From Methylobacter sp. (GTDB lineage Bacteria > Pseudomonadota > Gammaproteobacteria > Methylococcales > Methylomonadaceae), in assembly GCA_030679035.1 (NCBI GenBank), contig JAUXTH010000149.1, positions 62,001 to 126,000 on the forward strand: a stretch of 64,000 nucleotides of DNA, written 5' to 3'. This document shows positions 1 to 64,000 of the stretch, in pieces. The notes under the pieces were generated by a model that was not told the DNA's origin, ran no database searches, and worked only from the letters and a program-made list of their open reading frames with translations. The translations under genes and the position numbers were made by a program. Numbering within the stretch: position 1 is the first letter of the stretch; each line of letters opens with the position of its first letter.

Positions 1-647
1 CCGTGTTTGAACGCATATAGCACCAAATCTACGGAGTCCTCCAACGACATCAGGAATCGCGTCATGTTTGGGTCGGTAATGGTGAGTGGACTGCCCTCTT
101 TGAGTTGCGACACGAACAAGGGGATAACCGAACCGCGCGAAGCCATCACGTTACCGTAACGAGTCGCACACAACACTGTCTCTCCAGCATTTTGCATGCG
201 CGCTTTAGCAACCATGAACTTTTCCATCATCGCCTTGGAAATCCCCATCGCATTGATGGGGTACACGGCTTTGTCCGTGCTCAACATCACTACTCGCGAC
301 ACACCCCGTGCAATGGCTGCTTCCATCACGTTTTCCGATCCCATCACATTAGTGCGCACCGCTTCCAGAGGATAAAACTCGCACGAGGGAACCTGCTTCA
401 AGGCTGCCGCGTGGAACAAGTAATCCACGCCCTTCATTGCCTGATAGATGCTGTTGTAATCGCGGACGTCGCCGATGTAGAACTTCAATTTTGGATTGCT
501 CAACGCGATGCGCATCTCTTCTTGCTTTTTCTCATCACGACTGAAGATACGGATCTCGCGCACATCCGTCGAAAGGAAGCGCTTAAGCACAGTGTTCCCG
601 AAAGAACCCGTGCCGCCAGTGATCATCAATATTTTATTTTTGAACAT
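1..647 (-). CDS. capE: UDP-GlcNAc 4,6-dehydratase/5-epimerase, CapE/FnlA/WbjB type (C-terminus off window)
   Basis: Reading the minus strand from an ATG at 647 gives an open frame that runs off the left edge (215 codons). It is a short-chain dehydrogenase with a Rossmann glycine motif GGTGSFG (residues 11-17) and STDK at 123-126. The catalytic site reads M134-G-I-S-K138, so methionine replaces the usual tyrosine of YxxxK. That is typical of the CapE/FnlA/WbjB group, which converts UDP-GlcNAc to UDP-2-acetamido-2,6-dideoxy-L-arabino-4-hexulose, and it separates the protein from FlaA1/PseB enzymes. The RmlD-like reductase gene ends 16 bases upstream, so the two should act in succession towards an N-acetyl L-6-deoxyhexosamine such as L-FucNAc or L-QuiNAc. 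A 2-epimerase is expected beyond the left edge. Confidence 0.9.
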   Translation of the reverse strand, partial: MFKNKILMITGGTGSFGNTVLKRFLSTDVREIRIFSRDEKKQEEMRIALSNPKLKFYIGDVRDYNSIYQAMKGVDYLFHAAALKQVPSCEFYPLEAVRTNVMGSENVMEAAIARGVSRVVMLSTDKAVYPINAMGISKAMMEKFMVAKARMQNAGETVLCATRYGNVMASRGSVIPLFVSQLKEGSPLTITDPNMTRFLMSLEDSVDLVLYAFKH

Positions 648-663
648 AATTTTTTAGTCTAAG

Positions 664-1518
664 CTATTTATTATAATACATTAATTTTATCAATTCCGGC
701 CAATCAGGCGCCGCATATCCGGTCGCTACGCGGAAACGCTCTGCATTCAACGAACGGTCTATTTCAAACTGGTCTTCTCGCACAATCTCGATAGACTTGC
801 CATACACTTCGGCAATCAGTCGCAACAAATCATATTTCGCGATAGGTTTAGCGGCAACATGGTACAGCCCAAACAAGTCAGCCCTAGGTATTACCACATC
901 CCGAATAACTTGCGCAAAAACAACCGTAGGCAATCCCGAAAAAATCGCACGGGCAAAGCCTTTGCATTGTCCCTGCTGCGATAAAAACCAGTCTAGCAAG
1001 CCATGGGTACTCTGCAACTCATGCCCGATAGTTGAAGTGCGCAGAGTAATCGCGTGCGGGTAATTGACCTCACCCAGAAATTTTGACTTGCCATATATAT
1101 CGGCTGCATCCGCAGGGTCGTCTTCTGTATACCCCCCTTTTTTTCCGGAAAAAATGCAATCCGTGCTGACATGAATCAAACGCGCACCAATGAGATCACA
1201 TAAGCCCGCCAGTCGGTGAGGCATCAACGCATTAATGGGAATGGCCACCAGATGATCTTCCGCGCCCGGCAGATGTTTGGTTAAGCCCGCGCAATTAATA
1301 ACCACATCAGGGCGCACCTGCGAGAACACCTTGACCAAGGTATCGTGATTCTCAACATCGATCCCTGTCACCAACCGCTCGGCAATCTTTGGGCTGAAAA
1401 ATCGTTTCACTTCGCCGGAACGAACTGTTCCGAACACATCCCATTCTTTTTTTTCGCTCAGTACGCGGATAATGGTACTGCCGATCATGCCGCTGGCACC
1501 GATCACTAAAACCTTCAC
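664..1518 (-). CDS. RmlD-like SDR reductase (UDP-4-keto-L-6-deoxyhexosamine reductase candidate)
   Basis: This 284-residue extended SDR has the nucleotide-binding motif GASGMIG (7-13), STD at 118-120 and a YGKSK active site (Y142, K146), as in dTDP-4-dehydrorhamnose reductases. It starts at a GTG preceded by a clear AGAGAGG ribosome site. It lacks the C-terminal cupin of CapF/WbjC/FnlB. Length and architecture therefore fit better the stand-alone 4-reductases of the UDP-L-QuiNAc/L-RhaNAc route (WbvR type). It lies directly upstream of the CapE-type dehydratase and probably reduces that enzyme's 4-keto product. The exact sugar is inferred. Confidence 0.75.
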   Translation of the reverse strand: MKVLVIGASGMIGSTIIRVLSEKKEWDVFGTVRSGEVKRFFSPKIAERLVTGIDVENHDTLVKVFSQVRPDVVINCAGLTKHLPGAEDHLVAIPINALMPHRLAGLCDLIGARLIHVSTDCIFSGKKGGYTEDDPADAADIYGKSKFLGEVNYPHAITLRTSTIGHELQSTHGLLDWFLSQQGQCKGFARAIFSGLPTVVFAQVIRDVVIPRADLFGLYHVAAKPIAKYDLLRLIAEVYGKSIEIVREDQFEIDRSLNAERFRVATGYAAPDWPELIKLMYYNK

Positions 1519-1662
1519 TGAATACCTCTCTTCTCTTTATTCATACATTCGGTGCTGACCGCCCTGCCACTATGAATATTCGCTCTAAAAACCTATAATT
1601 ACAATACCTTGGCTACTTTCGGCCACTCAAAAAGAATTGCGACTGACGATCAGAATTGCATT

Positions 1663-3048
1663 TCAGCTCTTTATCTTCAAAGTTGGAAGTGCAGCTTGTC
1701 GCCAAAACGCTAAACATGGGATCAGGACAATACTGATAAATAGCCACACAGGAAAAATCTGGAATCGAATACCCAAACCTATTGCCAAGCAGTAGAACAA
1801 CATAGCAAGCGCATAAACACTTGATGAACTTGGATGCGCAATATGAACTCTTACACCCCTGGCAACTAATAGACAAATAGCCAAAATTACTGCTGCCAAC
1901 CCAAACCAACCTACGTCCTGGTATAACACTACCCACCCAGCATCTAGCCCATCTCCGACAAAACGACCTTCAATAGATTCCATTGTACGAACCGAAACAT
2001 CAGGCAACCCTATCCTAGATGGAATGCCTGTAAAACTCAAAACATAACCGATCAAAGACAGTGGGGTGAGAAAGAACCTTTCCCCCAACAAAGCAACGCC
2101 ACGCCAACCTTCACTACTCGAAAAAACTAATGGTACAAGCCATTCAGCTACAGCATATGTTGTCAGCATGGTTAGCGGCAAAACCATCAAAGGCAACCAG
2201 CGCAGTCGCTCCTTTATCAGCCACGGAGAAATAAATAATATTCCCAATAGCGGAAGACCGGCACTACGGGATCCGGACAAATAGATGGCAATCGAAGCCA
2301 AAACCATTCCCCACACCATCATTTTTCGGTGGTTCCTGTACACATGCATACCATATGCGCAACCGAGATAAACCAAAGATGCCCAATAGGCAAATAAATT
2401 TGGATTAAATAAGATAGAGCAAGCTCGCCATACCAGCTCACCCGAACCACTAGGCGTAGCTGCCCACGATTGCTGATAAAACACTTCACAGAACCCAACG
2501 CAATCAGCAACAAACAATATGACAAGCCCACTCATGCACCACCAATAGGTTAAGTTGGGGGTAAAGCTGCGCACGCCAGCTAAAGCTATGCTTCCAACTA
2601 GCATCAAGAAAAGCATCATCTCAATTGAGACGACATTTTTTAACTGCAACCAATCACCATATCTAATGTTGAAAATATACCCACAGAGAACGACTACCAT
2701 TAACATTAGCAAATGAAGCTCAACTTTCATTTCGTTCCAAGATTTCATCACCCATAAATCAAAAGCCTGTCGACTCAATATAATAAAGATGGGGACTACT
2801 AATGATATAGCAGAAAGCTTAGCCAATAAGCCTCCACCTTCAGCGTGAAGAGTACTCAAAAAAGTAAATGAATCTGAGTTCTCGTTTGGCCCTTTTGTAA
2901 CTACTGCAATGGTCGCAAAACCAAAATGTAGCGTCCCATAGGTAAATAGAATTAGCAGTAAAGTTATGACATCCCTTTGCCGCTTTATTAAGAATATGGA
3001 ACACAGCACAATTACCAAATTTATTATTTCAAATGCATTAATTTTCAT
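1663..3048 (-). CDS. polytopic membrane protein, O-antigen polymerase-like (Wzy candidate)
   Basis: About 461 residues, almost wholly hydrophobic, with roughly ten to twelve predicted membrane segments and a larger loop in the C-terminal half. No enzymatic motif is visible. Size, topology and position between a glycosyltransferase and sugar-nucleotide genes fit the highly divergent Wzy/O-antigen polymerase family, which joins undecaprenyl-linked repeat units in the periplasm. The longest frame opens with TTG at 3054. The ATG two codons later (3048) is the better start. A second polymerase or ligase-like protein lies at 6082-7353, so which one polymerises is unclear. Confidence 0.65.
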   Translation of the reverse strand: MKINAFEIINLVIVLCSIFLIKRQRDVITLLLILFTYGTLHFGFATIAVVTKGPNENSDSFTFLSTLHAEGGGLLAKLSAISLVVPIFIILSRQAFDLWVMKSWNEMKVELHLLMLMVVVLCGYIFNIRYGDWLQLKNVVSIEMMLFLMLVGSIALAGVRSFTPNLTYWWCMSGLVILFVADCVGFCEVFYQQSWAATPSGSGELVWRACSILFNPNLFAYWASLVYLGCAYGMHVYRNHRKMMVWGMVLASIAIYLSGSRSAGLPLLGILFISPWLIKERLRWLPLMVLPLTMLTTYAVAEWLVPLVFSSSEGWRGVALLGERFFLTPLSLIGYVLSFTGIPSRIGLPDVSVRTMESIEGRFVGDGLDAGWVVLYQDVGWFGLAAVILAICLLVARGVRVHIAHPSSSSVYALAMLFYCLAIGLGIRFQIFPVWLFISIVLIPCLAFWRQAALPTLKIKS

Positions 3049-3224
3049 GGTCAATTTATCTGGTTCTTAGAAAAGAAAGCTCACTTCAGTGAATGGTATC
3101 TTACTAACTAAGATAGCTAATTAAATGCTGTTCTCAAATCAACAGATCTAACTTTAACAGCCTGTAAGGTCGTTATGTCCGATTAATTTCTGCTCAGATT
3201 GAGCTTTAAATTTTAAGCTACGTT

Positions 3225-4058
3225 TTAACCAAACGTACCACCCCACTTGCTCCAATAAATCAATCCAGACCTTATCGTCACTAAACGCATTTTCAAGCTA
3301 TGATGGGTTCCGCGAGTCCATCGATGCACCACTCTGACGCTCGGAACATAGACAACCCTCGCAATTTTCAGCATTCTGCGACTAATATCCGCATCTTCAA
3401 AATGCAAAAAATAATCCGTATCAAATCCATTAATCTGCTGCAACAACCGGGTACGAAAAAACATGCAGCAACCGCTTGAGTATTCAACTCCATCAATAAG
3501 ATCATCGTAATTACATTCACGCATTTCAAATCTCGCTAAAGCAGATTTGAATAACGATTGAATCCAACCGAAAGGTAAGTTACGAAGAAACATGATAAAC
3601 AAAGTCGGATTACGTTTGCACAGATAATGGCGCGCGCCATCTTCGCCGAATACCGCAGGAGTCAACAACCCGACATCAGGATTGGCCTCCATAAAACGTA
3701 GCGCCTGTACTAGCATTTCGGGTTCAACAAATAAATCGGGATTGATCACTAGGTGGTAATCGGAATCTGTTTGCTTAATCACCAAATTATTGCCTTGCCC
3801 ATACCCGACATTACCCGGTGAACGCAATAAGTACAGTGACCAGTCCGGCATCGCCCCCCGATATTTTTCAACCTGTGCTTGAATCCGTTGGTGCCAACTG
3901 TCTTCATAAGAATTATCAACCAGCGTTAATTCAAGACGAACAGCATAATCCTGCCTGACAACCTGTGCGGCTCGCTGCAATGCCGAAAGCGTTCGATCCA
4001 GCTCCACTAGGTCAGGTTTATACATCACCAAGGATGCGCTTAATGAAATTTCAATCAT
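3225..4058 (-). CDS. glycosyltransferase family 2, rhamnosyltransferase-like
   Basis: A 277-residue GT-A enzyme with VDNS (47-50), NVGYG (83-87) and NPD (106-108, the metal/nucleotide-binding position). Its C-terminal part carries GCCMFFR and HFEDADISRRM, as in WbbL-type rhamnosyltransferases. It should add one sugar to the lipid-linked repeat unit on the cytoplasmic face of the membrane. The ATG overlaps the stop of the upstream acetyltransferase by 4 bases, which indicates translational coupling. Donor and linkage cannot be read from sequence. Confidence 0.85.
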   Translation of the reverse strand: MIEISLSASLVMYKPDLVELDRTLSALQRAAQVVRQDYAVRLELTLVDNSYEDSWHQRIQAQVEKYRGAMPDWSLYLLRSPGNVGYGQGNNLVIKQTDSDYHLVINPDLFVEPEMLVQALRFMEANPDVGLLTPAVFGEDGARHYLCKRNPTLFIMFLRNLPFGWIQSLFKSALARFEMRECNYDDLIDGVEYSSGCCMFFRTRLLQQINGFDTDYFLHFEDADISRRMLKIARVVYVPSVRVVHRWTRGTHHSLKMRLVTIRSGLIYWSKWGGTFG

Positions 4059-4615
4059 TTGTTATGGCCATTATTTTCATTTGGCATTTGCCGCATCACG
4101 ATTCTGGCTGGCACGCCAACGGCCACCGCATACGGCGGCACATCATGCAACACCACTGCGTTGGCGCCAATCTTGGCGTAGTCACCAACAATTACGCGAC
4201 CGATAATTTTTGCTCCGGCGCCTATCACCACATGGCTGCCGATAATGGGTCTAGTAGCAGCCGAGAATTGTATATCGGGTTCTTTAGCCCCCAAGGTAAC
4301 GCCCTGCATGACTGTGACATTTTCACCAATGCGCTCAGCGCCGATAACGGTTCCCACTGTATGCGGCAAAAATAGCCCACCTCCAATCTGGACTTTGGGT
4401 GAGACTTCTATCCCAAAGAACAAAACATTCAGCATGGAAAAAAACTTGGACAGTAATCCAAGGCGATACCGATAAAAAAATTCCGATAATCGCAAAAACA
4501 CTACGGGCACCAAGCGTGGATTGAAACAAGAAACTATAAGCTTTAGCCGGGAAACGGGCCGTAACTCTCCAGAAATTTGATGATAATACTCAATGTCGGA
4601 TCGTAGTTTTTTCAC
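4055..4615 (-). CDS. CysE-like hexapeptide-repeat acetyltransferase
   Basis: About 186 residues. The longest open frame extends to 4699, but that would overlap the flippase gene by 88 bases. A GTG at 4615 sits in a GTGA overlap with the flippase stop, and the protein from there begins like serine acetyltransferases (KKLRSDIEYYHQ). The C-terminal half is a left-handed beta helix of hexapeptide repeats with the IGRVIVGDYAKIGANAVV stretch and the PPYAVAVGVPARIV ending. It probably O-acetylates a sugar in the repeat unit using acetyl-CoA. A true cysteine-biosynthesis role is unlikely in this setting. Confidence 0.8.
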   Translation of the reverse strand: MKKLRSDIEYYHQISGELRPVSRLKLIVSCFNPRLVPVVFLRLSEFFYRYRLGLLSKFFSMLNVLFFGIEVSPKVQIGGGLFLPHTVGTVIGAERIGENVTVMQGVTLGAKEPDIQFSAATRPIIGSHVVIGAGAKIIGRVIVGDYAKIGANAVVLHDVPPYAVAVGVPARIVMRQMPNENNGHNK

Positions 4616-6042
4616 AAAACCACTTTCTTGTAGGCAAACCATGCCAATCCACTGACAAGCAGTCCGACGAACACCAATTGAAATTGTATATATCCCCAAG
4701 ACATTGTATTTTGGTCCTCATAAACTACCGCCAGTATCAACGGCAATGTTGCCATAATCACCAATGGCCAGATTTGGCGGCGCCGTATCAGACTATTTTT
4801 GTAACAAGCATACTCCACCACGAACACCAGATAGAGAAAATTGGGAATTACAAATGCCCAACCTAATGACTCCAGGGAAGTGAATCTTTGCAAACTATAA
4901 CCGGCAGCCAGCAATAGCCCAGAATTGAGAGCCAAGTCTGAGATGATCAATACGCGAGAGTTTCTTGTCGCAAATATCATCATTCCATACACCCACGAAA
5001 CGCCCCGAAAAATGACTGCAATCGCCAGCACTGTCAACACCCGGCCGGAATCCTCAAACTGAGAACTATATAGCATATGAATCAATTGATTCTTGAATAG
5101 AATCATCAAGTAACAGACCAGCGTACAGCCAGCCAAAACCAAATAAGTTGTTTTGAGCATATACACTTTTTGGCTCGTAGGTTGGGTCGCACCAGCCAGC
5201 AATGGCAAATATATTGTGCTGCAAGCGGTCAAAAACAGAGTTATGTAGTTAAACGTCAGCGTCCATGCGGCATCGAACAATCCCGCAAATGCCAGCCCAT
5301 GAATATCAATTATCCATGATCGAATAAGCAACAACGCAATCGTTGAGGAAAGCGCCGCCAGCAAATTCGAACCGGCAAATTTCACAAACGCCCGTGTTTC
5401 CGGCTGTGTCAAATAGCCAATCGATATATTGGAAACCAATTTGGGCAAACGAGACACGCCCAAAGCCCCCACCAAATAGGTAACTAGAAAACACAACACC
5501 ATTGACAATGCCAGCATCTCTGGCCGATAGGCGGCGTGCAAAAAATAAGCACCTGACAACATCATCACCAATGCCAGCGGCCCTGAAATTTGAGCAAGCG
5601 CCAGATAATGGTAAGACCGATAGCCATTCAATACTGCAATAGCATAGGTGCACCCCACATTCAGCAAAATAGCCAAGCACAGCCACCGAAGCGTAGCAAG
5701 TAAATCTGGAGCATCAGAAGACAAAAACAACTGCGTGAGTTGCGGCGTGAAAACGAGGAAGAGCAGTACCGCCAGCACCCCACTCGTACCAATCAAACGG
5801 CTTGCCGTTCCACGAAACTGCCAACGCGCTTGCATATCCACTCGCTCGGATAACCCTTGGACAACCGCATTGGTTCCACCAAAGGTTGCACCTATGGTTA
5901 CTGCTTGTGCAATCTGCCGTAACTGGGAAAAAAGTCCGACTCCCTCCGGCCCCAACCAATAGGCCACCATCTTGAAGCTCAACAACCACAGAAATGCAGA
6001 ACCAAATACACCACCAGTACTAATATAAATGCTAGGTTTCAT
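4612..6042 (-). CDS. wzx: Wzx-type oligosaccharide flippase
   Basis: A 476-residue protein with about twelve membrane segments and the N-terminal pattern of the polysaccharide biosynthesis/MATE-like export superfamily (LGPEGVGLFSQLRQ near residue 30). Family members move undecaprenyl-diphosphate-linked repeat units across the inner membrane. The gene is coupled by a GTGA overlap to the acetyltransferase and lies next to two polymerase-like genes, forming a Wzx/Wzy set. A second, only distantly similar flippase lies at 21813-23327. Confidence 0.88.
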   Translation of the reverse strand: MKPSIYISTGGVFGSAFLWLLSFKMVAYWLGPEGVGLFSQLRQIAQAVTIGATFGGTNAVVQGLSERVDMQARWQFRGTASRLIGTSGVLAVLLFLVFTPQLTQLFLSSDAPDLLATLRWLCLAILLNVGCTYAIAVLNGYRSYHYLALAQISGPLALVMMLSGAYFLHAAYRPEMLALSMVLCFLVTYLVGALGVSRLPKLVSNISIGYLTQPETRAFVKFAGSNLLAALSSTIALLLIRSWIIDIHGLAFAGLFDAAWTLTFNYITLFLTACSTIYLPLLAGATQPTSQKVYMLKTTYLVLAGCTLVCYLMILFKNQLIHMLYSSQFEDSGRVLTVLAIAVIFRGVSWVYGMMIFATRNSRVLIISDLALNSGLLLAAGYSLQRFTSLESLGWAFVIPNFLYLVFVVEYACYKNSLIRRRQIWPLVIMATLPLILAVVYEDQNTMSWGYIQFQLVFVGLLVSGLAWFAYKKVVL

Positions 6043-6081
6043 TTTAACAGGTAGGTCGTTATATGGGTAACCCGCGGCAAG

Positions 6082-7353
6082 CTATATACCTTCTCTTTCT
6101 TGCTCGCGCTTACGTGGGAATTGCGACAAAAGCAATCCCCATAGAAAATACGCAAAGATGCCGGGGTACGGCTGACGCAGTGTAACTTTAAAGTTGTTAT
6201 CCACTATGACCAAATAAAATACGATAACTGCCAGCCAGAGCGTTTCACTAGACAATGTTTGTTTAGATTGCCATAACTGATAAGCTGTGTAGCCGATTAA
6301 CAACGACATAGGCAGCAATGATAGCAGCCCGAAGGCATAGGTTATATCCAGATACCAGTTATGCGCACTACTGATCACTTCCCTAGAAATCAAAACATTG
6401 TGCCCAAGAATCAACGTTTTTGTACTTTCAGCAATAGCGTCGATATACAATTTCCAGATATCTAGTCGTTCCAGCACGTTTTGGGGAATATTGCCGCTTG
6501 CAAGTTCATTAAATTTATTAACATATGAGCCATCGACGTGAACGGCTATATTATGATTTCCTATAAACTCATAGAACATCTGCAGGCTTTCAGCGACCAT
6601 CGCAACCGCCACTACGACCAGCACAGGAAATATGATTGCCAATTTAATATTTTGTAATGGCATACCCATTCTGATGCCAATAAATACAACAATAAATGCC
6701 ACATAGGCAAAAATAGCCAGAAACGAAGCGCTTGCAAGAACATAAATGAGCATCAAGCACGCTAAAACAAAAAGCTTTCGTTTATGATTCTCCCAAAGTG
6801 TCACCATTGAATATGAAAATGCACAAACCATAATCAAAGGGACAAACTGGATATGCGAATAGATACTGAATAAGTAAAGATTGTGGGTCAAAGCAAAAGT
6901 ACCTTTCTGCACCCAACTGCAAACCAGTTGCACTGGCACGATGACAAGAAGAGTGTAAAGGAAAGCTCTTGGAATTAACTTGTCATCATCGACAATCATC
7001 TGCCCTAATATTAGACCAAACGCGGGGAGCAAATATTGAAATATCAGAATGATTTTTCGCCGGTCAACTCCCGCCCCTATTTCGGCAAAAAGTAACGAAA
7101 TCAAGAGGACGAATAACAATCCTGCTACAAATATCCCGCCTAAGAAAGCGCGTCGATAATTGCCCAATAACATTAATATTCCGCCAAAACACGCAAGAAT
7201 AGAAATCGGCAGGGGCAATGCGCTCAGCATCCCGCCAGAATCAAGGACTGGAAAAGCGCTATTGTAGACGCCGCCAGATAGCTGAAAAAACAGCGGGAAC
7301 AGTAAACCTATACCAATAGCGATCAAAAGTCGGGACTTATTTTCTATATCCAT
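6082..7353 (-). CDS. O-antigen ligase/polymerase family membrane protein (Wzy_C type)
   Basis: 423 residues with about twelve hydrophobic segments and a periplasmic loop in the second half. The SSAHNWYLDITYAFG stretch (about residues 325-340) matches the HN-containing motif of the WaaL/Wzy/O-antigen ligase superfamily. Members either polymerise repeat units or transfer glycan to an acceptor. It lies 39 bases upstream of the wzx gene. Ligase and polymerase functions cannot be separated by sequence alone. Confidence 0.8.
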   Translation of the reverse strand: MDIENKSRLLIAIGIGLLFPLFFQLSGGVYNSAFPVLDSGGMLSALPLPISILACFGGILMLLGNYRRAFLGGIFVAGLLFVLLISLLFAEIGAGVDRRKIILIFQYLLPAFGLILGQMIVDDDKLIPRAFLYTLLVIVPVQLVCSWVQKGTFALTHNLYLFSIYSHIQFVPLIMVCAFSYSMVTLWENHKRKLFVLACLMLIYVLASASFLAIFAYVAFIVVFIGIRMGMPLQNIKLAIIFPVLVVVAVAMVAESLQMFYEFIGNHNIAVHVDGSYVNKFNELASGNIPQNVLERLDIWKLYIDAIAESTKTLILGHNVLISREVISSAHNWYLDITYAFGLLSLLPMSLLIGYTAYQLWQSKQTLSSETLWLAVIVFYLVIVDNNFKVTLRQPYPGIFAYFLWGLLLSQFPRKREQEREGI

Positions 7354-7724
7354 TTCAATTACAGTTTGGTAAAAGTTACTCTAGCCGGATGGCGTTACAG
7401 TCGGCGTAGTTTCCAAAGTATGCTAATCGACAAGAGCTGTCTGAAGAGCAACGCCTGGTGTAAATCAGCATCGGCAAATGCATGGCGTTATCTGTCGATC
7501 AAAAAAACAGCTTGTTCATTCTTGATGACTCTCCCGCCGTACTAGCCCCAACATCAGGAAAATGCCTACGACAACGCCAGATTAATTATTTTCAAAATTT
7601 GGCATTATACATCGGTTTTAATACTACAAAAATGTAAAATGCCTTTTTAAGCACCGAATCGGAAACAAATATTGCTAACTAAATCCGCAATCAAGCTCAA
7701 ATTACCCATAATATAGCGAGGACA
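7354..7724. other. 371-base non-coding gap, no feature recognised
   Basis: No frame on either strand here looks like a gene. On the minus strand a short frame near 7515-7570 encodes a hydrophobic stretch ending in two arginines and a stop, which could be the tail of a lost membrane protein. It is too short to identify. No terminator with a T-run and no convincing promoter was seen. Confidence 0.4.
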
Positions 7725-8738
7725 CTAGAAAGACTCATCTGCAATCTTCGTAGCCATAAGCTTATATCCCTGTGGACTGAGATGCGTGTCATTAGGCAAA
7801 TAAAGATCAACAACCCCTTCCACAGCTTGCTGGAAGAAATCCAACAAATTCACATTGCTCACACCAGCATCCTTTAATCGCTCAAAAACATTTGGATATT
7901 CGTCGCCACCTATTTTGTCAGTCACGTATTGCCGATAGACGGAGGATTTATCCGGCACCACGACTAACACCATCCGCACCCCCTTCTTTGCAAGGTCGTC
8001 CTGAATTTGTTTTAGGGTTACCACGGCGGCGGTTATATCTTTTTTCGACCAACCTAATTTACTATCATCTTCTGCATAGTATAGAAGCCGATTAGACTTG
8101 CGATTAGAAAAGAGCCTGCTAGTAGTTAGAGGAGCGTTAATCACCCCTCCAGAAGTTGCTCGCCTGTCAGACCATGTCATTCGGAGCATATTCGCGGCGG
8201 TTGGAAACAGGTAGCCGGCATCCAGCGTCAGCCCGGCAAGAGGATGCGTTGCAATTATATTTTTTTCGGTGATTTCAAACGATTTCGGAATCCGTCTAGG
8301 ACATGCATTCAGATTTCGAAACAACTGAACAAAACCTCGCTCCACTGTCTGAATAACAACCGTGCGCATGTTTGGATAATGCCTTTCTGCTAGCCAATGC
8401 AACCAGTTATCAAGGCAACCAACATCTTGGTATTGGAAAGAAAGGATTTCAAGATGACGTGATTCGGCAAGATAGGATTGCCATATGTTCGGGTGTGAGA
8501 ATGAATCACCCAGCACTAGCACCTGTGGATTGGTTATTGCTGTTCCATTCACACGCACTGAAACTGCTGGCTGTGGCTTATTCCACCCAAAATCCCTCTC
8601 GGACCAGTGTCCGATACGCGTCAGATCACCCGAAATGGGCTCAAAAAATATTGATAGGGGAGCAGCGCTTACAAAGAAAGCGAGTACTGGAAAAGCAAAC
8701 CATATCAGGTAAGAAATTGAACGACGATCAGACTTCAT
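7725..8738 (-). CDS. AlgJ/AlgX-like SGNH-fold polysaccharide O-acetylation protein
   Basis: 337 residues from the ATG at 8738, which shares one base with the MBOAT stop (TGATG). A TTG one codon earlier is also possible. An N-terminal membrane segment (about residues 10-30) is followed by a periplasmic SGNH-type domain with GDSFSHP (G77-D78-S79) and a C-terminal DTHLS motif (D317, H319), giving the Ser and Asp/His of the catalytic triad. With an AlgI-like MBOAT partner encoded directly upstream, it most likely transfers acetyl groups to the polysaccharide in the periplasm, like AlgJ/AlgX in alginate O-acetylation. Confidence 0.85.
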   Translation of the reverse strand: MKSDRRSISYLIWFAFPVLAFFVSAAPLSIFFEPISGDLTRIGHWSERDFGWNKPQPAVSVRVNGTAITNPQVLVLGDSFSHPNIWQSYLAESRHLEILSFQYQDVGCLDNWLHWLAERHYPNMRTVVIQTVERGFVQLFRNLNACPRRIPKSFEITEKNIIATHPLAGLTLDAGYLFPTAANMLRMTWSDRRATSGGVINAPLTTSRLFSNRKSNRLLYYAEDDSKLGWSKKDITAAVVTLKQIQDDLAKKGVRMVLVVVPDKSSVYRQYVTDKIGGDEYPNVFERLKDAGVSNVNLLDFFQQAVEGVVDLYLPNDTHLSPQGYKLMATKIADESF

Positions 8739-10312
8739 CAAAATTGATAATAGAGAAAGGTACTCACCTTACCCAGCTTGCTTAAAGCAAGGCAGAAAGC
8801 ACAACCAAAAAGGAATCCGACAACGGGCTTTGCCTGCCAAGCGATAGTCCAATTGAATAGCTTTGCTCTTTCGCTCCTATACTCAACAAAGTCAAAGAAC
8901 TGCTGTGTGTTTGGCGCAAACCAAACAATCAGCAAGCCAAGCATCAATAATCTGGCAAATGGTGCAATTCCGCCTAACGCACCAAAACCAGGGATGTTGA
9001 GAAAAACACCACCATAGGTAATCCCTGCGGGTAACAGCCCCCCTAAATTACCAAGGCTATCGGCAAGTACGCCTAATTTGGACGGTAGTGAAATCCCCCC
9101 ATAACCGAAGCATCCTTTCATTACCAAAATCGCAGATGAAAAAGATTCCGCACGGAAAAAGATCCATGCAATTACAACACACAAAAAAGTGAGCAGCGTC
9201 GCAGCCATGTAATAAATTCGCGCAGCGACGCCTTGCCTAGGGACACGGTCTGCAATAAGAGATCGCCATGCGTGACCGATTACCAAGTAGATCCCGTGCA
9301 GCCCACCCCAAATTACAAATGTCCAGCTTGCCCCGTGCCACAAACCGCCAAGCAGCATCGTGACCATCAGATTCATGTGCCGCATTATCTTTCCGCGCCT
9401 ATTTCCACCCAAGGGTATATAGAGATAATCGCGAAGAAACTGGGAAAGCGTCATGTGCCAACGACGCCAGAAGTCGATGATATTTGCTGCCTTGTATGGA
9501 GAATTAAAATTGATCGGTAATTTCACTCCGAATAGCATGGAGACCCCAATTGCCATGTCGGAGTAACCTGAAAAATCAAAGTATAGTTGCAGCGTATAGG
9601 CCAAGGCGCCAGTCCATGCCTCAATAAAGTCTGGCTGTATTCCCATACCAGAGACCGCAAACACAGGCCCCGCATAATCGCCAAAGTTGTCTGCTAGAAG
9701 CACCTTTTTTATCAAGCCAATGGTGAAAATACTAAGGCCTACCGCCACATTATCAAATTGTAATTGGTATGTTTCTCTCTTGGCGAACTGGGGCATCATC
9801 TGCCCATGATGAAGAACCGGACCAGCAATCAGATGAGGGAAGTACGTGACAAACAACAGATAATGGATAAAATTATATTCGCGAACTACACCGCGATATA
9901 CATCCACCAAAAATGCAGTTTGAGTAAAGGTAAAAAAGGAAATACCCAGCGGCAAAATAATATCAATTAGAGAAAATGTTCCGCCAAATAGCCAGTTTGT
10001 AGTTCCAATGAAAAAGTTGGCATATTTAAAGAAACCCAGGAAGACAAAATTAGCCGTGATGGCGCACGCAAGGAATAATTTTGCTTGGGCGCGGCTCCGT
10101 GTATGACCAATTACATAACCTATGCAGTAGTTTAAAGCGATGGAGACCAGAAGCAACCCAACATATTTGGGTGACCACCATCCATAGAAGAAAAGAGAGG
10201 CAACTGCTAACCATAACGCACTGACACTATGCCCGAATCGTGTAAGCCAGAAGAAACCGGCAAATACAATTGGCAGAAATAAGAATAGGAATTCGTATGA
10301 ATTAAATAACAT
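8738..10312 (-). CDS. MBOAT-family O-acyltransferase, AlgI-like
   Basis: 524 residues with about eleven membrane helices. The family signatures FWRRWHMTLS (281-290) and LWHGASW with the invariant H326 are present, as is NFNSPYKAANIIDFW. The N-terminus (MLFNSYEFLFLFLP) is that of the AlgI/DltB-like group. It passes acyl groups from cytoplasmic acyl-CoA across the membrane to a periplasmic transferase, here the SGNH protein encoded downstream. Length is close to the family norm of about 470-520 residues. Confidence 0.93.
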   Translation of the reverse strand: MLFNSYEFLFLFLPIVFAGFFWLTRFGHSVSALWLAVASLFFYGWWSPKYVGLLLVSIALNYCIGYVIGHTRSRAQAKLFLACAITANFVFLGFFKYANFFIGTTNWLFGGTFSLIDIILPLGISFFTFTQTAFLVDVYRGVVREYNFIHYLLFVTYFPHLIAGPVLHHGQMMPQFAKRETYQLQFDNVAVGLSIFTIGLIKKVLLADNFGDYAGPVFAVSGMGIQPDFIEAWTGALAYTLQLYFDFSGYSDMAIGVSMLFGVKLPINFNSPYKAANIIDFWRRWHMTLSQFLRDYLYIPLGGNRRGKIMRHMNLMVTMLLGGLWHGASWTFVIWGGLHGIYLVIGHAWRSLIADRVPRQGVAARIYYMAATLLTFLCVVIAWIFFRAESFSSAILVMKGCFGYGGISLPSKLGVLADSLGNLGGLLPAGITYGGVFLNIPGFGALGGIAPFARLLMLGLLIVWFAPNTQQFFDFVEYRSERAKLFNWTIAWQAKPVVGFLFGCAFCLALSKLGKVSTFLYYQF

Positions 10313-10507
10313 GCCTTACGCTCTGAGCTGTACGTGCACCACTTCCGCGAAAGCATCTACAATGCCTCTAGGTTTTGTGGCTTTCTGAGCCCTAAACAGT
10401 GAGCTTTAAATCACTGCATTTTTTCGCAAGTGAGTGGATATATAATTGATTGTAGGCCATTTTAAAAGCAAATTCACTCTAACAAATTTAGCGTGATGAA
10501 TTACACC

Positions 10508-11626
10508 TTACCGTATTATGCTGTCAGGGACTTGTTCAATGTGCTTTGAAATTGAAATAGCAATTAATTTATTCGCTTCAAAGCTATAGTGCACATCGTC
10601 AATAAATGAATGTGAGTTTCTTTTATCCAAAGAATCAGTTACAAATATTGCCCCAAATTTTCTCCAATTATCTTGCATTAACTGATATTTAGTATAAAGC
10701 TTATCTCTAACTTCTTGCTTTAACATGTCATAATCATTATGAATGCCATGCACCCCTGCAAATGGTTGTACAAAAGTCTTACAATCTAAGTTGTATTGGC
10801 TGCATAAGGCCTTTCGCTGAATTAGATTGTTCAGATGAATTACTTCAAGACTTTGCTCAGCCCCAAAGCTTGTGCATTTTAAATCATGTAGCTTGGAATT
10901 ATTTTGAGGTGAATGCTTCCCCAATTTAGCAAGTATTTTCACTAAGCCGAAATTAATTGGGCCTATTACTTCGCCCAATGTCCAATTATAAGCTTTTTGA
11001 CTATTGCGAAATAAAATTTTCATTTCTGCTTGATAAGAATCAATATCACATCTTTCATTAATTCCATCCAAAAAAACGACTTTTTTTGGCTTATATCCAG
11101 CCTCTAGAATTTTTGTTAACAAGGTATTTTCTTGAGCACTATAAAAATAGGCTCTTCCAAAATTAATCACTCTGTTGTTTGTTGTCTTTTCAATTATAGC
11201 CGGAATAGTTTCAGCATCTGCTACCCCATATCCAAATGTAGTACTACCACCGAACATCCAAATTGCGTCATTAATGGAATTCATGTCAAATACTTCTTGT
11301 TTATTTGAACGCACCCCATAACTATTAACATTTATAAATTTTGATTTTCTCTCGGCTTCTTTAAAACCCACCCATTCTTCATATTCCCAGCCGCCACCAG
11401 GTAGATTCCATGTCGCATTTAGGAGTTCATTTACTTGGTCGTTAGTAAGATGCTTATACTCTTCTCTAGCGACTGGGGACAATTTTGCCACATAGTCAAT
11501 AGCTTTATTGCCGTAATGAGTGGCAAGAAATATATGCACCCCCAATACTAATATACTAAATAGAATTAGTGTGTTTGATATAAGAAAATAAAAATCCTTT
11601 ATATTCTTCATATCAGTCAAGCTCAT
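10508..11626 (-). CDS. membrane-anchored SGNH-hydrolase-like protein linked to carbamoyltransferase
   Basis: 372 residues: one N-terminal membrane segment (about 13-37), then an extracytoplasmic domain with GGSTTFGYG (126-134) and a C-terminal DDVHYS (D343/D344, H346), the marks of an SGNH/GDSL fold. It overlaps the carbamoyltransferase stop by 14 bases. An internal ATG at 11611 would remove the overlap and is equally plausible. Proteins like this are often encoded beside NodU-type carbamoyltransferases and may handle acyl or carbamoyl groups on the glycan, but the reaction is unknown. The gene is markedly AT-rich compared with the right-hand half of the window. Confidence 0.7.
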   Translation of the reverse strand: MSLTDMKNIKDFYFLISNTLILFSILVLGVHIFLATHYGNKAIDYVAKLSPVAREEYKHLTNDQVNELLNATWNLPGGGWEYEEWVGFKEAERKSKFINVNSYGVRSNKQEVFDMNSINDAIWMFGGSTTFGYGVADAETIPAIIEKTTNNRVINFGRAYFYSAQENTLLTKILEAGYKPKKVVFLDGINERCDIDSYQAEMKILFRNSQKAYNWTLGEVIGPINFGLVKILAKLGKHSPQNNSKLHDLKCTSFGAEQSLEVIHLNNLIQRKALCSQYNLDCKTFVQPFAGVHGIHNDYDMLKQEVRDKLYTKYQLMQDNWRKFGAIFVTDSLDKRNSHSFIDDVHYSFEANKLIAISISKHIEQVPDSIIR

Positions 11627-13451
11627 ATAAGTTCTTATAGTCTTTCGCTAATTGCTTATCTTGCTTTTCTTTTTGTAAAATACAGTTGCCTACAACTAAC
11701 ATTTCTATTTCTGTACCCATGAAGCATCTAAACGCATCTTCTGGCGTTGAAACAATTGGTTCCCCTCTTACATTAAACGAGGTATTAACTAAAATTGGGC
11801 AGCCAGTTAGCTCTTTAAATTTTCTAATTAGTTGGTAATAGCGTGGATTGGTTTCTTCATGTACAGTTTGTATACGAGCAGAATAGTCAACGTGCGTAAT
11901 CGCAGGTATTTCAGACCGGGGGACATTGAGCTTGTCTATTCCAAAAAGTTTTTGTTCTTGCTCTGTCATTCCAATCTGCTTGGACTTTGCAACGTCTGCC
12001 ACCAACAACATGTATGGACTATCTGTGTCTATATCAAACCATTCATTCACATCTTCTCTCAAAACGCTTGGGGCAAAAGGTCGAAATGACTCTCTGTATT
12101 TCACCTTCAGATTCAGCTGTTTTTGAACAGAGGTTGAACGAGGATCCGCTATAATTGAACGTCCACCTAAAGCACGCGGCCCAAACTCCATACGCCCTTG
12201 ATGCCAGCCTACTGCTTTGCCCTCAGCTAATGCTTGAGCGGTGATATTAATTACATCTTCGTCACTGACTGCTTTAAATACTGCGCCTACCGCAAACAAT
12301 CTTTTTTCAATATCTTCTTGCGAATAACTAGGCCCCAGGTATGAACCCCGCATGCCATCCATGCTAGCTGTCAATTTACGAGGCTGATTTAATAGCAAAT
12401 GGTAGGCTCCCAATGCTGCGCCTACTGCTCCACCCGCATCACCAGCTGCAGGCTGTATCCAAATATTATCAAATACTTTCTCCCTAAGTAGCTTTCCATT
12501 TGCCACACAATTTAGAGCAACACCGCCAGCGAGACATAAATTACGCTGCCCAGTTGACCTAGCAATGCCCTTAGCTAATTTAATCACAATCTCTTCGGTT
12601 ACTGCTTGCACTGATGCTGCCAAATCCATCTCACGCTGGGTCAATGTCGACTCTGGCTTACGAGGAGGGCCGCCAAATAACTCGTCAAATTTCGAGTTAG
12701 TCATGGTTAAGCCCGTACAATAATTAAAGTAAGACATATCCAAATTAAATGAACCGTCCTCCTTAATGTCAATCAGGTTATCTTTAATCAGCTCGGCATA
12801 TTTAGGTTCACCATAGGGAGCCAAGCCCATCACTTTATATTCACCCGAATTGACTTTAAAACCCGTGTAATAGGTTATCGCAGAATACAAGAGCCCTAGC
12901 GAATGCGGGAAATGTATTTCTTTATGAACTGACAATTGATTGCCACTACCAATGGCCAATGAGGTAGTAGTCCACTCGCCAACACCGTCCATTGTTAAGA
13001 CGGCAGCTTCTTCAAAGGGAGAGGGGAAAAAAGCACTTGCCGCATGGCTCATATGGTGCTCGGAGAAAAGCAGACGCTCAGCCCAATCTATATCCTTACC
13101 CCATAAGTCTTTTAATGCATTAGCAATTACTGATTTCTGAAATAACTTGTCTTTTAACCAAATTGGCAAAGATGTTATAAACGACTTAAAGCCTTTAGGA
13201 GCAAACGCCAAATAAGTTTCAAACAAACGTTCGAACTTCAAAAATGGCTTGTCATAGAAAACGACATAATCGATGTCTTTCGGTAGAGACTTTGACTCAC
13301 TTAAACAATATTCAATAGCATGAATTGGAAAACTGGAGTCGTGTTTCTTTCTCGTAAAGCGCTCTTCTTGTGCAGCCGCCACTATCTCACCATCAACAAC
13401 CAAACAAGCTGCCGAATCATGATAGTAGGCTGATATACCCAGTATTCTCAT
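11613..13451 (-). CDS. carbamoyltransferase, NodU/CmcH/SxtI family
   Basis: 612 residues from the ATG at 13451, placed one base after the stop of the small DUF5989 gene. A longer frame to 13481 would overlap that gene and adds nothing conserved. The N-terminal Kae1-like domain begins MRILGISAYYHDSAA and has the metal-binding HHMSH motif (H132, H136) and MDGVGEW (154-160). The C-terminal YrdC-like part carries GRMEFGPRALGGRS and RESFRPFAPS. The family makes carbamoyl adenylate from carbamoyl phosphate and ATP and moves the carbamoyl group to a hydroxyl. The target here is probably a sugar of the polysaccharide or its precursor. Confidence 0.95.
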   Translation of the reverse strand: MRILGISAYYHDSAACLVVDGEIVAAAQEERFTRKKHDSSFPIHAIEYCLSESKSLPKDIDYVVFYDKPFLKFERLFETYLAFAPKGFKSFITSLPIWLKDKLFQKSVIANALKDLWGKDIDWAERLLFSEHHMSHAASAFFPSPFEEAAVLTMDGVGEWTTTSLAIGSGNQLSVHKEIHFPHSLGLLYSAITYYTGFKVNSGEYKVMGLAPYGEPKYAELIKDNLIDIKEDGSFNLDMSYFNYCTGLTMTNSKFDELFGGPPRKPESTLTQREMDLAASVQAVTEEIVIKLAKGIARSTGQRNLCLAGGVALNCVANGKLLREKVFDNIWIQPAAGDAGGAVGAALGAYHLLLNQPRKLTASMDGMRGSYLGPSYSQEDIEKRLFAVGAVFKAVSDEDVINITAQALAEGKAVGWHQGRMEFGPRALGGRSIIADPRSTSVQKQLNLKVKYRESFRPFAPSVLREDVNEWFDIDTDSPYMLLVADVAKSKQIGMTEQEQKLFGIDKLNVPRSEIPAITHVDYSARIQTVHEETNPRYYQLIRKFKELTGCPILVNTSFNVRGEPIVSTPEDAFRCFMGTEIEMLVVGNCILQKEKQDKQLAKDYKNLYELD

Positions 13452-13452
13452 A

Positions 13453-13602
13453 TCAGAAGAGGGTGTAAATGAATGGTGCAACTATTGAGCCTTGCGCTAA
13501 CACCAACAACGCACCTAAAAGCACCATTACGATAATGATGGGTAATAACCATAGTTTTTTACGAACGCGCAAAAAAGCCCAAAGTTCTTTGAGAAATGAC
13601 AT
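13453..13602 (-). CDS. DUF5989-family small membrane protein (SxtK-like)
   Basis: A 49-codon gene: ATG at 13602, TGA at 13455-13453. The protein opens MSFLKELWAFLRVRKK, has one strongly hydrophobic helix (about residues 17-36) and ends IVAPFIYTLF. This matches the DUF5989 family known beside NodU-type carbamoyltransferases and SxtJ proteins, the counterpart of SxtK in cyanobacterial saxitoxin clusters. It lies between those two genes here, with 12 bases to SxtJ and one base to the carbamoyltransferase. The function is unknown. Obligatory pairing suggests a small subunit or membrane tether for the carbamoyltransferase. Confidence 0.9.
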   Translation of the reverse strand: MSFLKELWAFLRVRKKLWLLPIIIVMVLLGALLVLAQGSIVAPFIYTLF

Positions 13603-13614
13603 AATAAGAAAAAT

Positions 13615-14040
13615 TTAAAATTGATTTATGAATGATTCGGGAGCGGGGCCAGCTGGATTACGTTCAACCCAATAAGAAGAAACTTGACGTTTTTTAAGCT
13701 TTAGCACATCACGCCCAAATGCCTTTCCAATAAGTGCAATTGGTGTTAATAATACAAAAAAGATAATTCCCAACACAATCGGACTGACAATTTTTCCCAT
13801 TGTCTGCCCAAGCCAAAACCAAGCCCTATTGAAAGGCGCAAGAATTTTTGGAAGGAAAAATGAAATGGGTAATAATAAGACGCTGAAAGCAAGTGATGCA
13901 ATAACAGCATATTGATGCCAGTTTTTATAGTGAGCATAAGCACCAAGGATTCCAAAAACCAAGGCAAACAACAGGCCAAAACTGCGCTCAGAAGGCAGAT
14001 TTTGCGCGGGGGAGTGGGGATTAATCTGGCTTGAAATCAT
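13615..14040 (-). CDS. SxtJ-family membrane protein
   Basis: 141 residues with two or three hydrophobic segments in the first half (about 25-70) and another at about 85-108. The C-terminal soluble tail is KKRQVSSYWVERNP, and the SYW-x-R pattern is a hallmark of the SxtJ family. It is the first gene of a tight SxtJ-DUF5989-carbamoyltransferase-SGNH run. No biochemical function is established for the family. Membrane recruitment of the carbamoyltransferase is an inference. Confidence 0.88.
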   Translation of the reverse strand: MISSQINPHSPAQNLPSERSFGLLFALVFGILGAYAHYKNWHQYAVIASLAFSVLLLPISFFLPKILAPFNRAWFWLGQTMGKIVSPIVLGIIFFVLLTPIALIGKAFGRDVLKLKKRQVSSYWVERNPAGPAPESFINQF

Positions 14041-14092
14041 TATGTTTTTGAGTTTTCAATATGGAGTTTTAGTTTATAATTTTATCATTGCT

Positions 14093-14114
14093 TTCAGCTT
14101 CAATTGAAGCTGAA
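14093..14114. repeat. perfect 22-base palindrome upstream of the SxtJ gene
   Basis: Both halves read TTCAGCTTCAA inwards with no central spacer. It lies 53 bases before the SxtJ start, between that gene and the decayed IS3-type transposase. It could be an operator for a dimeric regulator or the inner edge of the IS remnant. With no loop it is not a typical terminator. Confidence 0.6.
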
Positions 14115-14119
14115 TCTCA

Positions 14120-14905
14120 CAATAGCTAAAGCAGACCCCATTGTCCAGACAAATAATGCCTTAGAAGTAGAGCCCTGCTTACATTCCAGCTGAAGGCGCT
14201 ATCCCAATTTTGCTGCACAGGGCCTGATGCCTCATAGCATTAAAATTTATCCAAAATCTTTGAACCTCCGCAATAGCCGTTTTATACACTCGCCTAGCGT
14301 TTTATAGTCCGACGATGGCGCCACCCTTCTTGTGGTTATAGAATTGGAACTGCGCCAGCCCCACCAGCAAGTCCTGCTGTGCCGTGCTGCTTCAAATAAG
14401 CCTCTCTATATTTTACCATTCGCCACAATCGCTCAACAATATATGCTGTCCAGCGCCCCAACCTCGCCCATCGCCATGCTGATCGTGATGTCGCTCTTGA
14501 TCAGCACATCGGCAAATGCGATCCTTGGTCGGAATTGAAGAACACTGGAGCATATAGGTCTTGATAGCATCTTCCAGCAGCCCACGCAAACCCTGCATCC
14601 ATTACTCATAGACAGTGTACCTTGCGACTGTACCAGTCAATAATCGCCAAAACCGCGTGGTAGCCCGAATATTAGGTGTGCCGTTACTCCAATCCTGATT
14701 GGGCCGACATGTCGACACCTCTTAGCAGATACGGGAACTTTTGTACTGCGGAGAGGCTTACTGGTATGCGAGGGACCACACTACCAATCCTAGCGTTGCA
14801 TCAAACGCTGAACCTACTTGCGCTTGCCAGAGAACCCACAGCCATACAGATATTTCTTCATGCGCCGCGAACCATAAAAGAGGGGCCGCGTGTACTCTTC
14901 ATCAA
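14120..14905 (-). pseudogene. decayed IS3-family transposase OrfB remnant
   Basis: Across changing minus-strand frames, pieces of an IS3-type OrfB can be followed in order: LFDEEYTRPLFYGSRRM at about 14905-14855, VQRLMQR near 14813, a stretch like the SKPHPEHKVYPYLLRGV region near 14760, DWYSRK near 14630, the FNSDQG active-site segment near 14540, then IVERLWR and VYKT. Several stops and indels interrupt it, so it is inactive. It is an insertion scar between the SxtJ cassette and the SGNH gene at 15008. Confidence 0.75.
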
Positions 14906-15007
14906 ACAATTCTGATAAAATAGTATCACATAGAGCCACTAAATTCTTACATTTTTGGCGGAATGGACACAAATAGCCTTTTTGTTCTTTTTATCTAAAA
15001 ACCTCAG

Positions 15008-16168
15008 TTAGTGGATATCAGCTTGATTTAATAAGGCCTTGCTGATTATGTTAGCAACTAACACACTCCCTTCCGAGCTCAGATGCCCATCAAGTGGAAA
15101 AAATAGCTCCGCGCCTTTATGCCCACGAAACTCAGATAGTGAAGAAACGAATATAGATCCAGTATTCTTAGCCATTTTTTCTAACAAAATTTCAGGTTTG
15201 TAAGTAACAATAGAATCTTCAGGTATTTTAAATCCATACTTGCGATAGTTATTTGTTGCCTCACTATTAACATAGGTACCGCTTGGCATACTGAAAATTA
15301 TAAGTTTTCCACCGATTTCTTGTGTCATAGAACCTATGTCAAAAAACTTTTTTGTCATTTCAACCAAAACATTTGAAGCCGGTGAATCTTTTTCAGCATC
15401 ATCCCAAAATTGATGCGCCCTATTTGGATATTTTGATGCTAACGATATTAATGCGGGGTTGATATTTCCTTCAGTAACATTAACGAGAATGTCATCGGGC
15501 AGGAATACTTTCTTATCCCTTACTAACTTTAAAGATTCTTCGCGCCAATTTTTAGTAGCAAGCAATGCTTCTGGCTTTTCTGTATTACCAACTTTAAAAT
15601 CTCTAGCTTGAAGATAAAATTTATATAAACCGGGAAATAATATTCTTAAATGTAACGCTGTTTTTACTTGATTATATAGGTTCTTTTCAAGAGATTGCCT
15701 CTCAAGAACCTGCTGAAAATCATCATCAATCAAAACTGATATAACAACAAATTTTGGCTTTAGTTTTTTTACATACTTTTTCGCAACTTCAAGATGAAAA
15801 TCACTATCTGTTCCTGGAACGCCAAGGTTGTAAACTTTTAAATCAAGGCCGGTTGATTTAAGTTTATTTTCTAAAAGTCTTGCCCATACGTCTTCATCTT
15901 TTAGTCCCCAACCAAATGTAAATGAATCTCCAATTACTAATATTTGCCCTTCAGTTAATTCTGTTTCATACCCCCTAAAACCGAACCTATTTATTGACGC
16001 AGCATCGTCAAACTCTTTTGTTTTGTACAAAGCTTTTGACTGCGGAGAAAACAGGTATCCTTGGTCAGGAAAGTAGTTAAAAAGAACTATGTCTGTAACT
16101 TTTATAATAATTACAGTAAGTAAAATACTTAGAAAAAAATTTTTAATTACAATATTTTTTTGGTTCAT
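15008..16168 (-). CDS. membrane-anchored SGNH-hydrolase-like protein
   Basis: About 386 residues from the ATG at 16168 (the open frame extends five codons further to a TTG). An N-terminal membrane segment (about 8-28) precedes a domain with GDSFTFGWG near residue 85 and a C-terminal DGHLSSEG, giving the Ser and Asp/His of an SGNH hydrolase or acyltransferase fold. The gene is AT-rich and flanked on both sides by decayed IS3-type sequences, so it probably arrived by transfer. It may acylate or deacylate the exported glycan. The substrate is unknown. Confidence 0.7.
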   Translation of the reverse strand: MNQKNIVIKNFFLSILLTVIIIKVTDIVLFNYFPDQGYLFSPQSKALYKTKEFDDAASINRFGFRGYETELTEGQILVIGDSFTFGWGLKDEDVWARLLENKLKSTGLDLKVYNLGVPGTDSDFHLEVAKKYVKKLKPKFVVISVLIDDDFQQVLERQSLEKNLYNQVKTALHLRILFPGLYKFYLQARDFKVGNTEKPEALLATKNWREESLKLVRDKKVFLPDDILVNVTEGNINPALISLASKYPNRAHQFWDDAEKDSPASNVLVEMTKKFFDIGSMTQEIGGKLIIFSMPSGTYVNSEATNNYRKYGFKIPEDSIVTYKPEILLEKMAKNTGSIFVSSLSEFRGHKGAELFFPLDGHLSSEGSVLVANIISKALLNQADIH

Positions 16169-16397
16169 ATGAGCCACTTGCAAAACTACCGACCGAGAAA
16201 TACGGCAAATTAATATCAGCTACCAAAAAGCCATTTTTTGAACAGGATAGACCGGGGAACGCTGTTTTTTGTTCACTACCCCCGCTATTTCTTCGTTTTT
16301 ATAAAATCAGGGCATAATTTTCCTTAAAGTCCTGAGGTTAAAGTTTCTGTTGCTATTTTTTAGGCCACCAAAATCATCATCTGATTCGCGGTTAGCG

Positions 16398-16660
16398 TCA
16401 GAATGCCAAACACCAAAGGATTTTGCCCGATTTTCCGGACACCTTTTCCAGGCGGGCATTTTCTCGTTTCAGGTGAGCCATTTCTACCTGTTGAAGTTTT
16501 TGATCTTCGAATGGCTGGCCAGTTTGACAACGTTTTGCCGCTATGAATACAACATCGATTCGGCAAGCCCTACTAAATCCTGTGCGATCTTCGGGATGCC
16601 ATCCTTGTCGGCACGTTCTAATACCTGCCATTTAAACTGTGCTGTATATTTGTCACAAAC
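16398..16660 (-). pseudogene. decayed IS3-family transposase OrfA remnant
   Basis: The minus strand encodes KYTAQFKWQVLERADKDG and GLAESMLYS (about 16651-16541). After a one-base frame change it continues AAKRCQTGQPFEDQKLQQ and LKRENARLEK (16541 to about 16440). This is the helix-turn-helix and leucine-zipper layout of an IS3-group OrfA. Stops and the frameshift make it inactive. Its subgroup looks different from the OrfB remnant at 14120-14905, so two separate insertions are likely. Confidence 0.75.
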
Positions 16661-16876
16661 AGCTGTGGCAGTTGATTCTTTTTTGGTTTCGGTTGTATAG
16701 ATTACTCCCTTAGCCGAGTGCCCCCAGATCAGGGTAAGATCAACCTTCATAAATACTTATTACAAGTTTGTTTTATAAAACTATTACCCATTTGAGCCTC
16801 AAAGTGGCCTGCATAGGAGAACGACTGCTCCGTTGAAAACTACCCGTTATAACGCTAGATATGGCTCGGCTCCCGA

Positions 16877-17971
16877 TCATCCAATCACGCGATTAAGTGC
16901 CTGTAAATATTGCAAACCCCATTTCGTATCCGGCTCTAGATGATTACCTTCAGCCCACTCATTCCATGACTTTAGGAAGACCAGTTTGTGCTCATCGGCA
17001 CGATTATCCAGCGCACTCACCGCTTCTTTTAAATGCTTCTCAAAAAGTGCCGGAGTAGAATTCGCAAGCACCAAGCCCTTGCGCCCCTTGCGAGGGGTGT
17101 TGTCCCAATTGGGATAGGCGCAGGGATATGCCTCACAATCAAACTGGTTAAGATCGGGAACAAGGTGTTTGATAGCCTCACTGTACTCAACAATGCGCGG
17201 CCCACCCAGAGACAATCTCCTCCTGACCCCCCACATGATTCTTGTGGCTTCGTTAACTACCGGATTTGCTGTGTTGGTAACGGCCAGAGTGGATATCGTA
17301 ACAGCATCCAATCCAAGCGCGGCGGCATCTTTAAAGTCCAGTATATTGATACCCACTATATGCAGCCCCTTAAGCCCCGCCTGCACGGCTAACTCACGCC
17401 AAAGATCGAATCGCCTCTTCGCATCAGGCATATCCGTCGGTTTGAAAATAACAAATAGCGGCTTCCCGTCTACGGTCATATAACGGTGATCGCGGAAAGC
17501 TTTTAATAGATAGTCAAAGTGCGCCCTGTCATCAGCTTCCCCTGGATAAGTCTGATCGATTAACAGCCGATGGGGCTCATCTTTCCATATCCCACTCCAG
17601 GAATGATTTGCCCAACCCAAGCAGAATGGAAAGTCTGGCTCTCCAGACGTAAGAACCTCATTAAATGGGCGCTCCAACATGCGACTACCTGCAAACCAGT
17701 AGTGCCAATAGCAAAAACCTTCCACCCCATAGGTGGCGGCCATTTGAGCTTGAGCCACTCTAGTCTCTGGCAACCGTAGATCATAAAATCCCAAGTCCGC
17801 TGGAACGACAGGTTGCTCGTGCCCCTTAAACAAAGGCTTCGCACTGGCGACGTTTGTCCACTCAGTAAAACCCTGGCCCCACCACCGATCATTTTCGGGT
17901 GTTGGGTGAAATTGGGGTAGATAAAAAGCAATGACGCGAGCCGCTTTTTTCTTAGCTCCTTCTTCAGACAT
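16877..17971 (-). CDS. WbsX-type glycosyltransferase / GH99-like domain protein
   Basis: 364 residues from ATG 17971, which has a GTGGA-like ribosome site. The longer TTG frame to 18001 is less likely. The sequence follows the WbsX family (Glyco_tran_WbsX) throughout: AFYLPQFHPTPEND near the start, WGQGFTEWTNV, CYWHYWF, GWANHSWSGIW and the C-terminal KSWNEWAEGNHLEPD. The fold resembles GH99 endo-mannosidases. In O-antigen loci these proteins are annotated as putative glycosyltransferases, but the reaction is not proven. It lies 74 bases downstream of the Gmd-like gene. Confidence 0.85.
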   Translation of the reverse strand: MSEEGAKKKAARVIAFYLPQFHPTPENDRWWGQGFTEWTNVASAKPLFKGHEQPVVPADLGFYDLRLPETRVAQAQMAATYGVEGFCYWHYWFAGSRMLERPFNEVLTSGEPDFPFCLGWANHSWSGIWKDEPHRLLIDQTYPGEADDRAHFDYLLKAFRDHRYMTVDGKPLFVIFKPTDMPDAKRRFDLWRELAVQAGLKGLHIVGINILDFKDAAALGLDAVTISTLAVTNTANPVVNEATRIMWGVRRRLSLGGPRIVEYSEAIKHLVPDLNQFDCEAYPCAYPNWDNTPRKGRKGLVLANSTPALFEKHLKEAVSALDNRADEHKLVFLKSWNEWAEGNHLEPDTKWGLQYLQALNRVIG

Positions 17972-18045
17972 AACATGTCCACTTGCTAAATTACTAAGCA
18001 ACTTTTACAACCTCAACTTTTGGTAATTATACTTATGATTTAAAT

Positions 18046-19011
18046 CTAACTCTTTTCACTTAGATGCTGCAAATCAGCGTCCACCATCATATGCACCAGA
18101 TCTCTAAATCCAACTTCCGGCTTCCACTTTAATTTATTTTTGGCCTTGGCCGCACATCCAACCAGTAGCGCGGACTCAGCGGGTCGATATGCTAATGCAT
18201 CCTCACGCACATAATCACGATAATCCAGCTGCAAACGACTAAAAGCTAATTCACACAACTCACGAACTGAGTGCGCTTTTCCTGTCGCAATAACATAATC
18301 ATCTGCCAGATCTTGTTGTAGCATTAACCACATGGCGCGAACATACTCTGCTGCATAACCCCAGTCCCGTTGCGCATCCAAATTGCCGAGATGAAGCTCC
18401 TTTGCTAATCCCAGCTTTATCTTCACCGCTTCATGAGTTATTTTTCTAGACACAAATTCCAAACCACGGCGAGGACTCTCGTGGTTAAACAAAATAGCCG
18501 AGCACGCAAATAGGTTGTAGTGTTGCCGATGAATTCGAATCATAGTATCTGCGTAGAACTTAGCCGCACCATATGGGTTGCGCGGATTAGTTGGCGTGCA
18601 TTCAGTCTGAGGACTTTCAACTGCCTCGCCAAAAATCTCTCTACTTGATGCTTGGCAAAATCGTATCTTGGTATCCACCTCGCGAATTGCCTCCAATATG
18701 CGCGTTACTGCCAGACCATTCACTTCACCCACCCCAACAGGATTATCGAACATCCCTGCTCCTGATGAATAAGCAGCAAAGTTATAGATTTCCGCAGGAC
18801 GATATGTTGCCAACACTTCCGTCATGCGACGCTGATCCAACATATCCCATGCGACCAGCTCAACGCTATTCTTCAGTACTGCCGGGAGCAACTCCTTGGC
18901 ATTCTGACCCTCTCTCACTGCGCCAATGACACGGTAGCCCTTTTCGAGCAGCAGCTCCGCCAAATACGATCCGTCCTGCCCGGTTATCCCTGTGATGAGT
19001 GCTGTTGGCAT
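18046..19011 (-). CDS. GDP-mannose 4,6-dehydratase-like SDR (paralogue)
   Basis: 321 residues of the Gmd family: GITGQDGSYLAELL near the N-terminus, SSREIFGE, NPYGAAK (catalytic Y and K) and FNHESPRRG. It is about 40 residues shorter than the Gmd at 23334 and replaces that enzyme's STSELYG with SSREIFG. The catalytic Ser/Glu/Tyr/Lys set is retained. It may be a second dehydratase or a related NDP-sugar enzyme of altered specificity. It follows the GT2 gene by four bases. Confidence 0.7.
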   Translation of the reverse strand: MPTALITGITGQDGSYLAELLLEKGYRVIGAVREGQNAKELLPAVLKNSVELVAWDMLDQRRMTEVLATYRPAEIYNFAAYSSGAGMFDNPVGVGEVNGLAVTRILEAIREVDTKIRFCQASSREIFGEAVESPQTECTPTNPRNPYGAAKFYADTMIRIHRQHYNLFACSAILFNHESPRRGLEFVSRKITHEAVKIKLGLAKELHLGNLDAQRDWGYAAEYVRAMWLMLQQDLADDYVIATGKAHSVRELCELAFSRLQLDYRDYVREDALAYRPAESALLVGCAAKAKNKLKWKPEVGFRDLVHMMVDADLQHLSEKS

Positions 19012-19015
19012 TTTA

Positions 19016-20083
19016 TTAACTATTTTCTACGCCTAAAGCTCGAGCCAGAAGGCGGCTCATCACACCCGCATTGCGGCTATACAGCAAGTCATGCAAAGCC
19101 ATCTTTGCCGGCCCGGCCAAAGTGGCGAAGTAAAACACCATTATAAAATTGGCCAGCGATGCCGGAAAGATACTCAGAGCATAAGCAATTACCCGCTCAA
19201 TTTTTCCCGTATTGCTTGGCCAAAACCTCAAGAACTCCGCCTTTGTATAAGCACCGACGGCTCGGTTATGAAAAAGTGTTTTCGCACTTCGCCACGGCTC
19301 ACGCCGGCAGACCTTCCTTTTAACCGTGTCCGAAAAGTCCGGAAATGACCAGATCAGCTTCGGCCACTTGAACATCCAGATCTCGAAGCTACGCGGAGTC
19401 CACATTGCATTACCATAACGAATAATGATTAATGGCTCAGCAATCACTTTGACATTCTCGATTGGCGGGTTCTGAAAAATCACCCCCACATGAATAAATA
19501 CCGTCCCATAATAGTCGGAACGATTTCTGGAGAGCCAACATGCACGGCGGATAACTACACAACCTATAAACGAAAGGTAAGCAGCCGTATCTGCAAAAAA
19601 AGCCTCGCTGTCCACCTTGTGATACGCCCTATCCGCATCAAACACCAAGCGTTGATTCTCGAAAACGACAGACAAGTCCACATTTCTGACCTCTGAGTTA
19701 ACTATAATCAGATCATCTTCACCAAGAGCAGACAAAACGGTGGCTATGGCACTGGGCTGTAACAGATCATCATCAGTCATCAGCCAACAGTAATCACCTT
19801 TTGCATAACCAACAGCCTTATCAAAGTCAGCATCAATACCGGAATTTTCTAGCTCACGGATATAACGAATTTCAGGATAGCGTAAAACATATGACGCCAT
19901 AACCTCCGGAGTGTTATCTGGCGATGCGCCATCCACGACGACAATCTCAACACCAGGCTCCATTTGAATAAGAATGGAATCCAGCGTCTCACCGATGAAT
20001 CGCCCTCTATTATAGGTTGCAATGCAGATTGACAACTTAGGCGCTTCAACTCTAGCCGTCGCTTGGTTCATATTATTTCTCAT
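19016..20083 (-). CDS. glycosyltransferase family 2, abequosyltransferase (WbaV)-like
   Basis: 355 residues with the GT-A start SICIATYNRG, VVVDGASPDNT and the metal-binding TDDDLLQ. The C-terminal half is membrane-associated (IFPASLANFIMVFYF). Overall layout is that of WbaV/RfbV-type enzymes, which transfer 3,6-dideoxyhexoses, but the donor cannot be assigned. A degraded copy of its 3' end lies at about 29610-29710. The start could be the ATG at 20083 or the one four codons later. Confidence 0.82.
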   Translation of the reverse strand: MRNNMNQATARVEAPKLSICIATYNRGRFIGETLDSILIQMEPGVEIVVVDGASPDNTPEVMASYVLRYPEIRYIRELENSGIDADFDKAVGYAKGDYCWLMTDDDLLQPSAIATVLSALGEDDLIIVNSEVRNVDLSVVFENQRLVFDADRAYHKVDSEAFFADTAAYLSFIGCVVIRRACWLSRNRSDYYGTVFIHVGVIFQNPPIENVKVIAEPLIIIRYGNAMWTPRSFEIWMFKWPKLIWSFPDFSDTVKRKVCRREPWRSAKTLFHNRAVGAYTKAEFLRFWPSNTGKIERVIAYALSIFPASLANFIMVFYFATLAGPAKMALHDLLYSRNAGVMSRLLARALGVENS

Positions 20084-20113
20084 TCTTGTAGGTTTTGGGT
20101 TGAGCGCTCAGGG

Positions 20114-21022
20114 TCAAATGGATACAAACATTTGTTCGGCAATTAGCGAAAATTGATTTTCGCTCGGCGTACGGAATTTCTTGAGCTGAGATTGATTATC
20201 AGCAAATGTTAAACCTTTAACCCCATCTAGAAATGACTTATCAAAGAACTCAGGATCCACAAAAAAACCATTCACACCATTTCGGTCTACGGTCACAAAG
20301 CGATAACCGTATCCGTCAAAGAATTTCCGCCATCCTGAAATCGATACACCATAATAAAGGTGAGTTGGATGTGCCGATGTAACTACAAAATCAGGCTGAT
20401 ACTCAATGGTCATACTGCGCTCAGCCCCATAAACAGAGTTGTATTCAACCACAAATATCTTCGGTCTGAACCCGTTTTCCAAAATAGCTTGTGCGATATA
20501 GTAGTCGTTGCCGTCAATATCAAGCGAGAACACATCAGGGTCATGATGGAGCGCCATCTCCTTCATGTCACGCACGCTTTCCTTCGTCACGAACATATTA
20601 TGGCATTCAGCGCCGATGCTATACCCAACAACAGTTCTTTTCGCTCTTTCAACAAGCTGAGCGCTGCCTTCGATCAGCATGCCATTATATTTTTCGGCGA
20701 CAAGCAGCCAACCAGTATTATTCTCGATTCCATCTGCGGCACCAACTTCGATAAAATATCGATTACTACTCAATAGATTCTTCCGCAAGACATCAAGTAT
20801 GCCGTCTTCGCCATTCTGACTGAATCCCGAAAACTCCCATGTCGCAGGCAACGTTAAATCGATAGAACGCGCACCCATCATTGCAGCGCCCTTACTCAAG
20901 GCGATAGCTATACGCTGAAGATCGCGCATATCCAACAAAAAATTCATGGGCCTATTAAGTATTCTTTTCAATCTATGTGCCTTAGGCTGCGATGCTACGA
21001 TAGGCGGTTTTATCTGAATCAT
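20114..21022 (-). CDS. FkbM-like methyltransferase-fold protein
   Basis: 302 residues. FIEVGAADGIENNT (about 90-103) resembles the SAM-binding motif I of FkbM methyltransferases, and FSLDIDGNDYYIAQAIL resembles the following acidic motif. The ATG has a good AGGTAGGA ribosome site. It probably O-methylates a sugar, but the first 80 residues are not recognised and loss of methyltransferase activity cannot be excluded. Confidence 0.65.
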   Translation of the reverse strand: MIQIKPPIVASQPKAHRLKRILNRPMNFLLDMRDLQRIAIALSKGAAMMGARSIDLTLPATWEFSGFSQNGEDGILDVLRKNLLSSNRYFIEVGAADGIENNTGWLLVAEKYNGMLIEGSAQLVERAKRTVVGYSIGAECHNMFVTKESVRDMKEMALHHDPDVFSLDIDGNDYYIAQAILENGFRPKIFVVEYNSVYGAERSMTIEYQPDFVVTSAHPTHLYYGVSISGWRKFFDGYGYRFVTVDRNGVNGFFVDPEFFDKSFLDGVKGLTFADNQSQLKKFRTPSENQFSLIAEQMFVSI

Positions 21023-21042
21023 TTTTCCTACCTTTAAGTTTG

Positions 21043-21798
21043 TTACAACCAGCCAAACCGGCTACTGCCTGCAATTAGTGAGGGTTGTATATCTTTATAT
21101 TTCTCAATCAAATGAGCCAAATACTCTTCCTCGCTAGGCATAAACTTATCTAACTCGTCTGTCCATTCTTCAATTATTATCCATTTATTATTCTTAAAAT
21201 CAAAACGTTTGATGACCTTACATGGATTGCCAAAAGCAATGCTAAATGCCGGTAAGTCATGCCTAACTAGAGATCTAGCACCTACTACCGTCCCGCGACC
21301 AATTTTCACATCCTGCATAACTGTCACTGATGTTGCGAGCCAACAGTTAACCCCAATTTCTATGATGCCCCCCTCACTTAGTCCAGAGGCAATATAGGGT
21401 GTTAACGGTGACTCGATATTGTGTCCACACCCTAAAAACTGGCAATCCAACCCAGTAAATCCATAATCTTTGATATGAATAAGCGGCCCAGACGAAAAGA
21501 AATTTCTTCTGCCAATATGGCAATTGTTCCCAATAGTTATTCGGTTAGTTGAATTGTCACGGTAATTAACATTTAACCAAGACGCTTCCGATATCGTTGT
21601 ATTGCAACCAATTGATACATTTTTCCAACCAATAACTTGAACACTTGGATCCACATAACTGTTTCTTCCAATTTTGGTTTTTCTAAATTGTCTTGGATAC
21701 CCTATCGACGAAGTGACCAACTTAAAGACCGCCCCTTTCAATCGGAACGGTAATAAGTTGAACATACGCCACTTAATTTTTTTTATGATTAACTTCAT
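21043..21798 (-). CDS. LbH-fold acyltransferase (WbbJ/WcaF-like)
   Basis: 251 residues. The centre is a run of hexapeptide repeats (IGCNTTISEASWLN, IGNNCHIGRRNFF, GVNCWLATSVTVMQDVKIG, GRGTVVGARS) ending in the FSIAFGNPCKVIKRFD stretch of xenobiotic/sugar O-acetyltransferases. It probably acetylates a hydroxyl or amino group of a sugar. It lies between a flippase and the FkbM-like gene with spacings of only 14 and 20 bases. Confidence 0.82.
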   Translation of the reverse strand: MKLIIKKIKWRMFNLLPFRLKGAVFKLVTSSIGYPRQFRKTKIGRNSYVDPSVQVIGWKNVSIGCNTTISEASWLNVNYRDNSTNRITIGNNCHIGRRNFFSSGPLIHIKDYGFTGLDCQFLGCGHNIESPLTPYIASGLSEGGIIEIGVNCWLATSVTVMQDVKIGRGTVVGARSLVRHDLPAFSIAFGNPCKVIKRFDFKNNKWIIIEEWTDELDKFMPSEEEYLAHLIEKYKDIQPSLIAGSSRFGWL

Positions 21799-21812
21799 TC
21801 AATAACTTTAAT

Positions 21813-23327
21813 TTATATTTGCCCGGCTCTAACTGTTTTCTTAACATAGAAATAATGTGAGATTAAGGTAAGCAACTTAGGTGTCAGCAATACACAAACT
21901 ACAACCGTAAGAAACGTTAAACTACTGCCGATTGCTAATTTGATAAAAACTGAACACTCGTTGCCTTGGCATATATATTTAGCCGCCATTCCGGCGATTA
22001 GTGTTAAACCAAAAGGCACTCCGACGTCATTAAATAACCATCTTTTGCCCAATCCCCTTAACAGATGCCTATGTGTTAACCACGTACTCAGCAAAACATA
22101 AAACGCATGAAGCATGAACCAAGCTATTGCACCGCCTGCCGCACCATATGACAGAGCAAAAAATATGATTAACGGTAATATAAAAATCATCAAGGTTCCA
22201 TTGATAATTATTGGTAGCCTCGTCATACCAAACGCAAGTTGTAAGGCATGTGGGATATACATTATTCCATTTAAAGCTGAGCCTATCGCCAGAAGAGCTA
22301 TTACTGGAGCTACACTTGATGCGAGACTCGGATTACCTGTCCAAATGCGCACCAAGTCTTCAGCGAAAACGGCAAGCATCATCGCAATTGGAAAAAGAAC
22401 TATCGCCAGTATGCGAGTACTTAGCCGATAAAAGTCGGTCAATTTTTCAGTATCACCAGTAACGGCTAAAGCTGAAAAACGCGGATAAACGACGTTGTAC
22501 ATAGGCGTGACTAAGACATACAAGCCACTCACGACAACTGTTGCTAACATATAGTGGGCGAACTCTTCCAAACCAAGTAACTTGCTCAATAACACCTTGT
22601 CCAATTGTGTAAATATAATGCCCATCAATGAAATTACACTCATGCCCGCAGTAAAGCGCCATACACTTTTTAACTTATCAACATCAAATTTAATCTGATT
22701 TGATTTTCCAATTATTCGCCATGCAGCCCAACGTATGGTGATCGCATACACAAGACCAACACAGGCCTGCCAGATGAAAAAGGCCTCAATCGTCGGCGAG
22801 ACAAGCGCAAGTACCGCTATTGCACCCAGGCTACCGATCGTTACCATAGACATATTGATGCCACTCGATACCGTCAAACGTTGTGCGCCGATCAATGCCC
22901 CTTGATACAAACCAATCGGCCAGCGACAGGCTACCACCAACCCCATTAACATCACGGCCTGTGAAATAGTTTTCGGTGAAAGTTGTTTGGATTGCAACCA
23001 GTATTCCGCGATCAATGGCGCAAGCGCCAGGATTAACAAAGCGATTGCCCCAGCCATAATCCAATAGATTATGGCAAGTGTATGCAGCAACTTCCCTGCT
23101 TCCTGCAAACTCCCTGCTGCCGAACAGCGCGCAACCTCACGATTAATGGTCGGAGCCATTCCCATATCGAGAAGACTTAACACGGCTTGCGTGGTCACGA
23201 AAAAACCAATCAAACCGTAGGCTTCTATTCCAAGATATTTAAGGTAAAACGGAACAACCGCCAACCCGACCAGCGCCGACCAAATCGAATTAGCCAACCC
23301 TGCCAGCAGATTGCGACCTAACTTCAC
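21813..23327 (-). CDS. second Wzx-type flippase (polysaccharide biosynthesis protein)
   Basis: 504 residues, about fourteen membrane segments, opening GRNLLAGLANSIWSALVGLAVVPFYLKYLG as in RfbX/Wzx-type flippases. It starts with GTG at 23327, six bases after the gmd stop. It would export lipid-linked repeat units. Its presence beside a different Wzx at 4612-6042 suggests either two glycans or a fusion of two ancestral loci. Confidence 0.88.
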   Translation of the reverse strand: MKLGRNLLAGLANSIWSALVGLAVVPFYLKYLGIEAYGLIGFFVTTQAVLSLLDMGMAPTINREVARCSAAGSLQEAGKLLHTLAIIYWIMAGAIALLILALAPLIAEYWLQSKQLSPKTISQAVMLMGLVVACRWPIGLYQGALIGAQRLTVSSGINMSMVTIGSLGAIAVLALVSPTIEAFFIWQACVGLVYAITIRWAAWRIIGKSNQIKFDVDKLKSVWRFTAGMSVISLMGIIFTQLDKVLLSKLLGLEEFAHYMLATVVVSGLYVLVTPMYNVVYPRFSALAVTGDTEKLTDFYRLSTRILAIVLFPIAMMLAVFAEDLVRIWTGNPSLASSVAPVIALLAIGSALNGIMYIPHALQLAFGMTRLPIIINGTLMIFILPLIIFFALSYGAAGGAIAWFMLHAFYVLLSTWLTHRHLLRGLGKRWLFNDVGVPFGLTLIAGMAAKYICQGNECSVFIKLAIGSSLTFLTVVVCVLLTPKLLTLISHYFYVKKTVRAGQI

Positions 23328-23333
23328 ACAACA

Positions 23334-24428
23334 TTACTCATGAAAGGTGTTCGTATAATAGCCGTGGCGTTTCACCAGCTCATCACGCTCAGCAGTCTTA
23401 AGATCTTCGCGCACCATTTCTTTAACCAGATCCATGAAGGTGATTTTCGGTTGCCAGCCGAGCTTATTCTTAGCTTTTGACGGATCGCCAAGAAGTGTTT
23501 CAACTTCAGTGGGACGGAAATAACGTGGATCGACTGATATAATGCATTTCCCTGATGCGTCATAACCTTTTTCATCCACACCCTCACCCTCCCAACGAAC
23601 AATAATACCCAGCTCCTTGGCAGCAATATCGACAAAGTCACGCACGCTATATTGCACACCCGTGGCGATGACAAAATCTTCCGGTTGCTCCTGTTGCAGC
23701 ATTAGCCACTGCATTTCAACATAATCTTTGGCATGCCCCCAATCACGTAAAGCATTTAGGTTGCCAAGAGAAAGGTGTTCCTGCAATCCAAGCTTGATGC
23801 GCGCCAATGCACGGGTAATCTTTCGCGTTACAAAATTCTCCCCACGGACTGGCGATTCGTGATTAAACAGAATACCGTTGCAAGCATACATGCCATAGGC
23901 TTCGCGGTAATTGACCGTGATCCAGTACGCATAAAGTTTAGCGACCGCATAAGGTGAACGGGGGTAAAATGGAGTTGTTTCTTTTTGCGGAGTTTCCTGC
24001 ACTAGGCCATACAACTCGGAGGTGGAAGCCTGATAGAAGCGGGTTTTCTTTTCTAAACCGAGGATGCGCATGGCTTCCAATACACGCAAAGCACCCAACG
24101 CATCCGAGTTGGCGGTATATTCCGGCTCTTCGAACGACACTGCGACATGGCTTTGCGCGGCCAGATTATAAATCTCGTCCGGCTGCACTTGCTTAATAAT
24201 TCTGATCAAGCTGCTCGAATCGGTTAGGTCGCCGTAATGCAGAAAAAAACGTACTCCATCTTCATGCGGATCACGGTACAGGTGGTCAACTCGCGCAGTA
24301 TTAAAGGACGAGGCGCGGCGTTTGATGCCATGCACTATATAACCTTTATTGAGCAAGAACTCAGCCAAATAAGCTCCATCTTGTCCGGTTACACCGGTGA
24401 TCAATGCGACTTTTTTTGTTTGACTCAT
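23334..24428 (-). CDS. gmd: GDP-mannose 4,6-dehydratase
   Basis: 364 residues, full family length. [15 protein letters not shown] at the N-terminus, [16 protein letters not shown] with the catalytic Ser and Glu, [12 protein letters not shown] with catalytic Tyr/Lys, and [18 protein letters not shown] are all intact. It converts GDP-D-mannose to GDP-4-keto-6-deoxy-D-mannose, the branch point to D-rhamnose, L-fucose, perosamine or 6-deoxytalose. The gene is 25 bases downstream of manC, which provides its substrate. No obvious dedicated reductase or aminotransferase for the product lies next to it. Confidence 0.96.
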
Positions 24429-24453
24429 TTTTTAATCCATTCTTTATTTAGGG

Positions 24454-25923
24454 TTATCGTCCGTAGTTATCTTCATAGCGTTGGATATCGTTTTCCTCCA
24501 AATAATCGCCGACTTGTATCTCGACTATATGCAAAGGCTCGCTGCTGCGGTTTTCCAAACGATGTTTCGCACCTATCGGAATGTAGGTACTCTGGTTCTT
24601 ATGCACGGTGATAACTTCATCGCCATTGGTGACGGTTGCCGTACCAGAAACGACTACCCAATGTTCGGAACGCTGTTTATGGCTTTGCAGGCTGAGCTGC
24701 GCACCGGGCGCGACTTCGATACGCTTGATCTTGAAGCCTTCTGGATCGACTTCGAGCACGGCATAGTTACCCCACGGACGCATCACTTTCATATGCTGGA
24801 CATGCTCGGTCGCGCCCTTTTCCTCCAACGCATCCACCACCTCACGCACACGCTGGGTTTGGTCTTTTTTAGCGATTAACACGGCATCGGCCGTCTCAAC
24901 CACACACAGATCTTCCACTCCAATCACTGCGATCAAGCGTTTTTCGGCACGAATCAAGCTGTTTTTGCAATCCACGGCGATAACATTGCCTTGCAAAGCA
25001 TTACCATTTTCATCCTTGCCGGAAATTTCATGCACCGCTTGCCAACTGCCAACATCATTCCAGCCGATATCGCAGGGGATCAGCGAAACACGATCCGAGT
25101 TTTCCAGCACACCATGATCGATGGAGATGGACGGCATGGCAACGAAGTGTTTTTCTACCGCTTGCTGAAATCCGCCGCCAGCAAGGCTTTCAGCACGAAT
25201 GGTTTCCACGACCTGATGAACCGCTGGCAAGTGTCGTTGAATCTCATCGAGAATCGCCGAAGCTCGCCACACAAACATGCCGGAATTCCAATAGTAATTA
25301 CCTTCTTTAAGAAAACGTTCGGCAGTAGCTAAATCGGGCTTCTCGGTAAATCGCTCCACGTCATAAACGCTGGAACTGAATTCGAAAGCGGGGCTGTGAG
25401 TAGAGTCGTCCTGACAGCGCTGGAAGCCGTTATGCTCAATCCTGCTTTTTGTCTTGATGTAACCGAATCCTGTATCAGGACGAGTCGGCCGAATGCCGAA
25501 GGTGACAAGCTTGCCTTCTTCGGCTGCCTGGATGGCGATGTCCAAATACAAGCGAAAACGCACTTCGTCTTTTATGACATGATCAGACGGCAACACAACC
25601 ATAACTGGGTCGGCTCCGTTTGAAGTGAGATAAGCTGCCGCCAAAGCAATGGCTGGCGCAGTGTTGCGCCCGATGGGCTCAAATAGGGATTGATAGGGTA
25701 GCAGGGAGTGATAAGACTCGCCCTTGGCATGAGCCTCCTGCGTGATAATCAGAACATTCTTTTTTGCAATGACCGGGGACAGACGATTAATCGTGGCTTG
25801 CAGCATCGACACGCCTCCATCCAGCGACAAAAACTGCTTGGGCAAATTTTGTCGTGAAAGCGGCCATAAGCGACCACCACTTCCTCCCGCGAGTATTACC
25901 GCGCATATATCTTTTTGACTCAT
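24454..25923 (-). CDS. manC: mannose-1-phosphate guanylyltransferase/mannose-6-phosphate isomerase
   Basis: 489 residues, the normal bifunctional ManC/AlgA length. The N-terminal nucleotidyltransferase has VILAGGSGGRLWPLSR and LPKQFLSL. FTEKPD and SGMFVWRA follow, and the C-terminal cupin-type phosphomannose isomerase domain carries RPWGNYAVLE and SLQSHKQRSEHWVVVSGTA. It makes mannose-1-phosphate-derived GDP-mannose for the adjacent gmd. Confidence 0.96.
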   Translation of the reverse strand: MSQKDICAVILAGGSGGRLWPLSRQNLPKQFLSLDGGVSMLQATINRLSPVIAKKNVLIITQEAHAKGESYHSLLPYQSLFEPIGRNTAPAIALAAAYLTSNGADPVMVVLPSDHVIKDEVRFRLYLDIAIQAAEEGKLVTFGIRPTRPDTGFGYIKTKSRIEHNGFQRCQDDSTHSPAFEFSSSVYDVERFTEKPDLATAERFLKEGNYYWNSGMFVWRASAILDEIQRHLPAVHQVVETIRAESLAGGGFQQAVEKHFVAMPSISIDHGVLENSDRVSLIPCDIGWNDVGSWQAVHEISGKDENGNALQGNVIAVDCKNSLIRAEKRLIAVIGVEDLCVVETADAVLIAKKDQTQRVREVVDALEEKGATEHVQHMKVMRPWGNYAVLEVDPEGFKIKRIEVAPGAQLSLQSHKQRSEHWVVVSGTATVTNGDEVITVHKNQSTYIPIGAKHRLENRSSEPLHIVEIQVGDYLEENDIQRYEDNYGR

Positions 25924-26074
25924 AACACTCTTGGATCCAACACTACTGAGACGCGCTGCTCAAAGCAGCGAACCACTGCCGACTTGCACTTGACCAAGCC
26001 AGTGCAAAATTGATAAACACGATACGCACCCGTTTTACTGTACATCATACTGGTCGCAGTAATCACCGGTATTT

Positions 26075-27307
26075 TCACTGAGCACCTTTACCACTTTTTG
26101 ACACAGATTGTAAATATATGATCAATTGGTCGATCAAACGATCGTGATTAAAGTGCTCTTGATAATACCTGCGTCCATTGTTGCCCATTATTTCACGTTC
26201 ACTGGATGATTGCCGATATAAACGCAAAATTGTATCCGCCAAAGCACCGGCATCTTCTGCTGGCGTAGCCAATCCCGCCCCGGATTCAACGACTAAACGA
26301 GCACCTTCACCATTCAAACAGGCGATGATCGGCCGCCCTGACGCCATGTACGCTTGAACTTTATTGGGAACCGTCGCCGCAAAGATTGGCTGATCTGTGA
26401 GCGTCACCAACAGCACTGATGCCTTCTGCATAAGGCCGGGCATCGTTTCCACAGGGAATCTTCCCGGCAGATGGAAATTGGTCAGCCCACGCTGCCGGAC
26501 TTCCGTCAACATCCATTCGCGAGAACTACCATCTCCCAGCACTACGAAATGTATGTCTGAGTGGTCTCTCAACAATGATGCTGCCTCGACTATTACATCA
26601 ACGGCCTGTGCCGCACCGATATTGCCGGCGAACATAATCGAGAACCCGTCACCTAATCCCAAGACCGATTGAGAAGTGCAATTTGCCGGAACGGCGAAAA
26701 TTTCATCCACAGAGTTTGGGTAATACGCAATGGGCGTATCCGAAGCCAAAATACGAACCGGCTCTTCGAAAGCCCTTGATTGCACCAAGAGCAAATCGGT
26801 ATGGCGGTAAATAAAGCGCACCGCTAACTCAACTAACTTGAGAATCGCCTTATTGCGTACATATCCTGTCGCCGATAGACTTTCAGGCCACAAATCCTGT
26901 ACCCACAACACCACTGGACACCCTTTCAGCCATCCGATGAAAAGCGCAGGAATAGCCAGCAAGATGGGGGAGAGTCCATACACAAAGATAACATCGTATT
27001 GGCGCTTGCGTGTCATCCATGAACCGCTGGTCAATCCAAAGAAAATGAATGATAGATAATTGACAAACAATCCCAAGCGGCTATTTCGACCACGAGGAAG
27101 CAATGGAACGCGATGCAATGTCGCTCCTTTCCACCGCTCCCTCAGGCAGCCCCAAGCGCGATAACCGGAGAAAATAACACCTTCCGGATAATTAGGCTTT
27201 CCTGCCAAGACGTCAACCTCAACACCACGCTCAACCAGCGTCTCGACTATCGCATTAATTCGAAAGTTTTCTGGCCAGAAATACTGGCTGACAATTAGTA
27301 TCTTCAA
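26075..27307 (-). CDS. glycosyltransferase family 4 (WbuB/WcaI-like)
   Basis: About 410 residues from a TTG at 27307. The open frame reaches 27379 but would overlap the preceding GT4 gene, and the family N-terminus KILIVSQYFWPENFRIN begins exactly here. It is a GT-B enzyme with FAGNIGAAQAVD, LPGRFPVETMP and the C-terminal nucleotide-sugar-binding VPNKVQAYMASGRPI. WbuB-type members transfer N-acetylated deoxyaminosugars such as L-FucNAc. That match to the FnlA-type gene at the left end is suggestive only. Confidence 0.85.
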   Translation of the reverse strand: MKILIVSQYFWPENFRINAIVETLVERGVEVDVLAGKPNYPEGVIFSGYRAWGCLRERWKGATLHRVPLLPRGRNSRLGLFVNYLSFIFFGLTSGSWMTRKRQYDVIFVYGLSPILLAIPALFIGWLKGCPVVLWVQDLWPESLSATGYVRNKAILKLVELAVRFIYRHTDLLLVQSRAFEEPVRILASDTPIAYYPNSVDEIFAVPANCTSQSVLGLGDGFSIMFAGNIGAAQAVDVIVEAASLLRDHSDIHFVVLGDGSSREWMLTEVRQRGLTNFHLPGRFPVETMPGLMQKASVLLVTLTDQPIFAATVPNKVQAYMASGRPIIACLNGEGARLVVESGAGLATPAEDAGALADTILRLYRQSSSEREIMGNNGRRYYQEHFNHDRLIDQLIIYLQSVSKSGKGAQ

Positions 27308-27318
27308 AACTTGAGAGC

Positions 27319-28455
27319 CTATATCTTGCGCAACAACCCAGCATATAAATCCAGATAGTTCTGGATTACAACACGCCATATGTAGTTACTTTTCACATAG
27401 TCTTTCAATTTGCCACCCATCATATCCAAATTCATCTTGCCATTTAATAAGTTTGTCAAGCCATTTTGCAATCCATCTACTGTTGCCGTGGTCACAACTC
27501 CTCCGCCGACCCTGCCGACCACATCAAAACCACACTGATCAGTCAGCAACACGGGAACCCCGGAAATTCCCGCTTCAAGCACAACAATCGACATTGCTTC
27601 CTGGCGCGAGGGAATCACTAATAACTGCGCACTTTGGTAAGCTGCCGATTTCTCTTCACCACCAACATAGCCAACAAAATGAACGCGGTTAAAAACGGCA
27701 CTTGCGGCAGCATTTTTCTTGAGGGAATCTAATAATCCTCCATCCGGACCAGCAAAAACCAAGTGCCATTCGGGCCATATCTCTTGTCCTCGGCAGAATG
27801 CCTCGAGAAGAAGATCCGGCCCCTTAATCGGATTGAGTCGACCGAGAAATAATATAAACGGATGATTACCAAGCCCATGTTTTTTTCTAAACCCCTGCAC
27901 ATCCGTTTCAGAAAAATCATCTGGGTTTATTCCATTAGGTATGACAACAACGGACTTTCGGTCAATCCCGTAAGCCTCAAAATGAGCGCGCTCATCTTCG
28001 GTAATAGCAATCCAAGCATTGGCATCACGAATAATTCGCCGCCCAATAATCCAATTGTAGATTGCCTTGAGAATCTTGGATCTTCCGTATATGGGCAAAG
28101 CTCCAGCCGGGCACACTACGTACGGCTTTTGCATCCGGTGTGCCGCTAAGTATACCAGCGCATTCAACACAGACCAATGGCCCATAATGTGAATGACATC
28201 GGCCCATTCTACTTCTTTTTTTATGCTGGCGAATGAAACTCTGGGTATGTAAAATCTCTTAAGCAGGCATTGGTAAGCTGTAACGTTTAAACCATCCGAT
28301 CTTGGTAACAATCCGTTCTCGAAACCAATATCTGTAGTCAGAATTCGGCAATCGGCCCCTTCATTCTTGAGTGCCAAACTAATCTGGAGAGTTCGCTCAG
28401 CAGTCCCCCCACCAGTCACAGGATCAAGCAGCGAGTTAACATTCAGTATTTTCAC
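27319..28455 (-). CDS. glycosyltransferase family 4
   Basis: 378 residues from a GTG at 28455 that overlaps the upstream SDR stop (GTGA). The longer frame to 28482 adds no conserved residues. GT-B enzyme with the donor-domain motifs FLGRLNPIKGPDLLLEA, VHFVGYVGGEEKSAAY and VIPSRQEAMSIVVLEAGISGVPV (the E-x7-E region). It adds one sugar on the cytoplasmic side. The acceptor and linkage are unknown. Confidence 0.88.
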   Translation of the reverse strand: MKILNVNSLLDPVTGGGTAERTLQISLALKNEGADCRILTTDIGFENGLLPRSDGLNVTAYQCLLKRFYIPRVSFASIKKEVEWADVIHIMGHWSVLNALVYLAAHRMQKPYVVCPAGALPIYGRSKILKAIYNWIIGRRIIRDANAWIAITEDERAHFEAYGIDRKSVVVIPNGINPDDFSETDVQGFRKKHGLGNHPFILFLGRLNPIKGPDLLLEAFCRGQEIWPEWHLVFAGPDGGLLDSLKKNAAASAVFNRVHFVGYVGGEEKSAAYQSAQLLVIPSRQEAMSIVVLEAGISGVPVLLTDQCGFDVVGRVGGGVVTTATVDGLQNGLTNLLNGKMNLDMMGGKLKDYVKSNYIWRVVIQNYLDLYAGLLRKI

Positions 28456-29471
28456 GAGTTCTCGCCTCGTTCCCATTTCCACTGAGCAAAGTCCGTCAAA
28501 CTGGATATTAGTGGTCGGGGCGGTTTAAATCCGATTTTTCGAATTTTGCTGGAATCGTAGATCCTGTTCGGGTTATAAGCATCTCTGCCACGAACTCGCA
28601 AGATTAGTGACAAAATCATTAACGGTATTCTAATTGGCGGTAAAAAATAATATTTTCCATAAAGTTCATGAAAAAGATATTTTTCGACGTACTCGAAATT
28701 ATTAATCGATTCATCATCTTCAGAAATGATAAATGTCTGCCCATCAACCCCTTGAACTTTATCAAAAATAAACAAAATTGCGGCCACCACTGTTTCCACA
28801 CTTACAAGATTCAACTTCCTTTTGTTAAACAGGCAGGATTTTACATAGTTTATCCAAATATTGTCATTTTTAAGGTCGTCAATCAGCTTAGTGAGTGCAG
28901 CCCCCTCTGGCCCAAAAACAGATGTTGGGCGTAGATTGACAAATTCAAAGTGTCCGTGCGCACCATCATGAAGCAACTGCTCGATTAATAATTTAGTAAG
29001 ACCGTATTCTGTTTTTGGAATACAAATACTTTCTTCATTCAGTATGTTTTCTTCGTTGCCTCCAAACACCGATGCAGTACTGCAATGTATCAGCCGTTTG
29101 ATTGAGTGCTTTTTGCATATTGCTATCAGATTTTCTGCCGCACGCTTGTTTTCAGTGCTTGTCAAGTCAAAACCATAGGCAAGATTTACCACCGTGCATC
29201 CTGGCAATAGAAAGTCTGAAAGAGTCTCAGGCTTCATTAGATCGCCGTGTATTACAGTGAGATTAGGATGTTGCCAAGTTAGGGGAACTGGATTCCGAAC
29301 CAAAGCACGGACTGATATGTCGCCGCGCTCCAAGATGCTTCGAATTAGATGTTTTCCAATGAAACCATGAGCACCGGTAATGGCAATAAGAGAATTCTGC
29401 GTTTTTCTTTCACCCTTGCTCTCATAATCATTTAAAATTTTAGTCAAGATTCTATACCTTAATCTTCCCAA
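28452..29471 (-). CDS. NAD-dependent epimerase/dehydratase (SDR), nucleoside-sugar modifying
   Basis: Up to 339 residues. GAHGFIGKHL is the Rossmann motif, CSTASVFGG and TEYGLTK (Tyr/Lys) the active site, and the extended-SDR RPTSVFGPEG follows. No ATG lies near the expected N-terminus. TTG codons at 29471 and 29447 are the candidates, so the start is uncertain. It resembles UDP-HexNAc 4-reductases or epimerases of O-antigen loci. The substrate is not assignable. It is coupled to the downstream GT4 by a GTGA overlap. Confidence 0.75.
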   Translation of the reverse strand: MGRLRYRILTKILNDYESKGERKTQNSLIAITGAHGFIGKHLIRSILERGDISVRALVRNPVPLTWQHPNLTVIHGDLMKPETLSDFLLPGCTVVNLAYGFDLTSTENKRAAENLIAICKKHSIKRLIHCSTASVFGGNEENILNEESICIPKTEYGLTKLLIEQLLHDGAHGHFEFVNLRPTSVFGPEGAALTKLIDDLKNDNIWINYVKSCLFNKRKLNLVSVETVVAAILFIFDKVQGVDGQTFIISEDDESINNFEYVEKYLFHELYGKYYFLPPIRIPLMILSLILRVRGRDAYNPNRIYDSSKIRKIGFKPPRPLISSLTDFAQWKWERGENS

Positions 29472-29893
29472 TAGCCCACCAAGCTAACGATGGGGTTTAA
29501 ACTTAACGGTTGCCCGTTGCCTATTGATATGGCTTTCCGTACATAAACTTAAAAAGTCTTCCATTACAAACTTATCGGCTTTTGTACTAATATCCTCACA
29601 CATCGTTCGTTTGTTAAGTAATACAATAAAACACCATCACAAAATTTGCCAACAATACAGGAAAGATAGCCAAGCCATACGCGATTATGCACTCAACTTT
29701 TCGCTATACGAAGACAGTATGCATGAACCTCTCACGGGAGCGGTATCTTCACAGGTCAGCACTAATAATTACAATCGTTTTTCAAAAAACTCGACCCAGC
29801 TTTTGGTAGTATCCATCCAATTAACACAACCACGCACAACGCGCTTTCGCGGACTAAAACCGCATTTGATCCCAATGCTTCATATTTTGGGCA
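29472..29893. other. 422-base gap with decayed gene ends
   Basis: No intact gene. On the minus strand two coding-looking remnants remain. A 36-codon open stretch at 29879-29769 contains NWMDTTKSWVEFFEKRL before a stop and has no start; it is not identified. Below it, around 29610-29710, is the GT2 tail listed separately. Confidence 0.5.
29610..29710 (-). pseudogene. orphan 3' end of a WbaV-like GT2 gene
   Basis: The minus strand encodes KVECIIAYGLAIFP followed by LLANFVMVFY and a stop. This aligns with KIERVIAYALSIFP...LANFIMVFYF near the C-terminus of the intact GT2 at 19016-20083, and the DNA also aligns (about 19120-19210). Nothing of the N-terminal catalytic domain is left. It is a diverged, truncated relative rather than a recent copy. 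Confidence 0.65.
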
Positions 29894-32044
29894 TCACCAT
29901 TTCCAATACTCCCCTGCCAATTCATAGCGCTCACCATTAAACCCCAGCTTAAAAGCGGTAATACCCGGATTATTTTCCTCACTGATGCCGCCCAGATCAA
30001 ACCAGCGCAAACCAGACTGCTTGAGATACTTAATTGCTTGCCAGAACAGAAACTGATTGGCTTTTAGGTTACGTCCAAGGGTACCGTTCCAGCCGACCAA
30101 ATATGTCACCGCAGCCCCATGCCGAGCCAAACAGATGCCGGCTACCGCTTCGCCTTCGTACATAGCACGAAGAACTAGCAACCGCTCTTCATCGCCTAGA
30201 TGAGTACGCATAGCACGTAGAAAGCCAATAGGTGGCCCACTGAAATCCTTCTCTTGCATGAGCTCTTCATATCGAGACATCATCCAATCAAAATATTGAT
30301 CATCGCTCCCAATTTCTAACTGCAGCCCCTTCTTTTCAGAAAGCGTTAAATTCCTGCGCCATGCTGCATGCATACGTTCGCGCAACGTATCCAATTCAAG
30401 CCCTATATCCAACCATACCGACTCCCAAGCACGGGGAGAAAATTGTCGAAACCCCATATCCGCCATCATGATCAGGGATGACCCTGATAACTTAAGCTCA
30501 GGGGCAACTGTTAGCAATCGACCTCGCTGCAGATTGCCCAGTGGGGTCAAATTAGCCCACACTCCACGTTGCTCTTCCAACGTTAAGTCCCTCAAAAATA
30601 AAGGGCCCCGGTTGATACGTGAAACCGTCAATATTCTTGCTACACGCTTTTGCAAAACCTGCACAAAAGCAATGGGGTCATTATTGTCATAAAACACAGC
30701 ACGCTTGACGCGCCAACCCTCAATCCCCTTGGTTTCACCGTAAGGCCAGCTTTGCAATAAATTAGAACGGCCCACTTGAGTCAGCCATGTCTGCCACTGC
30801 TCTTCTGAAGCATCATCCCAAACCACGCGCAACGGCAATGCACTAGCTTGCTTATATCCAGACTGACGACACTGTTTCATCAACGCACGGATACTTAGGC
30901 TCTGATGCACCGGCAGGTAAAACCGGCTGTGACGCAGGTGCCACGCAGTAGCGTGTTCCTTTAGCGCAATCACTTCAGGCGGCATATCTGGCCAAATCGT
31001 GACCGGCAACCCTTTGCTCCGCAGCACTTCGAAAGTGCTTGCAGCGGCCTGATCGACAGTGTATGCAGCCAAATATGGAGTCCATTCGCGATGCACAGAC
31101 CTTGCGGCAGGCGCAATATGATCGGAATGCATTTCATCATTTGCCAGCAGCTCATCCCAAATCAATTGATGCCGCTGGCGCTGAAGCGCTACCTTTTCGA
31201 GATGCAATCTCAACCCGGCCAACAAGCGTCGCGCAAGACTATCCAGATATGGACTGCCTAATTGCGAGGAATCATCTTGAGGGGACTCAAGGGGTTCGGC
31301 GAATGGTATGGTTGCGCGACCCAATCTGTATAAGCCGAGTTTCTGTAAAACACTTTTAATGAGCCATACAGCTGCTTTAACTCGGCCGCTATTGAAGGTG
31401 AGGCCCATTTGCCGTTGCAGTTCTCGCAATCCCTCTGGCCAACTATCCGGCAGGCCAAAGGATGTGACCCCAGAGGAACCGAATTTGGCCGGCCCGTTTG
31501 GGCGCACCACCAAGACAGCACCAACAGGGATGGGTAAATGTTTGTGCGGACTGTAGAGCACAAAATCTCCAGCATTACCCACACCATTTACTGGCCGCAG
31601 CACATGCGCTGCATCTTCGATTAACCAAGCACCATAGCGCTTACAAAATTCAGCAGCAACATCAGTCAATGCAGGCTTGCCAAAGTAATGCACCAATACA
31701 AAAATATCAGGTTGAGCCTTATCTGCCAGTACTCGACAAACCGAGAAATCCGGCTCCATTGCTTCCGTTACCGGATAAAACAACAGTTTGGCACCGGTCC
31801 GGCGCAGTGCTGTCAAAGAAGCATTGCAAAAATAGTCGGGAATCCAGACTGTAACGGTAGAAGTAGGTACGCGACTGCCCCGCCACAAAGCAATAAGCGC
31901 CAGCGACCAGGCAGAACGAGATAGCCACCCAGCCACCTCGCCTTCACGATGCCAAGCCGATGCAAGCACAGCATCTGAGGGAGAACGTCGCAATAATGCG
32001 CGAAATAGATTAAGCCAAGTTGGTATCGGCGCATAAGTCAACAT
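29894..32044 (-). CDS. PLP-aminotransferase-like / FemAB-GNAT-like fusion protein
   Basis: 716 residues in two parts. Residues about 1-390 have the fold-type-I PLP layout of DegT/AHBA-synthase-like proteins: WIPDYFCNASLTALRR, DIFVLVHYFGKP, WLIEDAAHV (Asp for the pyridine nitrogen) and FVLYSPHKHLPIPVG with a lysine at the Schiff-base position. Residues about 395-716 resemble FemAB/GNAT proteins: LLQSWPYGETKG, ILTVSRINRGPLFL, AWRRNLTLSEKKG and a C-terminal FKLGFNGERYELAGEYWKW. A plausible job is making an amino sugar and acylating it with an aminoacyl or acyl group. The coupling is an inference. Confidence 0.75.
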   Translation of the reverse strand: MLTYAPIPTWLNLFRALLRRSPSDAVLASAWHREGEVAGWLSRSAWSLALIALWRGSRVPTSTVTVWIPDYFCNASLTALRRTGAKLLFYPVTEAMEPDFSVCRVLADKAQPDIFVLVHYFGKPALTDVAAEFCKRYGAWLIEDAAHVLRPVNGVGNAGDFVLYSPHKHLPIPVGAVLVVRPNGPAKFGSSGVTSFGLPDSWPEGLRELQRQMGLTFNSGRVKAAVWLIKSVLQKLGLYRLGRATIPFAEPLESPQDDSSQLGSPYLDSLARRLLAGLRLHLEKVALQRQRHQLIWDELLANDEMHSDHIAPAARSVHREWTPYLAAYTVDQAAASTFEVLRSKGLPVTIWPDMPPEVIALKEHATAWHLRHSRFYLPVHQSLSIRALMKQCRQSGYKQASALPLRVVWDDASEEQWQTWLTQVGRSNLLQSWPYGETKGIEGWRVKRAVFYDNNDPIAFVQVLQKRVARILTVSRINRGPLFLRDLTLEEQRGVWANLTPLGNLQRGRLLTVAPELKLSGSSLIMMADMGFRQFSPRAWESVWLDIGLELDTLRERMHAAWRRNLTLSEKKGLQLEIGSDDQYFDWMMSRYEELMQEKDFSGPPIGFLRAMRTHLGDEERLLVLRAMYEGEAVAGICLARHGAAVTYLVGWNGTLGRNLKANQFLFWQAIKYLKQSGLRWFDLGGISEENNPGITAFKLGFNGERYELAGEYWKW

Positions 32045-32365
32045 TTGAGGTATCCTGTCAAATTGAATTTGATTCGCTTGTACGCCATTATTAGCAAACT
32101 CTATTGCTTGTATTTATTTTGTGCTGATTCGCAGCATGGATCTTCATTTTTGTATCGTTTCCAAAAATTAATTCATAAAGTTAATGTACCACATATGACA
32201 TTTCAAGGTTTGTCCTTGCGCCCCAGGACCACGGCATACCAACTACCCCTCCCATGTCACAGGAGAGCCGTGTTGGCATCAAAATGACGAGCATCCTGAA
32301 TGAAGTACTGCCGAATCGCCGCATACTTTTCAGAAATTAAGAGATTTAGATTTACCAGGAGAGCT
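32045..32365. other. 321-base gap, no intact gene
   Basis: The minus strand just below the deacetylase stop keeps an open stretch of about 35 codons in a different frame (32365-32257). It could be the deacetylase's lost C-terminal tail after a frameshift, but it is too short to tell. The rest holds no recognisable coding signal, RNA or terminator. Confidence 0.4.
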
Positions 32366-33256
32366 TCAAATCTGGCGCGCCCAACTGCTGAGTCGCGCAA
32401 TATCATCGGCATATTTGAAATCCGCTGCACCCTCCAAAAACGCACCCAATAAGCTATTTGAAAATACGCTGTAATTTGAAAATGCATCCTGAAAAGCTGC
32501 GGAATCACGCCTCAATGCATATGGCGACACCCCCCCTACATTGTCTCCCCTCAGCCCGGAGTAAATAAAACGAAAACGTCGCCGGGCAACTGCCAGCGCT
32601 TGATCGCTGAAACTCGCCAGATCTCCGAAGGTATAAGCAAAATGCTCAATGGGAACACCCAAGCGTTGTTCCAGCGCATCAGCACTGGCGATAATTTCCC
32701 TCTCAAGATCAGGCTCGTTCTTGATCTGCGATAATCGAGCATGAGTACGGGTATGCCCCCCGATACTGTGTCCCTGTTGCAGCAAAGCCTCCAGATCGGC
32801 CCAGCCCATAGTACGCCAATGCGCCGGCAATCCGGCTGCATGAGTACCCGGATAGATATTTTTGGCAATAAAATGCCGCACCTCGTCCACATCTTCCAGA
32901 TCAACAAAATATGACATGACAAAAAACAACGCTTTTATCCCCATAGGATTAAGCACTTCTTCGGCCACCACGCGGTTCGACGCAAAACCGTCATCGAAAG
33001 CCAGCAACAAATTACGCCCTCGAATCGGCTCATGCCCTGAAACCATGTCTGCAAATTGCTCTGCCGAAACAAAATTCCACGAGCGTTGCAGCCAGCGCAT
33101 CTGTGCAGCAAAGTTGGCTTGATCCCTAGGGTCAATATCATGGTAGAGCAATACTCGGAGTTGATTCTCGTGTATGAGTCCCAGCGGTCGTCCGATAGCC
33201 TTTGCTAGTTTAATTGGATAATAGGTCGCAGCTAAAATATGGTGGTGAAGTGACAT
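32366..33256 (-). CDS. polysaccharide deacetylase (NodB/CE4 family)
   Basis: 296 residues. RVLLYHDIDP near residue 34, LLAFDDGFASNR with the catalytic base and metal Asp pair, and SIGGHTRTHARLS with the two metal-binding histidines are the CE4 signatures. Such enzymes remove N-acetyl groups from sugars. Here it could unmask an amino group for the acyltransferase-like half of the fusion encoded downstream. No signal peptide is clear, so the compartment is uncertain. Confidence 0.87.
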   Translation of the reverse strand: MSLHHHILAATYYPIKLAKAIGRPLGLIHENQLRVLLYHDIDPRDQANFAAQMRWLQRSWNFVSAEQFADMVSGHEPIRGRNLLLAFDDGFASNRVVAEEVLNPMGIKALFFVMSYFVDLEDVDEVRHFIAKNIYPGTHAAGLPAHWRTMGWADLEALLQQGHSIGGHTRTHARLSQIKNEPDLEREIIASADALEQRLGVPIEHFAYTFGDLASFSDQALAVARRRFRFIYSGLRGDNVGGVSPYALRRDSAAFQDAFSNYSVFSNSLLGAFLEGAADFKYADDIARLSSWARQI

Positions 33257-33409
33257 CTGGCTTTTTCATCTCAAACTATGCAGTGAACGGATCAACAACG
33301 GATAGCGTTATTGGTGTGTAATTGATGACATCATTGCTCTGACTGAAAGATTCAATAACTAGCATTTGAATATATGGATTGCATGAATTTTACTTGGTTT
33401 CATTATTGC

Positions 33410-33545
33410 GCTTTTATGGGGGTTTACCAAATCTAGCACGAATCAGTATATCGATTCGATGAAGTAAAAAGACAGAAAACTTGCCATTAGGAATAAACAA
33501 GTCTTCAATTTGCGAAGTGGTGATTTGATAATGATGTCTCTAACA
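33410..33545 (-). pseudogene. orphan 3' end of a GT2 gene
   Basis: The minus strand encodes SPLRKLKTCLFLMASFLS...FIESIY, a stop, then FVLDLVNPHK. This aligns with SPYRNLRAYLFWTASFLP...LIESIYRLVLG at the C-terminus of the intact GT2 at 34647-35618. The DNA aligns over about 125 bases with roughly two-thirds identity by eye. It lies just below the methyltransferase gene at 33564, as the intact tail lies below the GT2 gene. No catalytic domain remains. Confidence 0.75.
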
Positions 33546-33563
33546 CCAGAGTATCAATAGCAT

Positions 33564-34421
33564 CTAGGTTTTTTTACAGTGGAATGAGTGCTGGCGAGCG
33601 AGCCATCCGAGAAAACCGATATTGTTCGACAACAAAGCATCAAGCTTACCAAGCAAGCTCCCTTCTCTGCCAGGTGCAAGAAAATGTAATTCAGGGGTAT
33701 ACAGAATCTCAGACCAGCGCTCGGAAACCTTGCTGCCGAAAATAGCCTCAATACTTACTTTCTGTTTCTTCGACGCCCTAGCTAGCCAGAACACGCCCTC
33801 AACCCAATCTTCCATTATGTAATTTCGGCCAAACAAACGACATAACCAGCGGATTGGCGGCTGAACATTGAGTGAATAATTGGCGAATTCCCCACCCCGC
33901 TTCAGTGCCTTGTACGCTTCTGATACCGCCTTATCAAAACTTGGGATATGTTGGAACGCCTGTACTGTCCAAATCCCATCAAAGCCAGGAAAGCTCGCAT
34001 CCGCCGCAAATGGCAGTGCGGTCGCATCTGCATGCATGAGCGCCACTTGATGCCCAACCAGTTCTCCTAAAACCTTCTGGGCATGAGTTAGGTTCGATCT
34101 AACGAAGTCAATTATCAGCACACCCACATCAGGACGGGTCTCGGCAAGTCGCCGCCAGTGCCAGCCCCAGCAACCGCCAATATCCAGAATCAACGCGCCT
34201 TGTGGCATCTTGGCCAGAAAACAGTCAACCTCGTGATCCATCACCGATATGGAATGGCTGTGACTGAGCGCGTCGAGGTAATCATCATAATGTTCTGCCG
34301 CGACGCGCTCACGCAATTTAATTTCAACAGATTGTTCTGTAGAAAAACCGGATAGGTTGCCGTAAATACCGTCTACGTCTGCGCTATGCGACTGAAGAAG
34401 ATTTTGTAATTGTGGGATCAT
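33564..34421 (-). CDS. class I SAM-dependent methyltransferase
   Basis: 285 residues. LILDIGGCWGWHWRRLAE is SAM motif I, HADATALPFAADASFPGFDGIWTVQAFQHI covers motifs II-III and ALKRGGEFANYSLN motif IV, as in Methyltransf_11/25 proteins. It probably methylates a sugar of the glycan or its lipid-linked precursor. It is bracketed by the intact GT2 gene above and a decayed GT2 tail below, so it may have been inserted as a cassette. Confidence 0.85.
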   Translation of the reverse strand: MIPQLQNLLQSHSADVDGIYGNLSGFSTEQSVEIKLRERVAAEHYDDYLDALSHSHSISVMDHEVDCFLAKMPQGALILDIGGCWGWHWRRLAETRPDVGVLIIDFVRSNLTHAQKVLGELVGHQVALMHADATALPFAADASFPGFDGIWTVQAFQHIPSFDKAVSEAYKALKRGGEFANYSLNVQPPIRWLCRLFGRNYIMEDWVEGVFWLARASKKQKVSIEAIFGSKVSERWSEILYTPELHFLAPGREGSLLGKLDALLSNNIGFLGWLARQHSFHCKKT

Positions 34422-34646
34422 CTGTTTCCCTATTAATAAATAAAATTTCTTGTGAACTTAACAAATAAAATCACAAAGAGCCTGTATACGAAATGCGAGG
34501 ATCAGCTCATACCACGATTAATTTTTAGGGTTCGCCAACAACAGGCAAACCCACACATGCTCGCGTGGATGTGAGATTGGTCATGTACTGAATTTTGCTC
34601 CCGCCTGAGCAAGCAGCATCTATTTAAATCACAATCTTTTGTTTTA

Positions 34647-35618
34647 CTAGGCTTTTGTGGGTGTTACCGACCCAAGTACGAGTCTGTATATTGATTCAAT
34701 TAAGGAAAATGGTAAGAAGCTTGCTGTCCAGAACAGGTAAGCCCTCAAATTACGATATGGTGATGTGAAAATGATGCGTCTGGCAGCCGAACTGTCGCCT
34801 TTTTTCCAAAGTATTTTTGCTTCAGAAAGTGCCAATCCATGACGCGCCAGCGCCATTTCACGGGCATAACCCTGTTGGATTTTATGCATTGCCTGTAGCT
34901 TTTCCAGCATACACCTTGTCTCATCAACAAACGAGTCGGGCGATTTCCATGACAGACTTTCACCATGAACGCGCCACTTGGCAAGCACATCAGGGGAAAA
35001 ATCAATTTTCCAGTACAAACCAATCCGAACGAAGAGGTCGTATTCCTCGATCATATTGAATTTCACATCAAACCAATGATCAAGAGAATCCAGCGCAGAC
35101 TTTCTCACAACAGCAGTTTCCAGCGAGATCAGGTAATTATTCAACAAATCGGGAAAGCTGTGCCCCCTGTAAGGTGTTTTCTTGGCATATAACTGCTTTT
35201 GGAACCCATCTTCGTTAAAGAAATAGGTATCCGAATAAACCAACCCTACTTCCTTGTCTGCAAGAAACAAGGGGATTTGTTTCTCCAGCTTTTCCGGCAT
35301 CCACAGATCATCACAATCCAGAAAGGCGATAAATTCACCTCGGCTTTTCTCTATGGCAAAGTTACGGGCATGCCCAAGGGGTACGTTAGTTTCACCTCGA
35401 AAATAACATAGGCGACCATCATGATATGACTGCGCAATTGCTGCGCTATTATCAGTAGAAACGTTGTCCCAGAAAATAATTTCCCAGTTTTTGTATGTCT
35501 GCGCGTAGACCGAATCAATTGCTTCCCGCAGGTATTTATCACTATTAAAGCAATTCATGATAATACTGACGAGTGGCGCGTCAGCTTGTTTGCCGACCAC
35601 TTGAGTTGGGTTGTTCAT
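34647..35618 (-). CDS. glycosyltransferase family 2
   Basis: 323 residues from ATG 35618, in an ATGA overlap with the aminotransferase stop. The frame continues to 35645 but the overlap fixes the start. GT-A features: SIIMNCFNSDKYLREAIDS, FWDNVSTDNS, VPLGHARN, FIAFLDCDDLW (DXD-type) and EEYDLFVRIG. Being coupled to the CDP-glucose cassette, it is a good candidate to transfer that cassette's deoxysugar. A decayed copy of its tail lies at 33410-33545. Confidence 0.87.
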   Translation of the reverse strand: MNNPTQVVGKQADAPLVSIIMNCFNSDKYLREAIDSVYAQTYKNWEIIFWDNVSTDNSAAIAQSYHDGRLCYFRGETNVPLGHARNFAIEKSRGEFIAFLDCDDLWMPEKLEKQIPLFLADKEVGLVYSDTYFFNEDGFQKQLYAKKTPYRGHSFPDLLNNYLISLETAVVRKSALDSLDHWFDVKFNMIEEYDLFVRIGLYWKIDFSPDVLAKWRVHGESLSWKSPDSFVDETRCMLEKLQAMHKIQQGYAREMALARHGLALSEAKILWKKGDSSAARRIIFTSPYRNLRAYLFWTASFLPFSLIESIYRLVLGSVTPTKA

Positions 35619-36751
35619 GTAAGCTGTGCTTTCAATTGCATGCAAATTGTATCTACATCCTGTTCTGTCAGGTCTGCGTGGAGCGGGAGCGTGAGCAGCT
35701 CGGGGAAAACTGCTTCAGTAACAGGTAACGGTAATGCTTGTGGATCGCGGTAAAGGCTAAGCACATGGTTGGGCTGATAGTGAATACCAGTCTGAATACC
35801 CTGCGCCATCAGCTGTTGTTGCAAGATATTTCGATCCCGCATAGCGCTGATACACACTACATAGATATGAGGTACAACCGCATCATAGTCCATTGACAAC
35901 GTATGAATCCTTGAATGACCTCGCAACAATTCGTCATAGCGCCGCGCCAGACGTTGCCGGGTAAATGACATGTCGGAAAAACGCTTAAGCTGTTCTAACC
36001 CAATAGCAGCCATGATATTGCTCATGTGATAACGCCACCCCTGCGCGGTGACATCAAACTCCCAGCTACGCTGTCCCATATAACGCTTTTCCGTATCCTT
36101 CTCTACGCCGAGCAGACGCGCATCCCGAATCTTACTCAACACAAGCGCATCATCTGTGACCACGCAGCCACCTTCACCGCTTGTGATATTTTTGATGCCA
36201 TCGAAACTGAAACAGGCAACATCACCAAAGCCGCCAACCCGTTTGCCCATATGCTTAGTGCCAAAGGCATGGGCCGCATCTTCGATTACCCGCAACCCAT
36301 GCCGATTAGCAAATGCGTAAATGCCATCAAGGTCACCTACCCCCCCGGCGTAATGTACCGGCATGATTGCCTTGGTACGTTGGGTAAGGCGATGTTCAGC
36401 ATCGCGCCAGTCAAGATTGCACGTCTCACGTAAAATATCGCACGCCACCGGTTTTGCCCCGGTTGCAGAAATTGCCTGGAACGACGCTACATAAGTGAGT
36501 GACGGTACCAGCACCTCATCGCCCTGGCCTATACCGCATGCCTGCAGTGCCAGATGTACGGCTGCCGTGCCGTTGGTAACGCAAACGGCTGGCCTGCCGA
36601 AAAATTCGCTCAGCGCCTGTTCAAACTGCTGCACCTCAACACCCATGCCCAGAAATTCACGATCCAGTACACCCATGACGGCCTGTTTTTCTGCGGTACT
36701 GAGGCATGACTTGGAAAGGCGAATGAGTTTTTCAGGCTTGCTTGGAGTCAT
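35615..36751 (-). CDS. DegT/DnrJ/EryC1/StrS sugar aminotransferase
   Basis: 378 residues from ATG 36751, in an ATGA overlap with the epimerase stop. TNGTAAVHLALQACGIG, VPSLTYVAS, VIEDAAHAFG and SFDGIKNITSGEGG with the PLP-binding lysine are present. Because the lysine is retained, it is an aminotransferase, not an RfbH-type dehydrase in which histidine replaces it. Context (rfbF, rfbG, RmlC-like) suggests amination of a CDP-linked 4-keto-6-deoxyhexose at C-4 or C-3. Confidence 0.9.
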   Translation of the reverse strand: MTPSKPEKLIRLSKSCLSTAEKQAVMGVLDREFLGMGVEVQQFEQALSEFFGRPAVCVTNGTAAVHLALQACGIGQGDEVLVPSLTYVASFQAISATGAKPVACDILRETCNLDWRDAEHRLTQRTKAIMPVHYAGGVGDLDGIYAFANRHGLRVIEDAAHAFGTKHMGKRVGGFGDVACFSFDGIKNITSGEGGCVVTDDALVLSKIRDARLLGVEKDTEKRYMGQRSWEFDVTAQGWRYHMSNIMAAIGLEQLKRFSDMSFTRQRLARRYDELLRGHSRIHTLSMDYDAVVPHIYVVCISAMRDRNILQQQLMAQGIQTGIHYQPNHVLSLYRDPQALPLPVTEAVFPELLTLPLHADLTEQDVDTICMQLKAQLT

Positions 36752-37230
36752 GGGTTCTGCTTTCCCCATCGATAGGGAATTCCAGCATCGTCAATTGGCC
36801 GCAAATCGCTTTCGGTAGGGTCATGAGGCAAATCGGCGCAATTTGCCAATAGCGCAGAACTATCCCCCAAGCATGCAAAACCATACCAAAGACCTGGCGG
36901 AATCCGCAACCGCAAGTAGGCATCCGGACGACCAAGCTCCAATTCCTGCAACTGCCCCTTCGTGGCAGAATCTTCGCGATCGTCATATATCACCATCCGG
37001 ATACGCCCGACAGGTACTGCCAGATTCTGGGTCTGGGCGCGATGGCGTTTCCAGGCTTTGATGCCACCGGGCAATACTTCGGAAAAGTAGCACTCCCCGA
37101 AACGTGTAAACTCCGGTGTGTCACTACGCATCATGTGTAACACTGCACCACGATCATCGCATATCTGGCGCAATTCGGTGAGAGTGACGCCTTCTATCTT
37201 CACTCCATTTGCGGTTGCCTTATTTGTCAT
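36748..37230 (-). CDS. RmlC-like dTDP-4-dehydrorhamnose 3,5-epimerase family cupin
   Basis: 160 residues from ATG 37230 (ATGA overlap with the rfbG stop). It follows RmlC: CYFSEVLPGGIKAWKRHRAQTQNLAVPVGRIRMVIYDDRE and the lip region LRIPPGLWYGFACLGD. As the neighbours make CDP-4-keto-6-deoxyglucose, it probably epimerises that intermediate or a later keto sugar rather than dTDP-linked sugars. The usual H-D catalytic dyad is not obvious to me, so activity is unproven. Confidence 0.8.
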   Translation of the reverse strand: MTNKATANGVKIEGVTLTELRQICDDRGAVLHMMRSDTPEFTRFGECYFSEVLPGGIKAWKRHRAQTQNLAVPVGRIRMVIYDDREDSATKGQLQELELGRPDAYLRLRIPPGLWYGFACLGDSSALLANCADLPHDPTESDLRPIDDAGIPYRWGKQNP

Positions 37231-38327
37231 GCCTTGGACCATATGCGGTTTCGTTCAACCCCCAAGCATTCATAAGCTTCGATCTGTTTCAATGTTAAAG
37301 CATACATGTCAGCTTGCTTGCGATAAAACCCTGCATACCAGTCGCCCACCATCTGAATGGTCTCGGCATAATCCAGATTGGCTTCCCATTTCAAATGAAA
37401 TAGTGCCTTGTCACAATTAAGCTTAAGCAAGCCTGCCTCATGGAACGGGATATTGGCAGTGACTCTATAAGCCTGATCAGAGTTTTCAAAACCCCAGTGC
37501 CGGCTCAGCGCTTCCAGCAACTCCACTACAGTGCGACTCTGCTCAGCTCGAGGGCCAAAATTGAAGCTCTCGCCATGCAACTGTGTCTTTTGGACTATCG
37601 CCTGACCAAGCGCAAGATAACCACTCAGAGGCTCTAGCACATGCTGCCAGGGTCGGGTAGCCTGAGGACTCCTAATCTCAACGCTCCGCCCCTCACTCCA
37701 GGCCCGCATGCAATCTACCACAATACGATCTTTTGCCCAATCGCCGCCGCCGATTACATTGCCGGCACGGCCAATTGCAAGACGAACCGGGTGTTCATTC
37801 TGGAAAAATGAATGGAAATAAGACTTAATGACCAGTTCGGCAGCCCCCTTGGATCCACTGTAGATATCTTTACCACCCAAACCATCTGTTTCACGATAGC
37901 CCCATATCCATTCCACATTATCGTAGCATTTGTCACTGGTAATCATCACTGCAACACAAGGCCGCTCCAGCGTCCTCAACGCTTCCAGAATATTCATGGT
38001 GCCTACAACGTTTGTAGTCATGGTTTCAACTGGATTAATGTATGAAGTAGAGACGATGGCCTGAGCTGCAAGATGAAAAACAAAATCCGGTTGTTCCTCT
38101 GCAATGAGGTCGCGCATTGTATCCAAGTCACGGATATCGGCCTGAATATGCCTAATTCGTCCAGCGAGTGCCAGTTCCTCAAACATCGCTGGTTGTGTGG
38201 GGATATCTTTTGAAACGCCAATCACCTCGGCACCCAGTTTCAACAACCAAGTGGTGAGCCAGCTGCCTTTGAAACCTGTGTGTCCCGTCACCAGAACGCG
38301 CCGGCCTTTGTATGTATTTGCAAACAT
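37227..38327 (-). CDS. rfbG: CDP-glucose 4,6-dehydratase
   Basis: 366 residues, full length. VLVTGHTGFKGSWLTTWLLKLGAEVIG is the characteristic RfbG start, FHLAAQAIVSTSYINPVET and TSDKCYDN follow, and YSGSKGAAELV carries the catalytic Tyr/Lys. It makes CDP-4-keto-6-deoxy-D-glucose from CDP-glucose. It lies four bases after rfbF and overlaps the epimerase gene. Confidence 0.95.
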   Translation of the reverse strand: MFANTYKGRRVLVTGHTGFKGSWLTTWLLKLGAEVIGVSKDIPTQPAMFEELALAGRIRHIQADIRDLDTMRDLIAEEQPDFVFHLAAQAIVSTSYINPVETMTTNVVGTMNILEALRTLERPCVAVMITSDKCYDNVEWIWGYRETDGLGGKDIYSGSKGAAELVIKSYFHSFFQNEHPVRLAIGRAGNVIGGGDWAKDRIVVDCMRAWSEGRSVEIRSPQATRPWQHVLEPLSGYLALGQAIVQKTQLHGESFNFGPRAEQSRTVVELLEALSRHWGFENSDQAYRVTANIPFHEAGLLKLNCDKALFHLKWEANLDYAETIQMVGDWYAGFYRKQADMYALTLKQIEAYECLGVERNRIWSKA

Positions 38328-38331
38328 CGTG

Positions 38332-39102
38332 TTAGCCTTTCATCCATGGCGCTTGGCCGCTTTCCCAAAGCGACTGTAACGCATCGCGGTCGCGAATAGT
38401 GTCCATGCACTGCCAGTAACCCGAATGCTCATAAGCCATCAATTGTCCGTCACGCACCAGACTTTCTAGTGGCGATTGCTCCAGCACCGTGGCATCGTTT
38501 TCTAGGTAGTCAAAAATGCTGGGCTCAAATACAAAAAAACCCCCGTTGATCCAACCTTCCCCGGACTGCGGCTTTTCTTTGAAGTTAATCACTTGACTAT
38601 TTCCAATATGCATTCCGCCAAACCGGGCTGAAGGTCGAACAGCCGTCACTGTCGCAATTTTTCCATGAGCACGATGAAAAGCCAGCAACGCCTCCATATC
38701 CACATCGGAAACGCCATCCCCATAAGTCACCATAAATGCGCCTGATGAATGAAGATGCGGCTTCAGTCGCAATAATCGACCACCGGTCATGCTGTTGGCA
38801 CCCGTATCAATCAACGACACATGCCAGTCTTCAGCCATGGGATTCAAGTAATTAACATTGCCTGTTTTCAAATGCACTGTCAGATCACTGAGTCTCGCAT
38901 GGTAATTCAAAAAATAGTCCTTAATCACATCACCCTTGTATCCAAGCGCAAGCGTAAAGTCCCTGAAACCATGCCGTTCATAGCTTTTCATGATATGCCA
39001 GAGTATGGGGCGACCACCAATTTCCACCATGGGTTTTGGCTTGATCTGGGTTTCTTCTGCGAGACGAGTACCCAACCCGCCGCATAGAATTACGGTTTTC
39101 AT
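38332..39102 (-). CDS. rfbF: glucose-1-phosphate cytidylyltransferase
   Basis: 256 residues, typical length. VILCGGLGTRLAEETQIKPKPMVEIGGRPILWHIM is the RfbF/DdhA nucleotidyltransferase start, YGDGVSDVDME the metal-binding region and GEGWINGGFFVFEP the sugar-binding site. It makes CDP-glucose for the adjacent rfbG and starts a five-gene coupled cassette ending with the GT2 at 34647. Confidence 0.96.
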   Translation of the reverse strand: MKTVILCGGLGTRLAEETQIKPKPMVEIGGRPILWHIMKSYERHGFRDFTLALGYKGDVIKDYFLNYHARLSDLTVHLKTGNVNYLNPMAEDWHVSLIDTGANSMTGGRLLRLKPHLHSSGAFMVTYGDGVSDVDMEALLAFHRAHGKIATVTAVRPSARFGGMHIGNSQVINFKEKPQSGEGWINGGFFVFEPSIFDYLENDATVLEQSPLESLVRDGQLMAYEHSGYWQCMDTIRDRDALQSLWESGQAPWMKG

Positions 39103-39132
39103 TTTATAAGACTCGCATACTTGTCATTTCGG

Positions 39133-41220
39133 TTAAAATGTAATTCCCAATATAAACGGCTCAAGGCGCGCCTCGACAAAGGCTACTGATGCTTCTGGCG
39201 TCAAATGGCCTGAATCATAGCTCGTCAAAACCGATTGGTCTGCACCAATACTGACCAAACAGGCATTCGACTGATCACAGAAAAAATCGATCGCTGAAAC
39301 ATATGAGATCATTGGCCCATTAATTATTTGCCGCTTCAATTGCTTATCCACTTCAAAAAATTCCTGCTGCAAATGGGATTGAAGGCGCACTGGCGCTTTT
39401 GGCCAATAATTGTAAGCAATAAGTCTCGGCAAAGTATTCTGCCACTGTGGCACAGGCCCCACCACAATGACATGTCGTGCCCCTAGCCGTAAAACTTCGG
39501 TAAGTAATTGAGACCAATTTGTTGCGGTATGCCCCAACGCTTGCGCAATGATCACTACATCGGGTTTAACTTGCGCGATAGCTTTAAGCGCCAATGAATT
39601 GGCCAGGTTGCAACCGCGCGCCTCATCAGTCTTAAGAGCATTTTGCTCCAGGCTGGCATGACAGGAGCCACTCGTTATCTGCAAAACTTCCAGCTGTTTT
39701 CCATAAGTCATTTGTTTGCGTTGAATAGCATCCAGACCAGATCTTAGGTGCATTGCGTGGGAATCGCCCCAGAGCATCACAACCGGCTTCGCGCTGGCAG
39801 TATAGCAAGAGGGGGCTAACACGGGCTTGACATCGCCACGGCCACCGTAAAAGTTACACTCAGGTCTGTAAGCCGCAACAGTGGCTTGGCGATATGCAGA
39901 CTCCGGGGATTGCATATCATATTTCTTAAGAAATTGACTTCGTCCCTCGCCACCCATCCTCTGTTCCATGACTGTGATTTGCAGTAGCGTACCGATCGGC
40001 AAAATTAGCACTAGAGCAGAGAGCAGTCCCCATGCCTTCTTTTGAAGATTAACCGGTCTGCGTACCCACTTTTCTACTAGCAGGTATGTTGCAATAGCCA
40101 ATATTACAGCCGCTAGTAACGCAAAGCTCTTAACGCCTCGAAGAACAAGCCACGCGGCAATTTCTGTGCTGTTCTCCAAGCCGACAAGACGCGCCATTTC
40201 GGAGAATCGAAACGTCATTACAGAGGGCTCAAGATACCTAGTAATTTTGGCAGACCAAAGCAATGCAGGCCAGTGCCATAAATAAAGCGGGTAACTGATC
40301 AGTCCAACAAATACAACGGGACGGATGGACAAAATATGTTGATTGATCCAAGCAACAGACCCAGCGGAAATCAGCAGTGCTGCGCCCAGCGTAGGTGCAA
40401 TGGCCAGCCATCCTGGGTAAGCCAGCCCATCGGTCAATACTACGATTGATCCGCTGACCAAGGTAAACCCAAGAACTGAAGTGGCATTCCGTATCCAGTT
40501 GATATGTTTCGACGATGCCACCATTTTGCCGAAAACAAGCTCAATAACGTCACCTTGTAATGCCGCCATAGCCAACATAGCACCGACAAGCAATTCCCAA
40601 AATCGCGTAAATGGCAGATAAAACGTTGCTGTCGGATAATGAGCGACTAACGCTATGTTCAAAATAAAAGAAGCAAACGCAACTCCTGCAACTACGCCGA
40701 ATCGTCTATTACTAAATCGCCATATCAATGCCACCAACACAGGCCAAACAATGTAGAACTGCTCTTCAACTCCCAGCGACCACAAATGAAGCAGGGGCTT
40801 TTGCGCATAAACAGCATCAAAATAACCCACGTCTTTCAAAAGCAGAAAGTTATAAAAGAACAAAGAGCCTGCCATGATCTCTTTGCCCAACAGTACATTT
40901 TCATCAGGCAGAAAGAACCACCAACCCATAACCATGGTAGCAAGCAACACTAGGATCAGCGCAGGAAAAATGCGCCTAATGCGTCGGGCGTAGAAATCCC
41001 AATAGCTGAAGATGCCACTATCAATCTCGCGCATGATGATGCTTGAGATGAGAAAGCCCGATATGACAAAGAAGACATCAACACCAACGAATCCGCCTGG
41101 CACTCGCCCGGGGAAAAGATGAAAAACTACGACGGCAGATACGGCAATGGCTCGTAAGCCATCTATGTCGGGGCGATATGAGATACTTCTGTGCGCCCCG
41201 TTATTGTCGGCATTAATCAT
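39133..41220 (-). CDS. OafA/YrhL-type acyltransferase with C-terminal SGNH domain
   Basis: 695 residues. The N-terminal acyltransferase-3 domain (about 1-400, ten or so membrane helices) begins SYRPDIDGLRAIAVSAVVVFH and has FFVISGFLIS and LLHLWSLGVEEQFYIVWP. The C-terminal periplasmic domain has MLWGDSHAMHLRSGLD, an SGNH serine motif, and DSGHLTPEASVAF near the end with Asp/His. Such fusions O-acetylate LPS or capsule sugars in the periplasm. It is not overlapped with neighbours. Confidence 0.93.
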   Translation of the reverse strand: MINADNNGAHRSISYRPDIDGLRAIAVSAVVVFHLFPGRVPGGFVGVDVFFVISGFLISSIIMREIDSGIFSYWDFYARRIRRIFPALILVLLATMVMGWWFFLPDENVLLGKEIMAGSLFFYNFLLLKDVGYFDAVYAQKPLLHLWSLGVEEQFYIVWPVLVALIWRFSNRRFGVVAGVAFASFILNIALVAHYPTATFYLPFTRFWELLVGAMLAMAALQGDVIELVFGKMVASSKHINWIRNATSVLGFTLVSGSIVVLTDGLAYPGWLAIAPTLGAALLISAGSVAWINQHILSIRPVVFVGLISYPLYLWHWPALLWSAKITRYLEPSVMTFRFSEMARLVGLENSTEIAAWLVLRGVKSFALLAAVILAIATYLLVEKWVRRPVNLQKKAWGLLSALVLILPIGTLLQITVMEQRMGGEGRSQFLKKYDMQSPESAYRQATVAAYRPECNFYGGRGDVKPVLAPSCYTASAKPVVMLWGDSHAMHLRSGLDAIQRKQMTYGKQLEVLQITSGSCHASLEQNALKTDEARGCNLANSLALKAIAQVKPDVVIIAQALGHTATNWSQLLTEVLRLGARHVIVVGPVPQWQNTLPRLIAYNYWPKAPVRLQSHLQQEFFEVDKQLKRQIINGPMISYVSAIDFFCDQSNACLVSIGADQSVLTSYDSGHLTPEASVAFVEARLEPFILGITF

Positions 41221-41260
41221 GCCCGCTAAAAACCAGATAATTCATATAGCCATGCATTCC

Positions 41261-42154
41261 TCAATCAGGCGACTGAGACTTCCGACTTAGTTCCATGACA
41301 TCAAAACGCAACTCGACGCCTTTTTGAGAGCACGCATCAACGATTGCAGGATCATCATAGTGGCTTCTTTTCCAACGCTCTCGGTTGGACGAGTCCTCAG
41401 CGCGATTTTTGATGTAACCTTCCAAACATTCTGACGGTGCGCCGAATGCCCCAAAGAGTATTGACCGCGGCCCATCATACGGAAGGGCCCACGCCTTTGG
41501 AATATATTTTTCAAAACGAGGGTTTATGCAAAGTTTCGGGAACATTTTGAGCCGGACAGCATGACCACTATGAATTGTGCGAAGACTCCAGATGGCTAAA
41601 TCGCCTGCCTCAGTATCGAGATTTATCGATCGTCCCAACCGAAACGAGGCAAGTTTCAGGAAACCATGCGGATTAGGGGAAAACAATCTTTTCAAACTGC
41701 TTCGCCCAATAAAAACGTGCTTATGTGAGCCGCGACGAACTTTTAACCCGCCGCTGTGACTGACGTGATCCTGCATGTAAACGCCGAGACGCACGATAGG
41801 GTATTCCGTACTGGAGGGATCCTCGAAATCATCCAATGAGTCCTTATGGTACCCTCTCGATCCCTCGCCGAGGTCATAACGATAGCTGCTGTCACCAAAA
41901 TAAACAATTCGCGGTCCGAGGATAACTTTCACAGCATCAAGTATTCGGTCATCCAGCAAGATTGAACGTAGCGAAACCTCACTGAGTGCATCCCCCTGCA
42001 AGGATACGGCCTCAGCATCTGAGGTCGCTAAGTTAGCAATCCTACTTTTGAAGTCAGCTATTTCGGCACTGTCAAAGACTTTCTTCAGCAATATGTAACC
42101 GTCTCTTTGATAGTTTGCCAAAACTTCGGCTGTATCCATTTCGTTTATTGTCAT
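41261..42154 (-). CDS. phytanoyl-CoA dioxygenase (PhyH) family protein
   Basis: 297 residues from ATG 42154, which has an AGGTG ribosome site. The frame extends to 42199. GYILLKKVFDSAEI at the N-terminus, YHKDSLDD (H and D as Fe(II) ligands), SGGLKVRRGSHKH and the distal IHSGHAVRL with the third ligand histidine are those of Fe(II)/2-oxoglutarate oxygenases. It could hydroxylate or oxidise a sugar or lipid intermediate. The substrate is unknown and such genes are uncommon in O-antigen loci. Confidence 0.8.
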   Translation of the reverse strand: MTINEMDTAEVLANYQRDGYILLKKVFDSAEIADFKSRIANLATSDAEAVSLQGDALSEVSLRSILLDDRILDAVKVILGPRIVYFGDSSYRYDLGEGSRGYHKDSLDDFEDPSSTEYPIVRLGVYMQDHVSHSGGLKVRRGSHKHVFIGRSSLKRLFSPNPHGFLKLASFRLGRSINLDTEAGDLAIWSLRTIHSGHAVRLKMFPKLCINPRFEKYIPKAWALPYDGPRSILFGAFGAPSECLEGYIKNRAEDSSNRERWKRSHYDDPAIVDACSQKGVELRFDVMELSRKSQSPD

Positions 42155-42425
42155 ATTACACCTGATTTTATGAGGCTGCGGAAGAGCTTGCCGCAACATT
42201 TAATATTTAACAGAAACTTTAGCAGCTCCATATTGTGTTGGAACTCACTATCAAATCCTACCCGTGCTCGCCGCCAATCTACTTTTTTATACCTGTGCTC
42301 AAATTCCATGCGGGAGTGATATCCTTGTTAAGTTAAGAGCAACGATAGAAAAATATCAAAAGTTATTACACTCCCTTTCGTCAAATAACTCATTTGCAAA
42401 TATATCACATAATAAGCCTAATAAA

Positions 42426-42971
42426 TTACGGTTTTTCAAGAACGAGTTGCAAATCCTGGATCAGGTTGGAGATAAAATAATTTCCAATTAACCCCACCAC
42501 CCTTTTGCTCAATGTTCGGCTGACAGCAATTTCACCAATGCCTGGCAGCCCAAAATATGGACTAAAAGGCACCAAAATAAATTTCTCTTCGACCACCTTG
42601 AAGCGCGCCGGCGTGTAATAGGGCCGTTCTTTACAGTAGACAGATCCCGGATCAAAAAAACGGAAGGTAACCTCATGGAAGCCGCGTTTGTGTGTTGGAT
42701 CAGCATAAGCGCACCAGCTATTCCAATAGGGCACACTGACACGACAACGCCCACCCGGAGCGAGTATTCTGAACAGCTCTTCCATGGCCTTCATAAAATC
42801 ATCCAGATGTTCCAGCACATCGTACATCTTGATTTCATCAATTGTTCCATCAGCCCAAGGCCATGGGTATTGATTGAGGTTATGGACAACATCGACCCCC
42901 GGCAGGGCAACTAGATCATGATTGACGTAGCCCGCAAGGATATCGGAACCAGCGCCCAAATTCACTTTCAC
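42426..42971 (-). CDS. small class I SAM-dependent methyltransferase
   Basis: About 181 residues. VNLGAGSDILAGYVNHD is a compact motif I, YDVLEHLDDFMKAMEELFRILAPGGRCRVSVP contains motifs II-IV. A GTG at 42971 has an ideally spaced GGAG. A TTG at 42977 overlapping the GT4 stop is the alternative. It is probably a sugar O-methyltransferase coupled to the GT4 gene. Confidence 0.82.
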   Translation of the reverse strand: MKVNLGAGSDILAGYVNHDLVALPGVDVVHNLNQYPWPWADGTIDEIKMYDVLEHLDDFMKAMEELFRILAPGGRCRVSVPYWNSWCAYADPTHKRGFHEVTFRFFDPGSVYCKERPYYTPARFKVVEEKFILVPFSPYFGLPGIGEIAVSRTLSKRVVGLIGNYFISNLIQDLQLVLEKP

Positions 42972-42973
42972 TT

Positions 42974-44179
42974 TCAAACTCCTGATGTCAATAACAGACG
43001 ATGAAATCTTTGCGCCATTACCTTACCGCTAAATTTACCGATATGCAGCAGAGCCCTAGCAGCCCTTTGCCGAGTTTCTTCGCTATTTGCCATGACCTGC
43101 AACAATGCTTCCGCAACCTCATCCGGCGCTTCAGGAGGCACCATAACCGCAATCTCTTTTGATACAAATTCCGGCACTGCGCCTACCATGGTTGTCAGAA
43201 CCGGGGTGCCTACCCACATCGCTTCGGCAATGGTCAAGCCGAAGCCCTCGAAATCCTTAGTGAGCATAGCTAGCAGATCGAACTGGCGCATCAGCATACT
43301 CGCACTTCCTCCAATATAACCTGCGAATCGCACCTGAGATACAACCCCTGTTTTAAGCGCGATAGCTTTAAGGCGCGCCATCTCTTCAGGCTCGCCCCCC
43401 CCTATGAATACTGCAACCACCTTAGTCAATCTCTCCGGCGGCAATTCACCCAGCGCTAGAATCAGGTCTTCTTGACCCTTGTAACGTTCCAATCGGCCAA
43501 CCATGCCAACCACAAAACTATCAACCGGGATATCCAAGTGTGCGCGCAAATCGATCTGCAATTCTTCGATCTCCAAAGAAACATCAATACCATTGTGAAC
43601 CACGCGTATTGGGTTTCTTACAGTGTAGAAACCGCGCTGCTCTATCAATGTTGATCGAGTTGCACGCGATACAGCCACCAGATCTGTAGCCCATTTCTGC
43701 ACACCCAAATCAATCAAAGATTCAACACTAAAACGCAATGCAGCGCGCGTGATGGCAGCATGATGCACGAGCAACATTCTGATACGAAAACCCAAAGCCG
43801 CACCAGACCAAAGCACGGCTAGACTACCCCAGGCCCCCGGATAGCCACCGTTGTCTGAGAGCAGGGCATCAAAATGTCCATGACTCGCAAGCAAGCGTTG
43901 CGCCCGCCGTTTCATCAATATGAAACGTAGTGGCAGAGAAAAATGACGAACAACTCTTGCAAACAAGGAAAATTGCAAACTTGACGGCATAGAGAATGGC
44001 ACCACGCTCACCATCTTGAGTTGTTCTAGGGCGGGAGAAATGCGCATCATTCCCTGATTATCACTGTTAAAAAAAATCACGAACTGATCGTTCTTGTCAG
44101 GCCAGTTACGCAAGAGTGTGAGTAAATGGGTGTCCACCCCGCCCCAGGAATCCTGTTCCCACCATATGGCTATTCTCAT
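42974..44179 (-). CDS. glycosyltransferase family 4
   Basis: 401 residues. RIAIWWEQDSWGGVDTHLLTLL at the N-terminus, VHNGIDVSLEIEE, VGMVGRLERYKGQEDLILAL and the donor-site KDFEGFGLTIAEAMWVGTPVL (E-x7-E) are GT-B features. It is coupled by ATGA to the acetyltransferase upstream and overlaps the methyltransferase downstream by a few bases. These three probably build and decorate one residue. Confidence 0.9.
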   Translation of the reverse strand: MRIAIWWEQDSWGGVDTHLLTLLRNWPDKNDQFVIFFNSDNQGMMRISPALEQLKMVSVVPFSMPSSLQFSLFARVVRHFSLPLRFILMKRRAQRLLASHGHFDALLSDNGGYPGAWGSLAVLWSGAALGFRIRMLLVHHAAITRAALRFSVESLIDLGVQKWATDLVAVSRATRSTLIEQRGFYTVRNPIRVVHNGIDVSLEIEELQIDLRAHLDIPVDSFVVGMVGRLERYKGQEDLILALGELPPERLTKVVAVFIGGGEPEEMARLKAIALKTGVVSQVRFAGYIGGSASMLMRQFDLLAMLTKDFEGFGLTIAEAMWVGTPVLTTMVGAVPEFVSKEIAVMVPPEAPDEVAEALLQVMANSEETRQRAARALLHIGKFSGKVMAQRFHRLLLTSGV

Positions 44180-44820
44180 TGCGTCACCTTGGCAGACGGC
44201 AACCGACTGCCTATAGTCTTAGCCGGCACGCCGCCGACAATTTCAAACGGTTGTACATCTTTCACTACCACCGCATGTGCGGCGATGATTGCACCCCGCC
44301 CTATCGTTACACCACGCAAGATGGTGGCATTGGCGCCAATCCATACATCGTCCCCTACAGCGATTGGAAAAGAGCGCTCACCCTGTTCCATCATGGGTAC
44401 TGAAAGATCTGAATATTCATGATCCGCAGTGCGAAATGAAACATTATCGGCTATCATCACATAATTACCCAAAGTAAGATCGCAGGTCAGCCCAAAAATC
44501 ACCCCGCCATTAATGCTGCAATTATCCCCAATAGTTAATCGGCCACGCCCCCGTATGCTGACATTGGGATAAATAATCACTGAGCACCCCATACTCACAG
44601 TGAGGGGACTGCGATAGTCCGGGTCAAACTCTGGCGTCCCTACAAACCGAACGCTTTCGCCTACTCGTTCGAAATAATGTCCGTAACGCAGCAAGGTCCA
44701 TAGAGTGACAATCGCAACACGAAATGAGTACCAAAGTCGCTCTACCTCTTGGCTGCGAACACCCACACCAACACGCAATATCGCAACCAGCTTTATCAAA
44801 CTTCCAAGAAGGAATCTCAC
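44176..44820 (-). CDS. LbH-fold sugar O-acetyltransferase
   Basis: 214 residues from a GTG with a good GGAG site. Hexapeptide repeats run through IGDNCSINGGVIFGLTCDLTLGNYVMIADNVSF, then ADHEYSDLS, DDVWIGANATILRGVTIGRGAIIAAHAVV and the ending FEIVGGVPAKTIG. This is the WcaF/maltose-acetyltransferase-like family, transferring acetyl from acetyl-CoA. Confidence 0.87.
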   Translation of the reverse strand: MRFLLGSLIKLVAILRVGVGVRSQEVERLWYSFRVAIVTLWTLLRYGHYFERVGESVRFVGTPEFDPDYRSPLTVSMGCSVIIYPNVSIRGRGRLTIGDNCSINGGVIFGLTCDLTLGNYVMIADNVSFRTADHEYSDLSVPMMEQGERSFPIAVGDDVWIGANATILRGVTIGRGAIIAAHAVVVKDVQPFEIVGGVPAKTIGSRLPSAKVTQ

Positions 44821-44896
44821 AAATAAGCTCCAGATTCAACAGCCTGTTCAGCGATCAGCATTTGATGGTGATAGCCTGACCGTGACGAATATTGTT

Positions 44897-45655
44897 TCAG
44901 ACCGGTGCCTGCATTTTCATGAGCTGCTCGACTTTGATCAAATCTTCCGGCGTATCGACAGCATAAGAACTATGCTGAGTCGGCACCATGTGTACTTTTA
45001 AGCCATGCTCAAGAACACGCATCATGTCAACTGATTCTGCAATCTCTAAAGGGGTAGGTGCCAGACTGGTATATTGCAGCAAAAAATCCCGGCGAAAAGG
45101 GATAATGCAGACTTGCTTGCCCATGGGTACCTCCAGCATCTTGGAGCGTGTAGGAATCGGTTCCCGTGAAAAATACAGCGCATTGTTTTTCAGGTCACAT
45201 ACCACTTTGATGCAATTACGGTCTTCAAATTCCGTAGTGGACTCGATTCTGCCCAGCAGATTAACGATCTGGAGATCAGGATTTTCCAGCATGGGATTGA
45301 CCGCTTCAGAAATCATGTCTGGGTGGATCATCGGCTCATCACCTTGAACCATAACCACGATGTCATAGCGCGTACCGTTGGCTTGTTCCAGCTTAAGCAA
45401 CGCTTCAGCACAACGATCCGAAGCGCGCTCATGCTCATTACTGGTCATCACGGCGACCCCGCCAATGGATTCTATGTAGTCATAGATTTCCTTGTCGCAG
45501 GTAGCCACTGCCACCAAGTCCAAAGAGGATGACTGTGCCACTCGCTCATAAACGTGTCCAATCATAGGCTTACCAAGGATCGGAGCCATCGGTTTGCCGT
45601 GGAAGCGACTGCTGCCCATACGTGCAGGGATAAGTGCGAGGATTTGCGTTGCCAT
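44897..45655 (-). CDS. KdsB-like CMP-ulosonate cytidylyltransferase
   Basis: 252 residues. LALIPARMGSSRFHGKPMAPILGKPMIGHVYERV is the KdsB/acylneuraminate cytidylyltransferase start in its KdsB form (GSSR...GKP), and VMVQGDEPMIHPDM holds the metal-binding Asp. It should couple CMP to a 3-deoxy-2-ulosonic acid. Differences from housekeeping KdsB and the company of an HpaI-type aldolase suggest a special ulosonate. It lies two bases after the SDR gene. Start fragments of a second such gene lie at 49359-49448. Confidence 0.88.
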   Translation of the reverse strand: MATQILALIPARMGSSRFHGKPMAPILGKPMIGHVYERVAQSSSLDLVAVATCDKEIYDYIESIGGVAVMTSNEHERASDRCAEALLKLEQANGTRYDIVVMVQGDEPMIHPDMISEAVNPMLENPDLQIVNLLGRIESTTEFEDRNCIKVVCDLKNNALYFSREPIPTRSKMLEVPMGKQVCIIPFRRDFLLQYTSLAPTPLEIAESVDMMRVLEHGLKVHMVPTQHSSYAVDTPEDLIKVEQLMKMQAPV

Positions 45656-45657
45656 TG

Positions 45658-46371
45658 TTATTCACCACCTGAAACTGAAATTACCTGACCAGTAATATAA
45701 GAATTAATATCCGACCCAAAAAACCCAACAGCCTTAGCCACCTCGTCTGCAGACGCCATACGCTGCATGGGTATCAACCTAATACGGTTGATCATATTTT
45801 TTGATGGGTCCGAACCGTGCAAACGGGTATTTGTCACACCCACTCTTAACACATTAACCAAAACGCCTTTTGACGCCCAATCCTTGTAATCAGAAGGCAA
45901 AAACTCAAGGGCATGCTTGCTTAATGAATAACCAAAACTTTCCTTTCCTCCACCAAACTTCACTCCTATACTCCCAAGATGGACAATCCGCCCCCATCCT
46001 CGTTTAGCCATCGCAGGCACCATGTCCCGCATTAACAATAAACCGGGCAAGGTATTAACAGAGAAATGCTCAAGAATATTGTTAGCGGTTATATCTGAGA
46101 ACTTAAGCGGATTTAGAGTAGCCACACAATTTATCATGCTATCACAAGCAAGATACTGATCTTTAAACTTGGCTAGAATCCGTTCCAGATTAGCCGTATC
46201 TGCAAAATCGATTCTTAACAACTCAATCGCGCCAGAGTTTTGCTCAGCAAGCTCAGCAAGCTCGGGGCGCATGGTTCTGTAATGGGCCAAAACATCCCAC
46301 CCTTCAGACAGGTAATAGCGACATACAGCCAAACCAATGTCAGAGCTTGCGCCAATGACAAACACCCTCAT
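45658..46371 (-). CDS. classical SDR oxidoreductase
   Basis: 237 residues, FabG-sized. VIGASSDIGLAV (cofactor motif), NCVATLN, GSIGVKFGGG and YSLSKHALE (Tyr/Lys active site) are present and the end ITGQVISVSGGE is typical. It overlaps the radical SAM gene upstream by ATGA and is two bases from the KdsB-like gene. It probably oxidises or reduces the sugar acid of that pathway. Confidence 0.88.
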   Translation of the reverse strand: MRVFVIGASSDIGLAVCRYYLSEGWDVLAHYRTMRPELAELAEQNSGAIELLRIDFADTANLERILAKFKDQYLACDSMINCVATLNPLKFSDITANNILEHFSVNTLPGLLLMRDMVPAMAKRGWGRIVHLGSIGVKFGGGKESFGYSLSKHALEFLPSDYKDWASKGVLVNVLRVGVTNTRLHGSDPSKNMINRIRLIPMQRMASADEVAKAVGFFGSDINSYITGQVISVSGGE

Positions 46372-47258
46372 GATCGCTTCTCTACTTTACTCCAGGCCTG
46401 AACATGTGAACTCCCCATTAATGTGCCCTTAACATCACACGCATTACAAGGTTTAAACTCGCGGTTTCCACTTGCCAGCATTTTACGCGCCACAAGAAAA
46501 GCATCACCCAACCAAATATCGCGAAAGGACTGATTTTTCATATTACCTACAATTTTCCTCTTGCCCCAGTCATGCGGGCATAGCAATACATCCCCCAGAT
46601 AATCCATAAAAAAAGTATAATGAGGATAGTGACATGGCAATTTAAGAGCCTTTGTTGGTGCAGGTATCGAATACGCCGCCTCAGTCATCATGCCCGCGCG
46701 ATTATTTATAGTGATACCAAAGCTCTCCGACTCCGGCAAGTAACGGTGACGAATCACAAATTGATCTTTTCTTAACCCCGCTTCGAGACACATTTCTTCA
46801 AAACGATCAGCATCTTCACGGCTGTCATAGACACTAATAAGAATTGTAGATAGGCCGGACTCAAATAATCGCTTTAATCGATCAATATTTAGCACATCAC
46901 CATTTGTCACCATTTCAAGTCGCGCAAGCGGGATATGCTCATATAAGGTCTTAATATGGCTATATATATTTTTGTCCAGCATCGGCTCTACAAAACCAGA
47001 AAAGAGCACAATTCCAGAATATGAGAATTCCGCCAACTCTGATGCCAACTTCTTTACCAGCTCGGGAGCTATAAACTCCTTTATATCGGGATACTGTGGA
47101 TCACTACGTGGGCAGAATACACATTTACGATTACAGGTACCAGATTCACTGATCTCCACTACAGAAGGAAGCGGCCAACCGTCTACAAGATGTAGGGCCT
47201 CGTTAACGATGTCGGACTTCCTGTCAATTGCAGGATCCCAAAAGAAATCAGCATTCAT
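46368..47258 (-). CDS. radical SAM/SPASM-like protein
   Basis: 296 residues. SGTCNRKCVFCPRSDP carries the CxxxCxxC cluster motif (about residues 42-49), LFSGFVEPMLDKN the SAM-binding region, and a C-terminal cysteine set (PCHYPHYTFF, LLCPHDWG, CNACDV) suggests an auxiliary SPASM-type cluster. Radical SAM enzymes of this sort carry out dehydrogenation or C-C/C-H chemistry. A role in making the unusual sugar acid of this region is inferred. Confidence 0.85.
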   Translation of the reverse strand: MNADFFWDPAIDRKSDIVNEALHLVDGWPLPSVVEISESGTCNRKCVFCPRSDPQYPDIKEFIAPELVKKLASELAEFSYSGIVLFSGFVEPMLDKNIYSHIKTLYEHIPLARLEMVTNGDVLNIDRLKRLFESGLSTILISVYDSREDADRFEEMCLEAGLRKDQFVIRHRYLPESESFGITINNRAGMMTEAAYSIPAPTKALKLPCHYPHYTFFMDYLGDVLLCPHDWGKRKIVGNMKNQSFRDIWLGDAFLVARKMLASGNREFKPCNACDVKGTLMGSSHVQAWSKVEKRS

Positions 47259-47288
47259 AATTTATGTACCATATTTAGTTGTTGAAGC

Positions 47289-47547
47289 TCAGTATTTCGC
47301 GGATTCAGATCCCTGATAGTAACGTGAAAACGCCTCGGCTGGAGGCCGATGACTTACAATCAAAGTCTGGCAGGCGAGACACTCCTTGTAAGAGAAATTC
47401 TGCTTTACAAATGAATGTATACCTTCGGAACAACAAGCGGGACAAACTACATCGTCTCTCTGTCCCATTGAGGTATTCCTTCGTATCTCGTTCAGTAAGT
47501 CGAAGATATTCATCGAATATCTGTTTTGGGCGAATTTCTTCTTTCAT
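47289..47547 (-). pseudogene. frameshifted, truncated class I methyltransferase (N-terminal fragment)
   Basis: Minus-strand frame from ATG 47547 encodes KEEIRPKQIFDEYLRLTERD and then loses sense. A second frame picks up at about 47455 with DDVVCPACCSEG, SYKECLACQTL (zinc-ribbon cysteines), SHRPPAEAFSRYYQGSESAKY and a stop. This is the N-terminal zinc-ribbon of a family of SAM methyltransferases. The stop falls where family members continue KYW, so the catalytic domain is gone. One indel and one truncation separate it from a working gene. Confidence 0.7.
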
Positions 47548-47555
47548 AGGGCTAC

Positions 47556-49256
47556 CTAAGGGATCAATGTCATGAACTGTTCTTCAGTCAAGCGCAAAGG
47601 ACTGAGAAAATAAGAGTCTTTGATACTCGCTCTGCAGCCTGTACCGCTCGCAATTACCGTTCTTAGTTTTTGCTCCTGATTTTCTCCAAGAAATTCACGT
47701 CTGTAGATATCCATGAACTTCAGTAATATCGCATCACCTTCCGCCCCCTCACGTTCGGCGCATTCGATTTCGGCCCAGTCGGCTTTGGGGAAATAACAAT
47801 ACAGGGGCAGTACCCGCATCAAACCATCGATTTCTTGTTGACTGAGGTAAGGCGCAGGCATTCTCAGCAAGGAGCTGGCTGTAGTATGTTCGGTAATAAT
47901 TGAATCGTCTAGCCAACCGTTCCGCACAGCAACATCCCTGAGTCGAGTCCCATGGTAAGGAGTAAAAATGCTTACAGTCAGCGAGTCATAGCCGCCAATA
48001 CTGCGAACCAACTCCACAGTATCCATCACTAAAGCTCGTGTTTCGCCGGGGAAACCGATGATCAGGTTTAGCGCAAAAGGGATTTTTGATTCCTCAATAA
48101 CCGAAAATGAATCGATTATTTGTTTGTTGGTAACCTGCCTAAGCAATACCTTTTTGCGGTATTCTTCGTTACCGCATTCAATCCCAAATGAAATGCGATA
48201 TGCCCCTACCTCCTTAAGGCGCTGCATTTCCGGCAAGCGGCAGTTTTCTGGTCGAGTGTTGAACCAGAACGGGATTTTGAATTCTTCATACATGTCGCAG
48301 AATGCAAAAATTTCACTCTTCGGACGCGCCAAAAAACTGTCGTCAATGAAATAAAGAAATTCGGGATTTAACCGCTCAATAAGGGCGGCAATCTCGTTGC
48401 GAACACAGGGAATCGGTTTCCTGCGAAGAAAATTTCCCTGATCACCTGCGATCGCTTGATCCACCCGCATCGGAGAATTGCAATAGGTACATTTATAAGG
48501 ACATCCGCGATAGGTTTCGATCGGAACAGTCCGGAAAATACGCCCACCCATCGGTCGATAAAACCTGCGGCTATCGAATAAGCTGAAGTCGGGATGCTGT
48601 AAAGCAATATCCACAAGCGCGCCTTTCGGATTCTTTACCAGTTGGCCATTAACCTTGACCCACGTACCCGGAATCCCAGTGACAGGCTGACCTTGTCGTA
48701 TTGATTCGCAGAAAAGACTAATAGTGTCCTCGCCTTCCCCTATTCCAATCATTTTTACTTCGTCTACAGAAATGCACCGGTCTGGTGCCGCTGTCGGAAA
48801 TACCCCGCCGACGATATGCGGAATATCAAGGTCTGCCACGGCTTTAAGAAGGCCGATGCACTGCCGGAACGCGTCCTCAACCACAGAAAAGATCATGACA
48901 TGCGGCTGGAATTCCAGAACAGCTGCACGAAAATCGGAATACACGTCTGTGGTTCTGACGGTAACGCCCAAGTCGCGCTCGTAGTCAAACTCGCGAGCGT
49001 GCGCCAGCTTTACACGATTTTCCGGGCTCACTGTTGCGTCTTCCTCAAGATAAGCCGTCGTCTCGAACAACGACAACTGATACCCGTTGTCCTTCAATAT
49101 TCCAGTAAAAATTGCTATCGACAATGGGGGAACCAACATCAGAGGGAGGTTGGGGTATACCAGCAGTACTCGGAACTGGGCCGGTTCGCACGGTTCGACC
49201 GCTACAAACGGCGTTTCGCCCCTTTGATCACTCAAAGTAGATTTAACTTGTATCAC
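47556..49256 (-). CDS. B12-binding-domain radical SAM protein
   Basis: About 566 residues from a GTG at 49256 with an AGAGG site. The open frame reaches a GTG at 49310. The N-terminal cobalamin-binding-like domain (VLLVYPNLPLMLVPPLSIAI through HIVGGVFPTAAPD) is followed by the radical SAM core with YRGCPYKCTYCNSP (CxxxCxxC), FIDDSFLARP and LNLIIGFPGE. Such enzymes methylate unactivated carbons or rearrange sugars. A C-methylated or rearranged sugar acid is a possible product. The DXHXXG motif of true B12 binding is not evident. Confidence 0.88.
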   Translation of the reverse strand: MIQVKSTLSDQRGETPFVAVEPCEPAQFRVLLVYPNLPLMLVPPLSIAIFTGILKDNGYQLSLFETTAYLEEDATVSPENRVKLAHAREFDYERDLGVTVRTTDVYSDFRAAVLEFQPHVMIFSVVEDAFRQCIGLLKAVADLDIPHIVGGVFPTAAPDRCISVDEVKMIGIGEGEDTISLFCESIRQGQPVTGIPGTWVKVNGQLVKNPKGALVDIALQHPDFSLFDSRRFYRPMGGRIFRTVPIETYRGCPYKCTYCNSPMRVDQAIAGDQGNFLRRKPIPCVRNEIAALIERLNPEFLYFIDDSFLARPKSEIFAFCDMYEEFKIPFWFNTRPENCRLPEMQRLKEVGAYRISFGIECGNEEYRKKVLLRQVTNKQIIDSFSVIEESKIPFALNLIIGFPGETRALVMDTVELVRSIGGYDSLTVSIFTPYHGTRLRDVAVRNGWLDDSIITEHTTASSLLRMPAPYLSQQEIDGLMRVLPLYCYFPKADWAEIECAEREGAEGDAILLKFMDIYRREFLGENQEQKLRTVIASGTGCRASIKDSYFLSPLRLTEEQFMTLIP

Positions 49257-49358
49257 GTTATCACCTCTTTCTGCGTCACCGCAACTAAATAAAAAAGACA
49301 TCTTGTGCACTGCCAGCGACTACATTACTGCGTCCCCTAGACAGGATATTCGTTGATA

Positions 49359-49448
49359 TCACTCCTGAATTGGAGCCATCGGCTTACTGGGAAACTGCCT
49401 GTTACCGGTACACACAGGGATAATGGGCAAATTTCTTCTCCTTATCAT
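49359..49448 (-). pseudogene. 29-codon 5' fragment of a second KdsB-like gene
   Basis: An ATG at 49448, in an ATGA overlap with the aldolase stop, opens a short frame MIRRRNLPIIPVCTGNRQFP then SKPMAPIQE and a stop. It aligns with MATQILALIPARMGSSRFHGKPMAPILGK of the cytidylyltransferase at 44897. The DNA similarity is also visible. It is the truncated start of a cytidylyltransferase gene that was once coupled to the aldolase. Confidence 0.75.
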
Positions 49449-50218
49449 GGTGCTGCAACCTCCGTTGGCACAGACGCAGAATGATTCAAAAACACGGCAT
49501 CTATTGAATACGCAATAAACCGATATCCCTCGGCAATTCGTTGTTTCAACGCATCGCTGTCTGGCATGACCACATGCACACCACATGGGATATGATGTTG
49601 ACCACAAAGGGTGCGGATGCGATCCATCGCCGCGACAAATTCCGGCGACTCAAACTTTGCGGTGAATCCCATGGAAGCGGACAAATCATACGGACCGATC
49701 AGAATCGCATCCAGCCCCTCGACTTGGAGAATCTCTTCCAGATTCTCGACAGCACAGATATGCTCGATCATTGCAACCAACAAAGGTTCCTGAGCCTCTT
49801 CACGATACGCATCAAAATGCTTGCCAAACAGATTGGCACGGGAAAAACCCACGCCGCGAGTACCCGCTGGCGGCCAGCGACAGGCGTCACGCACCTGAGT
49901 CAATTGTGCCGCAGTTTCGACCATGGGAACGATCACCCCTCCTGCTCCGGCATCCAGCGCCTGTTTGCAATCCTTGGTGTGTCCCTGCGCCAAGCGCGCC
50001 AAGGGTAAGGTTCCACCCAATTCCAAGGCGCGAAAAAGGTCAGGCAACTGGTGGACGGCAATCGCCCCATGCTCCATATCAACCGCCACCCAATCATAGC
50101 CGGCCTGACCCATAATTTCAGCCACGGAAGGATGGGGAATCTGCATCCAGCTACCTATGGAGTGCCCACCGTTACGCAGACGATCGCGGATTTCTCGAAT
50201 TGCAGTTAATCTATTCAT
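49445..50218 (-). CDS. HpcH/HpaI-family aldolase
   Basis: 257 residues. GSWMQIPHPSVAEIMGQAGYDWVAVDMEHG, GVIVPMVETAAQ, VAMIEHICAVENLEEI (metal-binding Glu) and ILIGPYDLSASMG (Asp ligand) are the class II pyruvate aldolase signatures. Members cleave or form 2-keto-3-deoxy acids from pyruvate and an aldehyde. Here, next to a HAD phosphatase (8-base overlap) and KdsB-like genes, synthesis of a ulosonic acid is the likeliest role, in place of a KdsA-type synthase. Confidence 0.9.
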   Translation of the reverse strand: MNRLTAIREIRDRLRNGGHSIGSWMQIPHPSVAEIMGQAGYDWVAVDMEHGAIAVHQLPDLFRALELGGTLPLARLAQGHTKDCKQALDAGAGGVIVPMVETAAQLTQVRDACRWPPAGTRGVGFSRANLFGKHFDAYREEAQEPLLVAMIEHICAVENLEEILQVEGLDAILIGPYDLSASMGFTAKFESPEFVAAMDRIRTLCGQHHIPCGVHVVMPDSDALKQRIAEGYRFIAYSIDAVFLNHSASVPTEVAAP

Positions 50219-50876
50219 GATTTAGATTGTTAAACATTGGGCCGGAATACTGTCCCTGTAGAGTTTGATTAAGCGGGGTACGCCGCAACAAAAAAGGTAC
50301 GTGATTTTTTGTTGCAGCCTTGAAATCGGACTCAGTATCGCCCACCATCACAGCATGCTCAGAGAGACATTGCATTTGTTGTAACACGCTCTTTATCGCT
50401 GTGGCTTTCGGTATTGGCGCGCCATACACCTCCTGAAAACAGTGCGTTAATTGTAACGCATGCAAAATCTGCTGGATCTCTTGCTGGGGGGTAGCCGTTA
50501 CCAATATGAAGCGCTGCTTAATATGATTAGCAAGTAGGTATTCACGCACACCAGGCACCCAAGGCGCATCGATCACTGCCTGCATCACTAAACTAGCAAA
50601 TTGATCACAAAACTTCTGCACTTGATCCGCTGAGGCACTCTCACCAGCCCAATCAAGGTAAATAGGCATCTTTTCATATCGAGAGATGCCGCCATGCGCT
50701 TCGTGGTGTTGCCGAACCCGTTCAGCCACCCCCTCTCCATAGGACATAAAAAGTCGTTCATAACCTTCCGACTTCACTTCAACCGAATCTTTTATGACGC
50801 CGTCAAAATCCCAAAAAACCACATGCGCCTTTTTTAACAACGCTTCTGACAGACTTAACTCATCAATATTCGACAC
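50211..50876 (-). CDS. HAD-superfamily phosphatase
   Basis: 221 residues starting with GTG. VVFWDFDGVIKDSVEVK is HAD motif I (DxD), VTATPQQE motif II, and MVGDTESDFKAA motif IV. A helical cap (about 30-105) puts it with phosphoglycolate phosphatase-like enzymes. It probably removes phosphate from the aldol product before CMP activation, the role KdsC plays for Kdo. It overlaps the aldolase gene by eight bases. Confidence 0.88.
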   Translation of the reverse strand: MSNIDELSLSEALLKKAHVVFWDFDGVIKDSVEVKSEGYERLFMSYGEGVAERVRQHHEAHGGISRYEKMPIYLDWAGESASADQVQKFCDQFASLVMQAVIDAPWVPGVREYLLANHIKQRFILVTATPQQEIQQILHALQLTHCFQEVYGAPIPKATAIKSVLQQMQCLSEHAVMVGDTESDFKAATKNHVPFLLRRTPLNQTLQGQYSGPMFNNLNHE

Positions 50877-50891
50877 ATTTCACTCACACTG

Positions 50892-51755
50892 CTACTTTTT
50901 ACGCCGCCAGATCTGATTAAACACAGAAGTGCCCTCAAACATTTCGGAATGATGTTTCCCCAGCAATTCCAGTCCAGCCGCGCTGAGATACTGGAATGTA
51001 TCAGCAGATTGCTGTTCGAATTCCTCATCGATCTCGATCAGCACCCCACGAACTTTGGACAAAACCGACATGCCGCCCTTAAGGATCAAGTGCTCGATCC
51101 CATCAACATCCATTTTGATATAGTCCGGTTGCGAAATGTTTAGCAGTGACATGGCGTCGTCCATGGAAAGACCTACGGTACTAAATTCAAACACTTTATT
51201 TAGTGGCGTGCCATCCCATGTATACGATTCGCCAAAAGTCGATATGGCCCCCCCCCAATACGTCATCGACATATTCAGTGTGCTGATGCTGAGATGATCT
51301 GATAGCGGGAGAGGAACAATCACAACCTTTTCGGTTAAGTCATTCAGCAAAATATTTCTGGCCAGTAATTCGAGATTAAACACCGAGGGTTCAAAAGCAT
51401 ACACCTTGCATCCACGCCGTTTAGCCGCATAGCAGGAATACAGACCGACATTGGCACCAATATCCCAGACCACCGAACCTTGCTCCATGCCATCCACCCA
51501 TTCCAGAGTCTCGGGCTCCTTAATAGAAAAGGTGTCGGCACGCGCCCAACTGCACTCGTTTGGAACTGCAAATACGAGTTCAACGCCCTCGTGAGTCACC
51601 TTGCGCGTGCGCTGCATAAGGACGCTTAGAAACTCTTCGAACAAAAAGCGGCCGAGACGACTCATCATAATAACATCGAGCACAAAAGCCATGGTGGCTC
51701 TGTATAACCGTCTGATTAACCTTCTGAGTTTCTTCATCATTTGTTCCTTCATCAT
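50892..51755 (-). CDS. FkbM-family methyltransferase
   Basis: 287 residues. VWDIGANVGLYSCYAAKR is SAM motif I, YAFEPSVFNLELLARN motif II, and KMDVDGIEHLILKGGMSVL the FkbM-specific acidic motif. The N-terminal 50 residues are basic and amphipathic. The gene shares one base with the SDR stop (TAATG). It probably O-methylates the sugar of this pathway or a chain end. Confidence 0.9.
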   Translation of the reverse strand: MMKEQMMKKLRRLIRRLYRATMAFVLDVIMMSRLGRFLFEEFLSVLMQRTRKVTHEGVELVFAVPNECSWARADTFSIKEPETLEWVDGMEQGSVVWDIGANVGLYSCYAAKRRGCKVYAFEPSVFNLELLARNILLNDLTEKVVIVPLPLSDHLSISTLNMSMTYWGGAISTFGESYTWDGTPLNKVFEFSTVGLSMDDAMSLLNISQPDYIKMDVDGIEHLILKGGMSVLSKVRGVLIEIDEEFEQQSADTFQYLSAAGLELLGKHHSEMFEGTSVFNQIWRRKK

Positions 51756-52648
51756 TAATTTCTACTTTCATTATTTAAATTGAGTGAAGCACGCACCTCG
51801 CCAATCAACTCCAACAACCCTTGCCCCAAATCCACGTGCATCGGCGGAACAAACTTGCGCCCAAGTTTAGGCTGGTAAGCGTAAGGGGTACGCACATAAT
51901 GCCCCGCATAGCTCCCTTCGATAAATTCCACCGAATCGGGCATACCCAGTATTTCGGCCAGCATCTTAAGCATGTCCAACACTCGCATCGGTTCTTGCCC
52001 TGTTAATACGACATGCTGGTTACGGAACTGTTCGCCGAGGGCTGCCACACTTGCGCGGGCTGCATCTTCTACATGGATGTATTCGCGCATGGCCTCCGGT
52101 CTGCCTTCGTAACTGACCCGATCAGACTCTAACGCCTTTTTGACGATACGCCACAAGCCGTTGTGATGGTCGGAACGCGGGCCATACAAAGAACCGTAAC
52201 GAAGCACCGTGTAATCCAGCCCATAACGGCGCTGGTATTCCTCAACAAACTGTTCGGCCGCATGTTTGCTGCAACGATAAAAGCCGCCCTCACGACTATG
52301 CACATAGACAGTGCTGGCATAGACATAACGCTTTACCCCATGGCGGCGGCAGGCCTCAAGTACCATGGTATTACCAAGAATATTGACCTTGACTGTTTCC
52401 AGCGGCTTATCCTGCGCTTCATTTAGGTCGGCAATGGCGGCAAAGTTATAGACGGCTTCACAGCCCACGATTGCATCATTCAACGCCACCTCGTCGAGGA
52501 TATCCGCCTCAACCATTACCTGCTCAGGACGCCTCCAGGGAGATAAAGTCCGATCGTATATAGACACCTGATAACCGGCCTCAGACAGTTGGTCGCAAAC
52601 ATGCGACCCCAGAAATCCAGCACCGCCAATCACGCAGACTTTCTTCAT
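51755..52648 (-). CDS. NAD-dependent sugar epimerase/dehydratase (extended SDR)
   Basis: 297 residues. VIGGAGFLGSHVCDQLSEAGY (NAD site), YNFAAIADLNEAQ, ASTVYVHS and YRCSKHAAEQF with catalytic Tyr/Lys, then LRYGSLYGPRSD. This is the GalE/UXS-like family. It ends one base before the next gene and may supply the aldehyde precursor of the ulosonate or another nucleotide sugar. Confidence 0.85.
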   Translation of the reverse strand: MKKVCVIGGAGFLGSHVCDQLSEAGYQVSIYDRTLSPWRRPEQVMVEADILDEVALNDAIVGCEAVYNFAAIADLNEAQDKPLETVKVNILGNTMVLEACRRHGVKRYVYASTVYVHSREGGFYRCSKHAAEQFVEEYQRRYGLDYTVLRYGSLYGPRSDHHNGLWRIVKKALESDRVSYEGRPEAMREYIHVEDAARASVAALGEQFRNQHVVLTGQEPMRVLDMLKMLAEILGMPDSVEFIEGSYAGHYVRTPYAYQPKLGRKFVPPMHVDLGQGLLELIGEVRASLNLNNESRN

Positions 52649-52649
52649 T

Positions 52650-53633
52650 TCACAGCCCTTGTCTTTGTACTTCGTATTCTCCTAGTGGCACCTGCCCTTG
52701 CAAGGCTTGACCGGAAAGAAAACGTACAGCCTCTTCAGTGGCCTCAATTTCCATACGTGTACGGCAATCAACTGACATGGACCCCATGTGTGAAGTTAGC
52801 AGACAACGATCTATATCAGCAAGCTCGCCAACATAGGGCTCCTGCTCAAACACATCAATGGCGGCACCACTTAAATGTCCATCACGTAACACTTGAGCCA
52901 GATCATGCTCATTCACGATACCGCCTCTTGAAATGTTGATGATCATTGCATCTGACTTCATTTGAAGGAGATGCTCACGCCGAATCATGTTTTTTGTATG
53001 AACTGTAAGAGGAACATGCAGGCTAATAATATCGGCGTGACGGTATATCTCATCTTTACCTACCCATTCAAGCTTTAGCTCAGGGGCAATTTTGGGGTTG
53101 GGCTGGATATCGTTCACCAGAATGCGCGGGCTACCGAACCCGGCGAGACGACGCAGCACGCGCCCACCAATGCGGCCAGCACCAATGATCCCGATAGTAA
53201 CCTCAGGAATACGACGTCCAAAGTGACGATACCATTCGCCGCGATGCATCTGGGCATTGGCGACATGTACGGACCGCAGTAGCGAAAGCATAAGACCGAT
53301 AGTCAGCTCTGCAACTGCCGGCGCTGGGGCATCAGGTGTATAACTGACTTTAATTCCTCGTCTCTCCGCGGCCAAAAGGTCTACTCCATCCAGCCCAATG
53401 CCAACGCGGGAGATCAATTTCAGCCGACTGGCTTGAGCCATCACCTTATCGGTAATGAGCTCCGTTCCAGCAATGAGCACATCGAAATCGGAAATCATGT
53501 CTGCCAACTCATCCTCTTTGAGCTTGCGGCCTAGGGGGTTGACTAAATAGTCGATACCGGCAGCTTCTAACAATTCGAGTGGCAGGCGGTTTTTGTCGCC
53601 GAATGGTACTGTGGTAATAAGCGCTTTTGCCAT
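52650..53633 (-). CDS. D-isomer-specific 2-hydroxyacid dehydrogenase (SerA-like)
   Basis: 327 residues. ISRVGIGLDGVDLLAAERRGI, PAPAVAELTIGLML, IGIIGAGRIGGRVLRRLAGFG (NAD motif), NISRGGIVNE (catalytic Arg), FEQEPY (Glu) and LTSHMGSMS (His) are complete. It oxidises a 2-hydroxyacid, or reduces a 2-ketoacid, with NAD(H). In this context it may act on the sugar acid or supply a hydroxyacid building block. It is the first gene of the aldolase operon after a 290-base gap. Confidence 0.9.
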   Translation of the reverse strand: MAKALITTVPFGDKNRLPLELLEAAGIDYLVNPLGRKLKEDELADMISDFDVLIAGTELITDKVMAQASRLKLISRVGIGLDGVDLLAAERRGIKVSYTPDAPAPAVAELTIGLMLSLLRSVHVANAQMHRGEWYRHFGRRIPEVTIGIIGAGRIGGRVLRRLAGFGSPRILVNDIQPNPKIAPELKLEWVGKDEIYRHADIISLHVPLTVHTKNMIRREHLLQMKSDAMIINISRGGIVNEHDLAQVLRDGHLSGAAIDVFEQEPYVGELADIDRCLLTSHMGSMSVDCRTRMEIEATEEAVRFLSGQALQGQVPLGEYEVQRQGL

Positions 53634-53924
53634 TCTTATCTATCTCTCAACTTGGTCTAGCAGTTAAATAAAGATGATGCATTCACACGCGCATGCGCCA
53701 CTTGATAATCTGTGCAGGATCTCTTAGGCTGCAAAAGCACGGCTTGTTTGATCATTAGACAATTTCTTTGCATTCGGATCAATATGCAGACACAACCGCA
53801 AAGACCAGTGTTTGAGGAGCACTCACTTTACTAGATAGATTGAACATAAAAACAAGATAATTCCCATTATGTGACTCGTGCGGTTTTTCTCTTACATATA
53901 AACTTTGCATATAACAAAAGTTTG

Positions 53925-54350
53925 CTATGTTTCATTCCGGGCGATCTGCTCCCGCACTTTGACTAATTTGACAGGCACACGCATAGACAGACCAAGGTTT
54001 AGCGCCCCCTTGAGTACCGATCCAGCGGCCAACACCACCCCTTCCTCCAATACTGCTCCAGGCAATATCGTGTAATTTGAATAAATCGGACAGTGATCCT
54101 TGATCACCACAGGAGCAATGGCAATTGTTTCATATTACAATCCAGAATTGGAAACTGTCAAGGCATTGCAATTCAGCGAAATCATAACATGGTCACCGAT
54201 CACAATCAGACCGTTGGTATCCAGATAGGAATTTCGATTAATCTGGAAATTTTTACCTACCACTAGATTGGATAGATATACTGTAAACACACCGGTACGA
54301 ATAATGGCCTTTGAATAATCGGCAAGTTGAACTCCGGCCAGCCGCCACAA
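53925..54350 (-). pseudogene. LbH-fold acetyltransferase with in-frame stop
   Basis: One minus-strand frame from 54350 to 53925 reads IRTGVFTVYLSNLVVG, FQINRNSYLDTNGLIVIGDHVMISLN, then a TAA at 54137-54135, then YETIAIAPVVIKDHCPIYSNYTILPGAVLEEG and VVLAAGSVLKGALN. This is a hexapeptide acetyltransferase split by a nonsense codon. Upstream, about 20 codons towards 54423 appear to continue in another frame, so the N-terminus is also damaged. An ATG overlapping the large transferase's stop suggests it was once coupled to it. Confidence 0.75.
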
Positions 54351-54422
54351 AATGTGGTCTTATGACGGAACAACTCAAAAGATTAGGCAACCTTAACCGC
54401 TTCGCTCCATGCCCGTTTTGCA

Positions 54423-57400
54423 TCATTCTTTTATTATCCGCCTACAGGAAAGATCCGGAAGTTGACCGAGTTCAGTCCAGAACCTGTGGGAAGCCAAGCC
54501 GTCGAACTGATAAAAATAGCGACTAAGCGTATTGGTAATTTCTGGCGTCAGATCAGTCCGCGGATCACTATTATCCATCCCAGAAATGATCTGAAGTAAT
54601 TCTTGCTGGTTATTAATATACTTAACCCCTGGCTCATCTTCAACCATAGGGGGGTATTCCGAGGCCATTACTCGCACCGAGGGTACTCCTGCAAAGAAGG
54701 ACTCAAGCGCTATGCCTGAAAAGCCGCAAATCACCAGACTAGCACTCTCTATCAACTGAGTAGTGGATTTCGATGAATCGAATTCTATTGTAAGAACAAT
54801 ATCATTGACACGTATTAATTCGTTAATCCATTCCTGACTAACGGTAGGATGCTTGGATAGCACCACCCGCCATCCCGGCAACACCTGCAAACCGGAAAAC
54901 ATTTTTAATATAGCCTCCTCATCCCCTGTTGAGGGGGCAAGCAACAGTACACGGTTCGCATTACCCTGATGAGTGATAGCCCGGCCATGTCCATACAAAC
55001 GATACAGACTATCGTATTTGAGACAGCCTATGATTCGAATTCTTTCAGCCGGATAAAACTCTGAGAGTATATCCACGTATTGTGAGCCGTGGACAAAGTA
55101 GTAATCCGGCATGGGCGAAATACAACGCGTATCGTCTGGATCTGTGTGATTGAATTCGGAAAAGCGGTGATAATACGACATCTTGTTTTTATATGCCGTG
55201 GCATGCTGAATTGATATCCAGCGATGTTGGGGCGAATGCTTACGCGATAAAAAATAGACCGATCGCATTGTTGCCAATATTTCGCCATAAGTAATTAAAG
55301 TCTTAGTGCCGCCACTATTTTCCAGCCAACGTTCACACATGGCCGCGTGGCTCAGGCTCCGCGGGAGAATAGCGAGAAAGCTTTTCTGCATTTCAAGAAG
55401 CAAAATATCAGAGAATTCTGCATGTCCAATACGTACACCCTGACGGCACAAAGGCTTGATGAATGTTTTGAATTTAAAATAATTCTTGATTAGGGATATA
55501 TGGATCTCGAAGATATCATGAAGAAAAAAATACCTATCGAGAATTTCCACATCACGCTGCAGCTTATCTGCAAAGCCATCTATTTTCCGCCACCATAACC
55601 AAGGATGAAGAAAATCGGCTTTTTTAAAATTCAAATGGATAATATAGGCTGAAATAAAGCCGTGTTTGCGGTCGTCTAAAGGCGCCTGCTCATACATCCG
55701 ATCGCAAAAACCTTCCCTATTAATCAAATTGCATTCAAAGCTATGAAACCAGACACGCTCATTACCATGCCTCGCGCCAACTGGCAAAAATCGCAGCAAC
55801 AGCCATTTACCCAGATCCTTTAGCAGATTCTTGAACATGCCAAAATAAACACTAACATCGGAACAGGGTTCGATGTGGTTGCCCGGCAAACCGCGCAACC
55901 TGTCATGCAACTCCTTGTACCAGGCATAATCAAAATACATATCCTTGACAATCAAGTTGCTCGCCCACCATAGAGGAAAGCCGCGCCATTGTAGTTCGTT
56001 CTTGATACCTGAACGATCTGCCCACAGTGCCGCCCAACTGGTATAAAGCTCACGAGTTTGCTCCCATGACCACTCGGCGTGTTGACATTCTGTGCCGAAT
56101 AACAGCGCTCGATCATCTATCACTGAACCCTCCGGGCGCATAAGCAATTCATACAACTCATCCGGGGTGCGCGCCACCCCACCCTCGGCAATGACGACTG
56201 CTGAAGCAATTTGCTCCGCACTATAACCATTGGCGACCGGCTCATAGATATAATAAGGGATGCCATGATAAGCCGCCTCGCCAATTCCCGAGCTAATCCC
56301 TCCGATAACCCTATGTGCAAAAGCCACGTGATCGGAAAAGCGGCCCTCCAGAATGGTCACCCTATCGGTATAGCCAGCGTTCTCCAGCACGAGTAAAAGC
56401 CACTCTTTTTCTGTGTGATGCTTAATCTTGATTGCCAGCCTTTCCAGGCCCGCATCCATCGCGGCCTTCAACGCTTCCAGCAATGTATTGGGCCGTGAAC
56501 CATAGCGCCCGTTGATACTAAGATCATACGGAACCCAAGTCATGATGATCGCATCAAAACACTTCTCTACCTTTTCATGCAAAATATGCGCATCAAGGAT
56601 GGGCGGGAAAACAGTTACAACCTCTTGTGCCTCCGACTTATTTTTCAACAGCCGATGCTGGTGCTGGCAACCTACGGCATAAATACGGTCGAATATCACC
56701 GATCCCACGGAGGTATTGCCTATACGTTTGGTCACATCGAATACGAGATAACCATCAACCAACCAGGAAACCTTAATACCCCTGGCTCGCGCAATATAGG
56801 CTGCAATCAAATAGGGCTCATAAAACTCCGAACCCACCACTAACTCATTAGGACGATAAGAGTCCAGCATATCCTGATAAGTGGCTACAGTCCTGACAAA
56901 ATAATCACGGTAAAGCTGATATCGATGGTTCATGAACCCAGACAGAAGTTCTATCAACTCACCATCCCAACATACATCTATGCGCTGCAAAACCTCGGCT
57001 AACCAATGTGGTTCGAACATGGCACAAAAGTCCGATGGCACACTTCGCTCAGCTTCCAATAGATACCTGCGCGGCAGTGTGCGCGAGTACACCCCCTTCC
57101 ACGGCTTACGCGAGTTAACACTAAGCCACCAATTCTGTCGGGTGGCAAAATGTAACAAGCTCCAATCGCTTAACGCTAACGTTTTATTGCTTAGCAATCT
57201 CAGAAACGGCGTCTGCAGGTTCCGCAGGAGATTTGCACGAGAATCAACCGGCGGCATAACCAGGGGGCGATCAGATAAACTACAAAGTGGAACTGGAGCA
57301 CCCTGTCGATGCCCTGGGTCATAAATCTGAACGCGATGCCCAAATTTTTTTGCAATATTCAGAAATATTGCGGACTCATTGCAGGAGACATGAACACAGC

Positions 57401-57731
57401 CATAGTGCTCACACCAATACTTAAGCGCAAAGTATTCCCGACAAATACCCGCAATATTAATCCACACTCCAACCGAGAATGCGTCTGCAATTGACACTTG
57501 ATCAATGACACAAAGATCCCTGCCTTCCTCGTCCCTGTGCCAGTTAAAACTAAGGAAATTGATCGCGTCATCAACGGAGTCGGCATCATTGCTGTAATTG
57601 AAAAAGCAGGGGGCGGCCTCGTCCAGCAGCAGTGGAAGATAGTCCTCATGAGCGATGATCTGTGCATCCGAGCCATGATGTTGACGAACCCAGTCAAGGT
57701 CATCACGATGGTTAAGAAGAAATGTTTTCAA
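54423..57731 (-). CDS. 1102-residue tandem surface-carbohydrate transferase
   Basis: A very large protein starting at a TTG (57731) with no nearby ATG. Each half ends in a similar GT-B/CDP-glycerol-transferase-like domain: residues about 390-520 hold IKIKHHTEKEWLLLVLENAGY, ISSGIGEAAYHGIPYYIYEP, and residues about 955-1080 hold LLLAPSTGDEEAIL, VVLSKHPTVSQEW, ICGFSGIALESFFAGVPSVRV. Both repeat the SG(I)xxEAxxxGxP pattern of CPS/Kdo/glycerophosphate transferases. It may carry two glycosyltransferase activities, possibly for the ulosonate made next door. Sugar and acceptor are unknown. Confidence 0.7.
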   Translation of the reverse strand: MKTFLLNHRDDLDWVRQHHGSDAQIIAHEDYLPLLLDEAAPCFFNYSNDADSVDDAINFLSFNWHRDEEGRDLCVIDQVSIADAFSVGVWINIAGICREYFALKYWCEHYGCVHVSCNESAIFLNIAKKFGHRVQIYDPGHRQGAPVPLCSLSDRPLVMPPVDSRANLLRNLQTPFLRLLSNKTLALSDWSLLHFATRQNWWLSVNSRKPWKGVYSRTLPRRYLLEAERSVPSDFCAMFEPHWLAEVLQRIDVCWDGELIELLSGFMNHRYQLYRDYFVRTVATYQDMLDSYRPNELVVGSEFYEPYLIAAYIARARGIKVSWLVDGYLVFDVTKRIGNTSVGSVIFDRIYAVGCQHQHRLLKNKSEAQEVVTVFPPILDAHILHEKVEKCFDAIIMTWVPYDLSINGRYGSRPNTLLEALKAAMDAGLERLAIKIKHHTEKEWLLLVLENAGYTDRVTILEGRFSDHVAFAHRVIGGISSGIGEAAYHGIPYYIYEPVANGYSAEQIASAVVIAEGGVARTPDELYELLMRPEGSVIDDRALLFGTECQHAEWSWEQTRELYTSWAALWADRSGIKNELQWRGFPLWWASNLIVKDMYFDYAWYKELHDRLRGLPGNHIEPCSDVSVYFGMFKNLLKDLGKWLLLRFLPVGARHGNERVWFHSFECNLINREGFCDRMYEQAPLDDRKHGFISAYIIHLNFKKADFLHPWLWWRKIDGFADKLQRDVEILDRYFFLHDIFEIHISLIKNYFKFKTFIKPLCRQGVRIGHAEFSDILLLEMQKSFLAILPRSLSHAAMCERWLENSGGTKTLITYGEILATMRSVYFLSRKHSPQHRWISIQHATAYKNKMSYYHRFSEFNHTDPDDTRCISPMPDYYFVHGSQYVDILSEFYPAERIRIIGCLKYDSLYRLYGHGRAITHQGNANRVLLLAPSTGDEEAILKMFSGLQVLPGWRVVLSKHPTVSQEWINELIRVNDIVLTIEFDSSKSTTQLIESASLVICGFSGIALESFFAGVPSVRVMASEYPPMVEDEPGVKYINNQQELLQIISGMDNSDPRTDLTPEITNTLSRYFYQFDGLASHRFWTELGQLPDLSCRRIIKE

Positions 57732-57861
57732 AAAAGTTAACTACGAAATGAAATGATGGCTGACAAGATCACATGCTTCTAAGGTATTGGGTACCAAGTT
57801 TGTGAACAAAAAGGAAATCATGGAGGCGCAGTGAATCAGGGCCATAGATCAAGAAACCCGG

Positions 57862-57886
57862 CTCCTTCCCTTAAGTTCGAAAGGAG
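57862..57886 (-). terminator. weak hairpin just after a methyltransferase stop
   Basis: CTCCTT and AAGGAG form a 6-base stem with a 13-base loop, three bases beyond the stop codon of the gene at 57889. On the minus strand only a short T-run (TTT) follows, so terminator function is doubtful. Confidence 0.25.
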
Positions 57887-57888
57887 TT

Positions 57889-58764
57889 TTATTCCACCAA
57901 CCAAGACTCGGACCATTTCGAAATAAAAATAAAATTCCCCCCCGGGCAGATTTTTAACGCTAATTTTTTATGGAAAATCAAACGTACAAACCAAGTCATG
58001 GCGATAGAGAGAAAATAGACAATTTTACTCAAAAGTTTTTTAGGTATACATTTCCTGGGAAATAAATAATTCAGCCGGGTCGCATAGTATTGAGCTTCAA
58101 TGGGTGCAAAGCCATTATGGGTTATAAATTCATTGACGCTATTCACGTCGAATTCGCGTAAATGCCCATTCGGGTGATTAATGGAAGGATAAATTTTCCT
58201 GGGGTAAATATAATTTTCCAGTAGGTTATTTTCAATGGGGAGCTTTACTAAAAACAACTCTCCGATCGGGGACAGCGTTTTTAAAAAATGCTTTACATTG
58301 GGAATATGCTCGAGTAAATCAACCAGAACTACTAGGTCAAATTTCTTTGGATAGAGCTGCTGAATTTCCTTGACTGTGGTTTCAATATCGAGGGTTGTTG
58401 ATTGATGAAAATGGATATTATTGGTAGCAAAATTCAAATTCGCATAATCGATTGCTGATTTAGAAAAATCAACTCCAAGACCATATTCGATAGTTAATTG
58501 TTTATTTAAGGCATCGAGATTTCCACCAAAACCGCAACCTATTTCAAGGACTGTCTTTATTTCTTGCCCTTTTAATAATTCTGAACAGAAAAATATTTTT
58601 TCCTTACTCACTTCAAGATCAAACAGGATGTCTGATAATTCCTTATTTGACCAGCTGCTATAAAATGTTTCCAACTCTTGTTTTTCCATAAGAACGCCTC
58701 TATAAATCTCGTTTTTCGACAAGTGATCTTGCCCTTTGTATTCCATATCTCTTAACTCGCTCAT
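57889..58764 (-). CDS. class I SAM-dependent methyltransferase (Methyltransf_23-like)
   Basis: Up to 291 residues. VLEIGCGFGGNLDALNKQL is motif I, LGVDFSKSAIDYA motif II and LVVLVDLLEHIPN motif III-IV. The C-terminus has two hydrophobic stretches. An internal ATG at 58689 with an AGGCG site is an alternative start, since the conserved part begins there. The gene is clearly more AT-rich than its right-hand neighbours, pointing to separate acquisition. Confidence 0.82.
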   Translation of the reverse strand: MSELRDMEYKGQDHLSKNEIYRGVLMEKQELETFYSSWSNKELSDILFDLEVSKEKIFFCSELLKGQEIKTVLEIGCGFGGNLDALNKQLTIEYGLGVDFSKSAIDYANLNFATNNIHFHQSTTLDIETTVKEIQQLYPKKFDLVVLVDLLEHIPNVKHFLKTLSPIGELFLVKLPIENNLLENYIYPRKIYPSINHPNGHLREFDVNSVNEFITHNGFAPIEAQYYATRLNYLFPRKCIPKKLLSKIVYFLSIAMTWFVRLIFHKKLALKICPGGNFIFISKWSESWLVE

Positions 58765-58969
58765 TATGCGAGTATCCTTCAGCTGTGCCGCAAGCCACTT
58801 TTAACCCAGTTTCTTCCCAATTAGTTAATAAAGCATCATTAGATCAATCATTATTAGTGGTCGTGGTAATTATGCCCAAAGCAAGCTGATTATGCTTACT
58901 TATTAAATGACTCATTAGAAATAGACGGCGCTTGCTTGCCTCTAGATCCAAATGGGAAAGAAACTGCAA

Positions 58970-59214
58970 TTACATCAAATGCTTTAGGGAACCTCTATAA
59001 TTCCAATTAAAACCGTCATACTGTGAATGGTATTGAATTTTTTTAGAAATCTGTGCAATTGACGTCAATCCTTTCTTCAAAGCACTCCTTTCTGAAGGAT
59101 TTACCCTTAAAACCTTCCCTGTAATTGTCCATTGATCTTCTCCATTAATTACCACCGGCAATCGGCGCCCCGTTGGGGGCTCCTTAGAGACATTGACTCG
59201 CCATGGCGCAATGC
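58970..59214 (-). other. orphan coding-like stretch, unidentified tail
   Basis: On the minus strand an open frame without a good start runs from within the end of the methyltransferase gene to a stop at 58970. It encodes IAPWRVNVSKEPPTGRR, then VVINGEDQWTITGKVLRVN and a basic C-terminus. Composition looks coding, but I do not recognise a family. It may be a small gene using a TTG at 59161 (63 residues) or the 3' end of a lost gene. Between 58765 and 58969 nothing was found. Confidence 0.4.
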
Positions 59215-60165
59215 CTAGCCAAGAATTTTTGAGGCAACCACCCCGTGTTCAGCTCTTAGTAGTGGAATACCTCGCAGAACTGGATAAACCAATCCTGAAC
59301 TCTCACTCACAAATACGTCTCCCAGATCACTCATCGGTGTATGCGTAAGTGGGCAAAGCCAAGCTGGAGCCACGCCTTCTTGAGTGACTCCACTTTTTTC
59401 AATCAGAATCAGGCCGCTAGGATTAAGGGGGTTGCTTATGTGATCGAGCAGGCGGTAGTCATTAACTTTCGCGCCTAAGCGCTCAGCCGTTTCCTTGAGT
59501 CCACGAACATAGCCATGGCTACGCATGCGGGATTGCGCATTCTCGTTTGCCAATTCGTAAATCGGTTCGACCAATACCACGGCGCGGCGCGCGACACGCA
59601 TTAATTCTCGAATAGCATCCTCTTCGCGCCCGCCATTCGGTTCTATCGAGTGCGAGGTATAAACGACATCCACGCTCTCATCCTCTAAAGGGATATCAAA
59701 AAGATCTGCCACGAAAAGTCGCGCAGAAACTTCTTTTTCTGCAAGCCAGCCCTGTCCCTCCGTGCAACGCGACCAACTAATATCTAATCCCAATGCATGA
59801 CTGGGTGTGTTGGTTAAACGTTGCACTACTCCGGCAAGCGTCGTTGCTTCGCCACAGCCCACTTCAAGAAGTGTCCCCCCGTTGGTAAGTAAGGGGTCAA
59901 GAATTTCAGCCAACTGCGCACACCAGCGCGAATTCGCTTCCGGGTTTTCACGTACACCCGCAACATAAGAACCCGCCTGAAGATCATAGGCAATTAGCGT
60001 AGCAACAACCGAATTATTACCAATAGTACCGGCCATTTGACGAGCGTATTCCATGGCATTTTCACCACGGGCATAAGCAGCACGCATACCTAAAATCAAA
60101 TGGCGCAGTTCGTCGGAATTGGATCGAAGCGTATTATCAGATTCTGCATTCATTGATTTATTCAT
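59215..60165 (-). CDS. SAM-dependent methyltransferase with C-terminal zinc-ribbon-like domain
   Basis: 316 residues. GGTLLEVGCGEATTLAGVVQRL is motif I, GLDISWSRCTEG motif II, SVDVVYTSHSIEPNGGREEDAIRELMRVARRAVVLVEP motifs III-IV. The C-terminal WLCPLTHTPM...SGLVYPVLRGIPLL resembles a Trm112-like segment with only one clear cysteine left. It lies 26 bases after pseI and probably modifies the nonulosonate or its glycan. Confidence 0.82.
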   Translation of the reverse strand: MNKSMNAESDNTLRSNSDELRHLILGMRAAYARGENAMEYARQMAGTIGNNSVVATLIAYDLQAGSYVAGVRENPEANSRWCAQLAEILDPLLTNGGTLLEVGCGEATTLAGVVQRLTNTPSHALGLDISWSRCTEGQGWLAEKEVSARLFVADLFDIPLEDESVDVVYTSHSIEPNGGREEDAIRELMRVARRAVVLVEPIYELANENAQSRMRSHGYVRGLKETAERLGAKVNDYRLLDHISNPLNPSGLILIEKSGVTQEGVAPAWLCPLTHTPMSDLGDVFVSESSGLVYPVLRGIPLLRAEHGVVASKILG

Positions 60166-60191
60166 AGGATATTTTTCAATACAGTTTTAAC

Positions 60192-61247
60192 TCACACCAC
60201 TAAATGCCAGTCCAATGCCGTCCCGCGTTTCACATCCCGCTTCACGGTTTTGCCTATCATATGTTCCAAATATTTTGTCGGCAAACCCAGCCCCGGCCGA
60301 ATTGCCCGTAGATTGTCTTTGGTCAAAAAATCACCGGCCTTCATATCTTGCACCACATACAGCGAGCGGCGGAATTGCATGGATTTTTTCTCAGCTTCGG
60401 AAGGGCCATAGCTCACCTGCCCCAATGCCTGCCAGGCGCGTTCCGTTTCCACCACCAGCTGTTCCATCTCAGCGGGCTCCATGGAAAATGTGCTATCCAC
60501 GCCGCCCTCGGCGCGACTGAGGGTGAAGTGCTTTTCGATAACAGAGGCGCCCAATGCCACACTGGCTACCGACACACCGATACCCATGGTGTGGTCGGAA
60601 AGACCCACTTCGCAGCCGAACAGTTCACGCAGGTGTGGAATGGTCAGAATATTGGTGTTCGCCGCCGTGGCGGGGTAAGTGCTGGTGCACTTGAGCAAAA
60701 TCAAATCCTTGCAGCCCGCTTCGCGAGCGGCACGCACAGTTTCGTCCAGCTCGGCTACCGTGGCCATGCCAGTGGAAATAATCAGCGGCTTGCCTGTAGC
60801 CGCCACGCGACGGATCAACGGCAGGTCGGTGTTCTCAAATGAGGCGATTTTGTAGCACGATACATCGAGACTTTCAAGAAAGTCCACTGCGGTGTCGTCA
60901 AATGGAGTACTGAATGGAATGATGCCCAATTCACGCGCCCTATCAAAAATCGGCTTATGCCATTCCCACGGGGTATAAGCTTCGCCGTAAAGTTTGTAAA
61001 GAGACGTGCCCGCCCACAAACTATTTGGATCGCTGATATGAAACTCACGCTCATCCAAATCAATCGTCATGGTGTCGGGCGTGTAGGTTTGGATTTTTAG
61101 CGCATGGGCGCCCGTCTTAGCCGCCGCCTCGACAATTTCAAGTGCTCGTTGCAGCGACTGGTTATGATTGCCGGACATTTCGGCGATGATAAAAGGAGTG
61201 TATCCTCGACCGATTGGCCGGTCAGCAATTTTGAATGCTTCACTCAT
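60192..61247 (-). CDS. pseI: pseudaminic acid synthase
   Basis: 351 residues from ATG 61247. A TTG at 61253 overlapping the previous stop is the alternative. PFIIAEMSGNHNQSLQRALEIVEAA, ALKIQTYTPDTMTID, CYKIASFENTDLPLI, STGMATVAELDE, LSDHTMG and EKHFTLSR follow the NeuB family in its PseI form, with the C-terminal SAF antifreeze-like domain (FRRSLYVVQDMKAGD, AIRPGLGLPTKY). It condenses the 6-deoxy-AltdiNAc product of PseG with phosphoenolpyruvate to give pseudaminic acid. Confidence 0.94.
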   Translation of the reverse strand: MSEAFKIADRPIGRGYTPFIIAEMSGNHNQSLQRALEIVEAAAKTGAHALKIQTYTPDTMTIDLDEREFHISDPNSLWAGTSLYKLYGEAYTPWEWHKPIFDRARELGIIPFSTPFDDTAVDFLESLDVSCYKIASFENTDLPLIRRVAATGKPLIISTGMATVAELDETVRAAREAGCKDLILLKCTSTYPATAANTNILTIPHLRELFGCEVGLSDHTMGIGVSVASVALGASVIEKHFTLSRAEGGVDSTFSMEPAEMEQLVVETERAWQALGQVSYGPSEAEKKSMQFRRSLYVVQDMKAGDFLTKDNLRAIRPGLGLPTKYLEHMIGKTVKRDVKRGTALDWHLVV

Positions 61248-61249
61248 TT

Positions 61250-62758
61250 TCAATATAATCTCTTTGAGTAAGAAATGGACTCAACTTGATAGCCTGCACT
61301 AACAAATAATCTTTGTGATCGCTCATTCGCCCTGAGTACATCAGCACGAATTTTACGAATATCTGGGTAATTGGCTGCAAGCCATTGCTCGGCGCTTTGC
61401 AGTAGACTCGATCCCTGCCCGGAGGACGCTACATCAGGAACAAGGTATATTGAAACTTCCGCCTCATCATTTAGCATATCGAAGCGAACCACTCCAACGG
61501 GCGATTCCGCACGCCATCCAATAAGCAGCATTTTCTCAGAATCAGCTGACACAGAAGCAAACCATCTTTGATGGACGGCCCAGTCGATTAAATTAGCATT
61601 GCGCGAAACCGCCCTGATACTTGAGTGATTGCGCCATTGAAATAATTTCTCTGAATCGTCAGGTCTGGCAGCCCTAATCTCGATGTCAGTGCAACCCATG
61701 CTTGCGATAACACGCGACATACCCCGACCATCGACTACTTGCATGCTATTGCGGGAAATCAACTGTCTTAGATAACTATTCTCGATCAGTGCGTTAGTAT
61801 GCCGTTGGATCGCTTGATCCAAATCATCATTAAGTTCTGGGAAACACAACAAACCCTCTAATGCGGCATCTGCAACCTGCCTTTGCTGATTATCCGCCGT
61901 ACAAATAGCTAAAGTAGGCAGCCCCAGACAACAACGCTCCCAAGTCGCTACTCCACCTGCGCCTATCGCAAGATCGGCAGCTTGCATCATCTCCGCCATC
62001 TTGTCAGTTTGTACATGGCAAACAAATTCATACTGAGCACATGCCGCTTTGATTTGCTCACGACAAGGATGCTGTGCGCCCACCACCACATCAACATGCA
62101 GACCAGAAACGTTAATCTTGGACAACGCCTCAACTGCATGCCCAGTGTAGTTATCGGTATCTACGCCACCCAAAAACACTAATACGCGTTTGACTGATCC
62201 GCTACGCGGCTTAATCTGTTTATGCAACTGCCGGAATTCGTCGCGCAACAAGGCATAGCGCGGGCCAAGCAATAACTGGCAATGTGCCGACACTTTGTCG
62301 GCGTAGCGAGTCTGCATATCCGAGTAAAAATTCTGATCCAGCAACATATCGCAATCGTGTTGACGGTCTGCGATGTCGTCGATGACCAGAACCTTCTTGG
62401 CTGCTTGTCGGAGCATAGACTCCCAACGGGAATCCAGCGCATAGTGATCGACAACGATCCAATCCCAAGTTCGATCTGACAGCGCCTGAATGGTAGTTTG
62501 CGCATCTTGTATTTGACTGACTCCCAGCCAATGCGAATGCGCCAAATCATCCAAGGACGACGCACTTGCATTGTTATCCAGCGACGCGAATTCCATGCCT
62601 TTTGCTGCCAGCATGTCACGAAAATGCATGGGCAATTCGCGGCAGACAAAACGAATCTGCGCACCACGCAGCTTTAATCCATCCGCCAAGGTCAGGCAGC
62701 GCATGAAATGACCTGTGCCTATTTGAGCTGAAGCATCAACACGAATAGCAATTTTCAT
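61250..62758 (-). CDS. pseG: PseG-PseH fusion: UDP-diacetamido-trideoxyaltrose hydrolase/N-acetyltransferase
   Basis: 502 residues from ATG 62758. The longer TTG frame overlaps the upstream stop. Residues 1-350 are PseG: MKIAIRVDASAQIGTGHFMRCLTLADGL, VVDHYALDSRWE, VLVFLGGVDTDN and the GAGGVATWERCCLGLPTL site. Residues about 355-502 are a GNAT domain (RAARPDDSEKLFQWRN, DWAVHQRWFAS, VASSGQGSSLLQSAEQW), the PseH-type acetyltransferase. One polypeptide thus carries two consecutive steps of the pseudaminic acid route: N-acetylation, then removal of UDP. Confidence 0.93.
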   Translation of the reverse strand: MKIAIRVDASAQIGTGHFMRCLTLADGLKLRGAQIRFVCRELPMHFRDMLAAKGMEFASLDNNASASSLDDLAHSHWLGVSQIQDAQTTIQALSDRTWDWIVVDHYALDSRWESMLRQAAKKVLVIDDIADRQHDCDMLLDQNFYSDMQTRYADKVSAHCQLLLGPRYALLRDEFRQLHKQIKPRSGSVKRVLVFLGGVDTDNYTGHAVEALSKINVSGLHVDVVVGAQHPCREQIKAACAQYEFVCHVQTDKMAEMMQAADLAIGAGGVATWERCCLGLPTLAICTADNQQRQVADAALEGLLCFPELNDDLDQAIQRHTNALIENSYLRQLISRNSMQVVDGRGMSRVIASMGCTDIEIRAARPDDSEKLFQWRNHSSIRAVSRNANLIDWAVHQRWFASVSADSEKMLLIGWRAESPVGVVRFDMLNDEAEVSIYLVPDVASSGQGSSLLQSAEQWLAANYPDIRKIRADVLRANERSQRLFVSAGYQVESISYSKRLY

Positions 62759-62769
62759 TTCTATTTTGC

Positions 62770-64000
62770 TCAATTCAGGCGTTTAAACCCGCCATGACAC
62801 ACAGGACCTTTGAGCAAACTCATCACATCGCGCCCCTCTTCACATTCTTTGATCAAAGCAAATATCGGATCAAGCGCAGCAAAGAAGCCAGCCACAACCT
62901 CAGGAGTATGGTCAATACAAACATATACGCTGTTGCCCGCTAAATAACCTTTTGCCAGCATTTCTTGGGTTATCAGAGTCTTATAAACCAATGCATTTGG
63001 GCTTTGAAAAGTAAAGCCTGTTAGCGCAGCCAAACCCCAGTGATCAATCTTGAGATCATGTTTATCGGCGAGTTTTTGCCAGCCCTGACGGATATTCAGC
63101 CCGGTCTGGGTGATGGTATCCCAAGACTTAACCCGCTCCATGACTTCCAGCGTTTTGAGCGCCGCGGTCGGCCCGATGCGCTCAGTCCAGAACGTGCTGC
63201 TGATAAAAGTAGTTTGTGCCGCTTCCATGACTTCACGTCTGCCGATCGTAGCAGTGATGCCATAGCCATTGCCTAAGGCCTTGCCGAACATAGCCATGTC
63301 CGGTTCTACACCGTACTTTTTATGCAAACCGCCGAAGGTTTCACGGAAACCGGATGTGCATTCATCAAAAATCAGCACGATGCCGCGCTCGGTCGCAAGC
63401 TTGCGCACCTTATGCAGGAAATTGTCTTCGGGCCCCATGTTGCGAACCACTTCCATTTTGATCACGCCAATGTCGTGAGCATCAACCAAAGCTTCCAATT
63501 CAGTATAGTTGTTGTAGTTGAACGGAAAGACCGTGCCACGCAAATTTTGCGGTACGCCATTGGGTTCCAATCCCGGCAGCAGGTGACCTGCAAGGTTCTT
63601 GTCGTCGCCCAGATTAGCCGACAAATACCAATCATGCCAGCCGTGGTAACCGCAAATAGCAACGTTGTCCTTACCCGTTGCCGCTCGTGCAATTCGGATT
63701 GCAACCGCGTTGGCTTCGCCACCTGATCTTGCGAGCCTTGCCATGTCTGCCCAAGGATGCAACTCAATCAGCTTCTCGGCCAAATAAACTTCTTCAGGAC
63801 AATTGAACGTGGACATGTTGCCTGCATCAATGGTCTTGCGAACTGCGTCATCCACTTCTGGATGGCCGTAACCTAATATGTTGGTGCCGATACCCATAAT
63901 GGACATATCGATGTATTCATTACCGTCCAAATCCCAGACTTTGCAGCCCTTGGCTTTGCTAAAGTATGCTGGCCATTGGTCTGGCAGGAACATCTCAGCT
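62770..64000 (-). CDS. class III aminotransferase, glutamate-1-semialdehyde aminomutase-like (N-terminus off window)
   Basis: At least 407 residues, open to the right edge. The codons before the in-window ATG (63993) read Ala-Glu, matching the usual RAEMFLPDQWP of the family, so the true start is outside. VWDLDGNEYIDM, RSGGEANAVAIRIARAATGK, CGYHGWHDWY, LIFDECTSGFRETFGG and MFGKALGNGYG with the PLP lysine are intact. HemL-like enzymes of this branch are common beside pseI/neuB genes. The role in nonulosonate synthesis is not established, and it is not PseC, which belongs to the DegT family. Confidence 0.9.
   Translation of the reverse strand, partial: AEMFLPDQWPAYFSKAKGCKVWDLDGNEYIDMSIMGIGTNILGYGHPEVDDAVRKTIDAGNMSTFNCPEEVYLAEKLIELHPWADMARLARSGGEANAVAIRIARAATGKDNVAICGYHGWHDWYLSANLGDDKNLAGHLLPGLEPNGVPQNLRGTVFPFNYNNYTELEALVDAHDIGVIKMEVVRNMGPEDNFLHKVRKLATERGIVLIFDECTSGFRETFGGLHKKYGVEPDMAMFGKALGNGYGITATIGRREVMEAAQTTFISSTFWTERIGPTAALKTLEVMERVKSWDTITQTGLNIRQGWQKLADKHDLKIDHWGLAALTGFTFQSPNALVYKTLITQEMLAKGYLAGNSVYVCIDHTPEVVAGFFAALDPIFALIKECEEGRDVMSLLKGPVCHGGFKRLN

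Follow-up and report, generated by a model that had tools for sequence, protein, structure and literature searches.

A gene cassette of a Methylobacter sp. combines an HpcH/HpaI-type aldolase, a D-2-hydroxyacid dehydrogenase and a KdsB-like cytidylyltransferase of a distinct sequence subfamily. It may well encode a pathway of modular build, spread by horizontal transfer, whose product would be a CMP-activated 2-ulosonic acid other than Kdo, a reading that, on sequence comparison, we place just on the probable side. The cassette lies in a stretch of 64,000 nucleotides (hereafter the window), and the gene set is more than a chance assembly, since it is found again as a group in different phyla.

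Searches with Pfam and NCBIfam models located every gene named in the original prediction on the minus strand between positions 44897 and 53633. Three are assigned to the core: the dehydrogenase, which is PGDH/GhrB-like (52650..53633; PF02826, 2.1e-50), the class II pyruvate aldolase (49445..50218; PF03328, 1.5e-35) and the KdsB-like cytidylyltransferase (44897..45655; PF02348, 5.2e-47). A NAD-dependent epimerase-like extended SDR (51755..52648; PF01370, 4e-44) and a HAD-superfamily phosphatase (50211..50876; PF13419, 1.3e-13) are assigned to a supply module, A. The remaining genes encode a B12-binding radical SAM protein (47556..49310; PF04055 and PF02310 above cut-off) and a radical SAM/SPASM protein (46368..47258; PF04055 and PF13186), both classed as optional tailoring, a classical SDR that partners the latter (45658..46371; PF13561, 9.6e-32), and a tailoring FkbM-family methyltransferase that the prediction had overlooked (50892..51755; PF05050, 1e-12, and TIGR01444 above cut-off).

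The description of these genes as one coupled run was only partly borne out. The HAD and aldolase genes share 8 bases (ATGAATAG), the radical SAM/SPASM and SDR genes 4 and the epimerase and FkbM genes 1, while 1 base separates dehydrogenase from epimerase and 2 bases separate SDR from KdsB-like gene; however, gaps of 134 bases (aldolase to B12 radical SAM) and 297 bases (47259-47555) interrupt the run. The larger gap holds most of a class I methyltransferase remnant (47199..47544, minus strand). With relatives from loci L064 and L057 as queries, tblastn recovered it in two frames, which cover residues 3-31 and 35-118 out of 325; the remainder of the protein was not found with these queries. 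The end of the remnant overlaps the start of the radical SAM/SPASM gene, and its family clusters in 20 related loci.

In 45 of 51 distinct loci, no more than 10 kb separates the aldolase gene from a KdsB-like gene of this kind, the window being counted both here and among the loci from which the tally profiles and score thresholds were built and chosen. Left out of the 51 were three loci with the aldolase only (L038-L040), two stretches of the window's own genome (L042 and L043), a duplicate (L033, of L066), the other contig of genome G303 (L101) and the canonical-type loci L041, L084 and L105; many of the genomes behind the loci are MAGs. Where 5 kb was available on both sides, linkage within 10 kb rose to 34 of 36 loci, compared with none of the 18 canonical KdsB genes of cassette-bearing genomes (within 5 kb), one of which (L115) had a weak dehydrogenase-family match of 87 bits. 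The two genes are direct neighbours in several loci, including L034, L047, L056, L061, L070 and L104. At L104 the HAD, aldolase and KdsB-like genes stand together without the dehydrogenase, the radical SAM genes or the usual epimerase, another epimerase-like gene lying directly upstream of the HAD gene. A genome from the cyanobacterial sample, in which KdsA was not detected, carries the trio on a contig of 1.64 Mb. The predicted association of the three genes thus stands, and the aldolase does keep company with a cytidylyltransferase in other genomes.

A genome-level count agreed. Among 398 genomes of the phylum, including this one, the KdsB-like gene (E<=1e-60) was present in 6 and the aldolase (E<=1e-45) in 8, and all 6 had both (hypergeometric 5e-12, a value that ignores relatedness). 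Moreover, all 8 aldolase genomes carry a cassette-type gene, 7 of them in one locus and G303 on two contigs whose ends match the usual cassette order. A point against the pathway is that the aldolase relatives at L038-L040, which are about 38% identical, two of them at E<=1e-45, have no KdsB-like gene in the examined sequence of these loci. The aldolase frame carries a stop in G219 and is split in L065. Plasmid searches gave weak matches, 9 for the KdsB-like protein and 3 for the aldolase, none at 60% identity or above.

The cassette persists across domains in differing gene orders, and its KdsB-like subfamily was found in many bacterial phyla and in a few archaea; one locus (L054) belongs to Denitromonas halophila, an isolate. 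Within open-licence literature, no paper describing the gene set was found by title or abstract opening among the matches listed. Taken together, the cassette is apparently a widespread, modular and undescribed route.

Its logic would follow the order of the Kdo pathway (KdsD-KdsA-KdsC-KdsB): chain extension to a 2-ulosonate, a phosphatase and CMP activation, except that a pyruvate aldolase stands where the Kdo pathway has the PEP-dependent KdsA. In the scheme that we infer, the HAD phosphatase and epimerase would start from a phosphorylated or nucleotide-bound sugar and provide the acceptor, a hydroxy-aldehyde. To this the class II aldolase would add pyruvate (or hydroxypyruvate), and the resulting 2-oxo acid would cyclise; the dehydrogenase would make or adjust the 2-oxo acid; and the KdsB-like enzyme, with its altered sugar-side pocket, would place CMP on the anomeric hydroxyl. 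Methyltransferases and, here, radical SAM enzymes could decorate the sugar prior to its transfer to a surface glycan.

The aldolase retains D47, H50, R75, E152 and D178 in 47-48 of 49 aligned rows, residues presumably catalytic by mapping from E. coli HpaI. It belongs to the same Pfam family as HpaI, RhmA (YfaU) and GarL, enzymes of catabolic gene contexts, but its own context is biosynthetic, and it scored below every named NCBIfam equivalog cut-off (HpaI 157.7/368.8, RhmA 135.7/441 and GarL 126.3/406.75 bits). It reads IGPYDLS where YfaU has IGPADLS. An AMIE motif resembling that of a hydroxyketoacid aldolase was considered as a sign of hydroxypyruvate use; because 19 of 49 family rows carry Gln for Met, we did not take it as evidence.

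The original prediction had centred on the aldolase, HAD and cytidylyltransferase genes. This trio does co-occur, but the D-2-hydroxyacid dehydrogenase matches the aldolase in conservation: 44 of the 51 loci (window included) have it no more than 10 kb from the KdsB-like gene, among them 34 of the 36 loci that extend 5 kb to either side. Its closest solved relatives in the PDB are phosphoglycerate dehydrogenase and glyoxylate reductase. If the aldolase itself yields the 2-oxo acid, it is hard to see what the dehydrogenase contributes. One fuller scheme, which we regard as rather doubtful, is a third, PEP-independent CMP-ulosonate route spanning bacteria and archaea, in which the dehydrogenase would turn glycerate (or phosphoglycerate, with the HAD enzyme) into hydroxypyruvate, the aldolase would add this to a sugar aldehyde to give a 3-hydroxylated, non-deoxy ulosonic acid, and a cyclase-based module would supply another acceptor in some lineages. 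Somewhat less probable still is that the dehydrogenase itself makes the keto acid: an aldonic acid would be oxidised at its C2 hydroxyl, the KdsB-like enzyme would activate the resulting 2-ulosonic acid, and the aldolase would act elsewhere, for example in aldonate assembly or on a side chain. Such a role would suit the equal constancy of the two genes, the presence of GhrB and a probable 2-ketogluconate reductase among the profile and PDB matches, and two divergent loci, L085 (G570) and L103 (G755), that keep the KdsB-like gene and the dehydrogenase in genomes where no aldolase was found at E<=1e-15. These two loci also speak against the main reading. Against it, L104 and L060, each with more than 5 kb on both sides, have the HAD, aldolase and KdsB-like genes without a nearby dehydrogenase, and aldolase and KdsB-like genes directly adjoin in several loci.

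The cytidylyltransferase could alternatively be a capsule-dedicated CMP-Kdo synthetase, in a cassette that reaches Kdo, or a sugar close to it, by way of an aldolase. This is unlikely in our view, although the window protein passes three NCBIfam KdsB models, two of them clearly (NF009905, 303.4/255; NF003952, 273.1/193) and TIGR00466 marginally (156.9-157.4 against 155.2). It falls below NF003950 (220.7/234) and the equivalog NF003948 (185.4/281). Its best PDB match is 1gq9, which we take to be KpsU, the capsule-specific CMP-Kdo synthetase of E. coli, whose gene is likewise an additional KdsB-type copy within a polysaccharide locus; to our knowledge, no aldolase belongs to the KpsU system. However, 1gq9 has the motifs HVGIYAY and LEQLR where the window protein has QVCIIPF and VDMMR.

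This difference runs through the family. Every one of the 52 cassette rows in the alignment has K21, D106 and D234, so that the catalytic Lys/Asp/Asp of KdsB is kept; in 3 of 18 canonical copies the position of D234 is Asn. By motif the three residues correspond to K19, D95 and D219 of A. aeolicus KdsB, to which PMC3149649 assigns catalytic or metal-binding roles. On the sugar side, the cassette proteins are unlike all 18 canonical copies: the His of HxGxYxY/F (18/18 canonical) is Gln in 51 of 52 cassette rows, and LEQLR (18/18 canonical) occurs in none of the 52, which mostly have DMMR or DMLR. A quick tree split the cassette rows from four canonical-type rows (SH-aLRT 95) and intermixed the phyla, the module-B locus L057 sitting among module-A loci. 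By these sequence measures, the KdsB-like proteins of the cassette are a distinct subfamily, and the signature residues Gln181 and Asp210-Met211 would tell the two kinds of KdsB apart from sequence.

The genomic setting also argues against Kdo. The window's genome encodes a separate canonical KdsB (315.8 bits to TIGR00466), so the KdsB-like gene is not its only one, and a canonical KdsA on another contig (G000:C155). The presence of the cassette in archaeal genomes likewise speaks against this reading. KdsA did not exceed its cut-off in 6 of 23 cassette genomes, 2 of which have weaker matches, and neither KdsA nor canonical KdsB was found in the cassette genomes of Phormidium, two Methanoperedens and one Neomarinimicrobiota; McrA was not found in one of the two Methanoperedens genomes.

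The supply genes vary more than the core. The HAD gene, for which no KdsC model appeared among the NCBIfam matches, is present in 35 of the 51 loci. The epimerase is present in 31, always with the HAD gene and never with a Gfo/Idh gene, and a Gfo/Idh-centred set replaces it in 9 (mutual exclusion, Fisher 6e-5, ignoring relatedness). HAD and epimerase appear to form a supply module that can be swapped for another. In several loci the epimerase place is taken by Gfo/Idh, SIS and DHQ-synthase-like genes, a replacement that would fit activation of a non-ulosonate, a cyclitol or hydroxy acid, for phosphodiester transfer, with the DHQ-synthase-like module making the ring. We find this very unlikely: the cassette proteins retain the residues that are catalytic in KdsB, an HpcH/HpaI-family aldolase would give a 2-oxo acid, and the DHQ-synthase-like gene occurs in only 5 of the 51 loci. 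That the genes merely travel together in a surface-polysaccharide island, serving unrelated sugars, is hardly credible, since despite the large glycan locus around them RfbG-type (15/51) and PseI-type (8/51) genes are far less constant than aldolase (45/51) and dehydrogenase (44/51), and the set persists across domains in differing orders.

The radical SAM pair and SDR had been proposed to build an unusual sugar acid; as rare genes among the other loci, the radical SAM enzymes look like accessory tailoring functions and not part of the core. The B12 radical SAM family occurs in 7 of the 51 loci, the window and 6 others (best relative 56%, in L077). When the ORFs of L033-L085 were compared, the sole radical SAM/SPASM counterpart was in L060 (79% identical), where the SDR partner is 73% identical against less than 30% in other loci; with the pair shared with L060 only, we rejected it as core. 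The FkbM-family methyltransferase is present in 19 of the 51 loci.

Looking forward, if the cassette does make a CMP-activated ulosonic acid other than Kdo, then the kdsB-like genes of this type that Nitrospira, Chlorobium, Campylobacterota, cyanobacteria and archaea carry serve a purpose other than CMP-Kdo synthesis, and an uncharacterised acidic sugar is to be expected in the glycans of these organisms. Nonulosonic acid pathways (NeuB/PseI/LegI with NeuA/PseF) likewise provide CMP-activated ulosonic acids for surface glycans, using PEP-dependent NeuB-type synthases and NeuA-type cytidylyltransferases. The cassette would also give laboratories a usable replacement for PEP-dependent ulosonate synthases, one built on an aldolase.

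A 639-residue protein often encoded downstream of the KdsB-like gene, at 6710-8626 in L068, had no match in Pfam or in a PDB sequence search. Beside the cassette, a large surface-carbohydrate protein of 1102 residues (54423..57731, minus strand) may be a transferase, a weak assignment from Epimerase_2-like and TIGR04396-like matches below cut-off; it had no match in a PDB sequence search and has a syntenic relative (67%) in the Polaromonas locus L061. The wider window looks like an extensive glycan locus that includes genes of the CDP-hexose and PseI types, the PseI-type cluster lying upstream (all named by eye).

Every gene named in the original prediction is present in the run at 44897-53633 (minus strand). 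The run opens with a D-2-hydroxyacid dehydrogenase, an epimerase, an FkbM methyltransferase, a HAD phosphatase and an HpcH/HpaI-type class II pyruvate aldolase, and after the aldolase come a B12 radical SAM protein, a radical SAM/SPASM protein, an SDR and a KdsB-like cytidylyltransferase. Gene coupling is tight except for two gaps, one of 134 bases following the aldolase and one of 297 bases; a methyltransferase remnant, read in two frames, lies mostly within the second. Among the matches listed, no description of this gene set was found in the open-licence literature. The pathway interpretation, a putative route to a CMP-activated ulosonic acid, was right at its heart, but the choice of which genes form the core was wrong.

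Protein clustering, gene order and profiles built from these families revealed a recurring gene set. Counting genes within 10 kb of the KdsB-like gene across 51 distinct loci (window included), we found the dehydrogenase in 44, the HAD phosphatase in 35, the epimerase in 31 and FkbM in 19; the methyltransferase family that is broken in the window occurs in 24, and 21 have a 639-aa protein without a Pfam match. The aldolase was expected to co-occur with cytidylyltransferases, and it accompanies the KdsB-like gene in 45 of the 51 loci, versus none of 18 control genomes within 5 kb of canonical KdsB (the 18 in which that gene was found, out of 23 cassette genomes searched). One control genome has a weak dehydrogenase-family match near canonical KdsB. 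Where at least 5 kb was available on both sides (36 loci), aldolase and dehydrogenase were each present in 34. The 639-aa protein (L068:6710-8629, with like proteins in 20 other loci) directly follows the KdsB-like gene in many loci and is a candidate transferase using the CMP-sugar.

The Methylobacter genome (4.79 Mb, 216 contigs) carries a canonical KdsB on another contig (315.8 bits to TIGR00466 versus 156.9 for the window copy) and KdsA above cut-off on a third contig. The window gene is a paralogue of this canonical KdsB, disproving the notion that it might be the genome's only KdsB. Its product clearly passed NCBIfam NF009905 and NF003952 (both named KdsB) and marginally passed TIGR00466, scores that count against a separate kind of enzyme. 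In an alignment of 52 cassette rows (51 distinct), Lys21, Asp106 and Asp234 are conserved and, by their GKP, QGDEP and VDT motifs, match K19, D95 and D219 of the Aquifex aeolicus enzyme; PMC3149649 assigns these residues of that enzyme roles in catalysis and metal binding, and locates the Kdo-binding site in its C-terminal domain, at residues 100-210. Position 181 is Gln in 51 of 52 cassette rows (Ile in L085) versus His in 18/18 canonical copies. Position 210 is Asp in all 52, followed by Met (50 rows), Phe or Ser, and the canonical copies have Glu-Gln at this site in 18/18. Judged from their order, positions 181 and 210-211 would fall in the Kdo-binding domain. A quick tree, with long branches and few canonical rows, set the cassette rows apart from four canonical-type rows (SH-aLRT 95). 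A further KdsB relative with other motifs again (LHVGLHAF and LELIR), at L099:11098-11952, lies about 5 kb from the cassette KdsB-like gene of genome G168.

One scan of genome contigs with the KdsB-like protein matched 42 loci (one of them, L084, of canonical type) in phyla including Pseudomonadota, Nitrospirota, Chlorobiota, Thermodesulfobacteriota, Campylobacterota, Cyanobacteriota, Bacteroidota and Omnitrophota, and in two Methanoperedens genomes. Whole-genome searches found the gene in 6 of 398 genomes of the window's own phylum (E ≤ 1e-60), 3 of 196 in the Methanoperedens phylum and 3 of 244 in the Phormidium phylum (both E ≤ 1e-50). These counts include the genome at the centre of each search, and L105, among the last three, is of canonical type. 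KdsA was over cut-off in 17 of the 23 cassette genomes examined for it. No KdsA, and no full-length KdsB besides the cassette copy, was found in Phormidium sp. FACHB-1136, a Neomarinimicrobiota MAG or both Methanoperedens genomes, although absence from MAGs may reflect incompleteness. An archaeal genome with McrA (G619) and one from the cyanobacterial sample (G928) have aldolase and KdsB-like gene, with the cassette on contigs of 2.17 and 1.64 Mb, respectively, and no KdsA match. The predicted aldolase/HAD/KdsB-like set standing without the rest of the locus was largely found in G928, whose local set comprises those three genes and lacks the usual epimerase, dehydrogenase and radical SAM genes; a different epimerase-like gene (110 bits to a second epimerase family) lies directly upstream of the HAD.

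Searching from the aldolase, which in the window falls below every named equivalog cut-off, 8 of 398 phylum genomes passed E ≤ 1e-45. All eight have a cassette-type gene, in one locus with the aldolase in seven; in G303 the two are on separate contigs whose ends match the usual order. In an order sample of 151 genomes G016 and G009 also passed; the 8.8- and 19-kb stretches examined contain no KdsB-like gene, giving 8 of 10 genomes over both samples. These exceptions scored 4e-48 and 7e-48 and the linked aldolases in these samples 3e-50 or below, but there is no clean cut-off because the linked aldolase of G619 reaches only 1.5e-44. Conversely, the genomes of L085 (a Chryseobacterium MAG) and L103 (archaeal sample), both divergent loci, combine the KdsB-like gene with a dehydrogenase but gave no aldolase match at E ≤ 1e-15. 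They show that the dehydrogenase can accompany the KdsB-like gene alone, and therefore raise the alternative that the dehydrogenase, not the aldolase, makes the 2-ulosonic acid that is activated. A GT2-like glycosyltransferase (by eye) sits between KdsB-like gene and dehydrogenase at L103:10268-11290 and at L080:1088-2698 (Chlamydiae MAG); no aldolase was found in the DNA of either locus.

Two putative supply modules were distinguished. The HAD is present wherever the epimerase is (31/31 loci), and nine loci have a Gfo/Idh oxidoreductase and no epimerase, six of them with a SIS isomerase and five with a DHQ-synthase-like gene (thresholds set by us). Epimerase and Gfo/Idh occur together in none of the 51 loci. 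The HAD alone is not exclusive to one module, since L102 has it alongside Gfo/Idh, and L057 has the second module, yet its KdsB-like protein groups among first-module ones in the quick tree. This pattern suggests that both modules feed one shared core: the dehydrogenase, the aldolase and the KdsB-like enzyme. A 'cyclase' gene (PF04199) is also found in 11 loci, some with each module. At L102:13037-13753 (archaeal) a transaldolase-like gene (by eye) between aldolase and SIS-like gene hints at where the acceptor aldehyde comes from.

The radical SAM genes are best read as optional tailoring. Among ORFs of L033-L085, only L060 (Chlorobiaceae MAG) has the radical SAM/SPASM gene and a close SDR partner (79% and 73% identity to the window), placed between aldolase and KdsB-like gene as in the window; B12 radical SAM proteins occur in 6 other of the 51 loci.

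Other genes, typed by eye, lie elsewhere in the window on the minus strand. A left-handed beta-helix type acetyltransferase is represented at 53946-54353 by a remnant; the start of this gene was not found, and it has a longer Polaromonas relative in L061 (64% over residues 58-194 of 201). CDP-hexose-type genes (RfbF-, RfbG-, RmlC- and DegT-like) occupy 35615-39102; 15 of 51 loci have an RfbG-type gene close to the cassette, and a CDP-sugar may therefore be a frequent partner. A PseI-type nonulosonate cluster at 59215-63999, running on past the window in L042, includes PseI, a PseG/H-like fusion and an aminotransferase followed by a 679-aa protein that begins like a cytidylyltransferase, as though the same locus made a second CMP-ulosonate.
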